Source: Acholoe squamosa (taxonomy: Eukaryota; Annelida; Polychaeta; Phyllodocida; Polynoidae). Taken from it: DNA of 64,000 nt. Each line of letters opens with the position of its first letter. Within the stretch, counting starts at the first letter, position 1. The position numbers and the translations under genes were made by a program. Location of the stretch: the NCBI GenBank assembly GCA_949317995.1, contig OX439042.1, positions 14,549,174-14,613,173 on the forward strand, read 5' to 3'. The notes under the pieces are model-generated. The model was not told where the DNA came from, made no database searches, and was given only the letters and a program-made list of their open reading frames with translations. Shown here piece by piece: positions 1 to 64,000 of the stretch.

Positions 1-911
1 CTGACATAACGGTTTCAGAACTTTGTATGAAAGTAATGCCACACTTTCAATTCGGTGACCAGGGGCCTGTTGCTCCAATAGTAACTAGTGGTTACTGCAT
101 TGATTGTGTTTCTGTGAGTATGAAAAAGTTGCAAGTAGGCTATTTGCCAATTTCCATTTTTCATACTTGCAAACTGAGTTCCCCTACTAGCAAGTGTGTA
201 CTTGCAGAAAATATGACTTGAAAAAAAGTCCAATATTCTGATTAAAAGTTACAAAAAAAATGTATAATTGACTAAGCCAGTCACTCTATACCCTTTGATA
301 TCAATAATATTACATTAATTGACAATTAAATAACATGCATGTATACCCTGTTGTTATGGATATAAACAAATTTAGAACACCAAAGTTTTTGTCCTAGAAT
401 TTTCTGCAAGTATGCCCCACTTGCTAGTACAAAACTTGCAGTATGCTGAAAGTTGCTAGTACAGTGCTAATAGCCCGATTAAAATCATCAACTCATACTA
501 CTACTAATATGAATGATGGACTTGCATTACAGAAACTTTGTGCCCTACTCACATCTTTGCAAATTGTTGGTGATTACCCCTGTTATTACTCACTATACTC
601 TGTCTCTAACGTCATTGTTGCATTAGCGCAAGTTTGCATACTTGCGTTAATGCAAGTATGACAAAAAGTTACAAGTATGCTCAGAGAAACAGTCTTAAAA
701 GGTAATCACCTGGGGCCTGTTGCTCCAATACTTACTAGTATGGACTTGTGACAACGTAAATAAATTGGAAATTATCCATCACCAGGTGATGTCAGATCTG
801 CTGGCGTGACCCCTGACTGTGAGGGTGTAATCTCTATAATTCATTGCTATCAATTAAACAAAATCGGCCCCTCATTGAAGCAACATTAATGGGACATAAG
901 ATATACCTGTT

Positions 912-1135
912 GTCATGGCAGGCTTACTCATTGTCATGGCAAGCCTACTCGTTGTCATGGAAAGCCTACCTATTTGGATGACAAACCCACCCATAGTGAT
1001 GGCAAGCTTACTTGTTGTGATGGTAAGCCTACTCGTTTTGATGGCAAGCCTACTCTTTGTGATGGCAAGACTATTCGTGATGGCAAGACTACTGAATGTG
1101 ATGGCAAGCCTACTGAATGTGATGGCAAGAACTTT
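912..1135. repeat. Minisatellite, about 21-bp unit
   Basis: About ten imperfect copies built round GTGATGGCAAGCCTACT lie head to tail. Several frames stay open on both strands only because the unit length is a multiple of three. One unit reads GATGGTAAGC, a possible splice donor, while the others read GATGGCAAGC. I found no exon attached to it. Confidence 0.8.
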
Positions 1136-2044
1136 ATTACAGGGTTTGGTAGTGCAGTCATAGCAGTATAAATACCAGTAACCGCTAAGATAGGGTTGTA
1201 ATGGCACGAGCGGGGCATTTTAGAGTGATGGCAATTAATTATCATTTTGAATGTCAATCAGCCCCCCCCCCCCCCGTATGATTTGAAGGGTGGCAGTCGG
1301 CCGTAGCCTATTAAGAAAAACCATCCCCTCCCGGAACAATTTGAGGCCTGATTTTAATAATAATTTCTATCTTGGGATGAACGCACAGTCGGGTACATTT
1401 TTAGAGTTTATGTGCTTTTTTATATCCCTTCCCTCTGAATCATTAATTAATTTCATTGTGAAGCCTTTTAAGCTCAACATGTCCATGGTTTATGGAAATT
1501 AAATCCCCTTTTTGTAAACGGCCACTGTACAGTTAAGCCTGCCCACTAGATGGCTCCCCTGTGACACAGAAATAACCCCTCCCTTCCCTTTACTGCCCCA
1601 GAGTGAATACATAGATCAACCTGCCTCTATGCAATATTTTGTAAAGCAGGCTCTGTAGTCACATAACATAATGTGTGTTTTGCATGTGGTTGTGCCATTA
1701 GTGATTATGTGAAATATCTAGAGTAGTACATAAGTAAGGTAACCACACCATCGTGGTTTATCTGGTCTGGTGATTTCTTAGATTATTACAATTTCCTGGT
1801 TTCGTTTTATCAGTATCCCCATGCTGTTATGGAATTTCCATGTTGCTGATACCACACTAAAAACCTTTATGGTGATCACACTGGTGCAGTGCTCTAAGGT
1901 CTATATAGTGACTACCACATATGCCCCATGAGTGGCATATTTCTGTCACCAATCATATAGTTTAGAGGGACTGTACCTTCGCACAGATGCAGATCTATAC
2001 ATGAATGTAAAATTTTCTCCCCTGATACTATGCATTGATCGTAG

Positions 2045-2773
2045 TACGGAGCCCCTAATAGCTCAAACCAAAAAAGTTTTTTTTTTTGCAAAATTATTTC
2101 CTGCGGAAACAGGACCATTCCTGCGGATACAGGAAGATCCTTGCGGGTACAGGTAGATTCCTGCGGATACAGGGAGATTACTGGGGGTACAGGAACATTA
2201 TGAGGGTTTAACATTGAAGAATTATCCACATTAAATTAAATAATATTGTAGAATATTTGAGACATGTCCTTCTATGGTCACTAAGAAAATCACCCCAAGA
2301 ATTCTTTGTTCACATGCAAGAATAATCTATGCGCCAGAACTGTTTCTACACTTTCAAAAACTGTTTCTGTACCCAGAAGAATTGTTCCTGTACCCGCCAG
2401 AATATTTTTTGTGGGCAAAAAGAATATTTTTTGCATGTCTCATCCAGATCTCCGTAGTATAGGATGTGCCAGTCCCCCCAACCCCATCGAAGAGAAGTAC
2501 CAACAAGAATCATCCTGTACCTGCAAGAATCCTCCTGTATCCACAAGAATACCCTAGTACCTGCCGGAATGTTCCTGAACCCGCAGGAATCCCCCTGTAC
2601 CCACAGGAATATTTTTTGCATGAAAAATATCTTTTTGGGGTTATTTCTTTACCCACCAGAATTGTTCAGTACCCACAATAATTGTCCAGTATCCGCAAGA
2701 ATTGTTCAGTATCCGCAAGAATATTTTTTCTGGTGAAAAATTATTTTTGGTATGTCCTATTAGGGGCTCCGTA
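2045..2773. mobile_element. Non-autonomous element with perfect 17-bp terminal inverted repeats
   Basis: The left end TACGGAGCCCCTAATAG and the right end CTATTAGGGGCTCCGTA are exact inverted copies, followed inward by similar A/T-rich stretches. The inside is a degenerate short tandem repeat (CCCGCAAGAATTGTT and its complement), with an interruption near 2420-2500. The same end and the same internal repeat recur at 46440-46691, so this is a dispersed family. It has no coding capacity. Confidence 0.75.
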
Positions 2774-3562
2774 TTACGGACCTCACATACTTTGCGAAAC
2801 GTTTTCAGCCTGGCAGACTTTCAGTCCTGCAGATTTTCTAATTCTACAGGCCCGGCTCAATTTTTGCAGGACCGAAACATAACGCATACATCACAACATT
2901 TTCTGTGAAAATATGAATATCATAAAGTTAGAAATATGTTCTATTTTTATCATGAAATCCATAAGGATTCATGAAATTCTGAGTAAAAAATTATGAAATG
3001 TTAGTGCTTTTTGTTTTCCGCTGTAAAAAACTTAATAATGGTCCAATTCTACTGCCGTAAAAATGGCATGTAACCTAAGGTCTGTTTATGACAGCAGGAC
3101 ATTTTGTTCGACAATAGGACAATTTCTCTCGGCCCAAGAGTCATTCAGGCGGCTATAGCCGATGTCCGAAAATTCAAATATTTTCTGTCAGCCTCAAACA
3201 TTGCTTTGAAATAAAAGAATCCTACTGATCTACTTAGTCTAGTTGGAAGGTGAGGTCCCTGTGGACCCCAAGACTATATTTTCAAAACTCTTTGAATCCT
3301 GAGTATCTCTACTTTCCAAATTTCTTTGTCCGCAAGGTAGAAACAATATCCCATCACACTACAGCCATCTTGTCAGCCATCTTGGATTTTCCGTTATTTA
3401 TAATATAGCATTGATTTTGCTTTACATTCATGGAATTTTAACATGAGACTCTAATCTGTTTGAACCTGTCACCCGAAAAAAAACATTCTTTTAGGCATAG
3501 CACTGTACATTTATCATGATTTACAACCACTAACTTTCAGTACTTATTTGATACGTTAACAG

Positions 3563-4444
3563 TGACATAGAGCAGTGCTGGAAGATACAGGCTACCCCAG
3601 GACACCGAGTTATCCTGGAGACCACACACTTTATGGTGGAGGTGGAACAGTCCCGGCCATGTAGTGAGGCTGACTATGTAGACGTCAGGGACGGTAAGTC
3701 AATCATAATAATGATTTTCTCTACCTATTTCATAAAGAATCGTGTCACTATAATTATATTTCATGGTAGATACGACAGTCTCGTAGTTTTAACCAAGGAG
3801 CTTCATATTGACATGGGGCTATAGGATACAACATTCCTGTATTCCATGGTCAGGTCATATGACATTCTAATGATGTAAGCAAGCTGCAATTTAGTAGAAT
3901 TTTGTTGTTTTGAAATCGTAAAACCATGAAATGAATGCAAATGTCCACTCCCTTGTAATATTTTTGCATCGTATTCCCTGAGGTGGCATTGGTCGTATCC
4001 CATGATGCCTTACAGGCAGAGTGGAAATACGATGCAAAAATATTCCAGAAGAGTGGACATTCGCATATTTATGAGGGTAATTAGCAAGTATGCCATAGTA
4101 TCAGCATCTTTGAATAGTAATTCAAGTCAGTCAGTAAACTAGATGACAAAAACAATCAATACATAAAATGTAACAATCATGCATTTATCATGTTCAGGTT
4201 TGGGGGTGTTTACTTAATGCCACACATCGCAGAAGAAATAGAGAATAGAGAACAGAAAATAAAATGATTAGGCCTATGCTTATTCCTGCAGGTTACTATG
4301 AGACGTCACCCTTACTACGGCGTCTGTGTGGCGTCCAGCACATCAACATTACAAGTACCGGAAGTCACATGTTTATCCGGTTTAAGTCAGACCAGTCCAT
4401 AGCCTGGCAGGGCTTCTTCATGCGCTACTGGGCGGCACCTGCAG
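3563..4444 (+). CDS. CUB domain 1 (second half), two exons
   Basis: Exon 3563-3693 encodes the QCWKIQ strand through CSEADYVDVRDG. Exon 4292-4444 completes the domain with LCGVQHINITSTGSHMFIRF and the GFFMRYWA strand. I chose start 3563 because acceptor AACAG gives the same phase and the same spacing to the Cys-Trp pair as the CUB2 exon at 8783. Cysteines 2, 3 and 4 of the CUB pattern are present; cysteine 1 belongs to an exon not found in this window. The last exon bases form part of the adjoining tandem array. Confidence 0.85.
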
Positions 4445-7400
4445 GTGGGTACCCTTTGGGGGGAGCTTAACCCTTTCTGCACCTGCAGGTGGGTACCCTT
4501 TGGGGGGAGCTTAACCCTTTCTGCACCTGCAGGTGGGTACCCTTTGGGGGGAGCTTAACCCTTTCTGCACCTGCAGGTGGGATAGCCCTTTATGGGGAGC
4601 TTAACCCTTTCTTCACCTGCAGGTGGGTTAACCCTTTAGAGGGAGCTTAACCCTTTCTGCACCTGCAGTTGGGTTAACCCTTAAGGGGGAGCTTAACCCT
4701 TTCTGTACCTGCAGTTGGGTTAACCCTTAAGGGGGAGCTTAACCCTTTCTGCACCTGCAGTTGGGTTAACCCTTAAGGGGGAGCTTAACCCTTTCTAATT
4801 CCCTGATGCATGAGTGCATCATGTCTATTGGTCTTAATGATGCACCAATGAAGAGCTGGCGAGTCTGCTTCCCAGCTCTTCATTGGAATTTCATGCCAAC
4901 CCTGCATGGATATCCCCTCTCGATACATTATATGGACATAAATATTAATTACAATGTAGTGAATTTACAAAACCTCAGTAGATGTCCTTCCTCATTTGAG
5001 TTATTAATTTGGTACATTTTAAAATATGTTGGTGGGTCGGGGTCATGAAAGGGGAGCCACCTGTGTTTTTGCTTTCCACAAGTTGTAAAATTATTAATAT
5101 CCTGTCCTGTTGAAATTAAATTATATCAGTGTGTGCACCTTGGCCAGATCTATCTTGGCATGTATAGGTTTCATGTATTTCATGTACTGGTGTGGATATG
5201 TGGGCCATTTTATGCAAAAATATACATAAAAATGACTTTCCGTAGCTAACTTTTTCAATGTAGCACCTTAGATAAAATATTTTTATAGGGTGAAATGTAC
5301 TTTGTTCCAAAAAGAAATGATATAGACATTTTTTAGAAGTGGTTATGTGGGCCTAAACCTCTTAACCAATTGATAGCAGAGATACCAATCTTGTCCTACT
5401 TTTAATGTCACAAAGGATCCTAAATGTAATAGCCATGGTGAATGTATCTAACTGTTGTTTGAGACTAATTAAGTGTCTTTTTTGAACGTCGGAACATCAT
5501 ATTCTATGGAAATATAACCAATTATACCCAGATACCTTGTGTAAATCTAGAAGAAGTGCATCAATTTTTATATCTAGAGGTGTCCATAATTTGTGTCACG
5601 ACCGATACCATTCATTTTGACCCACTAATCAGGCCAACTTGCACTGATAACATGGAAGATCTGAAACTAGTCCGCGGTGACCACTTTAGGTCCTCAAGTT
5701 GATGATACCTAAAACTACAACTCTAGGTAGTCAAAATGATGACTTTAGGTCGTCATCCTGATGACCTGAGTCATCAGGATGACAATACTGACAGTACTGT
5801 GACAGTCATGTTGACGACTCAGGTCGTCAGGATGATGACCTAAAGTCGTCATTGTGACTACCTAAAGTTGTAGTTTTAGGTATCATCAACTTGAGGACCT
5901 AAAGTGGTCACTGCTGACTATTTTTGGATCTTCCATGTTTTCAGTGTGATGTCTATATTCCAGAAGATGGTAGCCCAGGTGTCCCCTCTATTGGATGAAC
6001 CCTATTTGCATAATTGGCACATTCTGAGGGTGCCATGTATGCAAATAGCACTTCTGTCACGACATATACCAAATTATGAAGTGTCTAAAATTCATTCTAA
6101 ATCTATAGAAAGACTGATGATGTGTCTCAAGACATATTGAATTGATTGTTTTTTTTGTTAATTGTGGACTTAGTCAAGATGTATCTATTGATGATAAGAT
6201 CCATAGGATCAATGTGAATCACATATTAGGCATGTTATAATTATCCATTTGATTAATACAGCCATGTACAAATCATTGTAACTAAGAAGGGGCATGTTAA
6301 GATATAGCCTTATAGAATATATCGATTTGGTATCTGTCGTGACACACTGCATCTCAATCTAAATTCAGAGATAAGTAACTTCTGCAGGTTCATAACTCAT
6401 CAAATACTGAATATAAACCACTAACTACTTGGAATACATGATACAAAGGAATAAGAAGAGGTGTATATATTTATTTTACCCTGTAACCGAGTTCTTTATA
6501 AGATTACACAGACATGTCACGACAGATACCAAACTTGCCTAGGGGTATTGGACATCAGTAGACATTATCCTTTCACTTTAACAGTGTAAACGTAAAGGTT
6601 ATGCTGTAAAAAAACAATCTGGAGATATCAATTGGTACATAATACATTCAAAACTGTGCTCCTGTCACGACAGATACCAAATTTTGTTATAACATAAGGT
6701 CCGTATAAGTCACTAAACACTGGAGACAGGGAAGGCAAATTCACCCACTCATGCCTATATACCAAGGCCTTTAAATTATATCTATACAATTTTTTTGCCC
6801 TTTTTATTTCACACTTTACATGTAGTAGAAATATGATTTGGTTAAGTTAGTAATAACTTCTATAATCAATCATTTGTAGTACCTTCCCACTCTGGATCTG
6901 TGTGGGAATATCATTCCAAATGTAACTTTTCTCCTTCAGATATGTTCCTACTGTCTTATAAACTTGATCTTGGGACTGTACCAATAATTTAGATATGTAC
7001 TTCAGCTTTTCAGAAATGTAATGTGTCATGTTGTCTATTGAGTCATTATTATATTCAAGTGCTTGCTATTTCTGACCCATTAGGATTTAAGACGAAATAT
7101 TTCACAGGCACATTCCCTTAAATGTATACAAGATGAGGATATCATTTGGCATTGCTATCTAATACGTCACTATTTTAGATTCAGATGCTCCAAGTGGCTC
7201 TGATCTCATGACCCTGACCCTGGCAGTTCCAAGAGCCGTGATTGCAGAATCCTGAATGTTTATCGACTAAAACCTTTGTATTTTTGCTTGTGAGCAGAGT
7301 CTGCCACTGTCATACCAGACACGTCCAGAGATGGTTGTAAGGAGACATCTCGTCTTATTGCCTTCAATGATATCATGTCAGAATTAGTATCACCAAACTA

Positions 7401-10400
7401 CCCACACAGCTACTACCCGTAAGTATCTTATATGAATGACCATGGATATCTAAGCCCGCCTGGATCACGTTTATCGTAAATAAGATCTGGAGCTTGTTTC
7501 AATAGTGTCTATGACAGGTCCAGGCCCCTACGACTTGAGAAGGGCCAAATCTTACCAGGTGATCTTAGGACTTTGGCCATAGTGACTAAATAGCTGGCTA
7601 CATTACTGGGTGATCGTACTGCCTGCTGGCTAAATAGCCACCAGAGCAGTGCCTCAATAAGGGACCCTGGTATGACAACCCTCTGTGTGAATACATAGTG
7701 GGTAGTCGTAGCTCCTGCTGTCTGCACTCCTTTTCTCAAATGCACCCCACCTGTACTCTTTCCTCTGTAACCATGATTGTACTCTATATAATTTGTATAG
7801 ACTAATGCCCTGACCTCAGGCCACTCATAGAGGTTGATGGGCCTTACTATATAGCAAGGTGTTGAAGAGGCTATGTATCTTCAACCTCACGTTGAAGGTA
7901 GAGGAACCTGCTGCCAAATAGAAGCTTTCTGTACAATTTAAAAATATTTCATATTTGTAGGTATATTTGACCACCTATAACAATATGATCCATTTTCATG
8001 ATAATTGACCATGTATGCACCCTTGTAACCAGGTGGGATCACCTATAAATATATAGATACTGTAGCCCTATGCTCATTTGAACAGTAGAGTACAAACCAT
8101 ACTATGGGGGAGGTACGACTGGGCACTATTTAGCCATTTAATATGGGTGCCTGGCCTGTACGACTGGGTGCTATGACTTCATAGTGGTCTGTATGAAGCC
8201 AGCAGTTGAATACATAGCAGGGCCTATTTTGAGGTATGTACTGTAGCTCACAATGTAGTCATTGCTATGGAGCCGTTTCATACACCTCCAACTACGATCT
8301 GTGGGTGTCCTGTCGTGGACACTATTGAAACAAGGTCCAGGTGTTACTAGGATTTAAGATTATAATTGGAACATCAGCTGATGTATGTATGTTGGATAAA
8401 TATAATTGCTTTTAGCAACTTACCATTTGAATCACGGACCTCCAGACTAGGGTGGAAAGATGATGTAAAATGGTATACTCAATGGTAATGGGTCTATACT
8501 CGGTAGTGGTCCATTGAAGTAGAAGAGTCTGAAACAAGGGACGGTCTCAAATAAGTGCTGCAAAGAAGGGGTGTGGACATTTATCTTTAGCACTGAAAAC
8601 AGCATTTAAGTAAATCCCAGCCCCAAATAAGAGACGAGTCACCCTGGTAAACCCCAGTTAAAAATTGTTAGGAGTCATCACTGGGTTTGGGAGACCACTT
8701 CGAATGTGTTTGATGCAGTTGCCATGGTATCATCTTTGTTGTTACACCATTAACTTGTCAATGTATTGAACTCTACCTTCAGGTCTCTGGACAAGTGTTG
8801 GCAGTTGGAGTCAATAGATGCTGACAAAGTGATATTCTTAGAGGTTATTGAGTCGTCACTGGAGCAAGCATATTCCTGTCAGTCAGGGGACTATGTCGAG
8901 GCCCGGGATGGTATGTACTACCATGTGAATGTGTGTCACTTATATATCCTTTCATTTGAATTAGAAGCGGGTATTGTCGTATCTTACAGTTAACGTCAGA
9001 CTTTCCCAAAAGAATCGCTTCCATTCCTAGCACCGTGTTGATTTAAATTAATGGCAGGGAACGTTTTGCATACAAATGTGTATGTTTTAAATAAGATTCT
9101 GACTTTTTGTGTATCAAGTATCGTTTAAGGTATATATAGGCATAACTTTGGTTCAAATTGGAATATTTACAAAACTCTTTCAGATTTATAAAGCCCAGAT
9201 TATCCCCAATGTCTATGTCGCATTTTCCAGGGTCTATGCCGCACGTTTTTTGCGACATTGGGATAGTTGCCCACCCCCGGGTAAAACATGGTGGGCGAGG
9301 GCTGAGTGCATACAATTCTGTCTTAGACATCTCAAGGCAATGTCATTTGATTTACGTATAATACATGCCAGGAATCATGTTTTCCTTTTCTGGACACTTT
9401 TCAAACCTTTCACAAATAGACCATGAACGTCAGTGGATCAATTGACTCGATGAACTAAATCAATATTTTATCCCAAGGTCAAGTGGTGTTTACAGGTCAA
9501 TAGTAAAAAATCAATAACCTATATCCATTATAACCTATGATATTGAATAATTTAGAAACCAGCATTTCAAAGATACCACAGCATTGAAGCTACAGTTATC
9601 TCTAATGACAACCATTCTTTATTCACTCTAGGTCTAAAAATGAAATATGTTGGCTTGTGTATATTGATTCCAAACCATCTAATGATATGATATAACGCTA
9701 TGATTTTCTTTGGTAAATATAGCTTCATCAGTCATCTTAATGGTGTTTGAATATAATTGTGGTATAAATAGGCATTGACTTGCATAGTTCAAACACAGTT
9801 CCCTTTATGGCTTTCATTAATACTTTGGAAGTAATCGAATTCATTGAAAGGGAGAGTCAGTGGGATTCTGGATTCGACAAACAGGGACCAAATTCTGTGA
9901 ACGCTTCCTGTATGGGAAGTGATTTGTGTCGAGATCAACCAACTCTGCTGTTTAGAACAGACTGCTTCCTTTTTGAATTAACATCTACTTCTATTATCTA
10001 TTCAGGTACAGACCCAAGTGATCGGTTACTGGAACGATGGTGTGGGGACAGTTACCCCGATACCGTCACATCCTCTGGGCCCTACCTCCTCCTCCGGCTA
10101 CATACGGACCTGACGGACAGCACCTTCAAAGGCTTTCGGATCCGCTACTCCATCATCGACAAGCCAGTCAGCCCCGGTACTCGTCCCAGACTCAGCATCA
10201 TACTCCTCGCTCTCTGCCTTCTGACTCTACTTCCCTTCCTACCCCTGTCCACAGGGACTATCTCCCACTCAGAGACTCAGCTAGGGTTAGGGAGATGACA
10301 CCAGCTGCCGAGGCTGAGTGGCGAAAACTCTGGTGGGGTGGTGGGTGGAAGATGGTGGAGTTGAGTGAATCTTTCCAGGCTAAACCACAGCTTTGCTGAC

Positions 10401-12525
10401 TACTCTGACTATTGGCAAAAGGGTTTCAAGGCATCTGCCATGTGTCAGGGGAGGCTGATGGTGTTTTTCAGGTTAATGCAAGGCTTGTTTTATGTCTTTG
10501 ACTGATTCAAATATAAAGACGGATATATATTCCAGGCCTCTAGCATCTGCCTGTAAGCCATATCTCATAGGAGTGATTGGAAGGAGTTTTACAAGGCGTA
10601 TTGTGTGGTCCTATGCCATATTTTACAAGCCGTAACCCAAGTTGTCCAATGCCTTTCCTATGCCTAGCGAAAATCTGTAACACCCCAAAATATGGCAGAT
10701 AATGGCCCTTCCTTCATGACCATAGTTTTCATTTTCAAAGTGCACTTAACTGAGTTGTTCAACATCCTCGTGGATCTCTGCTACTGTTGAAAGCAAAGCT
10801 CATACAGCTGTCTCCAACCTCTGACTGACTCACAGCCTTCCAACACACACACACTTACAGACTTTGCGGTGGAGTGAGTGTTTGAGCGGTCCACCTATGG
10901 TCAACCTTACAACTGCTTGTCTCTCGAAGACCGTCCAAACGTCTCATCTTTCTGACTATCCTAATTGTGCCTACAGTCAGTGCCCCTTGTTTGTGCTGTG
11001 TGCTCTTTAATTCACTGTTTACAGAATAAGAGATATGTACAATGGAGAGTGTTTGATTACTTTCAAAGTGGAAAAAAGCAGTGAATGTGTGGGAATGTGT
11101 CAGATTATGTAAATACTTGTGATCTTCACAGAAAAGTTGTATATCTTGCCTTGACTTGAGTGCATCACTGAACTTGATGATTATGATACATTGTGATGTG
11201 ACAGCTCCAGCTCAACATCTTTATTGCCTCATGTTCTTGTACTTGGATATATGTCATAAACAAGCTGGCATATATTGTCAATATCTACATGTACACTGTA
11301 GACCTTGAGATTTGTGAGATTTCTACCCTATACATTTTGTGATGTCAAAATAGAACGTCTGGCCTGCCCTAAAAGGTTTGTAAATTAGTATCTACGCATT
11401 AGTCAACCTTCACATAGTTAGCGACAGTTTATGACGGCAAGTTGATATCTATTATTGTTTAACGGCTATGAGTATACAATTCGCTAAATTGACCTAAGGG
11501 TTGCTTCATACTTCAATGAGGTTTCAAATCATACATACCCCCTTTTTTCCCCAGTAGCTTGATGACCTAGCCTTTAACTCTGAGTTAAGAACAGCAATCT
11601 TGTCTATGCAAGCTACAGCATCAAGACACAACAATCATAATCAGTTGATGTTGTCGCTGGTGACCATGTCTGATGGCACCAAATGGTGCATGTTTCTGTT
11701 TCAGCGACTCCAGAACAGTTTGATACATCAACATGGATTCTGATTGGTGCAGGCGTTTTGCTAGTCGTCCTCTGTATCTTCATGGCAGCCATCGGGATGC
11801 ACAAGCGGTCATTATATCAGGCACGACAAGAAAGACGCCGATCACGGAGTCAGTCAACTGCTGCTGGTCAAGAAGACGTGGGCCGTGATGTTGACCGTGT
11901 ACGTGCAGCATTTGCTGCTATCCTTCGTCGTCCCAGCCACCAGCGGGATGTTCGTGTGTCTCCTTTAGTTCCAGGCAATCTCCAGGCACCCCCACCATAC
12001 CAGCCCCCAAACATAAACCGCCCACCGTCACATCTAGGATTTGTGGCCCCCGCACAACCAGGTTACCACCCATGGATGGTGCGAAGACATGGTAGGCGCC
12101 ACCGCCGACACTCCAAACCTGGAGGTGGACATGATACCAATGCATCTCAGTTACCGCCTGAACCTCCACCTTATGAAGAGATTATAAAGGATCTAGAGCA
12201 GCGGGAATGGATCCTGGGGCCTGTGTTGGATGATGAGAAAATCGAGACTGTTAGTGAGGCAGTCCAATTTAACACCACAATGGGCATCCCTCCAAACATA
12301 CCTATGTCGCAGCCCCCTGCCGAAGTCTATGACTTGCCACCAAGTGACCAGCAAGCTGTGGCTAACTCACAGACTATACCACCAGGGTGTATCTCTGGGG
12401 ATTCCCCACAGTTTGTACATCAGTCACAGGTTGTCAATGGCATGACAGATTCCCCGGCCCGGAGACGAAGTACAGGACAAGATTCAGCTAGGTCTATTGA
12501 CAAAACAGTTCAAACTGAGAACTGA
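3563..12525 (+). CDS. Two-CUB-domain single-pass membrane protein (5' partial)
   Basis: Six exons: 3563-3693, 4292-4444, 7298-7418, 8783-8910, 10006-10176 and 11705-12525. Donors are GT, acceptors AG, and all phases join. The product is two extracellular CUB domains, a short linker, one membrane helix (WILIGAGVLLVVLCIFMAAI) and a cytoplasmic tail of about 245 residues rich in Arg, Pro and Gln. The tail has two PPxY motifs (APPPYQPP and PPPYEEI), which generally bind WW domains such as those of NEDD4-type ligases. The equivalent exons of the two CUBs begin and end in the same phase, so they arose by duplication. CUB domains bind protein or carbohydrate ligands, often with calcium. NETO receptors have two CUBs and one helix, but the LDLa module expected between CUB2 and the helix is not seen, so I do not assign NETO. 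The start codon and signal peptide lie outside the window or were missed. Confidence 0.85.
3934..4067. repeat. Foldback hairpin element
   Basis: The arms 3934-3980 and 4021-4067 are near-exact inverted copies containing TAATATTTTTGCATCGTATT, with a loop of about 40 bp. It looks like a small MITE inside intron 1 of the CUB gene. Confidence 0.7.
4435..4796 (+). repeat. Minisatellite spanning a splice donor (44-46 bp unit)
   Basis: Eight head-to-tail units begin inside the end of the CUB1 exon. Each contains a pyrimidine tract, the exon-end sequence CACCTGCAG and then the donor region. The first five copies keep CAG/GTGGG; the last three read CAGTTGGG and have lost the GT. The unit length is not a multiple of three and each unit has a stop, so the array is non-coding. 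Each unit holds both an acceptor-like (pyrimidines plus CAG) and a donor-like sequence. Confidence 0.9.
4800..4912. repeat. Hairpin repeat of the GCATCATG family
   Basis: The arms around CCAATGAAGAGCTGG and CCAGCTCTTCATTGG pair, flanked by TGCATCATG-type ends. Relatives lie at 51090-51310, 52930-53155 and 62725-62960, mostly inside introns. Confidence 0.65.
5594..6681. repeat. Five dispersed copies of a TGTCACGACAGATACC motif
   Basis: Copies start near 5594, 6055, 6515 and 6663 on the + strand, with one reversed copy at 6326-6343. The core is TGTCACGACAGATACCAAA. The even spread and the reversed copy suggest ends or internal repeats of transposon fragments in CUB intron 2. Confidence 0.6.
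5649..5939. mobile_element. Long foldback MITE
   Basis: The arms, about 120 bp each, run from AACATGGAAGATC inward and are nearly perfect inverted copies, sharing GACCACTTTAGGTCCTCAAG. They are built from repeated GACTTTAGGTCGTCAT-like steps. There is no coding capacity. Confidence 0.8.
7298..10176 (+). CDS. CUB domain 2, three exons
   Basis: Exon 7298-7418 carries the first cysteine (GCKETSRLIAF) and the SPNYPHSYYP motif. Exon 8783-8910 has the KCWQLES strand and the SCQSGDYVEARDG motif. Exon 10006-10176 gives RWCGDSY and ends in the FKGFRIRYSI strand. All four CUB cysteines are present. The donor at 10177 (CCCG/GTACTC) is not strong, but its phase 1 is exactly what the last exon at 11705 needs. 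Confidence 0.85.
7493..8334. mobile_element. 842-bp element with terminal inverted repeats
   Basis: The left end CTTGTTTCAATAGTGTC and the right end GACACTATTGAAACAAG are exact inverted copies; the match continues inward with two changes. The inside repeats GTACGACTGGG-like steps. No transposase is visible. It lies in the intron between the first two CUB2 exons. Confidence 0.7.
10177..10298 (+). other. Read-through extension giving an alternative hydrophobic C-terminus
   Basis: If the donor at 10177 is not used, the CUB2 frame stays open for 40 more codons to TGA. It encodes a strongly hydrophobic stretch (LSIILLALCLLTLLPFLPL) and a 16-residue polar end. This could be an alternative membrane anchor without the signalling tail. 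A classic GPI signal would end in the hydrophobic stretch, so a short-tailed transmembrane form is likelier, if it is used at all. Confidence 0.35.
11705..12525 (+). CDS. Transmembrane and cytoplasmic terminal exon of the CUB protein
   Basis: The acceptor GTTTCAG at 11698-11704 joins in phase 1. The exon begins with ATPEQFDTSTW and then a membrane helix of about 21 residues, followed by a basic stop-transfer segment (HKRSLYQARQERRRSRS). The tail has PPPYQPP and PPPYEEI, several SP/TP sites and an RRRST patch near the end. An upstream in-frame ATG at 11683 lies in the intron and is not taken as a start. Confidence 0.85.
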
Positions 12526-15430
12526 TTTTATAGCTAAATGAACATCAGATTGAATTTTGTTAATTGTAACAGCACCATCATCATAGGATTGTTTCTCTTG
12601 AGTGACCACAGTTAATGAATAATATCTTAGTGTTTTGTCCAAGACGGTTAACTCATGAAATCTATCAGCAGGATTATGATAGTTGTTTTGAAGAGAGCTT
12701 TCAGCCAAGAGAAAAAGAATGCTGCTAACCACACTACTGAACCATTAATTTACTCACGCAATTACAGCTGTGTATGGGCCAATAAGACATTTACATAACA
12801 AAAACCTAGACCAAAGAGATTTGGGTTATAGTTATGCTAGCACTTGTGTTGCTATAGGTCATACTGCTAAATACCCTTAGTTACCACCACGTGGACTGAT
12901 GCTATATTGATATATTATACAATTTGCCTTTTTGTGAGGATAATTATATATCCATGGACCTACTGCTACTGCTGATATGTGGTGTGCAGTCAATGTGAAT
13001 CAAGTTCAGTGCAATCTCTAAATTTTACTATTTGAGTGTGTATATCATGATATAGGACACATATGATGATTATGTCTTCATGCAGATGACTGGCATGTTC
13101 ACCATTCCTACATATACATGTAACAATAATTATATACATTCCATTTGTATGTTATTCAATAATGAGATTTATCATAAATCTGATATGACATAATACATCT
13201 ACATTTCCTATGCTCAGAAAAAAATAGTGAATCCCTAGAGTACACATTTATTTGAGCTGAGAAAGGCCATCATTATTGAGATTGATATAAGTGATTCACA
13301 TTATTGATTGATACACTCCGGAGGGATCAGGTGAGCTTAATGCTATACACATAATACTTACACACATAACTGGTGATTTACTTTTAAGCAATTGTTGGTT
13401 GATATGGGTTGATTGTCAACAGTGCTTCTACTTTAAGCTTGCCTTCCACCAACACTGATAGAGCAGTGATTTCTCAAAATAATATCAAAGTTTCAAATAT
13501 AGTTTTAGGCCTGAAGCACCTCAGATTATATGAGCTATTTAAAAAACAGAAATTATGACACATCTATCATATCAGACACAGGTTTCTAGTGGTTCCTGGG
13601 TCAGGTCGCCAGAAACCATCTCATTTGGTGGCTCTTTTTGGGTTTGGGTGGTTCTGTAACAAATTATCATGACCTAAGCTGGTATTCCATGATCCTGTTT
13701 CACCAGGCACAGGTAGGGCTACCATAAAAAACACAAATTCTTAACATTCCAAGGATTTTCTATGGAGTTATGGTCTCTCAATGTTGAAAAAGGGCCTGAA
13801 AATGGCACTTTTTACATTTACATACTTGCAACCAGTACCTAATCATTAGCAAAATAGGGTTAGAGTATCTTTAGTTGCTTTATTCCACAGTTAGCATTAC
13901 AATGAAGTTTTAACATGATGTGGATCAAATTTTTTCACCACACCCCTCTACTCATGGACTTTCACATTGTGTCCCGTCCAAGTGATTTATTTAAACCCAT
14001 GATATAGCTAACATGGAAAGTGGCTACAACTTTAATTTTACCACTTGTGGATAGAGGCATTTGGTAAAAAAAAATCCTGATGCCACCACTATTTGCCTTT
14101 GACTGAGGGCTAATCAAGTAAAATAATACAAATAAAACACTTGGACGGGACATGTCCCGTCCTAGTGTTTTATCCACAAAACTGAATTTGGCTGTTGTAT
14201 GCATGTAACTAATAGGATTGTCTTTAGATAGATAGTAGGCATGTCTTCTTCATCATTTGAGTAGTATATATTGGTGATTACTTCATTTTGTGGTATTGAG
14301 GTGTTTATTGTTTTCCTTGGACGGGACGTAATAGACCTTTTCTTTGAGAAGATGTAAAAGTTAAACCATTGACATGAAAGGTGTATAATGAGGTTTTGTA
14401 TGTATAGTATGCCTTGTTATTTAAAGAATTTGAAAGAGATTTAGTAATATCTTTGTGTATGTCAGATGGCTTAAAATCTGTGTAAAAATGATTAAATTAT
14501 TTTTTTCTAGATGACAAATACTGTGAAGAAAATGTGAAACCATATCATTTCATTAGACTCAAACAGAAGATACACATGTTTTGTGTATCTATGTAAGGTT
14601 TGGTGATGATTGGATCACTCTAAAGACCTAAGTGGTACCAGAGCCATGACTGAATGATGAAATTACAGTATTATTGTTTCCCCCTCCAAGTGTTTTATAG
14701 GGACATACTTCAAATCATGTTTTGAAAAACAGGTAAAATATATGCAAAAAGGGCACCTATTCCAGTAAATAGATGTATTGAAGATAATGTGTGGATGGGA
14801 AAGCATTATTGAGTTTATGAGGCCAATTTCTTTTTTTATTTTCATGAATTGCTTCAACCAAGTGGCCCAAATCTTCACCTGAATCTTAGAGATAACTGCT
14901 TTGGCAATTCACATATGAATCTTGAAGTTAATTTAGTGTTTGGAGGTATAACCTTAATGTTTCATTTATTTCTGACTTGGACGGGACATTTTCAAGTAAG
15001 GTATTTGTGGCGCATCAACAAAAACTGAACAGCTAGGAGTTCAAGAGTATTTTGATGATTTCTGAGTAGAGGAGATGTACTTTTATAAATGTAATAAAGT
15101 TTTAAAGAGTAATTCTTAATTTTGACATTCTTGTCCATCTGACCCGAAAATTAATGGTTCCTGGCGAATTGACCCTCCTATTGATAATCATAAGTCAGTT
15201 TTGGTGGAAGATGTGCTTAAGAACCAGTTTATGTGGTTTACAACACTTACAAGTTGTGGTTTTGGTGTGAGGTGTGGTTGTCTATGAATCTTGCCATGTC
15301 TACAAAATGAAAAGGCTTCAGACATTGCCAGTGCTGGCCTAATATTATATCACCTATTTCCTTGCGTTCATATTTCCTTTAACTGTTTGTTCATATTTTT
15401 GTATAATAAAAATACATGAACCAAATAATG
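12526..15430 (+). other. Probable 3' UTR of the CUB gene
   Basis: No gene follows the stop on this strand. AATAAA signals lie at 15093-15098 and 15405-15410, so a 3' UTR of 2.6-2.9 kb is possible. It contains five copies of the 12-bp sequence CTTGGACGGGAC or its complement between 13971 and 14987. The extent is inferred only from these signals. Confidence 0.4.
13971..14987. repeat. Cluster of GTCCCGTCCAAG inverted-repeat ends
   Basis: The motif occurs at 13971-13982 (inward), 14140-14151 (outward), 14154-14165 (inward, one change), 14316-14327 (outward) and 14976-14987 (outward). The first four pair as the ends of two small abutting elements of about 181 and 174 bp, the junction forming the palindrome GGACGGGACATGTCCCGTCC. 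Confidence 0.6.
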
Positions 15431-17509
15431 TTGCTGTTTTCAGTGAACTATGTTATCAATGGTAAGCATCCACCAGCAAATAAGATAGTATGGTATTTAG
15501 GTAGCGCCGAATCCCAAATATTTCATACATGGATATGAAAAAAATCCTCTACTAGGTACCTAAAAGTGGCAATTGTTATACTTTTTACCATGATATCACA
15601 CATATAAGATGCACCCCATGTAAAAGGCATACACACAGTTTGTGAATATTATATCAAAAGAAAATAAGATGGCATAACTTCTGTTCTGTTCTATGCATTT
15701 TCAAAATTCAAGAACCCATGGTAGCCTGAAGCTCCCTCAAACTCGCTTTTACCATTCTATGTGAGTGGGGAGGAATTTTAGATAGATTATCATCCCCTTT
15801 TATGAGCCTGTCCATCTCCGCATATACGGGGCGTTGCTATCAACTACAGTGCCAATCTGGCCCCAGCTCGACCACTAGCTTGAGTCATCTCTGGCGACCA
15901 GCATTTATGGGTAAAAGTAGTTCTGGTCGCTGGTTGCTGTAGTGGTAAAATGTAGGCAGGTACAATGCGTAGTAATATTCCCCAGAATGTGGGGACCCAC
16001 AATCCCCAAACACGAGAGAGGGAGTTCCCTGAATCCCGACTGGACAAGACTGCAACAGTGCCACTCACGATTGGGGGTTTGGCCTTCTTTTGATTGCCTA
16101 TAATGTCATAGATCGGACACTCACTGTTCATGTCCCTTGACCCATGGGGCACCTTACTTGTGGGGTTTTACACCTATAAACTATAGTAAGGATGGTAACC
16201 TTTTCAGACCTCAGGTGTGGCTTATAGCATTCTGCCAAAGTCAGGGTGCAGCATATGCACAGGAGCAGCCTATACAAGAAGGTTTACTGTATGAGAAGTA
16301 CCCAAGACAGCAAGAACAGAAGCATTCCTTCTCTTAATTGATCTGCAGCCACCTGTAGAAGCCTCGGCTATGTCTGCGCCAATGACCTGACCCTATGGGC
16401 CGCTATAAGACGCTCCTAATATGCAAGGTATTACGGTTGTACTGATTTCCTATGCAGAACACACAGGGGGCATGGCTCTGGAGAGTTCTGTTGTTTCATG
16501 TTTCTACTTATTGTACAAATGACAGAGACTGAGTACAGTATAGTTAGTGGTCTATGTAACCTTTCACTTCCATGCTAAAACTCACAAAGCTGAGAAAAGA
16601 TGCCTGCCAGGAAAATCCAGCTCATCCTTTCCCACTAAATGTCATACAATTACATACCAAATTTTTTTTTTTCTTTGACCCTTAAGCATAGATGAGTCAT
16701 GATTGTTTGGATATGTACATCATCTACCATCAGTGTGATTTACCCAGGTATCAGGCAGCAAAAAAGTAAAATTCAAGTCCACTCTGCTCTGACAAGTCCT
16801 TTCTGAAGGTGGAAGTGATCCATTTTCCCAATGCTCAGTGGCACGATAGGTTTGGTTTGATGTGGAGTCAGTGAGTGCAGAACCATGCAGGAGTTTACAT
16901 GGCTTAGGGGGTGGTCTGTTGTTTTATGGTGTTGCCTACTTATTGTAGCATTGACAAAGGCTGAAGGGTGCTGGTAGTAGCCTCTGTACCCGGTAACCTC
17001 GATGTGGCCTCAAATCAGCATGGTAAAGACGCACGTAATATTTCATGACAGATGCTGGAGGGCATTTGTCATAAATACTATGCAACATCATTGGGAGATT
17101 CACTCGACTTTGATAGGGATTGACTGATTTCCTTCCTTGGGGCTAGAATGTAAACCCCTCAGGTGCAATTCAGACACAATTTAAAATATCCTTGTATGAC
17201 TTGGGTAGAAGTTAATAAATTATAGTATCACTATGATAGGGCCTGTCTTTTGAGCAAACTAATTCAGCTTATCAATACTGTGTGAGTCATTGACATCAGT
17301 AATGTATACAACAGAAAAATGCTACTCACTTAAATCTCTGGGTTTTGTTTTAAATTGACATCTATCTTAATACCCTGCGTACCCAACAAGGACAGACCTC
17401 TAGTGCACCTGTACAAAGTTTGGGGTGTGCCTTATAGGTGACGATATCATACTATACTAAGGGCATATATAACACATAGAGGTGCACTAGGTGATTCTAG
17501 GGGCAGATA
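15431..17509. other. Intergenic DNA, no gene seen
   Basis: The open frames here are short and show no recognisable domain or splice-linked partner. A weak inverted repeat (ACCTCTAGTGCACCT and its complement) lies near 17397-17495. Confidence 0.5.
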
Positions 17510-17701
17510 AGAAGCACGAGGCCGTAGGTTCGCGCGACGGCCAGAATACCCTTAGAGCATATGCCAACGTGACAACTTGTGTCTCGCCGCGGTAAACAAT
17601 CCGTTCGCTACGCAGTCAACATGACGGACAAATATCGCTCGATTCGATTTTTATATTATCAATCTTGCCAAATATAGAAGTCAAATCATTGCAAATTAAA
17701 G
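17510..17701 (+). promoter_or_regulatory. CpG-rich patch and possible non-coding first exon of the NLR gene
   Basis: CpG dinucleotides are unusually dense at about 17510-17645, unlike the AT-rich surroundings. The stretch ends in a good donor, AAAG/GTAGGT, at 17701/17702. The first CARD exon at 21207 is preceded by TATAAG and may be an acceptor-joined exon, so a leader exon upstream is expected. The link between the two is inference. Confidence 0.3.
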
Positions 17702-18315
17702 GTAGGTCCTAGAATATAATGTCTACTTTCATCCTCTATACGCATTAAGGTCTTATTGCTATAGTTTTTTTATTATCGAATTAAATTGTTCACTGTCAAC
17801 TTGCTGTCATGTCGTCTCAATCCAAGTGTCAACATGGGTTCATTTATCGCATACTATTTGAACTTCAATATCCAGTCCTGGCACTGTAAAATCGTTCAAG
17901 AACGTGATATAACCTGCAATACCGCGCCCAGCTATTTACAGCACAGTGCTTTTATTTTTAGAAAACAGTAAGAATTTCTGTTCATACAAACCTTATGACT
18001 CTACACTAGATTGTCTCGTAGCCAGTACACGACAATGCACAGCATATTTACAATTGGGACTCAGAGTGTAAGACAGTATTACCCCCAAGCCCCAGCTGTG
18101 GTGTATAGACACTGCTTCAACGCAGGGTGTGCCTCATACCCCATGCTTGCCCTATATATGTATGTGACCGGGGTATGTGAGGTATTACGGTAACCGAAGC
18201 AGCTCGATACTGAACACTTAATTACAGAGTGAAGGTCATGGGGTCACTTAGTGTAAGGTCTGACAGGAATGGATAAGGGCATAAGTTAACATTTAGGATT
18301 TGGGGTTCAAGCAGG

Positions 18316-18406
18316 GTAGCCAACTCTCACGCCATTGGCTGTACTGTTTACAGCGCCACCCTCTACTGGAGTGTGTGCCAATGCGTGAGAGTTTGCAACC
18401 CTGGGT
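18316..18406. repeat. Foldback hairpin
   Basis: CCAACTCTCACGCCATTGGC and the complement GCCAATGCGTGAGAGTTTGC form imperfect arms around a loop of about 50 bp. Confidence 0.6.
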
Positions 18407-19127
18407 TCGAGTTTAGAGCCTACAAGCACTTGTGTTGTTGATAATAGGAGGGAAATGGGCTGATATGCAGAACCAAGGACTCCATAGGTGAAAGGAGAAC
18501 CCAGGTTAGGATTGGGGTTGGGCAAGTAGGGAAAGAAATATCAAAGCATTGTGAATGGCATATTCAGAATTGATATACTACGATAGTTGACAGTATGACA
18601 AATATTTGTTACAGTCCATTTCAATATTGTATGACAGGCCCATAACTAGCCCTCATCGCAGGGTGGTTCAATTTTGGATTAGGTGTAATGGTAATGGGCC
18701 ATTTGAGTCAAAGGTTAAGGTTAACTCTCTAAAATCCTTAATAATTGTCTGATTTATAAGCCGTAAAAACTGACATGTAGGGGGGGGGGTTAGTTCGAAC
18801 CAACAAACCCCACCCCTAGTTACGGGCCTGGTATGTTCCAATCACCAGGTGTCAGCACAGAGAAGGCTTAGACCCCTAACAGGTCTTGTGCTGTGGTTCC
18901 CCTGTGCCTCTGGCAGGATTCACACATACTACAGAACCTTCAGCCCAACAGCTTGGAATTATGAAAGTCGCCCAAGAGAATAATATGCACTAATGTGTCC
19001 ATCCTCCCCAGCCCATCTTTAACGGGGTCCAACGTCTTCAAGGTCCTCACACAGCACACTAACACACTTGTCCATGTCCAGAAATTGCCCACATGAGGTG
19101 CCATAGAAGCACCATAGAGCAAGTCGT

Positions 19128-19932
19128 GTCCAGGAGGTTAATTCAAAACATCCTGGGATCCCAACATCAGCGATCTTAGGAATTATTCTACCTTATCCTA
19201 TTAGGCGATCTTAAGATTAGACTGCATTCACATTTCCTAGCCAGCACTAAGAGCGCATTGATCTTAGCCTCAGCCCTCCTACACTATTCCAAGAAGTACT
19301 GACTGGTCACAGGGGTAAGAGTCCCAAAATAAAGGAATAGCTGTGCAGCCACTCTTCTTCACAACAGTGTTTATACCATCGTTCCCTGTCCCCATATGGG
19401 CTAACAAAAGAGCACGGCGTGCAGTTGACCACTGCACAGTATTCAAGAGTTGTTCCCATGAATGTATGATTTATGCTTGCCTATTAGAAGCATTGTGCCC
19501 CCCCCCAGGACAAAGAGAGAGAAGGGAAGAATTACCTTACAGTGCACTTTCTGGACAGGCCTGCAACCACTGCATTACATAGGGTAGACCAGCCAGGTCT
19601 TATGATATGTGCCTACACTAAGATCGCTGCGGTTGGGATCCCAGGATGTTTTGAATTAAGCTCCAGGAGTGTTCCCTGTAAGTGCTCTTGTTCTCAGGTG
19701 AAACCACTATGCAATTCTTTCACTAAGATCGCAGTGATCTTAGTGTTGGAAAAGGAATAGTGAAGTGATCCCAGGACATGCTATTCTTGACAGGCCTGCA
19801 ACCACTGCATTAGATAGGGTAGACTGGCCAGGTCTTATGCTATGTGCCTACACTAAGATCACTGGGGTTGCTGTCCCAGGATGTTTTGAATTAAGCTCCT
19901 GGAGCTTAATTCAAAACATCCTGGGATCCCAA
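19128..19932. repeat. Duplicated and inverted block
   Basis: A segment of about 115 bp beginning GACAGGCCTGCAACCACTG occurs at 19554-19670 and again at 19789-19903. Each copy ends in GGATGTTTTGAATTAAGCTCC. The second runs straight into its own inverted copy, making a long palindrome at about 19870-19932. A further inverted piece lies at 19134-19160. Confidence 0.75.
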
Positions 19933-21206
19933 CTGGTGCAGACATTAGGGACTACTAGTGTATGGTACTGTTATGGCCAAATCATTAGGTTCTCACTACG
20001 ATTTAAAGGACAGCAGTCATAGTGTGTTAAGAAATGGCCTCCTGGATAGACTCTGTCGGAGATGTGGCTCTGGTATACATACTGACACATGATTCTGACC
20101 TACATAATACTATAGACAGTGGGGAATACCTTGGATCGCCATACATGTAGCTATTCTACTGAAGGGTCCTAAAGGTAGGTTCTTGACGCAATTTGCAACA
20201 ATTTGTCCAATATGGGGATCTAAATGATCCATCGAATTCTCAATTGACAATAGAGACTCATTAAAGGGGCATGGATAAGATACACATATCGGATCTAGAC
20301 CACCTACCCTTACTGTAATTGTGAAGTCGCACTAGTATAGAGCTTGGTACAGTTATATAAGCTTGTACTTGTATAGAAAGGGGAGGATTTTAATCATGCT
20401 AAGGAATGTTAATTATTAAGGGTGTTACAGTGCTTGTTTGTAAAAAATAAAGTCCTAGCAAACAATCTGGCATGCCTGTTAGAGTATACGTTGAGCGATA
20501 CTTAGGCTTACTCTTATTTGAATTCAAATTCGTACTGTGTTTAATGATGAACTTGCTTTACAAAAATCTAATTTTGAAGGGAATTGAAGAGAAGAGAATA
20601 TAGATTACTGATTCGATTCTAGTCTACTCATACTTTATTTTAGAATTTAATTTCTCACAACACACAGTTTCCTGTTCGTCTGAAATCTGGTGGCTCAACA
20701 TTTCTAAGCACTATCGTGGATGTACAGTGTATCCATGCATATAGCATGGTTTTCTGGCTTGTATTAAAGTGGCATAGTCCAAAGATTGGGATTGAAAAAT
20801 CAATCCTCACAAAAATCAATCAGGATGCTCAAATAGGTTATACTTGCTTTGCTACCTCATTACTTCACTCTTATTCCCGAGAATTTAGCTTTAATTAAAA
20901 ATTATCAGATTTATACCAATTTTTACTGATTTTAACATGCACGCTATAATTCCATCCATAGGCTATTCACTGTTAAAATACCTACATGTAAGCATGTTGT
21001 ACACCCGTTCCTAGCTTGATATGGCTATATGAACAACATTTGATGGTTGGTTTACTATCCCCTAAATATAATGGTTTACATTGTTTGGAACCAAATTAGT
21101 TTGAAATTTGAAGAATATCGGACTTTGTCACTTCAACTAAATTGTTAGGTAAACTCTTAGGTAATTGTAGTATTCAGATCATCTTGAGATGTTTCCATTC
21201 TATAAG

Positions 21207-22019
21207 ATGGCAGAGTCAGAATCAGACCTGTTGTCAGATGAGACTGAGGACCTCCTTGTACAGCAGCGGCAAGAACTCATGGCAAAGATTAAACTGTCGC
21301 CATCATTTTGGGCACAGCTTGAGAGACATGAAGTCATCACACAATCAGATATCATTGGCATACAGGTAGGTCAGGCTACTTTTGTGGTAGTTTTATCACA
21401 CAAAAAAGCATTCATATAACACATGACATTATATTTCATATGGAGACATGAATAATTTCTTCTTGAAATTATTTTCATAGGGTTGATCTGAAGACATGCT
21501 TTATGAGTCTATACTGCCACATGATAGAGCAAGGTATTACCTCATATCATCCATCGAGATAAATAGACAAAGGCTCACGAGTGTTGGGTCTGACTGAGGG
21601 TTATCTCACTCGGTTTTGCCTCGTGAGATAACCCTCAGTCAGACTAAAAACTCGTGAACCTTTGTATCTATTTCATGTTATCTTAGTCAGAAATGACCAA
21701 AAATCATTTAAAATCAAATAAAAAGATGATTACCTGTCTTTCATAATTTCCTGTTGATAATTTCAACTATAAATTATGTATTAGCTCCAACCTAACTTAG
21801 AAAAGGGTCTATCCAATGGTATTTTTCATGCAGACCAGCAACGCTGATCCCCTTGCCCAGGTGTTTGAACTGGTAGAGCATTTAATCCAAGGAACCAAGG
21901 CACGATACCAAGGTTTCCTACGGGCACTTATAGACACCCATCAGAACCACATCGTCACTGATGTACTGAAGGAGCGTCGATATCAGCGCTCCCCAATTCC
22001 ACATGAAACACATACAGAG
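21207..22019 (+). CDS. CARD A (two exons)
   Basis: Exon 21207-21365 begins ATGGCAGAG in a good start context and encodes helices 1-3 (LVQQRQELMAKIKLSPSFW, LERHEVITQSDI). Exon 21834-22019 supplies the rest (VFELVEHLIQGTKARYQGFL, then HIVTDVLKE). The intron position is shared by the other three CARD copies, which supports the pairing. The donor at the end of exon 2 (GAG/GTCTGA) is weak; if unused, translation stops at 22025 and gives a free CARD protein. The first exon may be acceptor-joined, because the paralogous exon at 22171 starts at the same ATG directly after TTTAG. Confidence 0.7.
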
Positions 22020-25000
22020 GTCTGAAATCCTACCATCTTCTTGTCAGTACTTATGTTTTAAAGATATTCATATGAATATGTAACAGTGTTTATTTTCAAT
22101 TTGGTCATGCCATTCAATTTCATGAATTCTAGTATTTGCATGTATTATGAACCTTTTTAATGTCCTTTAGATGGCAGAGTCAAACCTGCTTGCAGCTCAT
22201 AATAAGAAGGGTCTCGTGCAAAAGCGACAAGAACTTATGACCAAAATAAGACTGTCTCCATCATTCTGGGCACAACTCGAGAAATATGAGGTTATCATAC
22301 AAGCAGAGATAATTGAAATACAGGTGGGTCAGCCTGTTTTGTTTTTTGTTTGTTTCATTTTTGTTTTTCATTATAAATGGTCAAAAACAGCCTTCATTTT
22401 TAATGGTTTTTAGTATCATATACCTTATGAATGGTCAAAGTGTAATGAGTTTGCGGAATTTATGCATCGACTGAACAGAGAAATAATCTCTGGAATTTTG
22501 CTTTATATACATTTATGCCCATATCGCTTAAAAAATAAAGACGGTCAGCAAGTTCAGCAGGCATTCCTCAATAATGCTAATTGACATTCTTGAGAAATGC
22601 TCTTGAAATTGAAATTTCCCTGATTGATGATGTCAAAGACCACTCTACATGGCCAGAAATGATGGAGTACCATACTGCAATTCAGGCTACGATGGAGTAT
22701 GGTGCCCTATTACCTGGAAGTGCCATATTAGGGACTGGTCATTATTTATCATCAGTGGGGGTGGTAGGTTTGAGGGGAGGCATGAAAATGTTCCCCTCTT
22801 TTTTGGCAAAAAAAGCCAGCCCGATACTTTAGATCAAAGAGGGACGCGAAAAAAATTAAACATCATCAAGGAGGGGGGATTTGTGCGTCTGCAAGAAAAC
22901 CCCACACACCCCTCCTGTTGATAAATAATGACCACTCCCTAAGCCATGTAAAAACTATCTATAAACTATGGCATACAGACTACCAGTGCCAAGGTTTCCT
23001 ACAGGCACAAATAGACACACATCAGTACCACATCATCACTGACATTCTGAGGGAGGACCTCCATCAGCATTATCCAATTCAACAATACAAACCTTCAATG
23101 GTCATTCCCTCTGAACAAGATCTCGAGAATTACTCAGGAATTTCTTGAGTCTCGACTTGTGAATGCAACAAGAATAGAAAACGTGATTTTCCCTGGAAAT
23201 TTGGACACGCCATTACATCTTATACACGAGAAAGTTCTCAAGTCAAAATCTTGAGAATGGCTCGGGAATCTCCTAGGAAATACTCGGGAATTTCTCGGGA
23301 AATACTTGGGATATTCCCAGGAACTGGACATGGTTTTTTTCTCGTGTATAAGATGTTCTGACATGTCCAAATTTCTGGAGATAATCACGTTCTCTTGCCC
23401 AAGTTGTGAATGTTGAGTCCTGTTCAGTGGGATTGTAGATTCAGTTACTTGGATGTTTGGGCAAGATAGTCTGTAAGGTCACTTTCAAGATTTAAATTAT
23501 TTATCATCTTGCCATCGGTGAAATAATCCCATAGCACAGTTTTAGGTGGCCCAGATGTTTAGTAACGTGTTTTAGGTTCCCCAGACACGTAGCACCCAAA
23601 AGCTATTGCTAGATTTACTGCACTAAAAATGGTCAGTGCGGATGTAAAATCACAATAATAGTAAGTCAAATTTAAAAGTGATTTTAAATTTGATTTTCAC
23701 AGCTTTGATTTCACAGCTGCAGATATCACTAAGATTCCTGCATGTTTACATTTTTTAGACGGATGGTGCATTTAATCCACCTTGGAGAGATAAGGTGCGT
23801 CTACTCAAACAAAAGACACTAGCTCTGGTAGAACACATCCATATATCACAACAGTTGTGGGACTCCCTGATGAACAACCATGTATTGTCCCGCTTAGAAG
23901 TACAGGTATTCCAGGTAATCAGCACTTAAAATCCTTCTACAATAGTTTGTTTGTCCATGAGATCATTTCTAAACATGCTAGTAGCAGGTCTTTCATGTCG
24001 TAACAGAAATCCCATAGAAATAGCCCAGAAATTCGAAGTCTTGGAGCTGGGTGCTATCGTAGTACCTTAAGAAAGGCCCCCAGGCCTCATCTCAAACAGT
24101 TAGTCTGCATTATGAAGCAGTACACTGCAAAAATGGTGTTTAGACCCTAAACACAATTCTAAACATATTCTTGCAACGTTTTTGTAATCACATTAATTTC
24201 CTTAACATGTTTAGCCAAACAATGTGCTTAGCTCAAGTGTTTAGAAATGTAGGTGTTTAGGTTAAAACTTTGTGTTTAGATATATGAATTTTTGTGTTTA
24301 GGTGTTTATGAATTTTTGTGTTTAGATGTTTAAATGATTTTATGGAGAGTTAAGGTTTGCAGACATATATGCATTGAAAAACAGAGATATATTTTTCTTC
24401 TCATTTACTGGGGGGGGGACATCAGCAGATATTTACTTGTCAAAGTCTCCAAAGATGTCAGCCACAGCTATATACGTGTACACACTGCATCAGAATGAGA
24501 GACTTGAGAAAGTACAACAGCTTGGCAGGAAGGACATTGCCTTATCTATTCGAGAATAACATCAAATAGGTGTCAGTCATGGAGTTTATTGATTATTTTA
24601 TGCTAATGATGGTGGCATGAAGTGAATCTAGTCAATTTTCTATTGCCCTTTCTATTTACATGATATTCTATTAATGAAACCATGATAAACATGGGATTTG
24701 GGGACATTTGTCACAACAATTGATTATAACTGTGTGCAGATAGTCCAGTCAAAGGTAGTGTTGCTACCTGGTGTGGATTCAACATCCAAGTATCTCAACA
24801 TATTGATGTTTGAATCTAAACACCTATTATTCAACTGTCTCAACTCTAAACATCTAAACATGTTTAGCGTAAATGTTTATGTAGTTAGAATAAAAGTGTT
24901 CGTCAATGTATGCCAATCCAGCCTGTTTTCCTCGAAATCAGATCATGACCAGCATAGCAATTCAGAGGTTAAGATGGGTCGCGGCCATTGAATCAAAGTC

Positions 25001-28000
25001 CTCAAAATTCCTTCAATCCTTTGGGCAGAGGTACTTTAAATCATCTAGAATAAAAATTTAAAAGGAGTAGTAGGGTCCCATGCTGCTTTTTTTAACATCG
25101 AAATTTGAAAATAAAATCATTTTGATTTTTACCTCGAAATTAGAAAGAGATTGTCTCAGACTTGAGAATTCTTTTTCTGTCATATTCACAGAGAGTTGAA
25201 ACTTTACATTAAAAACGTTTTGATATCCTTGTTGGGACACTATCTGACACCTGTCAGGACACTATCCCCTAAAAGTGGCATTAAAGCACAAATGACATTA
25301 AATCACAAATTGCATTATCCCACAAACAAGACACTATCTCACAAATGGTGCTCGTTTGAGGGATAGTGTCACCTGTCAGGGACACTCTCCCTCCAAACAG
25401 GCATTAACATACAAATGACATTAAGCCACAAATGACACTAACCTACAAGTGAGGCACTATCCAACAAATGAGACATTCAATAGGTCTTAAGATTATTGGG
25501 CTAGAGGGCTGGGGCACATATTAAAACACAAATGGCATTAACCCACAAAAAAGATACTCACAAATCCCTCAAAATAATGAAACATTATCCCTAAAATGGG
25601 TTACTTGAGGGAAAGTGGCATATGTAGGGACATAATCTGACTAAACCATAAATAACACTAACAAACTAGAAGGTCAGTGTTATTTGTAATTTAATTAAGA
25701 GATGGTGTCCCTAAATATGCCACTACCCCCCAGGTGGTACTTGTGTGTCTAATGAGACGGTAGAGAAAGCCTGACTACTGCATGTTCCAGGCAACTGGAG
25801 CAATATTTGAAAGCTCAAGTATTTTGCTGGCCTGGACTTACTGCATGTGGAAAAATAAGCAAAGACAGAAAAGGATACTAGGTGGCACAAGGAGTGTATC
25901 CAAGCACTTGCAAGTATATGTCCAGCTCACACTACATAAACGGTACCAAACTGTAGATTAAGTCCTGCCCAGGAGTTTGATTGTGAACTAAAGCAGTACC
26001 TGTTAGAAGGACAATAACCCATTTGTGTTGTTAAATTAACTGTCAATGTCCTCCTTTCAGCACAGAGCATTGAACCGAAAAATTATAAACATACCCTGAC
26101 CTTTTCAATAAAAGAAACTTCTTTCAAATTAGGGATCGACCCCCTGACCATACAATATATTTCATTTCAGAATAATGGAAAAGCCCCACCCTCTGAACAA
26201 ATTGTAAACCTAATTGATCATGTCAAAAGAGGAAACAAGAGGACGTATCGTGGATTCCTGTATGCTCTTTCAGAGACTGACCAATTACATGTTACAAAAG
26301 ATATCCTAGGTGAGGATGTACCTGGCCTCTTCATGTTAGATGATAAAAAGGTAAGTATATATTACCCCCGTAGCTCTTCAATATGCTGGCATTGTGTTCA
26401 GATCCTTAATGCAATTTTAATCACACTCTTGCAACGTTTTTGTATGTTATCACGATAAATTCCTAAATATGTTCAGTTATGTTTAGCTCGATCGTATGTT
26501 GAGTATAGGTCGTCAAGAGCTAAAGGCTTCTGCTTAGACAACTTTGGAATAATTCTTTAGGTTATAAATATATTTAATCATGAGAAACATTATTTAGGGA
26601 AGACGATAATATATATGCATACGGACAGTGTCCAAAGCACACTATAAACAAATATTAGCACCAACAGAAAAAGTGTCAGAGATTCATGACCAGTTAAACT
26701 GACAGAGTACAACACACTGGCCGAAGAGTCATTTCTATATCTGAACACCTTTTGCATTTGTAAACAATGCAGCAACAGTTATATTCATAGAGCATATATA
26801 TCCATAGATCATATATGTGATCAAACAACTCGAAATGATGGGCCAATGATGTGGTCATATACATTATACTTCGTTACTTATTAGGGCCACAGTGAGGCCC
26901 AGCCACTGACAGATCGGAAGAGGCGAGTACTGATGGAAGGCAAACCCATTCTAATGAAAAAGATACACCTCACTTCCAACATGTGTCACTTGTTAGAAAA
27001 ATATAAAGCAATATCAAGAGACTTACTCGGAGAATACAAGGTATGTTACATATGTACCTAGCACTATGCACTAGCCACCACTAGCACTAGCAACTATGAA
27101 CTCCAGATATATCTTTCTGACTACAATAATTCAAACTCTGCTAAGCATTATGTTTTTCCTTCTCACATGAAGAGATGTAGGACAAGAGTTCCATTACAAA
27201 CATACATACGGAATTACCAGGCATGCTTTTTTGTCCTGGTTATGGTGGATGCCTGAGGGTATAGAAAACCACACCAGCAAAAATTAGCTACAGGTATATC
27301 AGAGTATTGCATGAATAAAATACATCTTTCATGTTCGAAGATGCTACATGAAGGTACACTTACTTCATGATCACCAAATTGTGACACTCTAAACAGCGAG
27401 ATGGTGAAAAGTTAATTACTAAATAAATATTTTCAATGAAAGAATTCCTCTTTCAGGATCAACCAATGGCAGTTCAAGTCGAGGCTATTTTACATTCCCT
27501 CCATACAGGCACCACACAACAATACCATGGGTTCATCCGATCACTACTTGAATCAGGCCAGAGGCACATTGCTGAAGATATCCTGGGAGAAGATGCCAGT
27601 TCCTACTGCATGGCAAATATGGGTATGCATGAGCAAGTCGTTAAGATTTATAGGCAATAACTAATGTCTATGCGAAGGTTCCTAAGCCATAAGCCGTCTC
27701 TGTGCAGGTTTAGCCGTCCCATAACATCTAGCAATCTAAAAGACATCGTCATTTTAGCTAATCAAGACTAGTACCCATGCGCTATGATTCTCTCCTCTGG
27801 GTCGAACGACTATAGAGACTATCACGTTAGTACATATCAGGGGAAGTCTGGAGATGCTGGACAATTAGGAATGAATATTGTAAAAAATGGAATGAAGGTA
27901 ACAGGGCGCAGGTTTCAGAACTACTGGAAACTAAAGTATAATTGTCGAGCTTCAACTTCCCTTCAACTTCAAATGTTCAGGCCTAAAAAAAATGTTTGTT

Positions 28001-31000
28001 TCCAGTTACCCGACCGACCCTACCATATTAGGGCCAAAATTATTTTTGGTTTAATTTTGAGATTTTTTAAGATTTTTTCCTGAATTTCCATCCGTTTTTC
28101 ATGTTTTTTCCCATTTTTCTTAATTTTCTATCTATTTTTCTACGGATCTTTCCCTTTACAGAGGTCTTAATTACAAACCCCAAGCTGCATGCTGCGATAA
28201 GAAATCTGAGAGAAGAGTACAACAACAACCTGTTCAAGTCTCCTCTGTATGCCTTCAGTGCCATGTCTGAGGAGATAGACCTTCAGAATGTCTACACACC
28301 ACTGGACATCACAGAAACCCAAATGTATGGTGAGAAAAAGAAGTAAGTACACTTTAAATCAAAGTCATAACCATTGATTCATATGGGTCAATCCACTGAA
28401 AGTGGGCACTTGTCCATGGTAGAGGGTCATTTTTAAAAACTAAGAATTAGATCATGAAACTTAATTTTATTGATAGCCCTATATCTTGGCTCTTAGGAAA
28501 GGTTCATTCAAGTCACTAACTCCCAAGCGGTCAGTTTTTATTGCAAATATTCAAAATTATGAAAATGTAATGGGCGTGAGCAAAATGAATTCTTCTCTAC
28601 ATCACAGAAATATTTGTGAGAACTACATGATTTTCAGTTAGGATGTTTGACAAAAGGTCCCAAAGACACACTATGAAGAAAATAGGAAAAAAGATGGATA
28701 TTTACAATACATAAGGAAATAATATGAATGTAATGGGCGTGAGCGTAATGGGCGTGAGCAAAACAACTTTCCCAGGCTTCAGACAGCAACTCAGCAACAT
28801 AACCTCACCCAGAATTATTCTAGGCAATAAAAATAATCTAAGAATACTTATAGGATGCATTTGGAATGCATCAGGCCTGCCAACATGCTTGCAGTGCATT
28901 TTACTCACGCCCATTACGCTCACGCCCATTACGCTCACGCCCATTACATCTGTCAGTTAACCCCTCTTTTTGGCATAACCAAGGCATGTAGAGACTCCAG
29001 TCTTTTTTTAAAATGACTTATTAACAATAGATCTTCAAGTTAGACTGGTTGAAAGAAAGAAAACTTTGATAGTATTTGTCCTGGATGCAGAAATTTGAAT
29101 GTAATGGGCGTGAGAAAAATGGACTTGAAAATACTTGAATATGTACTGCACAGTCATGCCTGCAAGTAGACCCTAAGTTTCTGTACCAGAAAATCCCCTA
29201 TGATGACCCTAATCTTGGTGGGAAATAAGAAGATTGAGGGTAGTGTTTTAGTAAGCCTACCAGTGTACTTTCATTTTGCTCACGCCCATTACAGCACCTG
29301 TATTTGGTTATAGAAATGAACAGGGGAAAAGGAATGCCAACCAGAGCACCTCCAAACAACATGAAAATGTTAGATAGGACCCCCCACTAAAGAATAGATA
29401 AAATTATATTGGTCTGTTGCTGTTTGGCTTGGTGGTATAGACCCTGGAATGAGGTGGAAATTGAATAAAAAGGCAATTTTCGGCCATTTTTGAACTTTGG
29501 GCCACCATATCTAAAAAAATAGCAGGCCGACATATGTAAACTTGCCCTTCTTTTGAAGCCCAAGGTGTTTTCTTTGAAATGAAACCAGAAATAAGAAGAA
29601 TGGTTACTTACTTCTTATTTTACAGCCCCCTGTATCCAAAAAAGACCAAAAAAGACCCAGGTGCCCACTTTCGGTGGATTGACCCATATACATGTATACC
29701 TGAGGAGCTGTGTATGACATCAGGAGGGCATTTCTCAATAATGCTAATTAACATTTTTAAGAAATGCGCTCCAGAACAACTGAGCAATTAAGACCTCACA
29801 TAAGGTATACAGCCTGTGCGAGATGAACCTAGTGAGCCTCATCTATAAGCAAAGGTCGGGGTGTGTCTTACATTAGAAGATTTTAAACTGTAAAGCAGTA
29901 CTAAAACGACCAAGATTCAACTCTACTCATCCTTGTAGGATAGGCCTGAGTTAGCGGTGCGCAATATGTGCAAAGTATATATTTTATGTGGGCAGTACTC
30001 TCCATTGTTTTCTATTCATATGTTTTCTGTTTTAGGAGTGTAGCCTGATTTCTTAATATGGTACGACTAAATCCACTGTGATATAAAAAAAAACCGTCAT
30101 AATCAGAGTTGATAAACATATAGATAGAACTAAACGACCGTGGTGTACGAGGTGGTCGATCCACCACGAGGGAGTTGTCTCCCCCGAGGGCTAACGCCCT
30201 CGGGGGAGACAACTCCCGAGGGGTGGATCGGCCACCGAGGACACCAGGGGAGTTTAGTTCTATATTTATTTTATGTTTTTAGAGGTTTAAATAAGGAAAA
30301 ATTATCAAAATCCGTTACCGTAGTTCACCGCACGAGCGCCGGTCCGCCATTTTGAATGTTTACACGCAGCCAGAACGAGGCTGCAGTGGTGGATCTGCCG
30401 CTGTGGTGGATCGACACACCTTACGCCACTGGGGGTGTGGCGATCGGCTCCGCAATGCTATCTCTACGGGAAGAAGTTATTCACATAAAATAAAAGTATA
30501 ATGCACTACGACTGCTCTGCACAATCAGTACATGATGTAATAATTACATAGGCCTTGGTAGAACAGTCGTACCAGTGCAGTCAATCGTGACCACTTGATG
30601 CTTGGCTGTAATGGCATTAGGGCGAGGGATCCTACGATTTGAATGTCTCTTATCGTACCATCTTGAGAATTGCTTCACAGTAAAATTCGCTTGATTCTTT
30701 GGGTATACTAATCTAAAGTAAATGGCTCTTATTATTTCTTATTTAGTGTTAAAATACAGGAAGGCGATGTACTAAAAGATGGATTCCACCACAGGGCACT
30801 GACCCTGTGCACAGGAGATGCCGGCTCAGGGAAAAGCACCCTCGCCACTCGACTCACCTGGCTGTGGGCAAAGCAGGGGTTTGACACTTCTTGCTTCTTG
30901 ATGAAGATCAAGGCTGTAATCTTTATAGAGCACACTGTTAAAGGAAGCAGTCTGAAAGACATCATCAAGAACTCCAAACCAGGGGATAAAGTCTACAAAG

Positions 31001-34000
31001 GATTGATCTGGGACCTGCTTAATGATGAGCCAGAAAATGTTCTACTGATTGTTGAAGCTTTGGACCAATTCAGAGATGAATCAGTCAAAGAAGCTCTTCA
31101 GTTTGTAATAAGCCGGGGAGAAACAAATGTGTTTATCACAGTGCGAACAGACTCTTCATGTTTAACGCCAGCATTTCTGTCTCAATTCAAACAACACATC
31201 AGGATTCATGGCTTCACACAGAACAATCGAGTTGATTTTGCCAGGAAGTTGCTTCAGGAGATGAACTGTAAACGAGATGTAGCAGGGCTCCTGGAAACAA
31301 TTGGTGGAAAGCCAAAGTTTGAGGCCAACCCACTGAACATCATGCTTGCCTGCCAGTTGTATGCAGAGGGCACAGTACCTGATAAAGTACTAGATGTGTT
31401 AACGGAAGTGGAGTTGTACTGCAAGACTGAGGAAAGACTTGTTGAAAGAGAGCTTCTAAAAAGACAGCAGGTGAATGAGAAAGAGCTTATTGAAAGAAGA
31501 AGTGAAGCTCTAGAGAATCTACATAATCTTGCTGCGTTCATCATTTTGCAACAGAGGTTGACCTGTGATAATTCAGAGTATTCAGAATTCTTCAAAAATG
31601 AAATAGAAACACCTGCAAAGATTTTGCTACAAGAGAAACAAGGTTCATCTGCAACATTTGGATACCAGCATTACTGGATTTGGCCTCATCCTCGTCTACA
31701 GGAGTTTGATGCAGCGATGGCATTCGCAAAAATGGAAGATTTTAAAAGCAGTGAATTGCTTCAACTAGTTGTAACCAGACCTGACCTGAATCCAGTCACA
31801 AAGCTAGTGTCTGCACTACTTGGTAAGGATCGCAAATATGATGAAGTAGATTTTCTGATGAGAGCAACCATCATTCTTCAGGGCAATGCCATTTGCCAAA
31901 TTCACCTCAGGGAAGACACAGGGTCATCTTGCCCATGTAAAAGGATTGCCCATATAAAACGTAGACTTAACCAGTTGGACATAGGAAAAGGGCTATTGGA
32001 CAGAACTACAGGAGCGATTTGCCTTCCAGACCTTGCTTCAATCTATTGCTGCTGTGGGAGTGCCTTCAATGATAATATCAAACTGTTCCAGCATATTCAG
32101 TATTGCCTGAATGTAGGCCTTTCTACAGATCATCAGGAGATCTTCTACCAAGCAACACACTCAGTGCTTTATCCAGCCAAGGACAGGTGTGACATGTCTT
32201 AGTTAACTACTTTATTTGGTTTGATCCAAGTGATTCTAGCAAAATTCACGTATGAGGACGTATGACTATGGGTATTACCAATTCCAAGAAACTATTCGGT
32301 AAAACATACAATGGTCGTTTCGGTAGAGATGATCCAAAAGCACTTTATAATGGCAGCATCCACATTATACAGCATTGGAAGCAGCTTTTAAATATGCAAT
32401 ACAAGTGGGATCGACAATCCTAAATTGTCTATTAGCAGTGTGCTAATGCTACATATATTTTGATTTATTATTACATTATTTCAGATCTGACAATGGTACT
32501 GTACACCTTGTCCTGAACAATCCTAGTAAGTGGACTCAAGTCCTGGAGCGAGAGGAGTATTCCCATACTGCTGTTGTGGAAATTCATTTGGTGCAAGCAT
32601 GGGCCAATAGATCGAAAATACCAGAACCGGATGAGCTACAGAATGCTGTTACTCAAATACTGGATGATGTGGTACCAGTGTTAATCCGAATTCACTGGTT
32701 TAGTACTGCAGGTTCACCACCAAGTAGTCTGGTATGCATTGTTAATGAGAGGAAATATCTGGTGCATTCCCATCAGAATGTGTGGATCATCTGGATAAGG
32801 TAAGAAATACTTCTAACACTATAGTACATTTGTGCCCTCCTCCCCCAAGTAAGAAGCTATCCATTGATAACGTCAGCAAAGCTGCCTTATTAATGGTTGA
32901 TCAGATCACTATGATTGGAGGAATCTTTAATCAATTAGGACTTATCCAGGTAAATCTACATAGCAAATATCGAGATGGTATGTAACACTTCCACAAATGC
33001 ATTATGTTTTCTTCTTGTAGTGGCCATGACTGGCAAGTATCTCAGAAGGCGATACATGGTGCTCCCCGATATGTCTATATCATACAGGCCCATGAAGACC
33101 AACTTGAAGTCATGGTCCACAGAATCGTAGACATACTGCATTTGGCTCCAGAATATCTTCAAGTGCCAAATTTGGTCATTCTTGTTGGAGACCCTTTGAC
33201 AACGTCCTACTACGGTCCTCAACCTGAGGAGTCCCCATCAGATTGGCAGAATGCTATAATGCATATCGTGAAGACTGTTGTGCCTGAAAAGCTTACAATA
33301 GCCAGCTCAGCAGCTGGAATGCTAGAGAATGCAATCACTGAAGAGATCACTTAAATAAGGCAGACCTATGGATGCTACACTCTGATATATCTCCATGAGC
33401 GATCCATGGAATTTAAAAAAATGTGAGTAAACCGATTTGCAATAAATCAGGTGTTGGGGGTATATCTAGTTGCTGGACAATATTAACCTAGCATAGCATT
33501 GATAATCATTCCAGTTCTAAGATAAAGTAAGGAAGTCCGTATGATACTGCATGAAGTCCTCAAAGCTGTAAGCATGTGCTGCTCATTACTCCGAATAATT
33601 TGAATGAGAATTTTTATTTCCATTCCACACTGTGTTTAGATTTTTATAAGTATATTTCTGACAGGAAAAGCTGGCGCAGAGATGTAGCAGGTGTCCCAAT
33701 AGACATCTACCAGAAACCTAATGGCTGTCTTGTTATAAGACCTCAATGTCTTACTGACATTCACAAATTGACAAAGAGTCACATCTTTTCTGCTGATGCA
33801 GAAGACGTACCTGAAGTCCAGTTGCTCGTACCAAAATGTGATGAATCATCACTACACATTCGTCTCAAAGGCTGCCTCAAGCACTTGGTGTCTTCCTGTA
33901 AAGTTGATGATTATCTCATCATCCAGAGCAAACCAAATGATGATGGGTCAGATATATCCTTCATGATGGTTGACAGTGAATCACTGTGCATTGGAGAGGA

Positions 34001-37000
34001 ACACTTTCACGTCCGCAGAAAATATGGTACAGTCCAGATTCAAAGGTCAGTTATGTAACCATTTAAATTACTTTTGTAGGTACTGTTTCTGATTTTGCGA
34101 AACTTAAGGGCACATTTGGAATTAATTGAAACATGAAGTGTATACAAAGACAACAAAGCAATTTATCAAATCGCTATTACAGCGTAAAGCATTTGAATCA
34201 TTAATTCCCTATCATTGTGATTTCAGATCTCGCACTAAAGATAAGGCTAAGGCTGTGATTCAAAATGGTGATGACCACATCTTGGTTAACGTACATCATC
34301 CTCAGGATCTGTATCTCATCACTAGAAAAAGGGAATATCTCAGGAAGCCAACAATGACTCTTCTTCTCAATGGCACGACAGATGAAGACAAGAAGCTTAC
34401 TGTTGTCGCAACACAGCAGGCTGTGTGGCACAGCCTGAAGTTTTGGCAGCCCCAGGAACTGGTATTGGCAGGAATATCAGCTGATGTCAGTGAAATGCTT
34501 CAGTCTGATCCTGCTGTGGGGCAGCTAATGCAGCGCTGTGGCTTTAAGATTGTTCTTGATGATGAAAAAAGACTTCATTACAAGTGCATGTGAGACTTCA
34601 AACATTTTTCATCTATTCACTTTGATATGTAGTGGGAATGTTAGTCAAAGGCCTTTACCCACTCCCCTTTTTAAAAAAATACCTTTGTGTGGTTGGCATT
34701 TCTCAAGATGCGGGACTTGAGATTTCAAAGTCACCCTGGAAGGTTCCTGTACGAGTACATGACAGTTTCGTCAAAAAAAAGTGATCGTAATATTATGCAA
34801 AGTTGGAATACACATAAAACCAGACATCCTCAAAACAATCTTAACGTTGGTGTTTGTTTAGTTATCATAATGTCTCCAGTCATACCACCATAGAACTGAG
34901 TGTATTATTTCCACCCCCACTGTGTAAAGTAGTGCGTAAAGTAGAATCCATTTGGTACAACTAGCCTAGAGGCGTTCACGGGCTTCCCTAGCCCACTTAA
35001 AAGGGTCTATTTCTCCTCTTTCCTATCCCCTCAGGATGTGTGTGGTGCACATATGCGTGGGCACTGACACATTCCTCTGTTAAATTATCAACCTGTGAAG
35101 CACGGGATAGCCACTTAGTGCCGCTAAAGTGCTGTAAAACACAAATCAATCAATAGAGGCGTTCAGTGTCTTACTGGGACCTGGGTGTCTGTAGTCGGAA
35201 CATATTTAGGTATGCCCTCCTGATGTTTAGATAGAGTCATGCAGATTTATGACATTTTCAATTTCAGATCAGAGATGAGTGACAGATATATACTGGAGGA
35301 TATAGATGACTGTATCAAGATACAAGTCGATGACTTCTGGGGCATGTTGGATATAACCTGTCCCAATCGCTGCTTCAGGAAACCTTGGCTAACTGTCACC
35401 TTCAGAATCCCACCAGACTTGATCCACACAACCCCTGCAGAGCTACAGTAGGCTTTAATGTATATACTGCAGGTTTGGAGACCAAAGCAACTCACACTGG
35501 AGCAATTGACTGCAGCCATAGCTGAAACTTTCAATTCTACAGCGGCTGTCAGTGATTTCAGGGATAGGTGTGGCTATGAAGTAATGTCTGCCAATGACGA
35601 TGGAGTCTGTTTCAGAGAACTGTAAGAATATGTGATGAGATTATTTGTGTGACCGGTATTAATGTTTAAGTGTTAAACTGATAGATTTATCAATTATTCC
35701 ATGTGTAATGCAACAGTCACTATGCTCACACTTCATGATTTGGGAATACTCTACCACTATAGAGAGCGATCATGCTGACTCATCAGATATGTATCAATTT
35801 GATATGGTCTGTTGACCTGGCATAAAGATTTAATGTGTTTCTTGCTCATATAAAAGAAATTCATATCATCCATAGAATCATTACACAGTTTGTAGACCCA
35901 TATAACAGTTCAGATTCCAAAACGTAAGCTCTTTTTTCATCTTCAGGTTTGAATTGAACCAGGTAAATGACACCATTTACATACGGGTGTCAAAAATTGA
36001 GAATGTGATGTCTGTTGTATGTAAAATGGAATACATTAAGAATCAGCTACTGACAGTCCACTCCACAGACACAGATGGGACAACAGATACAGATATACAA
36101 CTTGTTTTGTGTCATCTTCTCAAATCATGGCAGCCGGTCGAGTTGCTAGTGGAAACCTGTCTACACAACATCTTCCACCCAAGCATTGTCACTGAGATTG
36201 CCGTCAAGAATGGTTATGACGTCATATCGAATACCATAGATCACCTGTGCATGTGAGTCCTTGTCTAAATTGTTTCTCATTTAATCTGGAATTTTACCCA
36301 TGAGGGCCAGTCGTGTATCAACGTATCCATACATGACTCCAGCACTGGTAAGTCCAATGCTGCATTGATATGACTCGACCAACCAGAGGGCTTATACATT
36401 CTGCAATGCCAGGATTGTATTTATACATTCTACTGAAGTTGAGGGTCAGTCCCTATGGAAAAACAATACATATTCTGTGCTTGCTTGTCCAGGCAAGATG
36501 TCGTAAAACCTCCCACGGCTCATATGCATGGATACCCCTTGGACTTGGTGCACCTTATAGAGGATATCATAAGTTAGGGGGTGCCTTATATTTTGCTTAG
36601 AACAATATGTATTCTTTTCATCGTTGTACCACATGATTGTGAGTAACTAATCTCTTATGGGAACAGGTCACTGACCTTATAATGATAATTCTTGACTCTG
36701 ATGTATGTTCAGTTGTATGAATTTGACTATTTACAGCAGACACAAACTACACGCAACCTGGCCAAGCTATGCCGCAGGAGTAGTCATTGCTTCCAGTATG
36801 CTTTTGTCATTGGTTGTCCCTGGAGATGCCCTTCCTGCACTTACGCTATTTGCAATATGGTCAAAGGTCTTCTCCCGGCGTACTGAGATGTGGAGATGGT
36901 GGTGGTATATGCTACCATTTGTGATAATGCTACCCAGGGAGGCAGTCAGCGGAGCGTTTGGAGAGTTAACAAGCTGGAGACAGTGGTTGATAGCTACAGG

Positions 37001-37781
37001 AGGAACAGGGGTAGTGACATCATGGCAGAATGGATGGGGGAGACCGCGTGTGTGGTTGGTGGGTGCAGCTGTAGTCATTGCAGCAGGAATGTGTCAAGAG
37101 GGTTGGTTCAAGCTCCTTTATTGGGTTCTAAGACTGAGCATACCAGAAGCACTTCCACTGTCAACAGCAGGTCCAGGCATGGTGATGGCATTTTGGCTTA
37201 TTGTTAAATATGGTAGCAAACCACTTCTACAGGACAACATACAAATCTGGACGTGGCCATTAGTCAATGAAGTACTGTTGGTTAACAAGATGGGAACAGG
37301 TCTCCTATCGCGTTTGACGAGAATCCTATTGATAGTAGCTGTGTTGAGCTCCTGTCTACCTATTACCGAGGACTCCTGGTGGAGCTGGGTAGCATTCACG
37401 TGTGTGGTGGCAGCTGTAGAGGCAGCAGGCTTTTACAAGATCAGCTGTGGTGTCATGTATATAACAGAAGTGTGGTATACGGGACATACAATAAGCAGCC
37501 TCCAGCTCCCACCATTTCTGTACTATAGCCTACAGACCTACAGGACTGCATTCCTGGTGCTCTATTTGACATTACGTTGGTCGGAGGAGCGTCCTGACTG
37601 GCAAGCACCAGGAGGCTGGTTCAATGTACAGTGGGTATTTGTAAGGCACCAGTTTGTGATGTTCATGTATGTCAGTAGCTGTAATAATACCTGGTTCTGG
37701 TGGCTGTCATTGCCTGTGGCTTTGTGTTTGGATTGGTACCAAGGCAAGAAGTATCAAAAGTGGTTAGCCAACTTTCCATAA
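21207..37781 (+). CDS. CARD-NACHT receptor (NLR type) with C-terminal polytopic membrane domain
   Basis: Exons: 21207-21365, 21834-22019, 22171-22323, 23759-23905 (or 23914), 26171-26350, 26885-27040, 27457-27622, 28162-28342, 30747-32186, 32485-32799, 33021-33422, 33665-34045, 34227-34589, 35268-35621, 35947-36252 and 36737-37781. Phases agree at every junction. Order: CARDs, linker, NACHT ATPase, six module exons of unknown fold, then a region of about 348 residues with roughly nine hydrophobic segments. NLRs are STAND ATPases that oligomerise on danger or microbial signals; CARDs recruit partners by homotypic contact. No leucine-rich repeats are seen. In-frame stops lie at 33352-33354 and 35449-35451; both exons can be skipped without loss of frame. 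Whether the gene makes the full protein, several isoforms or is decaying cannot be told from DNA. It could also be two adjacent genes, though the phase match at 36252/36737 argues for one. Confidence 0.75.
21560..21685. repeat. Foldback hairpin in the CARD A intron
   Basis: Arms share TCTGACTGAGGGTTATCTCA and its complement, with outer parts ATAAATAGACAAAGG and CCTTTGTATCTATTT. The loop is about 15 bp. Confidence 0.7.
22171..23147 (+). pseudogene. CARD B, decayed copy
   Basis: The first-half exon at 22171-22323 is intact and very close to CARD A (IRLSPSFWAQLEKYEV), with a good donor CAG/GTGGGT. The second half near 22930-23147 is recognisable from CQGFLQAQIDTHQYHIITD but its 5' part has diverged. 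I see no in-phase acceptor, and repeat-like sequence fills the intron. Skipping both pieces keeps frame because all CARD exons are phase 0. Confidence 0.65.
23150..23425. mobile_element. Foldback MITE, copy 1
   Basis: The ends share AAATTTGGACA and CATCTTATACACGAGAAA with their complements, separated by TCTCGGGAATTTC-type repeats. A partial copy lies at 58850-59005 (CAGGAACTGGACAT, GTATAAGATGTTCTG, TCCAAATTTC). Confidence 0.7.
23759..26350 (+). CDS. CARD C (two exons)
   Basis: Exon 23759-23905 encodes KQKTLALVEHIHISQQLWDS and HVLSRLEVQ. Two donors nine bases apart (after 23905 or 23914) both keep phase 0. Exon 26171-26350 encodes EQIVNLIDHVKRGNKRTYRG and VTKDILGEDVPG, ending in a good GTAAGT donor. 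It is more diverged from CARD A than CARD B is. The intervening intron holds the 24.1-24.9 kb and 25.2-25.7 kb repeats. Confidence 0.75.
24125..24900. repeat. Region rich in GTGTTTAG/CTAAACAC motifs
   Basis: Many copies of TGTTTAG occur at 24138-24340 and of its complement at 24810-24870, suggesting the two ends of a decayed inverted-repeat element. A related stretch sharing TCTTGCAACGTTTTTGTA lies at 26390-26480. No coding. Confidence 0.5.
25240..25720. repeat. Degenerate tandem repeat (ACAAATGACATTAA type)
   Basis: A loose repeat of about 18-20 bp, with steps such as CACAAATGACATTAA and GGACACTATC, fills about 480 bp of the CARD C intron. The CTATC and GATAG versions lie on both strands. 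Confidence 0.6.
26885..27622 (+). CDS. CARD D (two exons)
   Basis: Exon 26885-27040 encodes GKPILMKKIHLTSNMCHLLE and the YKAISRDLLGEYK end. Exon 27457-27622 encodes AVQVEAILHSLHTGTTQQYH and RHIAEDILGEDA. The second donor is phase 1 (ATGG/GTATGC), which fits the linker exon at 28162 and marks the end of the CARD array. Helix pattern and intron position match the other copies. Confidence 0.75.
28162..28342 (+). CDS. Linker exon before NACHT
   Basis: About 60 residues including LHAAIRNLREEYNNNLFKSP and IDLQNVYTPLDITE. A short block of this style precedes the nucleotide-binding domain in other invertebrate NACHT proteins. The acceptor CTTTACAG and donor AA/GTAAGT are strong and both phases match the neighbours. 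Between it and the NACHT exon lie 2.4 kb of transposon-rich intron. Confidence 0.7.
28566..29293. mobile_element. Nested inverted-repeat elements with TGTAATGGGCGTGAGC ends
   Basis: The outer ends at 28566 and 29293 share TGTAATGGGCGTGAGCAAAA in inverted orientation. An inner pair runs from 28729 to 28948, with the motif doubled on the left and tripled on the right. A lone forward copy starts at 29100. This looks like one element inserted into another of the same family, in the intron before NACHT. Confidence 0.75.
30125..30489 (+). mobile_element. Hairpin-bearing dispersed element, copy 1
   Basis: Begins AGAACTAAACGACCGTGGTG and includes a GC-rich hairpin (CCCGAGGGCTAACGCCCTCGG at its centre). 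An almost identical copy lies in reverse orientation at 58254-58590. The open frames through it on either strand come from the transposon and are not taken as genes. Confidence 0.8.
30515..30680. repeat. Dispersed repeat ending in TCGTACCATCTTGAGAA
   Basis: Shares blocks such as TTGGTAGAACAGTCGTACCA and CGTACCATCTTGAGAA with 60140-60310 and 62500-62722, and shorter pieces near 62380-62430. Probably a MITE family; it sits directly before the NACHT exon. Confidence 0.6.
30747..32186 (+). CDS. NACHT (STAND ATPase) exon
   Basis: One exon of 480 codons. The Walker A motif GDAGSGKST lies at 30814-30840. The Walker B position reads ENVLLIVEALDQF at about 31033-31071, where most NACHT proteins have a D-G-L-D-E type motif, so the first acidic residue is Glu. 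The sensor-like strand VFITVRTDS keeps its arginine, and FTQNNRVDFARKLL and NPLNIMLACQLY match the following helical parts. The rest is helical, with KTEERLVERELLKRQQVNEK probably coiled. The frame runs on to TAG at 32202, but the donor GGACAG/GTGTGA at 32186 joins in phase to 32485. Confidence 0.85.
32485..33422 (+). CDS. Module exons 1 and 2; exon 2 has an in-frame stop
   Basis: Exon 32485-32799 encodes SDNGTVHLVLNNPSKWTQVL and a predicted beta-rich region. Exon 33021-33422 encodes GHDWQVSQKAIHGAPRYVYI onward. In the second exon TAA at 33352-33354 interrupts the frame, yet the downstream part (IRQTYGCYTLIYLHERSMEF) still aligns with the end of the sister module at 34227 and leads to a donor AT/GTGAGT in the shared phase 2. 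So the stop sits inside a module exon rather than at a gene end. I do not recognise the module family. Confidence 0.6.
33665..34589 (+). CDS. Module exons 3 and 4
   Basis: Exon 33665-34045 (WRRDVAGVPIDIYQKPNG) and exon 34227-34589 (RTKDKAKAVIQNGDDHILVN) are both open throughout and both phase 2 at each end. Each is about 120-127 residues. The WHSLKFWQPQELVLAG segment in exon 4 recurs in the next two exons as a W-x-P-x-E/Q-L motif, the clearest sign that these exons are tandem duplicates. Splice sites are good (CTGACAG, AG/GTCAGT, TTTCAG, AT/GTGAGA). No known domain is recognised. Confidence 0.65.
34967..35165 (+). mobile_element. Short retroposon with 12-bp target-site duplication
   Basis: TAGAGGCGTTCA at 34967-34978 is repeated exactly at 35154-35165. 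The 175 bp between ends in GCTGTAAAACACAAATCAATC-like sequence, the type of 3' tail seen in SINEs and 5'-truncated LINEs. It lies in an intron of the NLR module region. Confidence 0.75.
35268..35621 (+). CDS. Module exon 5, with an in-frame stop
   Basis: The exon has a good acceptor (AATTTCAG) and a donor CT/GTAAGA in phase 2. TAG at 35449-35451 interrupts it exactly in the middle of the module. The sequence after the stop (ALMYILQVWRPKQLTLEQL) aligns with the W-x-P-x-E-L motif of exons 4 and 6. The 354-nt length is in frame, so skipping the exon keeps the downstream frame. Confidence 0.6.
35947..36252 (+). CDS. Module exon 6
   Basis: Open throughout, 102 codons, starting LFELNQVNDTIYIRVS and containing LLKSWQPVELLVETC, the shared module motif. 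The donor ATGT-type AT/GTGAGT gives phase 2, which fits the membrane exon at 36737. It is shorter at the N-terminal side than the other modules. Confidence 0.65.
36737..37781 (+). CDS. Terminal exon: multi-pass membrane domain
   Basis: A single 1045-nt exon with acceptor TTTACAG, phase 2. It encodes about nine hydrophobic segments, among them AAGVVIASSMLLSLVV, VWLVGAAVVIAAGM, ILLIVAVLSSCLPI, WVAFTCVVAAVEAAGF and WFWWLSLPVALCLDW. They are joined by short loops rich in Trp and Arg/Lys; the end is KKYQKWLANFP. I do not recognise a transporter or receptor family. An in-frame ATG at 36705 could start a separate small gene, but it lies in the pyrimidine tract of the acceptor. A multi-pass domain is not a usual part of NLRs. 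Confidence 0.65.
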
Positions 37782-37960
37782 TAGTGCTAAGCATGTACTA
37801 CAGAGGGATTGTCACATAACTAATATTTATTGACTGTTGTTGAAAACAATTTAGCCCTTAAAGATAGGCATGATAAAAGTTAACTGTTTTATCTCTCACC
37901 CATCGATGGCTCTATAGAGGCTTTCTGTACTTTCTGGACAGCATGTATTGGATGATGATC

Positions 37961-37966
37961 AATAAA
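37961..37966 (+). terminator. Polyadenylation signal AATAAA for the NLR gene
   Basis: AATAAA lies 180 bp after the stop at 37781, with a T-rich stretch before it, giving a short 3' UTR. Confidence 0.55.
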
Positions 37967-38040
37967 ATGCTACCGTGTCTACCGTCATCAGTAGACATTC
38001 TACCTGTATTGTCATATCTGGATGTGCTAATAATGGTACA

Positions 38041-38664
38041 ACTTAAGGGCAAGACCTTGAGTAAGTTGATAATGTAGTTGTATTTATTCCAGCATATTGT
38101 ACAAAGTCTTAATGGTTACTAGTGTCTATGAAGGCAGCCTATGCTGGTCTGAGCGTACAGGTAGGACGCAGCCGGCAGGTAAGTTAGCAACTAGGGTGAC
38201 CCCTATGAGCGGTATGTGGAACTATGGGGGGTGTGTGTGTATACGGTGTACACGTAGCACAATGTATAGCGATAGAAATAGGTATAGAGACTTTATCATG
38301 TATATAAAGCTAAAAGATGTCCATATGTAACAGTATGACAATGAAAAGGCAGTGGATATAAGAAATATGAATTTGTTTGAAGTAAATGTTGATAGATACA
38401 CATCGTTTACATGCCTAGATATTATATACCCGAGTTAAAATATTTGTTTTAGCGTGTGCGCTTTAAATAGTATTGAAGACAAATGTTACCACATGTCTGG
38501 ATCTGGTTCTGCTACCGATAATCTCAAATAACTCTAGATTATTATTAGCTTGATATACTAGGAATAGGAAAATGCAAGAATTCCTATGTTAGTTTGCTAA
38601 CGGCATGTCTGTCTGGAATAAATCCAACTGCATTATGAACTTACTCAAGGTCTTGCCCTTAAGT
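38041..38664. mobile_element. 624-bp element with perfect 27-bp terminal inverted repeats
   Basis: The left arm 38041-38067 starts ACTTAAGGGCAAGACCTTGA and the right arm 38638-38664 is its exact complement. No transposase and no clear target duplication. It lies just after the NLR gene end. Confidence 0.8.
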
Positions 38665-39235
38665 CATTGTATAGCCATTTTAAGTGTAAAGGGCTTAACT
38701 ATAGAAATGATTGGAGAAAACATATTATTTTATAATGTTACATATCTAATGTCCCTCTGCTGATTTATCTTCAGGATTCTCTGGACATATTAAGGGCATC
38801 TATACAAACACTTTTAAAAGAGAAAACTAGGGGGTCACAGTTGAAATGAAAAGTTCTAAATTCTTTTTAATGAAACATATTCCCTTAAATATAGGATCCA
38901 ATGCATATTGAAGCGTTAAATCCACTATGACGCACGGCTAATGCGTCAGCTATGCGTCTGTTTTGGGGGCATTCGCATGCGTCTCGGCCGTGCGTCTGGT
39001 CGTGCGTCTTCGAAAAATACTCAGCTTCATGGGTCTGCGTCTACAGACGCAGACGCATGAGTCGCTTCCACTGGCCGTGAGTGTGCGTCTACAGCAGACG
39101 CATGGGAGACGCAGGCCTGAAACTACTTCCACTGCGCATGCGTCTGTCTGTGCGCGTGGTCACGTGACCTCTGTTTGGGTCTTTGTCAGAGAGGAAAGTC
39201 TGTGGTGTTTGGAAATCTTTCCTTCTCGAAACATC

Positions 39236-41317
39236 ATGTCACGCAAAAGAAAACAGGTTGAGATGGAGGCACAGGCGCAGTCTATAGAAGAGGAAAGTCT
39301 GCAGAATCTGAGGAACCTGGCAGCCTATGTCATCATGGATGATGACTTGGATGATGACTACATTTTGCGTAACCACAAGGTGCAGAGGTCACACATGTTT
39401 TGGATGCACCCATATCTGCGTTCAAGGAAGGAGGAAAGGATGAAAAGATCCCTTGCCAGGCTGGAAGAGGATTTCCTGAGGGTGAGAAATTTTTATGCTG
39501 TTTTACCCGTACATTTATATTCATTCCCATGTCACAGGTCAATGTCTACATAAGGCCTAGTCTCATGCCTCTATTATTTTTTATTTTCATGGAATTAAAA
39601 CATATCAATAAAAATAATTGGCTATGTGCTGAAAAACAATTTCAGAAGCACACTCATGAGATGGAGTGTATATGGACCCCTATGTAAAAAAGAGTCATCT
39701 CTTTATAAACCAGATACCTAAAAAAATACATTTTCTGGCTTTAATATATTTTTTGCCTTATTTCCAGCTTGGTTGCATTTCTGAGTTCAAGAAGACCACA
39801 CGCATGTCACCAGAGGTGTACAAGGACCTGCTAGAGATGGTGCGACCGTACATCACATACCAGGACACATCTTTCCGTGATGCAGTCACAGCTGAGGAGA
39901 GGTTGAGCTTGACTATCAGGTATCTGACACGAGGTAAGAAGTTTGAGTCTGTACAGACACAAAAGTGTGAAATTTTTCCTTCTCGTTTATATCTTGTTCA
40001 AAAACAGAAGAATACATTTTGTTTTATTTATGGCCAAAAAGTTGTGAGTTGCTTAACATAAAAATAATTTAATTAACTTTACACAATATTTCAGTCAATA
40101 GTTTTTAATTATGTGTTTTCCTCTCCAGGAGACAGTGTTACGACTCTTCACCAGGGTTACCTGGTAGGTGAGTCAACGGTGCTACCCGTGGTGAGAGACA
40201 CTTGCAAAGCCATCTTCAGAGCCTTGCATGAAACATACTTGAAGGTATGTGTCTTTAGACTAACTTTATGATCCCCCCCAAAATAAAAAAAAAAAATTAA
40301 AGGAACCACTTTAACACTGTCTGTGACATGATAATAGACCTTTCATTCCATATAGAAATCTTCTATCAAAAAAAAATTCCTGAAGTATGAGTGTGCGAGT
40401 AAAAGAATTACCCTTCTGCAGAAGCACAAGTCAAAGCCTGCTTCTATCTGACTGTAATTTTGTTTTTTATGTTTCAGCCGCCTACCACGAGGGATGACTG
40501 GTTAGCCATAGCCAAAGGGTACCATGACAAGTGGAACATGCCACATGTACTGGGTTCTTTGGATGGGAAGCATATCCGCATAAAGAAGCCAAAGAAGTCT
40601 GGTTCGAACTATTACAATTACAAAGGATATTACAGCATAATTCTGTTTGCCTTAGTAGATGCAGACTATAAGTTCACATATGTGGATGTCGGAGGGGAAG
40701 GTAAAGCATCAGATAGCACTATTTGGAAGTACTCCTCTTTTGCTCAGGATATTGATGCCCCAGGTAACCCCCTTAATGTGCCAGAACCCTCAACTTTTCC
40801 AGGCTTCAACAGGGAGTTGCCCTATCATTTTCTTGCTGATGACGCATTCGAGATGAGTGAGAGACTTATGAAGCCATATCCCTCCACCAAACTCACCCCC
40901 CAGCAGAGGATATTCAACTACCGCCTGAGCAGGTCTAGACGGTGTGTGGAGAACGCCTTTGGGATCCTGGCCACTCGTTTCAGGATTTTCCGCCGAGAAA
41001 TAGAAATGGCTCCAGAAAATGTGGACATTATAGTACTGGCATGTGTGGCTCTGCATAATTACCTTAGAACAGTGGCCCCAGGAGTATACCTTCCGAAGGA
41101 AGCTTGCGACTGGGAGGGGAAAGACTACAAACAGCACAAAGGTCTGTGGCGTGCAGAGAAGGTCCTCCCAGGCGGAAAGCCTACTACTGTACGCAACCGA
41201 TCAGACAGGGTCAAGATAATGAGGAACAATCTCGCGGGATGGTGTCTGACCAAGGAGGGAGAACTTCCAAAACAGTGGGACGTTATTATGCAACATGACT
41301 TCTACTTTGAGCGCTAA
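39236..41317 (+). CDS. HARBI1-like DDE transposase (Harbinger)
   Basis: Four exons: 39236-39481, 39768-39933, 40129-40244 and 40478-41317, all junctions in phase, giving about 455 residues without a stop. The N-terminal part is acidic with an RKRK patch; exon 2 has FKKTTRMSPEVYKDLLEMV, a helical pre-domain typical of the family; exon 3 gives the helix-turn-helix-like LHQGYLVGESTV. The catalytic domain has Asp at 40562-40564 (SLDGKH), Asp at 40841-40843 (LADDAF) and Glu at 40949-40951 (CVENAFG). It cuts and pastes the element by DDE chemistry and usually needs the MADF/Myb-like partner for nuclear import and DNA binding. With an intact frame it may be recent or active. The start was chosen at the first ATG after the subterminal repeats. 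Confidence 0.9.
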
Positions 41318-41634
41318 GTGTGAACCCCGGAGTCTATGAACTTTAGTGTGTGGCCAGTAATGACAATGTCAGAGCTATTTCCTTTTCAGCTAAGTAAGTC
41401 ATGTACACTGTGGTTCATGATATAAACTTATGTATGTATATCAGTCAGATAGAAAAAAAGAAATACTATGATTAACAACAAAAACATTAACCTTTATTAA
41501 AGAAATTAACAAAAGTTCTTGAACTGGAATATACTTTGGCTTAAGACACTTTTCTGATACGTGTGTAGGCTTCTCCCTTCTTTGAGGCAGGATATATCGA
41601 ACTCTAGCCCTGGTAAGTGAACAAACATGAACCC

Positions 41635-41640
41635 AATATA

Positions 41641-41690
<50 letters not shown>
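41635..41690. repeat. TA-rich microsatellite
   Basis: About 55 bp of (TA)n with a few changes, between the two convergent Harbinger genes. Confidence 0.9.
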
Positions 41691-42226
41691 TATTTATCTG
41701 TCTTTCTGTAAGCATAGAATAAATTATTTATCTTGTTCTTCAGAACCCGTATGTGTTTAAATTAGTCATGAGATCTTGATCCTTGATGGAAAGTCTTAAG
41801 AAAGGCACCTGTGTTCGGGAAGCCCTATATGTCATACGTGTACACTTTTAGTTTGTAGACGCTGATTGTACTGTCATTTAATATATAGACGCTCAACTTT
41901 ATAAGTTAACTCCTACAGCATCGCAAGAACAAAAAATAAAATATCATAAGTTAGAATCATGCATCATTCATCTAAAACAAATTGTTCTTGAGCACGAACT
42001 GTAAAAACTTGGATAAATACTAGTCATAGTATCATAGTAACATAAGACATGAACATGTAATTTTCCATATTAAGCACCACGCCAGGCTTTCTTGCACAAT
42101 TATATAAATAAAAAGTTCTTTTCCTTTTTCATACAAAATGTTCAAACAAATTTCTCTTGTTGTGTGTTATTTGAGAACTTCCGTCTTTTATATATAATCA
42201 TCGTGGACGACAAACATGAATTAAGT

Positions 42227-45027
42227 TCACTTAGAAGGCCAGTCCCCGTCTAAAGCATCATACGCCATGTTAGTGACATGACGCATGAACTTCCTTTGCA
42301 GTTTTGGTGACATCTGCTCTACCTGTCTGACCAAAGAGTCGGCCCACAGTTGGGCATCTGATGAAACAGGGTCTGAGGTAAGAGGCTGACTTATGAGTTT
42401 GGGTTTAGACAAGACTTCGACCATTTTTTCTAGGTTTTCGGATTTTTTTTCCATCATCCTCAACACCGGGTCGTTCTTGGCCTTCTCAGCTTTTTTTTTT
42501 CCAGCTCAGCCTCACGGACCCGACGATGTTCAGGTCCTTGCTTTGTGTACCAATTTGCAGACGGGTTTTCCACACCATAGTCAGTAGACCTGTCCTCCAT
42601 GGAAGACTCACCCCCATGCAAGGAGGTGTCCTTTCCTGTGTATGGTTGGTAGAGAGAAGCTCTATGGGATGAGCCATCCTCAGAATAATGCAGGCCAGAT
42701 TTCACTTCTGCTTTGCTGAACAACCTATTGTACCTATCCAAGGCTGTTTCCTGGCCCTTACCTTTGTGTGAGGTGTGATGCAGCCCTTTGCCTGCACCTT
42801 TCACAGTGTCTTTTGAGGTAGAAGCTAAAGGTGCTGTATCCTTGCAGCTGGATGATAGTCCCGACTTAGTAGGCTGACTCTGTTTCTTCTGTGGATTGTG
42901 TGGACTCAGACGCTTAGATCGGTCTGCTGCTGCCTGCGTGCCAATGTGTTGGTTTCTGCTGTAATGTTTTTTACTGGGCTGGAACACAGGACTACCCTCA
43001 TCATCTTCCTCTTCCTTACCCTCACCCTCACCATCTCCATCACCTTCTTCCTCATCTTTATCCAACTCTTGAGCTAGTTCTTCTTGTTCCTGCTTCACCT
43101 TCCGGCGCTTAGGCTGGAATTGTATGTGAGACGTCTCCAAGATCTCGTCAGTCTGAAAAAAAAAGAAATTTATGCCCTATCTGTCTAACATTAATAACCA
43201 TTACATCTTAATCCATCATGAGCCTAAAAAACAACCTATACAGTGACAAATCAAGAGTAAAAAGAAGGGACCTATTTGTTTTCACCAGTTATGCAGACAT
43301 TATTATTATTTTCATGTTATATATATAAAAGAACTCAATTGATAATTTTTGGGGGGAAAATAGAATTACACATAAGGGTGTGCACATTAAAGACTCATCT
43401 AAAAGTTATAAACTAAAGCACACTCTTACCTCTAAGTCTATAGGCTGGGAAGCTGTTCCCTTTGACTTCGGGGTAGATGTGAAGGTGGCCTTCCCGGGGC
43501 TGCGTCCAGAGTAGGTGTTGTAGGTTTCGTTCTGGTTCAAGTAACTTCTTAAGAACCCGACCAACCTGCATATCTCCTTCTGTCGAGGGGTTCTACCTAC
43601 AGCAGCTGAACCACTTTTACCAGTTTTCAGTATCTTGGAATACATATTTCGGAGACTCCTCATCCTGATTTCGATTTTCTTTGCTGGAAAAAGGACAAGC
43701 AATATCTTGCAGCAAGATGTTTGTATAAAATGAAACAAATTATTTTTTAATTCAAATACTTTTGTTTTGAAACTGTTAACCAAATACTTAAGGTCCATTT
43801 TTTATTTAATAGCCTATGTTAAGAATTGAGTAAGAAAAAAGTATAGGATTAAAAGAATGATGAAGTAATTACTTACGTGGAACCTTAAGAATAACTGCCA
43901 TTTTGGCGTAGATCAAATCCTTCACAGATGCCACCCGATAGCCATTAGCCCTCATATCATAGAGAGCTCTCTCCTGTTCCCACAGCCTGCAGAGCGTCTC
44001 CTCACGGGTAGGGTCTTCTGTCCACCAAGTTTCCATGTCCTTGTCTTCAAATTTCAGGTCAAATTTGGATGGAGTCATTTTCAGCATAGTGGATTGCAGG
44101 TTGGCTAGGTCCTCTGCGTCTTGGTCTACCTCATCACCGTCTTCGTCTTCTCCCTCTTGATCCTGGTCTAGAACTGGATGTTTGTGTAATCACCTTCACC
44201 TTTGAAGAGAAAAAAAAAGAAAGAAATTCAATGAAACACACACAGACTTTGCTTAACCTTTTCTTAAAAGCCAACAGAAATAACTAACAGGTAGGTTGGG
44301 AAACAACAAATTAATATTTTGCATAATGTCTTTCATGGATAGCTACTGTCATCAATATTAGGGTCCAGACTCAAACTTATAACTCACCTTCCATAGTACC
44401 TTGAGATTGGTTAAAGACATCTTCCATCTCTTCCTTGGTTGGATTGTCCTCGCTGTCGACTTCTAGCTCGTCCTCCTTGGACTTAGCAGCCCTATTGCGG
44501 GAACGTTTGGATTTTGGCATCTTAGGCAGAAGGGACTGCGATTGAGTGTCTGACTCACCCTCTCCTGACTCTTCTGGCAGTCTTTCAAACTGCAGGGATT
44601 TACTAGATTTATGCCGTTTAGTTTCTTCTCCGTGAACAAGAATGTCTTCTATCTGGGCCTTCAGATGAGGGGAAATGCGCGCCTTACCTCGACCTCTCAC
44701 AGACTTATCACACTGGGGGGTACCAGGAACATTCTCTTCATCGGTCTCGCTGTCCTCTTGTACAGAGGCAGAAGGTGGAGTCGACTTCTTAGGCCTACCC
44801 CTCTTCTTAGGAGGAGGGAGACCCACCCGAGATTTTGGTTTGCCGACCTTCTTAAACCGCGGGGAAGTTCTAGTAGGCAGAGGAGCCGCCTTCCTTGCCT
44901 TTAAGGGAGTGCTAGAAGAACCAACCTTCTTCTTTCCTGCCTTCTTTGTGTCTTGTAGAGGCGGGGAGTCTGTAATTTCATCTATTTCTTCCTCTTTGGA
45001 GGCACGTTTCGTCCGACGGGAAGCCAT
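42227..45027 (-). CDS. MADF/BESS accessory protein of the Harbinger element (frameshifted)
   Basis: Exons on the minus strand: 45027-44388, 44173-43877, 43683-43430 and 43152-42227. The N-terminus is Lys/Pro-rich with an AT-hook-like KKRGRPKK. A MADF (Myb/SANT-like) domain spans exons 2 and 3 (WEQERALYDMRANGYRVASV; later IRMRSLRNMYSKILKTGKSG and RLVGFLRSYL). An acidic stretch follows, and the C-terminus has a BESS-like helix (QVEQMSPKLQRKFMRHV). The frame breaks near 42491-42500, where a run of ten A's on the coding strand puts the last part out of frame; one more A would restore it. This may be a real mutation or a sequencing error in the homopolymer. The exon 2 acceptor CATCCAG was preferred because the upstream one leads at once to a stop. 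Confidence 0.8.
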
Positions 45028-45481
45028 TTTGGTTCTCTGTTTGTACGGACAGACTAGGTCACATGATACGTTCAGTACAGTGGCGCCGACGTGCGTGAAG
45101 GAGAGGAACTACAAGTTGTGTTTGTCTAACACTAGATGGAGCGGCCTTCGGCAGACGCACAAGCAGACGCATGGGAAATATCTAATTGCTTTTGATATTT
45201 AAAAACAGACGTATACGTCTGTTTGCGTCTGACTCTCATAAGTGAGTTGACGCACGCATGACAAAAATCTGCTTCCACTAATGCGTCTGCCTTGCGTCTG
45301 TAGACGCATGGAGGACGCATGGGAGACGCATGGAGAGTGGATCCAGACTCAACCCATTGCGTCTGTCCTTTTTTCCCATAGTCTGACGCATGAGACTGCC
45401 TCCACTGCCTCTGCGTCAAGCTCATGCGTCCATTTTCAGACGCACGCATGGCCTATGCGTCGTAGTGGATTTACCGCTTCA

Positions 45482-48211
45482 GACAACCAATAAATGTCTT
45501 TTATATAGGAGAAATAGTTAGCAATTGACTGCAAAAACCTTTTCCATAGGAGAATAGACCATTTAGAGTGAGGAATCAAGTTGAAAGAGTACCATTGATA
45601 GGTTTTGATAGTCACGATCAGGTGGCTTCTGTGTTAGTGGGCGCATTTACATTTGATAATAAACACAAAGTTTAAGTTAATTATGATTATAAGTACATAA
45701 AACAGAATAAACTAGTCACTTTTACAGAAAAATCATATTACCTTATGTAGAAAGGATGAATTTTGAAAGTTATGGATAAATGCTATTAACAGTGGAGCCT
45801 GCAGCGACCAAGAGGGTTGGCAGGAATGTGTAGGGTGAAGAAGTAGGTCAGAAAATCTTGCATGTCTAGTAGTAGGGGTTGCAGGACACCAATTGACGGA
45901 AGGTGGCAGAAGTAGACACTTTGTAGCTCCACACTGAAGGGTGTTGTACAGTGATTATTGGTCTAAAACCTGACAATGGGTAGATAAACCAGGCATCAAA
46001 TTAATCCTTAGGATGTATTTCTATTGATTTGAGTGTTATTTGGGCTGATATTTCAGGGTAAGTTGATTGGGGTGCACAATTTATTGCAATCATTCAATGC
46101 AAAACCCACAAATCTGAGTATGTCCGCACTCCATGGCCAATAGAGGAAAAGTTAATCACATTGTATCACATCTCATGGCCCTAAATTAATGGGAAAAATG
46201 TGTGCCTACAAGAAAATAACAGTGGCTAAGCCCAGAAATGTGCACAAATATTTTATTTTCGCCCATATGCTATATAAGCCAACAGTGAGAAAATAATTAG
46301 GTCCTGCAGCCTAGGTATAACATGGAATCAGTCTCGTAGTGTACGAATTGGAGTTGAAATGTGCATGCCAATCACCGTACCCAGCCAAGACGGAGCCAAC
46401 GTCTTGCCCCAGATAACAGATGCCGTCAAGGCCCCAAAAATCCCAAAAGAATATCCGCAAGAATAATTTCTGCACCCGCAAGAATTATTTGTGTACCCGC
46501 AAGACCTGGAAGAATATTTGTGTACCCACAAGAATTATTAATGCACCCGCAAGAATGTTTGTGCCCTTGCAAGAATTGTTTGTGCACCTGCAAGAGTTAT
46601 TTGTTCATCGGCAAGAATGTTTGTGCAGCCACTAGAATATTTTTTTCTGGCGAAATAATTATTTTTGGTATGTCCTATTAGGGGCTCCGTAGGGCTCAGC
46701 CTGAGGGGGCACCCAACAATCTGGAAGGACGCTGTAGCCTTCACCATCAGAACCAAATTGATAGTCATCAGACTAATCACTGAGACGTTGGATGACTTAC
46801 CTGATTGTGGTATAGTTTTGCACCCTAGCCTTAACTTTCTGTGTGTGGGAAAGACTAGATCTGTCCCAGCTGTGGGTTAAGGGCACAGTCAAAGCTGCAT
46901 TTCTTTTCATCTCTACTCATCAATACTGCGCTTATGTATCACTTGGCAATAGGAGGTGTAGATGCTCCTGAGCTGTCGGCGAGAGGCATGAATGCAGTAC
47001 ATGCAACTACGTTCACCAAGGTTGCATTCGCAAACAAATAAATGGCATCATGCCTTAAGTACTTTTGATTTTAAAGCTATTCCAATACCAAGATACATTT
47101 AGCTTCTTCTCTTTGTTTGGTGTTGTTTCTTGTTTTATTTTTTTCATTTTGATTTCATCAACTTCTATATGGGTAGTACAACGGACCTTGATATATGGTA
47201 CATTATACGACCATCGATTTTTAATATATAAGTATGATATATTCTAGCGAAAGGGGAACTTAAATGTACTATGACAGCCCCCTTTGAACTGTACAATTAA
47301 CAGTGGAGCCAATTTTGATGAGTCCGACACAATAATGTCTAAAATGTATGAATGTTAATTTTGAAAGAGGGACAATTTCTAAACTTGTGAAACCTGTTTA
47401 TTTCATCATCTTTTTGAGTATCACAGTCTTATAAAAGTAAACCACAGGAAAGTAAAATAGTTAACACACACATATCAATACAAAACTCGATAGCTCACAA
47501 CATGTTCAATTCTTAGGAGAATTCTGTCGGGTTATAGATCAATGTAAAAAAGAAACTGTTGTATGTAATAAATATTATAAAAAAAAATTCATTATCATGC
47601 AATTTTGTGGGATGGTAATTCATATGTCATGTATCAACCATCTTCAAAGTGACACTCATCATTAGAGAGATTCAATTCATGCCTTGACTTGATGTTATGC
47701 CATCCTAAAGATCAGATTAGAGTACATTTGGTTGGGTTTTTTTTTCTATTCAAATCGATACTTCTTATTGATTAAGTACATAATTATGTTTACAATTGCC
47801 ACTTGCTATAGGCAAATTTCTTGAATAACTATGTGCAATGAACTATTTGGTCTACACAAGCAAGACACAGCCATGATCCACACATTATATAATTATGATC
47901 TGAGCTACAGAAACAGATTATCAATAGATAGTCATCGATATGGGTCAACCAATATAAACAACACTATTTCATCTTCTGATAATCCTCTGTAAATGTCAAT
48001 TGTGCTTCACTTAAATACAAGCAAGAGACTGCAAACAACACACAATGCATATATAAACGATTTAAGTCACCGGCCTTTGATCATTAATGTCTGTTGTTTC
48101 TTTATATCAACCTATAGAAAAGAGCTTGAAATTGCCAAGCAATCGTTGTCGTGCCAATGTTGAATAGTCCTGTCTTCATCTGATCAATATCTAGTTAGCC
48201 AAATATGCTTT
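45482..48211. other. Intergenic region, no gene seen
   Basis: Only short unsupported open frames occur. It holds one transposon fragment (46440-46691). The part next to 48212 should include the 3' UTR of the fibrocystin-family gene, but I could not fix its end. Confidence 0.5.
46440..46691. mobile_element. Second copy of the CTATTAGGGGCTCCGTA element (partial)
   Basis: The right end at 46675-46691 is identical to that of the 2045-2773 element and is preceded by the same CCCGCAAGAATTATT-type short tandem repeat. The left end is not clear. Confidence 0.65.
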
Positions 48212-48735
48212 CTAGCTAACATCAGACATATTGAATCTGATCTCTCTAGGTGAGTAGGCGACATTGACACCCTGTTTGGATGTCTGGGAGACCGCGCTGT
48301 CCTCAGAGTGATATGGTGGGGGTGGGGGATCATCGTACTGAGCTGGAGATGGTGTACCTCTTGGAGTAACCTGCAGTGGCTTGCTGTCCTTCTTTCCACC
48401 ACGGCTCAGGCTAAGGCGGCTCTTCCAGCTCTTGGCGCTTTCTGATGACGCTGGGGTCTTGGCACGTTGGGCGGCAGCAGAGCTGGGTGGGGTGACGTTG
48501 GGAGTGGAGGTGCGGTTAGAGAGGAGACCAGTGGTACTACTGTTCAGGTTGGGGCTGCTGCTGGCACTGTCCTCTGTACTACTGAAGGACGTGTCCTGTT
48601 GGGCCCTACCAGCAGGATTATGGGATACCATGGACGCAGCTCGGCTGGGCAGAAGTCCTGATTGGCTGGTAAACATTAGTGAACCCTCCTTACGTGCTGG
48701 CTCTGGTGAAGCAGCTACTACGCCACCTGACGACT
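48212..48735 (-). CDS. PKHD1L1: Cytoplasmic tail exon of the fibrocystin-family gene
   Basis: About 174 residues, Ser/Thr/Pro-rich and without clear folded domains. A proline run, DDPPPPPYHSED, contains a PPxY motif. Basic patches include KSWKSRLSLSRGGKKDSK. The tail is closer in length to that of vertebrate PKHD1 (about 190 residues) than to the short tail of PKHD1L1. Stop TAG at 48214-48212. Confidence 0.8.
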
Positions 48736-51700
48736 CTGTGTGGAAAAAAAATGTTATCATATTAGTAGATACAGCGCAAGCATTAATTACCATTACAGAA
48801 GCAACCTTTTCTTTGGCTGAGTGATAAAAGAATAAATTCAGAGTTGAGTTGTTTTGGTGACAGCCATTATAATGTGTAGATATCTATTGCACGTGTCCCA
48901 GTACAAATGAGAGCTATAAGGATAGATACTAACCAATGAGATAATGTCCTGCATCTACTGCTTTAATTCCTACGGGGCAACTAGTTCCTATGTGACAACT
49001 CCTATCAGTGATAACGTACTGTATAAAGCCTAGATAACCGCTGTGCCCTCTGCATGTCCTCCCTCAGCATTGACATACGTTATTTCCCCTCTATCTTTTC
49101 TCATTTCTGAACCGAAGCTTTTCCGGTTTTAAACCTGACTGCTCCTTTATTTCATTGTAATCAGATCTATGGCAGTCTTGTTAAATAAGTATTCCATCAC
49201 GCACCTGTATTGACTTTCCCGAGCAGTCCCGGTGCACCCCCGGTATGCTGTATTAATCAGGGCAATAGCCAGACCTGGTACAAACCCTATTCTTCCTATG
49301 CTACGCACAGCCGGTACTGCCAATATATGTCTACTGATGTCTCTGTTTTTTTGTTTTTTTTCATGTATTTCTACTTTCTGCAAATGTTAAAGTATGCCCC
49401 TTCTAGTTATTGGATGTGCGTCCGCATTGCCAACCCGAACTGCACATCCAGAATGGTTTGTGCATATGGGTAATGACAATATATACTTACTGCTTGTCAG
49501 TTTCCCACGTTTGATGGCACAGATGACAATGATGACGACGACGAGGATGACACCCACAGGGATGCAGATACCGAGCACTAGAGCCAGGGTTATGTCTGCT
49601 GGTAGAGCCTGTGAAAGGATGGGGGAAAGAAGATAGCAATTATTTCTAGTAAATGACATAAGATGATGAATTCAAATCTTATTTCATGATTTATGAGTGG
49701 TATTAATGAATTATTTGACGCACCATGGATACCTATCCATAATTTTATACTACAATTATATGGGCACATAATAATTATTTCAGGCATCTCTTCACTTATG
49801 TCCCTGCACTGATTCAATGATCCTCTTTTATGAGGTTAGTACCAAATTATCAAATGATTTCAATGGGTTGTGCCAGTTGCGATTGTAGCATATTTTGGGG
49901 CGAACTGTCAACTATGTAACATAGAAGAGACCTTTGATACTTTTGATCATACCTTGGTTGTGGAAATTGATGTTAGGATAGAAACGTCTTAATTCTGGAG
50001 TAGGTGTTGTACGGAGGGGAAGATTTGCCTTAGCTTGGGAGTAGGTGTTGTCAGGAGGGGGTAGAAGGGCCTTACATTGGCAGTAGGTGTTGTCAGGAGG
50101 GGCTAGAAGGGCCTTACCTTGGGAGTAGGTGTTGTCAGGAGGGGGTAGAAGGGCTTTACCTTGGGAGTAGGTGTTGTCAGGAGGGGGTAGAAGGGCCTTA
50201 CCTTGGGAGTAGGTGTTGTCGGGAGGGGGTAGAAGGGCCTTACCTTGGGAGTAGGTGTTGTCCTCCTTACCTTGGGAGTAGGTGTTGTCAGGAGGGGGTA
50301 GAAGGGCTTAAATACCTTGGGAGTAGGTGTTGCCGGGAGGGGGTAGAAGGGCCTTACCTTGGGAGTAGGTGTTGTCGGGAGAGGGTAGAAGGGCCTTACC
50401 TTGGGAGTAAGTGTTGTCAGGAGGGGGTAGAAGGGCCTTACCTTGGGAGTAGGTGTTGTCGGGAGGGGGTAGAAGGGCCTTACCTTGGGAGTAGGTGTAT
50501 TCTGGAGGGGGTAGAAGGGCCTTACCTTGGGAGTAGGTGTTGTCAGGAGGGGGTAGAAGGGCCTTACCTTGGGAGTAGGTGTTGTCGGGAGGGGGTAGAA
50601 GGGCGTTACCTTGGGAGTAGGTGTTGTCGGGAGGGGGTAGAAGGGCCTTACCTTGGGAGTAGGTGTTGTCGGGAGGGGGTAGAAGGGCCTTACCTTGGGA
50701 GTAGGTGTTGTCGGGAGGGGGTAGAAGGGCCTTACCTTGGGAGTAGGTGTTGTCGGGAGGGGGTAGAAGGGCCTTACCTTGGGAGTAGGTGTTGTCAGGA
50801 GGGGGTAGAAGGGCCTTACCTTAGGAGTAGGTGTTGTCAGGAGGGGATAGAAGGATGTGCCGTTGACCATTAGTGTTGAACTACAGCTGAGGACCACATT
50901 ATGCCATGATAGGGCAGGACATGACTGAATGACGTAGCTTCCCAGGTTATTCAGTGCCGTGCTGACGCCTACCTCCGTACCACTCACCACGAAGCCAATG
51001 GTGTAGGGACCTGTATCATTACAGTCATTACAGATTGATTAGACCAGAAGCTTAAACATTCATGCTGAAATCCCCTGTAACTGGACCTTTTGAATAAATG
51101 TCATGGCCTATTCTGGTTATGGACATTGATGGTTGGTTATTACAAGCACTGCAGGCTCCATGGTTCTATATGCTAAACCGAAGAGTCTGCATGATGCCCC
51201 AATGCAGTACTGGCATGGTGAGTAGACACGCCAGTACTGCATTGATCCATCATGTTGACAAAGGGACATGGACCTATGCACTCCTGAAAGGGTTAAGGAA
51301 ACACTAGCATAACCCTGTGAAAGGATATGCATAGGTCCCTGATTCCATAAATGTATACAACACTATGTCTGGCCTCGAACTTAAATAGGTTAATAGATAT
51401 TGCTTAACTATTTTGAATAGTTTTCGGAAGAAAAGGAATTGAAGCCAATTTAGTTGGCACATAGATCTATATATGTAACAGCAGCATACCCATTGTGTGA
51501 AGAAATGTCTGGGCATTTGGGGGCCACATGAGAAAAGGTTCATGTCCCTTTATTTTCACGATCATGAGAAACTCACCAGCACTGCACTGGTTAGCATACT
51601 CGTGTTACCCTTGAGGTTCAAGGTTAAGCTTAGAAGAATGACCAATGGTCACTTTGATTTGAATAAATTGAATTATGATAGAAATGAGACGATTGATAAC

Positions 51701-54700
51701 ACATACCTGTGCCTGATATGGTAATGTGGGAGATAACAGAGTCAGGTCCAAGCTGTGACTGAAGCTGATTGGCAAAGTGTGCTCTAAATGCCTCAGGCTG
51801 CAGTAGGACAGTGCTGTCAGCATTAAGGGTGATGGACAAGGTGGCCGATGTCTCCTTAGTGGGAGGCACATAGCTAGCAGGTACAACATGAACAATGGCC
51901 TGTGCCTGGAGCCCATAGCCAGCAGGTTGGGAGGCCACCGATACGTCCACTGGGAAGTAGCCAGTCTTGTCCAGTGTGATGCTCTCTGAAGATGTCAAGC
52001 CGGTGTTGTTAAGACTTCCAAACAGGCTACCGCCCAGGTTGGCCACAAAAGCAGGGTGGAGCAGCATGGTGTATGTCCAGGTATGACCCTATGGGTTAGA
52101 GAATGGTTGTAAAGGTTTTAATTGAAATATCATGTGGAATTCATTTAGTGGAATAATTTCATAGAGTTGACAGCAGGGTTACTCTCATTTATCTTTGAAA
52201 TTGATTTTCCCTGACTAGGCTACAGCTCCTGGTATCTGAAGTCAGCCTACTCTTTCGAATGTACTTAGGCATATCGGCCTTTAAGCTGTGCTTAAGGAAA
52301 GGTGACTCTTATAGGGAAATATGGTATGTCTTAGATCATTTAGCGTGCTGGTATTCAAGGACGCCATGTGAGATAAGTATAAGCATTAGATTGCCGTTGT
52401 ATTCATTGATATGAAATACAATCTTGTTTTGTTAAATAGGGTGTGATGTTGAGATGTACTTTTGGGCAGTATTTAGTTTATATTCTAGTTTGAAGACTGA
52501 CCAGACGCCCAATATACCTGCCCTCCTGCCTCCAAAATCGTGCCATGGAGCTCAGGCATGCAGGGTGAAATTTAAAGCTCAAATGAATAGGTAGCACACC
52601 TACCTTCCAGCCTAGGTCAGTAACAACAGATCCACTGGGATCTTTCACAGTTAGATCAATCTGGAAATTTGTATTGATGGTAGCGCTATGTGCAACTGAT
52701 GCATGTAGAGTGAGTGGACGCTTAGTTATGACGACAGGAGTGGGCGACACTATACGTGCTATCTTATTGAATGAGGTCGGGTTGGTCAGCTCAAATGCCA
52801 GACTGTAGAGAAAATAAGAGAAATTCTCATTAGATTCACATGTGTATATAATAATGAAACTTGAATGGTTTGCTGTACGAAAGGTAAATCATGGATATGA
52901 CATCTTAAAATCCTTTGAAGGTCGCTAATTCATCAATGCATCATGCCCATTGGTCGTCATGATGCATGAATGCAGCTCTGGTGAGTAACTCGCCAGAGCT
53001 GCATTCATGCATCATACTGACCACACAGGGTTGATAGACTCCAAGAGGGTCGGCATGATGCTCTAATAAAATACCTGGCAGCAGTCTCTCCAGCACGTCA
53101 TTAGTTAGTGCATCATGTTGACAGATGGGCATGATGCACTCCTGCATTAGTGGTCCTCAAATGTTTTAAAAGGTATCATAGGACCAAGACAACTGGTCAG
53201 TTAGCAGCACTGTAACAAGTACCTGGGTACATACTCACCAAAATTAAACCATTATAACATGACGACAAAGGCACGCGGATCTAAAGACATCCCTTATTTA
53301 ATCTTTGATTATTTCTGTTGCCATAAAGCTATCATGCATTAGGAGATTAAACTTCAATGCAACACATTTATGCACAACCATTATCATGTCCCATGCGTAG
53401 CAAAATGACATGTGTGTTACCGACTGTGCTATTTAAAGGTGTTGTATTCTTCTGCCATTGCTTGCCCTTTTACACACTCATTGACAGGAGTGTTATCAAG
53501 GCACTTGCAAAAAAAAAGAGAGAAAAAAGGAAATTTAAAAATATAAAAGACTTACGTGTAGTTCCCGATGTCACTGACAGAGATGGCATTGAAGATTGCC
53601 CATCCCCGGGTGAAGGGGATGGTGGTACTGCCTGTGATAGTGGCCTGTCCATTGTTGTTCTCCAGCTTCGCCGTCACTGTCCATGGTGCATTGTTTGCCA
53701 CAAGAACAGGCACTACGTTACGCTACATGAAAATGGAGTGTTAAGATAGATGATGATATAGGACCAAATAGTTTAGATAAATGATTATGTAAGTTCAAAT
53801 AGGTAAGATAGATCATGATATAGGATCAAATGGTTTAGAGGGCTGATGATATAGGATCACATAGTTTAGATGCACATGATGATATATGATCAGATACATG
53901 CAGTGACATATGAATTTGTGCGAGAGCTTAGGAAAAGGCCTCTGAGCTCAAGCGGGATCTCGTAAATGGTAAACAAAGGCGTAGGAAAGTGGGACGGGGG
54001 AAGGGGGCAGAGGGGCCTGGGGCCCCTGCTTACTCAGTATCGAGACTATATAGATTTTAGACTTGATGTGAAGAAGTTATTTTTACCTGATCGTCGAGTA
54101 TCCTAAGTGCAGCATACTTTGTGAAGGGTCCTCCCTCGTAGCCACCCACTGGTTGGCCATACAGGTGCATAACGTCTGGTACTGTGATGGTGCTTTCCCC
54201 TCCTAACGCCTCACCATTCTTATCAGCATAGGCCACCAGGTCAGCATAGAGCTGGGTGTCATGGCTAGGGACTGGGGGAGACACTTGGAAGTAGGTAAAG
54301 GTAACGTTACCAAGGGCTGCGTGTAGGGTCCCAGTCTGTAAGGGAAGCACAGGAATCTTAGATTAATACATTTCAAAGATATTTGTAAAAATGATATTTC
54401 CATAGTTCAATTTGTACCCATGTAAATGAACCCACTAATGTTACTTGGACGCAATAGATAACCAATTCTGTTTAATTATTAAATCTCAGATTTGGCACTC
54501 AAGTGTTGCTCAAATCAAACATTAATTCATTTCAGCACATTCCTGTTATGTGAAGAATTCCATTGTCTAGATGAACAATGCCTTCAAAGTCGAGTCTGAA
54601 AGATAGGTAACAATCCAATTTTCTATTTATCAAACCCTTTGTTGTAACGAACTAAGCTTAATATGAGTGCATAAATCTTCTTCTTGCTCAAAGCTCCACC

Positions 54701-57700
54701 CCCTTATAAAGTACATAGTGGGTGTGATTGTGGGTGGATTCTATGCCTAGGTGCCTATGGGTGCAATCCCAAACATGTCTACTTTTCATTTCTATGGGAA
54801 CTGTTTTTTGTTTTTGTTTTTTTTAGGCCATTTTGGTTTTTAATGACAATTTAAAGACAGTTGTAAAAGAAAACACAATATTTACTTCATATAACACCGG
54901 TGCCATGGGTTTAGACGGGGGCACGTGCCCACTCCTTTTTACCAGTGTAATTAAATCTTTTAACTCCAAGATTTAGCCAAAAAAAAGTAGGGTCTTAATC
55001 TAGTGCGGCGACGGACCCCTCCTTTTCAAAATCCTGGCTACACTGCTGCATATATCCTACCTGGAAGCCTTCAATGAGAATGTTGTAGACGTTGCTCAGG
55101 GCGGCATAGTCCAGGTCCTGGGTTCCACCAGCTTCAGGGGCCGAGTCTGCGATCTGGATAATGACCTCGATGACGTCCAACGCCCGCTTCTTTCTACCTG
55201 TGGCCCCACTATTAGCTGCTACTATGTTGACGACCCTCACCTTATTCGCTGGTATCTGGAAAATAATAAGACGCACTTATATTAAAGGTTGATGACTACA
55301 GACCATTACATTGCTAATATCAGATTATGTATTTTAAGTGTATACAGTAGCTGTTAAGGAATGTCGTCAGGGGCCGAGGAGCCGAGACGATTTAAGATTT
55401 ATAATCAATATAAAGTTTCTTTAGGTGAAAACATTCTGCAATTTGGCATATATGCCTTTGGCGACATCTGTGCTGGCAACTTTGGGACAAGAACATTACT
55501 GTTATTTTTTACAGAGATTCCTCTTGTAAAGCAGTGCTTAACTGTAGCGCCATCTGGGGATTTATTAATCAAGCTGCACTGCTTCAGTGCAATGCAATTG
55601 TGTTGGCTTATTGTTCAATTTTATGAGGATCCTCGGTAGATTCAACGGTAATTTCTTAGGGTGTATGACATATATACATAGTGATTTGATGTAAAAGAAC
55701 ATTTGTCTAATATTACATTATACAAGGTGTGCAGATGTGTCCAAATTAATTAAAGTTTTTTTTTCTTCAGACATGAAAAAAAAAACACAGGATTGGGGAT
55801 TGGGAATTTAGCATAATTTTTCATCAAAGCTAAGGTCCAAGATCAAAAGGGCATTTCAAAATGATAACAATTGCTATAAGTTCACTATACAAGGGCTATA
55901 TTGGTACATACCCCCAAGAAGTAGGCCAAGTTCTGGACAATGTTCTTGCCAAAGAACTCATCAGCAGTCATTTCGAGGCCGCCTTTAAACAGGATGGTTG
56001 TTTTTGTCTGAATGATGAGAGGCTGGGGTCCTCTTACAATCATACAGAGCATCTTGGTATCGTAGTCAAATAGATTGGCACCAGTGGTATTACCGGTTAT
56101 GGACAGTGCAAACTGGTGGTAGTTCGTGGAGTGGTACTTAATTTCAGTACCTGAATAGTAGCCATTGACTGGGAGGATATAGCCTGAAAGAAGAGTAAAA
56201 GTTGAAAAGGTTATACCTTAAGGTTTTATAGTATAAGGCTAGCTATCAAGGTAGAACCCTCACCCAGTGCAGAGGCTTATGAATCAAATCTGCATTGGGG
56301 GGGGGCACCGGGGGCCCATAAGCAACCACATTGCATCGTAGGCTCAAGTGAGATGACGCCTATACATATCTCTATAGAGTATGTATGGAAAGGTAATTTT
56401 TGGTGAATTCTAGATCTGATTTGAGGCTAAGGCCCCCATTTTCACTATCCCGTTACCATATTATTCTAATTTGAGATGCAAGGTTTTGGCTTCTTTTCCA
56501 TTTTAAATGGGTTCTTGGCAAATTTTGACTTTATGACTGAGGGAGCCCAAGACCCCCTGCCCCCCCCCCTTTCTTAGGCCCCTGCAGTTAGGGGAACACA
56601 TGTTTAAAATGCAATATCAGGAGGCTGATGCACATTGGCTAAAGAGAGCCTAGGTAGGTACCGTCTCATTTTGAAAAGTCACTCTGCTTCATCATGGAAA
56701 TTGTAGTCACCACATTAGACTGAAAAGCCACCTGCCTTGTTTAAAAATATTGTGCATTGCACAAGCAGGTACCTTACTGTGTGAAGCTCTTTTTAATGTT
56801 CTTGTTTTGAGTAGCTATCATCTTCAATGAAAGGAACTTGTACCTGACTGGAATGAGCACTTCTGTGCAACACGAAAAAAGGTCAGGACTAAAGAGAAAG
56901 TGACTAGTTGGGTATATCTACAACCAGCCCACATGCTTCTGTGTACTGAGGACTAAAGAGAAGGTGACTAGTTGGGTATATCTACAACCAGCCCACTTGC
57001 TTATGTGTACTGTTGAAGTCTCACGGGAACCATCCGCGTGTACAAGTCAAATCGTATTCACGGGTCATGACAGTGCTGCTCAAGAAACTTTAGGTTTTCA
57101 GGATCAAAGTGCAGGTCAGCTGTATATAACATGAAAATATTTAAAGGAATAGTTAAGGCTTACGTTTCTTGTTATTGGCGGGGTCGTATAGGACATATAC
57201 ATCAAGTTTTTGTGCCGATGAGTAGAAGATGCACACTTTGAATGACTGTGATGAGGACGTGTAGGGGAAATGAATGCGCAGATTCTGTGGTGTTGTGCCC
57301 GTGAAGATGACCTCATAGGAATGACCTGTCATAAAGATAGATTAGAGTTCTTATACAATTTTAGAGACGTAGAAAATGTGACGCGTAAGAAATGTGGATG
57401 GGGGGGGGCTCCTGTATAATAAATATCATTGCTACCTAAAGATTTTGATTGATATAAATGGAGTTCTGTGGGAAAGGGAAAGATAGAGCCCACCACAAAC
57501 ACGCCCAATACAAACAATAAAAAGTTGAAGTACAATGTATTCTATGAATCTGCCCATTGTGGTTGGCATGGTCCTTAATTAGCTTTGTGGGCTGCAACTG
57601 ACAGGATGGACTGTGCAAAAAGAATAAAAATTGCAAAATGCACTTTGTGATTTGTACGTGTACCGGTCATGGGCCCAATATTAACATTTAAGTGGTAGCA

Positions 57701-60700
57701 TCTGCCTTTAAATGGTAGTCCTACCTGGAGATATTGGCTTCTGTTGGTACCCAGGCCTTTCCATACAAGGGTAGCCACCACAGACACCTGCATCTGATGG
57801 CTGTATGGTGAGGTATGCAGTCCTGCGGAGTAGAGTGAATTAAAAGTGGAGTGCTTAACCTTATTGATAAGGGTAAGACCAATCATCATCATTGGGTTTA
57901 GGGTGACTACACATAGATCTATAGTACTACAGGGAACTACATCCATATATATATTACTAGTACATAGGCCAAAAGGAAGTTGGATTTCCGGTAACATAGT
58001 CAAAAATATTGAGGTTGCTAGGTCGGATTTTTATTTTGTATCTAAGGCCTCATATAGTTATACTTTACTATGTTATCACTGGTTATCATAAGGACGGATC
58101 GATTTCTGTACGGAATTTAAGAATATGATGGGGGGAATGGAAAATCTTCAAAAAACTGAGGTCGGCCCCTTTGAGCTGAGGTCAGTCGGGTGACCAGAAC
58201 CTTTTTTTTTTTTTGGGGGGGGGGGGACATACGTATGTGTGTATCATGTATTTATGTTATGTGAATAACTTCTTCCCGTAGAGATAGCATTGCGGAGCCG
58301 ATCGCCACACCCCCAGTGGCGTAACGTGTCTCGATCCACCACAGCGGCTGATCCACTACTGCAGCCTCGTTCTGGGTGCATGTAAACATTCAAAATGGCG
58401 GACCGGCGCTTGTACGGGGAACTACGGTACTGGATTTTGATAATTTTTCCTTATTTAAACCTCTAAAAACATAAAATAAATATAGAACTAAACTCCCCTG
58501 GTGTCCTCGGTGGCTGATCCACCCCTCGGGGGAGACCCCCCCTCGTGGTGGATCGGCCACCTCGTACACCACGGTCGTTTAGTTCTATCTATTTATATAC
58601 AATTCAAATGTGACTCACGTCATGTTAGTTGTTACATTCTTGGCCCTTACAAGTGTTGGAGAATAGATGCGGGTTTTGAAATCAGAATCCAGACTTTCTG
58701 TGGAGAACCATTCATACTCCTGGCCACATACTAGGTAAGTGTGTGATTCTGCGTCCCAGGATCCATGTTCTTCTGCTCCAATTATTCCTATTCAAATTAA
58801 AAATGTTGTAAATTAATCAATAGTATAGACTACATAGAAATAAGGTGTAAGATCTTTCCAGAAATTATTCCACCGAAAAGAATATTCGGTGGATATTCCC
58901 AGGAACTGGACATTTTTTTTGGTTCTCGAGTATAAGATGTTCTGGCCTGTCCAAATTTCCGGAGATAATCACATTCTCTTGCCGCAAGTTGTGAACGTTC
59001 CCAACTCGAGTCCTGTAGTGTGTAGAGTCTCACCATAGAAGTCTGTATATATATGGAGATTTACTTCTCTCTGCACTAAGGCGTATTTCTCACAGTACCT
59101 ACAGGCCACTTTCAAGATATAGCAACTTTTCTAGGGTAAAAGTGGCACAGAATTATACATGCCACAAAGAACCATACATGCCACAAATTCACTCACTGTA
59201 GTTTTCAGATGAATCAATTCTACCTCCACCATCTTATTCTTTGTTTCGTTACCATCTCTTAATACTAACATCTGACAGTTGATCCAAAAATTTATAGGGA
59301 ATGGAAATATGTGGCACGTAGACGTATGAACCCATTTCGCGAGACTTGACGATAAGATGAATACAGAGACGTGCACAGTTTTTTACACTGTCTCAATGGT
59401 GCCATTTCAATTATGCCAACCATCACAGGTCTAGTTCAACATCGGATCAGTCGTAGACATATCAATGTTGAAATATTGTTCTCAGTTCAACTTTGGTTTT
59501 GTCCCTATTTATTTAAAACTTTCGGTTTTACTATTATCTAAATATTGATATATCACCATTATGACATTATTCAGATAAATCAACCAACAAATCTAAGAGT
59601 TGAGACATGTCACATCAACAATTAACCAACATAGAGCACATAAAGTTGAATCACCACTGTTGCATCAATGTTGAATCATGGGTGATTTGATTATGTGTCA
59701 ATTTTCAACTTCAACGATATTTCAATCTTGCTTCAACCGTTGATGGCATAATATCATCTGTGTTATATTAATATCAATCCAATCAAGGCACAAAAATATT
59801 TTGGTTGATACCCCCTGTGAACTCCACGATACACCAGGAGGCAATTTTTTAACACACTACGACCGCTCACCTTCATATGGCATTGCGGACCCTAAATTCA
59901 GTGACATTACAGCCCAATGTTAGAGCCCATGCTGTGCCTGCAGTACTTTGAATGCCCTAGTAAACTCTATGTAAAATGACAATGTATATGTGCTAATAAC
60001 ACAGAGTAGTCATAGGGCACTACCTACGATCACTGACACTAATTTATGGGGACATTAAAGTCACAGTGGATGTGTGCAGTTGTGGTGCATCTGCCTATGA
60101 TCACCCACTCAAAATAAGAGTGGGTTATCATAGGCATTGCCCTCAACCTGCTCCATACGATCAGCACTTAATGTAGTAATGACATAGGGTTTGGTAGGAC
60201 GGTTGTACCAGTCCATTTATTAGTTACCTCTAGATGCATGGCTGTACTGGCATCAGCATGAGGGATGCCACAACGGTAGTCATACCATCTTGAGAAATGC
60301 CTTCCAGTGTGTATTTTGATACGCAATAACCTACCTCTGCGTTGGTAGACTTCAGATATATTTCTCCTCCTGTTGTAGACATCGACCAATGCGACCTTTG
60401 GAATACGGTAGTCACCAATGCCAAAACGAGTGTCACCATCCCACTGGTAATCCATATCCGGTAGCAGGGAACCATTGCACCCAAGCGTGGAGCCGTCAAG
60501 GTCACTGACAATGAACTTCCTTGGACCATCACAGGCCGTTGTTCCACATTGACTTGCCTTGGCCGTGCTGTGTGGATAGATGTGGATTATTTTAGTGAAC
60601 AGGGAGGGCTGGATGATGCTTTTGTGTCAATTAATTATATTATAATAATGGCTAGGATTGATATGGAGAGTTTGGTTCCAAAACGCAATAAATCCATTCC

Positions 60701-63700
60701 AGATTCCATTTTTCTAGTGCTCCCATGAAGAAAAATCTAATGCTATCGTTTGATGACAGAGGCCTAGTGGACTATCTATAGTCCACTAGGCCTCTGTCAC
60801 AAACATTTACATAGGAAACGTATGGCTCAATCGCACGACAGAGGACCAGTGGATTATGGGTTTTGAGTACAAAGAGTTTAATCTTGGTCTTATTCCCCAG
60901 CCTATTCCACAATGTCTTTGATTAAATTTGCATGTTTTACATAGACCGAAACCTGGGATTCGAACTCATGAAATAAAAGCAAGAGAATTGTATAATTACC
61001 TTGGATCTGGATAGGGGACCCAAGCTATGGAACTTCTGTCGACATTCACAAGCGTTATGCCTCTCAGCTTGAAGGAGTAGTCCATGTCTTTGCTGAGCTT
61101 GTTGTAGGATATCATCGTATCACGCCCTCTGCTGGGGCACGCCAAATTGAAGTGAGCGAAACATGTGTCTGGATATAAGAAATGAGATAACATGCGGTTG
61201 TGTCAAAAAGGATAGTGTTAAAAGTCATACAGCATGAATACATCCAGGTGAAAGTGCAAGATTCGAAATTTTGAAAAAGAAGGGGAGTGCCCGTTTGTTT
61301 AGTCTAGAATTTTTTTATTACATTTGAGGCCTTACCGGGGGAAATAAACTCTAAACTACTGGCAAAACCCGCCACTGGATAGCTGGTAGTTCAAGCTCTA
61401 TTCATATGTCAATACAGAAAAATGCCTAATCTTTTTTCACAGCTCCTTGTGGCATATGACTGAGGCTTACTTGGCCTATATGAACCCTTAGGTTGTCATG
61501 GTTCTTTTATTTTTGCAAGGCTGTCAAGAAAGAATAAAGGAGCGAGGACATACACCCTCAGCCCCAATTGTAAATGGGCTATAAAGACCACTGTACTGGG
61601 TACAGGGCAACCCACACGGGGCATTGGATTTGTATTGACAGAAAATACTACTGTTTTCTGAAAATAGAAGCTGTGTACTGTAAAAAGCTTGCCGCAGTCT
61701 AACAGTGTAGTATTTTTATCATTTACTTATAAGGTATCTAGAATTTCTAACGAAAAATTAAGATGCAAAAAAGCAATGACATATAGGCCAAGGTGCTGCA
61801 ATTTCAGAACGACGTAGACCTAGCAGTCTGGCCAATTCTGGGAGCCCTGGGGACATTTACTGGCTATACCGACTTAACTGCCGGGATAATCTCCGCATAT
61901 AAACCGTGGCCGATTCATCATCGTTTATCATCATTATAGACCGTCTCAGAAACAGGGTAGGGTAGGGAGGGTGGGGGTAGGTAGGTGTAGAAACCTCCCA
62001 TAGCTTCCCTCAATATTTTTATTGGCATGGACGTGCAGTCAGCCTTTGAGGTCCCACAGTTTTTTTAATTATCAGAAATTCATAGATTACAGAAAAAAGT
62101 TAAATTTTTTGAAGATTCCAAAGCGATCCATGAACTCAGGGTGCGGCTTATATGCGGGTGTGGCATAGACACAAGGTTGTTACGACATCGGCCAATTAAA
62201 TAATCCCAACTGTTCAGTGTGGACCTCTCATGAGGCAGATTGTAACCTTTTATAACTAGCTTCAGCAATGGCCTTGCCCATAGGACAATATGCTACCTTG
62301 GTATATAGCTGGTGTCTGGTGAGTTTTCGTATTGACTGCTTCAATGGTACATCGTTCCCATCCACTAAGAACTGGAGGGCATTTCTCGAGATGGTACGAC
62401 TAAGAACTGGAAGGCATTTCTCAAGATGGTACGACCAGACACAACCAGTATGACTTGAAACCCTCAATATCAGAGTGTGTGATCGTAGGCAACACACTAC
62501 AGTTACTCTGTACGATCAGCACTTAAGGCAGTAGTTACATAGGGTTTGGTGTGGCAGTCATACCAGCGCAATCATTAGGGACCACTATAAACCAGTACGA
62601 GGATTGTTGGTCCATGGGGAATGAGTTTAAAGATGTAGGACTGTAATTGCTCTTAACTGAGGGATCTCACTGCGACTTGAAGGGGGTCTAGTCGTACCAT
62701 CTTGAGAAATACCTTCCAGATGACAGGTTGGCATGATGCACTCATTTGACATGATGCATTAATGCATCATGCCAAATGAGGTGCTGGTGAGACTGCTCAC
62801 CAGCACTTCATTGGAGCATCATGCCGACCCTCCGGGAGTTTGTGTATTAACCCCGTAGGATCAGCATGATGCAAGAATGTAGCCCTGGCAAGTCACTCGC
62901 CAGGGCTCCATTCATCTATGCATCATGACGACCAATGGGCATGATGCATAATGCCTCAGTGGCCATTAAAAAGTTAAGGTTAGAAATGAGAGTAACTTAC
63001 CTTCAACATATGATATTCCATACATAGCAGGCTGCACCTTGGCAAGGATGACAGGCATGAATGGGAACAGGTTGCCACCAGAGCTGAAAAGGTGGCAAAT
63101 GCCAACCTTGCCTACGCTCTTGCATCGTGTAAGGTAGACTGAGGCCAGGCCAAAGTTAACTGCATCAGCCCCTCCACTACCTGTGTCAGGTTTGTCATTG
63201 GTACAGTCAAACCCTGGAGCAGTACCCACAATGGAGGAGTTATGAACGCGGATAGAGTGTGCGATAAAGCCATGGCCCTTCACACCAGGTCCCTTTATCA
63301 TGATGAAGATACCGACACCGTTTTCACAAAACACAGAGGCTGCTACAATGATGTTCTGTACTGGGACTTGCACATACAGGCCAAAGCCCCATGCCCTAAA
63401 CACTCGGAATCCTGTAACCATTGAGCATTTTTCTCCTGCAACGCCATCCTGGTCATCTCCAGGAGTGGTACCTGGTATTATAGCTATGCCCATGACAGTT
63501 GTGTGGACGGTGTTGTTAGACCAAAAGCCAACATCAACTGGAAGGCAATATATCAAAAGTCTGGCTGAGTAATGGAATTTGATTATTATCATAATTAGGG
63601 CAACATAAAGGGGAACTGTTTGACGATATTATGCAGCACCACGAGGAAGAGGAAATGTGTCAAAGTATTTCATTTTCAAGGTTTAAGTTTGGTACATATT

Positions 63701-64000
63701 AATTCCAGAGTCAATAACCCTGGGTATCATCATGGAATTCTGAGTTACTTTTGGTGATATGAGGGCCCTTTCCAAGATATTTTACCTCTCCTGGTACAAA
63801 AGAGGCCAACCTTGCTTGTGAGATCTTGCTTATAAAAAGAAAATTATCAAATTTTAAGGTGTTCCTTTCAACAAAGGTTTACTGTAATTCAAAAAGAGAA
63901 TATACATATAGTAAGAGGTCATACGTGAACATGATATGCCATCTATTCTGTAGCCGGCTCGCTCAGATCCTGCGACCGCATTGTCCTCGAGGTTAACATT
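48212..64000 (-). CDS. PKHD1L1: Fibrocystin/fibrocystin-L family receptor, 3' part (5' partial)
   Basis: Sixteen exons in minus-strand order: >64000-63925, 63537-63001, 61168-61000, 60567-60335, 58787-58619, 57822-57725, 57325-57164, 56183-55912, 55255-55061, 54335-54087, 53722-53556, 52802-52604, 52088-51707, 51010-50820, 49608-49491 and 48735-48212. Every phase joins. Family-typical stretches are GERAGY-like SERAGYRIDG, DLDGSTLGCNGSLL with QWDGDTRFGIGDYRIPK, NIVQNLAYFLG joined to IPANKVRVVNIV, and GWAIFNAISVSDIGNYT. The family comprises very large extracellular proteins with IPT/TIG, PA14, G8 and parallel beta-helix repeats and one membrane helix; PKHD1 acts in cilia and PKHD1L1 in hair-cell stereocilia coats. 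Only the beta-helix end, the membrane-proximal part and the tail are in the window. The symbol marks the family; PKHD1 and PKHD1L1 cannot be told apart here. Confidence 0.85.
49491..49608 (-). CDS. PKHD1L1: Transmembrane exon of the fibrocystin-family gene
   Basis: Acceptor TTTCACAG, then ALPADITLALVLGICIPVGV and the rest of a helix ending VVIIVICAIKRGKLTS. The positive KRGK marks the inner face, and the cysteine before it could be lipidated. Phase 0 in, phase 1 out. Confidence 0.85.
50040..50845 (-). repeat. 42-bp minisatellite made of splice-donor copies
   Basis: I count 18 AAG/GT junctions by eye, plus one variant at the 3' side. The unit, read on the minus strand, runs from GTAAGGCCCTTCTACCCCCT to ACACCTACTCCCAAG. 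42 bp is 14 codons; the frame of the exon stays open through the array down to a TAG at about 50103. Two units are shortened or altered near 50260-50320 and still keep frame. Confidence 0.9.
50820..51010 (-). CDS. PKHD1L1: Membrane-proximal exon that runs into a donor array
   Basis: Encodes GPYTIGFVVSGTEVGV, then CPALSWHNVVLSC and VNGTSFYPLLTTPTPK. The first donor, CCTAAG/GTAAGG at 50820/50819, is phase 0 and fits the membrane exon. The bases just before it belong to the repeat unit that continues through the intron, so any of the later donors would add whole units of 14 residues rich in Pro and Thr. Confidence 0.8.
51090..51310. repeat. Hairpin repeat of the GCATCATG family
   Basis: CAATGCAGTACTGGC and GCCAGTACTGCATTG pair closely; the outer parts have ATGATGC ends. 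Lies in a fibrocystin-family intron. Confidence 0.6.
52930..53155. repeat. Hairpin repeat of the GCATCATG family
   Basis: Inner arms ATGCATGAATGCAGCTCTGG and complement, outer ends AATGCATCATGCCCATTGGT-like. Best-preserved member with 62725-62960. Confidence 0.75.
58254..58590 (-). mobile_element. Hairpin-bearing dispersed element, copy 2 (reverse)
   Basis: Near-identical complement of 30125-30489, starting TTATGTGAATAACTTCTTCC and ending CGGTCGTTTAGTTCTATCT. The central hairpin is shorter than in copy 1. It ends about 30 bp from the fibrocystin-family exon at 58619. Confidence 0.8.
58850..59005. mobile_element. Foldback MITE, partial copy 2
   Basis: Shares TATTCCCAGGAACTGGACAT, TATAAGATGTTCTG and CCGGAGATAATCAC with the element at 23150-23425; the left arm is missing. 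Confidence 0.65.
60140..60310. repeat. Dispersed repeat ending in CATACCATCTTGAGAAATG
   Basis: Same family as 30515-30680 and 62500-62722; shares ACGATCAGCACTTAA, ACATAGGGTTTGGT and the terminal block. It ends about 25 bp before the exon end at 60335. Confidence 0.65.
60753..60799. repeat. Near-perfect palindrome
   Basis: TGACAGAGGCCTAGTGGACTA is followed within a few bases by its exact complement. Could be a minimal foldback element or a replication/excision scar. Confidence 0.75.
62500..62722. repeat. Dispersed repeat ending in CGTACCATCTTGAGAAAT
   Basis: Same family; has TACGATCAGCACTTAAGGCA and ACATAGGGTTTGGTGTGG. A short inverted piece with GGCATTTCTCAAGATGGTAC lies at 62377-62430. Confidence 0.65.
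62725..62960. repeat. Hairpin repeats of the GCATCATG family, two adjacent hairpins
   Basis: Two palindromes, one around GGTGCTGGTGAGACTGCTCA and one around GCCCTGGCAAGTCACTCGCC, with GCATCATG steps between them. Confidence 0.7.
63001..63537 (-). CDS. PKHD1L1: Fibrocystin-family beta-helix exon
   Basis: A 537-nt exon, phase 1 at both ends. It has repeated short beta-strand turns such as NTVHTTVMGIAIIPGT, RVFRAWGFGLYVQVPVQN, NIIVAASVFCENGVGIF and HGFIAHSIRVHNSSIVGT, which is the rhythm of right-handed parallel beta-helix repeats. The next exon upstream (from 63925) gives NVNLEDNAVAGSERAGYRID, the preceding turn. Confidence 0.85.

Follow-up and report, generated by a model that had tools for sequence, protein, structure and literature searches.

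Animal NLRs are generally regarded as cytosolic. The locus described here, from a 64,000-nucleotide stretch of the Acholoe squamosa genome (the window), raises the question of whether a CARD-NACHT receptor in an annelid can end in a polytopic membrane domain. On the + strand, CARD half-exons lead into a linker, a NACHT ATPase exon, six modules on an exon each and a final polytopic exon, and the phases agree at every junction (Table 1). The first-pass annotation of this DNA had already given this anatomy, and its exon order, phases and NACHT domain are retained, with Pfam support for two of its CARDs; its reading frame, however, is not fully open, as TAA interrupts module 2 and TAG module 5. 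Mitochondrial gene order places the host, which had been taken for a cephalochordate, among the annelids. The best explanation, to which a probability of roughly two in three is given, is a small annelid CARD-NACHT family with a tandem alpha/beta module sensor, two members of which add a polytopic membrane exon after the array.

Table 1. Features of the locus, in window positions (in donors, a slash marks the end of the exon)
Feature	Position	Strand	Phase	Remarks
CARD 1, first half	21207-21365	+		likely start ATG; relatives at L032, L035
CARD 1, second half	21834-22019	+		weak donor GAG/GTCTGA
Extra CARD first-half exon	22171-22323	+		orphan copy
Second CARD, first half	23759-23914	+
Second CARD, second half	26171-26350	+
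Third CARD-like repeat, first half	26885-27040	+	0-0
Third CARD-like repeat, second half	27457-27622	+		weak donor TGG/GTATGC
Linker exon	28162-28342	+	1-2
NACHT ATPase exon	30747-32186	+	2-2	Pfam NACHT, E 2e-13
Module 1	32485-32799	+	2-2	52% and 39% identity in two paralogues
Module 2	33021-33422	+	2-2	in-frame TAA 33352-33354
Module 3	33665-34045	+	2-2
Module 4	34227-34589	+	2-2	alpha/beta fold model
Module 5	35268-35621	+	2-2	in-frame TAG 35449-35451; weak donor
Module 6	35947-36252	+	2-2	donor CAT/GTGAGT
Intron, module 6 to membrane exon	36253-36736	+		484 bp
Terminal polytopic membrane exon	36737-37781	+		347 codons, 29 tryptophans, stop TAA
AATAAA	37961-37966	+		first such signal past the stop, 180 nt on

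CARDs, NACHT and an interrupted module array

The CARD half-exons are in phase 0 throughout until the last donor (27622). Joined in pairs, the halves of the first and second CARDs match Pfam CARD (E 2.4e-5 and 1.6e-11, respectively), and the solved structures nearest to the second include the caspase-9 and NOD1 CARDs (E 0.004 to 0.13). The third pair, when joined, has no Pfam match; its second half is related by tblastn to other CARD second halves. For the orphan first half no intact partner was seen, and a damaged one lies near 22984-23110 (by eye). The linker is 64-69% identical in three relatives, with a weak FISNA match in one relative that falls under the cut-off (E 0.052). Counting itself, the NACHT exon has at least 38 matches in the genome at E<=0.001. 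Of the parts of a strictly defined NLR, an N-terminal death-fold domain (Pfam CARD over cut-off in two of the three exon pairs) and a NACHT domain (also over cut-off) are present, and C-terminal leucine-rich repeats were not detected.

Each module comprises approximately 100-130 residues. A scan of 20 module copies, with module 5 left out, gave one weak LRR_Zer-1 match (E 0.15); for modules 1 and 3 Pfam gave nothing at any E up to 5, and sequence searches of the array against PDB and Pfam returned chance-level matches only. A good structure model of module 4 (pLDDT 87) shows a mixed alpha/beta fold. Paralogue copies of module 2 are open. No good in-phase donor lies ahead of either premature stop, and with two of six modules so interrupted the full-length product that had been drawn could not be translated. 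Since all six module exons are symmetric, skipping modules 2 and 5 gives a single frame of 1677 residues. Such symmetric phase-2 exons show how arrays could expand, contract or splice around dead modules.

It is quite possible, if short of probable, that the membrane-NLR family is real but that its copy in the window is a pseudogene in decay, from which no functional protein is made. The two nonsense codons are in keeping with decay, as are three weak donors (those of CARD 1, of the third CARD repeat and of module 5), the orphan CARD half and signs of decay elsewhere in the family, where a module at C8:67916941-67917282 (minus strand) holds a TAA and retrotransposon-like frames (by eye) set in 6.7 kb from where the C12:77709762 NACHT match starts. 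Against this, the NACHT exon, modules 1, 3, 4 and 6 and the whole membrane exon are open, the frame survives skipping of the symmetric stop-bearing exons, and the synonymous codon choice of the membrane exon argues weakly for coding. The window copy may be decaying or alternatively spliced, and would yield an intact protein only by skipping modules 2 and 5.

The membrane exon

The junction 36252/36737 is usable, as had been proposed: phases match, and by approximate weights of our own making the donor falls within the best 1.1% of the window's 3860 GTs and the acceptor within the best 4.9% of its 4091 AGs. Given how often stops occur locally, a frame would stay open for 359 codons with a probability of 2.5e-9 per start. 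In its synonymous codon choice the membrane exon exceeds non-coding expectation (z 3.6), but codon-usage support is weak because another frame scores higher (9.3 vs 6.7) and the score over all codon choice is negative (-15.3). When hydrophobic segments were counted in 19-residue windows, the octanol scale gave 12 windows at or above zero (two of these at 0.3 or less), GES seven and Kyte-Doolittle five at the cut-offs applied, and the earlier count of "roughly nine" is a fair one.

In Pfam the membrane domain had no match up to E 5; its best PDB match was at E 1.4, its one NCBIfam match (E 0.001, 54 residues) scored 19.5 bits where the cut-off is 70, and its peptide patterns were unmatched in viral contigs. 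AlphaFold2, run on a two-sequence alignment, returned a mostly helical but poor model (pLDDT 37, pTM 0.28). Profile and structure methods, which the first-pass annotation had recommended, gave the domain no known family; the membrane exon has one convincing relative in its own genome, on C8.

If translated as part of the receptor, the membrane domain would anchor the C-terminus in the membrane, and the modules, NACHT and CARDs would stay on the cytosolic side. Once the modules bound a ligand, the NACHT domains would oligomerise within the plane of the membrane, bringing together CARDs that could recruit a CARD caspase or adaptor. A more doubtful suggestion is that the polytopic domain goes beyond an anchor and is itself the effector, in the form of a channel or transporter that NACHT would switch by oligomerising. 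Five to twelve hydrophobic segments, depending on the scale, exceed the needs of an anchor, and oligomerising NLRs that work as channels are established in plants; the C8 paralogue, however, has only about four segments, and no channel family was matched in Pfam, PDB or NCBIfam. Fuller integration, in which a built-in polytopic channel or transporter is gated by module sensing together with NACHT oligomerisation while the CARDs signal in parallel, is distinctly unlikely.

A second membrane exon on C8

When the 1.48-Gb genome was searched with the membrane exon, the second-best place was C8:67979198-67979515 (E 0.009). On E-value alone this hit is weak, and another place, with two internal stops, gives E 0.033. 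The C8 relative shares its strand with a NACHT match that begins 26.6 kb upstream of it, at C8:67952517, in an exon 56% identical to that of the window; by our own arithmetic, chance placement at most 30 kb downstream of any of the six close relatives, and on the right strand, has a probability of about 6e-5. In the reciprocal search with the C8 exon, the window exon was the only other match under E 0.1 (E 1.9e-5). The two membrane exons are 32% identical over 107 residues spanning the first four hydrophobic segments, with an alignment score of 149, whereas none of 1000 shuffles scored above 90. The C8 exon has a phase-2 acceptor, as in the window, and is preceded by a module exon that ends 514 bp earlier (484 bp in the window) at the donor CAT/GTAAGC and is placed in the module family by jackhmmer; module and membrane exons together lie at C8:67978263-67979644. 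The C8 membrane part holds four strong hydrophobic segments, and the 3.66 kb that follow it gave no second half of the domain. Only position and strand link the C8 membrane exon with the NACHT gene there, as 16 kb, with retrotransposon-like frames inside and 5.3 kb unread, separate it from that gene's other modules.

At the remaining five of the six close NACHT relatives the membrane exon was not found, in 7-20 kb from each NACHT match start or in the genome-wide search. An apparent match of 24 residues (E 0.019), located 18 kb 3' to the C9 relative, was rejected, since it fell to E 0.91, amid chance matches, with a two-sequence profile. Among at least 31 more distant NACHT matches, three (L045-L047) had no membrane-exon match, and the remainder were covered by the genome-wide searches only.

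The first proposal, that the membrane exon belongs to the CARD-NACHT gene, is supported at the level of sequence, since its relative sits behind a module exon, with matching phase and an intron of similar length, downstream of a second NACHT exon. The relative of the fusion that the first-pass annotation had asked for in other genomes is so far this second instance within the same genome. The genomic junction and the second locus, both read from genomic DNA, favour a putative protein that would hold several transmembrane segments together with a NACHT domain, and judged in this way the fusion is more than chance. That the membrane exon is instead a gene of its own, lying past the NACHT gene, is very improbable: in-frame ATGs at 36705 and 36717 lie just 5' of the acceptor, and the exon was not found at five of six close relatives, but these ATGs, with T at -3 and an out-of-frame ATG at 36701, are poor for an independent gene, the 484 bp spacing holds neither AATAAA nor ATTAAA, the module 6 donor is intact, and the arrangement of module, short intron and membrane exon recurs on C8 despite 32% identity. 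If the window copy is decaying, the C8 relative (67.95 Mb) may retain function with its shorter, about four-segment membrane part.

Comparison with known NLRs

A C-terminal polytopic domain at two paralogous loci would add differently built membrane-integrated NLRs, with a non-LRR sensor array, in a lophotrochozoan. The locus also opens a direct test of whether a NACHT sensor works inside the membrane and whether its membrane part is anchor or effector.

NLRC-type receptors (CARD-NACHT-LRR) are reported from a tubeworm, oyster, abalone and lingula among others (PMC11508797). N-terminal CARDs and NACHT in one protein are common to both, whereas here no LRR was detected and an array of symmetric-exon alpha/beta modules is followed by a polytopic membrane exon. 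The first-pass annotation had described known NLRs as ending in soluble repeats and a polytopic membrane C-terminus as an unfamiliar arrangement, which is too strong in view of the membrane-bound NLRs in the literature. Anthozoan NLRs with 3-5 N-terminal transmembrane domains are predicted to be membrane-bound (PMC5094078), and NLRs with transmembrane domains are proposed to be so in the sponge Dysidea avara and, by citation there, in Amphimedon (PMC12909245). Predicted membrane attachment through several hydrophobic segments would be shared with the anthozoan proteins, compared here by description; their segments are N-terminal and in another phylum, whereas those of the annelid lie C-terminally, in the last exon. 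The sponge NACHT proteins, also proposed to be membrane-bound, are described as NACHT-LRR proteins. As membrane NLRs have already been published for anthozoans and sponges, the novelty lies in a variant architecture and not in membrane NLRs as such: what is new here is a C-terminal polytopic domain behind a non-LRR alpha/beta module array.

The window gene and its reading frame

The first-pass annotation described a CARD-NACHT receptor gene fused to a multi-pass membrane domain. All of its exons are present, but the model is not fully open, in-frame stops having been overlooked in modules 2 and 5, two of the six tandem exons between the NACHT exon and the terminal membrane exon. Junction phases do match: the CARD exons join one another in phase 0, the linker is entered in phase 1, and every junction from the linker onward is in phase 2. 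At the junction of module 6 with the membrane exon, the donor (36252) ranks in the top 1.1% of 3860 window GTs and the acceptor (36737) in the top 4.9% of 4091 window AGs, with splice-site weights that are our approximation to the metazoan consensus. The acceptor score of 2.34 exceeds those of 12 of 27 acceptors in relatives (best-in-phase pick; range -2.5 to 7.3).

Counterparts of modules 2 and 5 in the paralogues are open frames, and the in-phase donors ahead of the two stops are poor (best scores -8.4 and -0.7 in the stretches scanned). The full model, 1930 codons long, is interrupted by stops at codons 1091 and 1423 and terminates at codon 1930; omission of modules 2 and 5 gives a single 1677-residue frame. 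Skipping of the stop-bearing modules is, on sequence grounds, formally possible because the module exons all begin and end in phase 2, and the odds that the window copy yields a working protein are about even. The model of module 4, built from 20 aligned copies (pLDDT 87, pTM 0.80), predicts the order strand-strand-helix-helix-strand-long helix-strand-helix-helix-strand-strand. Among the 20 copies there was no Pfam LRR match beyond a single one at E 0.15; the pattern, as modelled, is not that of a leucine-rich repeat.

Features of the window gene, its relatives and neighbouring elements (window positions unless a contig is named; C8, C9 and C12 are contigs of the same assembly; L049 is a 3-kb stretch of C8)
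Feature	Position	Strand	Observation
First CARD pair, joined	21207-21365, 21834-22019		Pfam CARD, E 2.4e-5
Second CARD pair, joined	23759-23914, 26171-26350		Pfam CARD, E 1.6e-11
Third pair, joined	26885-27040, 27457-27622		no Pfam match
NACHT exon	30747-32186		Pfam NACHT, E 2e-13
Stop in module 2	33352-33354		TAA
Stop in module 5	35449-35451		TAG
Membrane exon	36737-37781	+	347 codons
Best extra membrane-exon match	C8:67979198-67979515		within L049
Close NACHT relative	C12:58845472		56% identity
Close NACHT relative	C8:67952517		56% identity
Close NACHT relative	C9:13840563		39% identity
Close NACHT relative	C12:63719395	minus	37% identity
Close NACHT relative	C12:77709762		38% identity
Close NACHT relative, fragment	C12:58822658		
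NACHT fragment and modules	C8:67916237-67919499	minus	one module 55% identical; an additional module with in-frame TAA
Module array	C9:13840563-13850562		twelve module-like frames after NACHT, some partial
CUB-matching frame	9768-10295	+	E 9.8e-5
Dispersed repeat SCSHECMIYACLLEALCPPP	19319-19760; L049 about 2465-2770		near-identical peptide string
Transposase frame	40403-41314	+	Pfam DDE_Tnp_4, E 6.1e-34; about 2.6 kb past membrane exon
Minisatellite-like repeat	about 50034-51042	both	long repetitive frames; GC skew 0.33 around it (50001-52000)

A related membrane exon at a second locus

A genome-wide search with the membrane exon returned only the exon itself at E<=0.001 and four more places at E<=10 (E 0.009, 0.033, 0.52 and 3.9), those at 0.033 and 0.52 containing internal stops. 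The best shares its strand with the C8:67952517 NACHT match and lies 26.6 kb downstream of the point where that match starts. In the 3 kb read there (L049), a module exon (464-844) is followed, 514 bp past its end, by a phase-2 acceptor (1359) that opens a 162-codon frame. A reciprocal search with this frame found the window exon (E 1.9e-5) as the sole other match below 0.1, with one more at E 0.9. The two align locally at 32% identity over 107 residues; window ALTLFAIW...MWRWWWY has its counterpart in ALILFTIW...KWSWWWW. The alignment scores 149, whereas 1000 shuffles average 44 and reach at most 90, and the reversed sequence scores 46. For the same pair, composition-adjusted BLASTP reports 27% over 125 residues (E 4e-4).

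Both loci thus share a module exon, an intron of about 500 bp, a phase-2 acceptor and a related membrane exon; in our judgement, phase, spacing and context at such divergence would not be reproduced by a chance neighbour. Genomic fusion of the membrane exon to the CARD-NACHT gene is given a probability of about 0.85. Between the window and C8 genes, module 4 is 31% identical, a divergence similar to that of the membrane exon, and NACHT identity is higher (56%). These alignments point to selection on the membrane exon, though not strongly, because its contrast between codon positions (third 45%, first 47%, second 57% identity) is weaker than that of NACHT (48%, 69% and 77%).

In the C8 membrane part about four hydrophobic segments are seen; it ends at a TAA or a phase-2 donor, and its second half was not found in the next 3.66 kb. 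The other modules of the C8 gene lie 16 kb before the L049 module, with retrotransposon-like frames between (5.3 kb of the gap unread), so that the L049 exons are tied to the C8 NACHT gene by position and strand. Pairwise BLAST does not rank the L049 module as the closest match of window module 6, so the two are not equated in their position within the array.

The NACHT family and its host

In an assembly of 1.48 Gb the NACHT exon, counting itself, yields at least 38 matches at E<=0.001, of which six, the exon itself aside, fall below E 1e-40. From the NACHT match start, 20 kb was read for five of these relatives and about 7 kb for the C12:58822658 fragment; the membrane exon was not found at five of the six. 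CARD and linker exons lie upstream of NACHT in all three relatives whose upstream was read (three of six), and module exons follow it in five of six. At C12:77709762 none was found in the 20 kb, and frames that by eye resemble those of retrotransposons start about 6.7 kb into the stretch read. Module 3 has six genome matches at E<=0.1, counting its own, and every one falls within or next to a NACHT-matching locus.

The minus-strand C8 locus looks like a decaying inverted neighbour of the C8 paralogue. The C9 array is the longest seen and offers good material for a study of array growth. The string of the dispersed repeat recurs in L049, which places a copy downstream of the membrane exon in the paralogue too, and the transposase frame is one that we take to be HARBI1-like.

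Assignment of the host to the cephalochordates was unsupported. The COX1-bearing contig C63, its protein genes named by us from translations, has the order nad3, trnS, nad2, cox1, trnN, cox2, trnD, atp8, trnY, cox3, presumably an annelid arrangement, which indicates that the host is likely an annelid.

Possible membrane anchoring and known receptors

Of the 347 residues that the membrane exon encodes, 29 are tryptophan and 41 are charged; at our cut-offs seven windows pass on the GES scale and five on Kyte-Doolittle. On the octanol scale, 12 of its 19-residue windows are at or above zero (two at 0.3 or less), against five in the NACHT exon (highest 3.9) and one, one and none in modules 4, 6 and 3. 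Profile searches and structure prediction, as proposed in the first-pass annotation, returned helices but no family: there was no Pfam match up to E 5, one NCBIfam model matched far under its cut-off, no PDB match was convincing, and AlphaFold2 with a two-sequence alignment (pLDDT 37) was uninformative beyond helices.

Most likely, the exon would anchor the receptor, with CARDs, NACHT and modules on the cytosolic side; the N-terminus, MAESESDLLSDE, is not hydrophobic (judged from sequence). By analogy with such domains elsewhere, activation would proceed through NACHT oligomerisation and output through CARD contact. An anchor is favoured over a channel mainly because the C8 relative shows four segments only.

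CARD-NACHT-LRR receptors have been reported in a tubeworm (PMC11508797). A membrane C-terminus on an NLR had been considered unfamiliar, and in the accessible parts of the open-licence literature searched no CARD-NACHT protein ending in a polytopic domain was found. Membrane NLRs have been reported: anthozoan NLRs are described with 3-5 N-terminal transmembrane domains and as possibly membrane-bound (PMC5094078), and some sponge NLRs are likewise described with transmembrane domains (PMC12909245).
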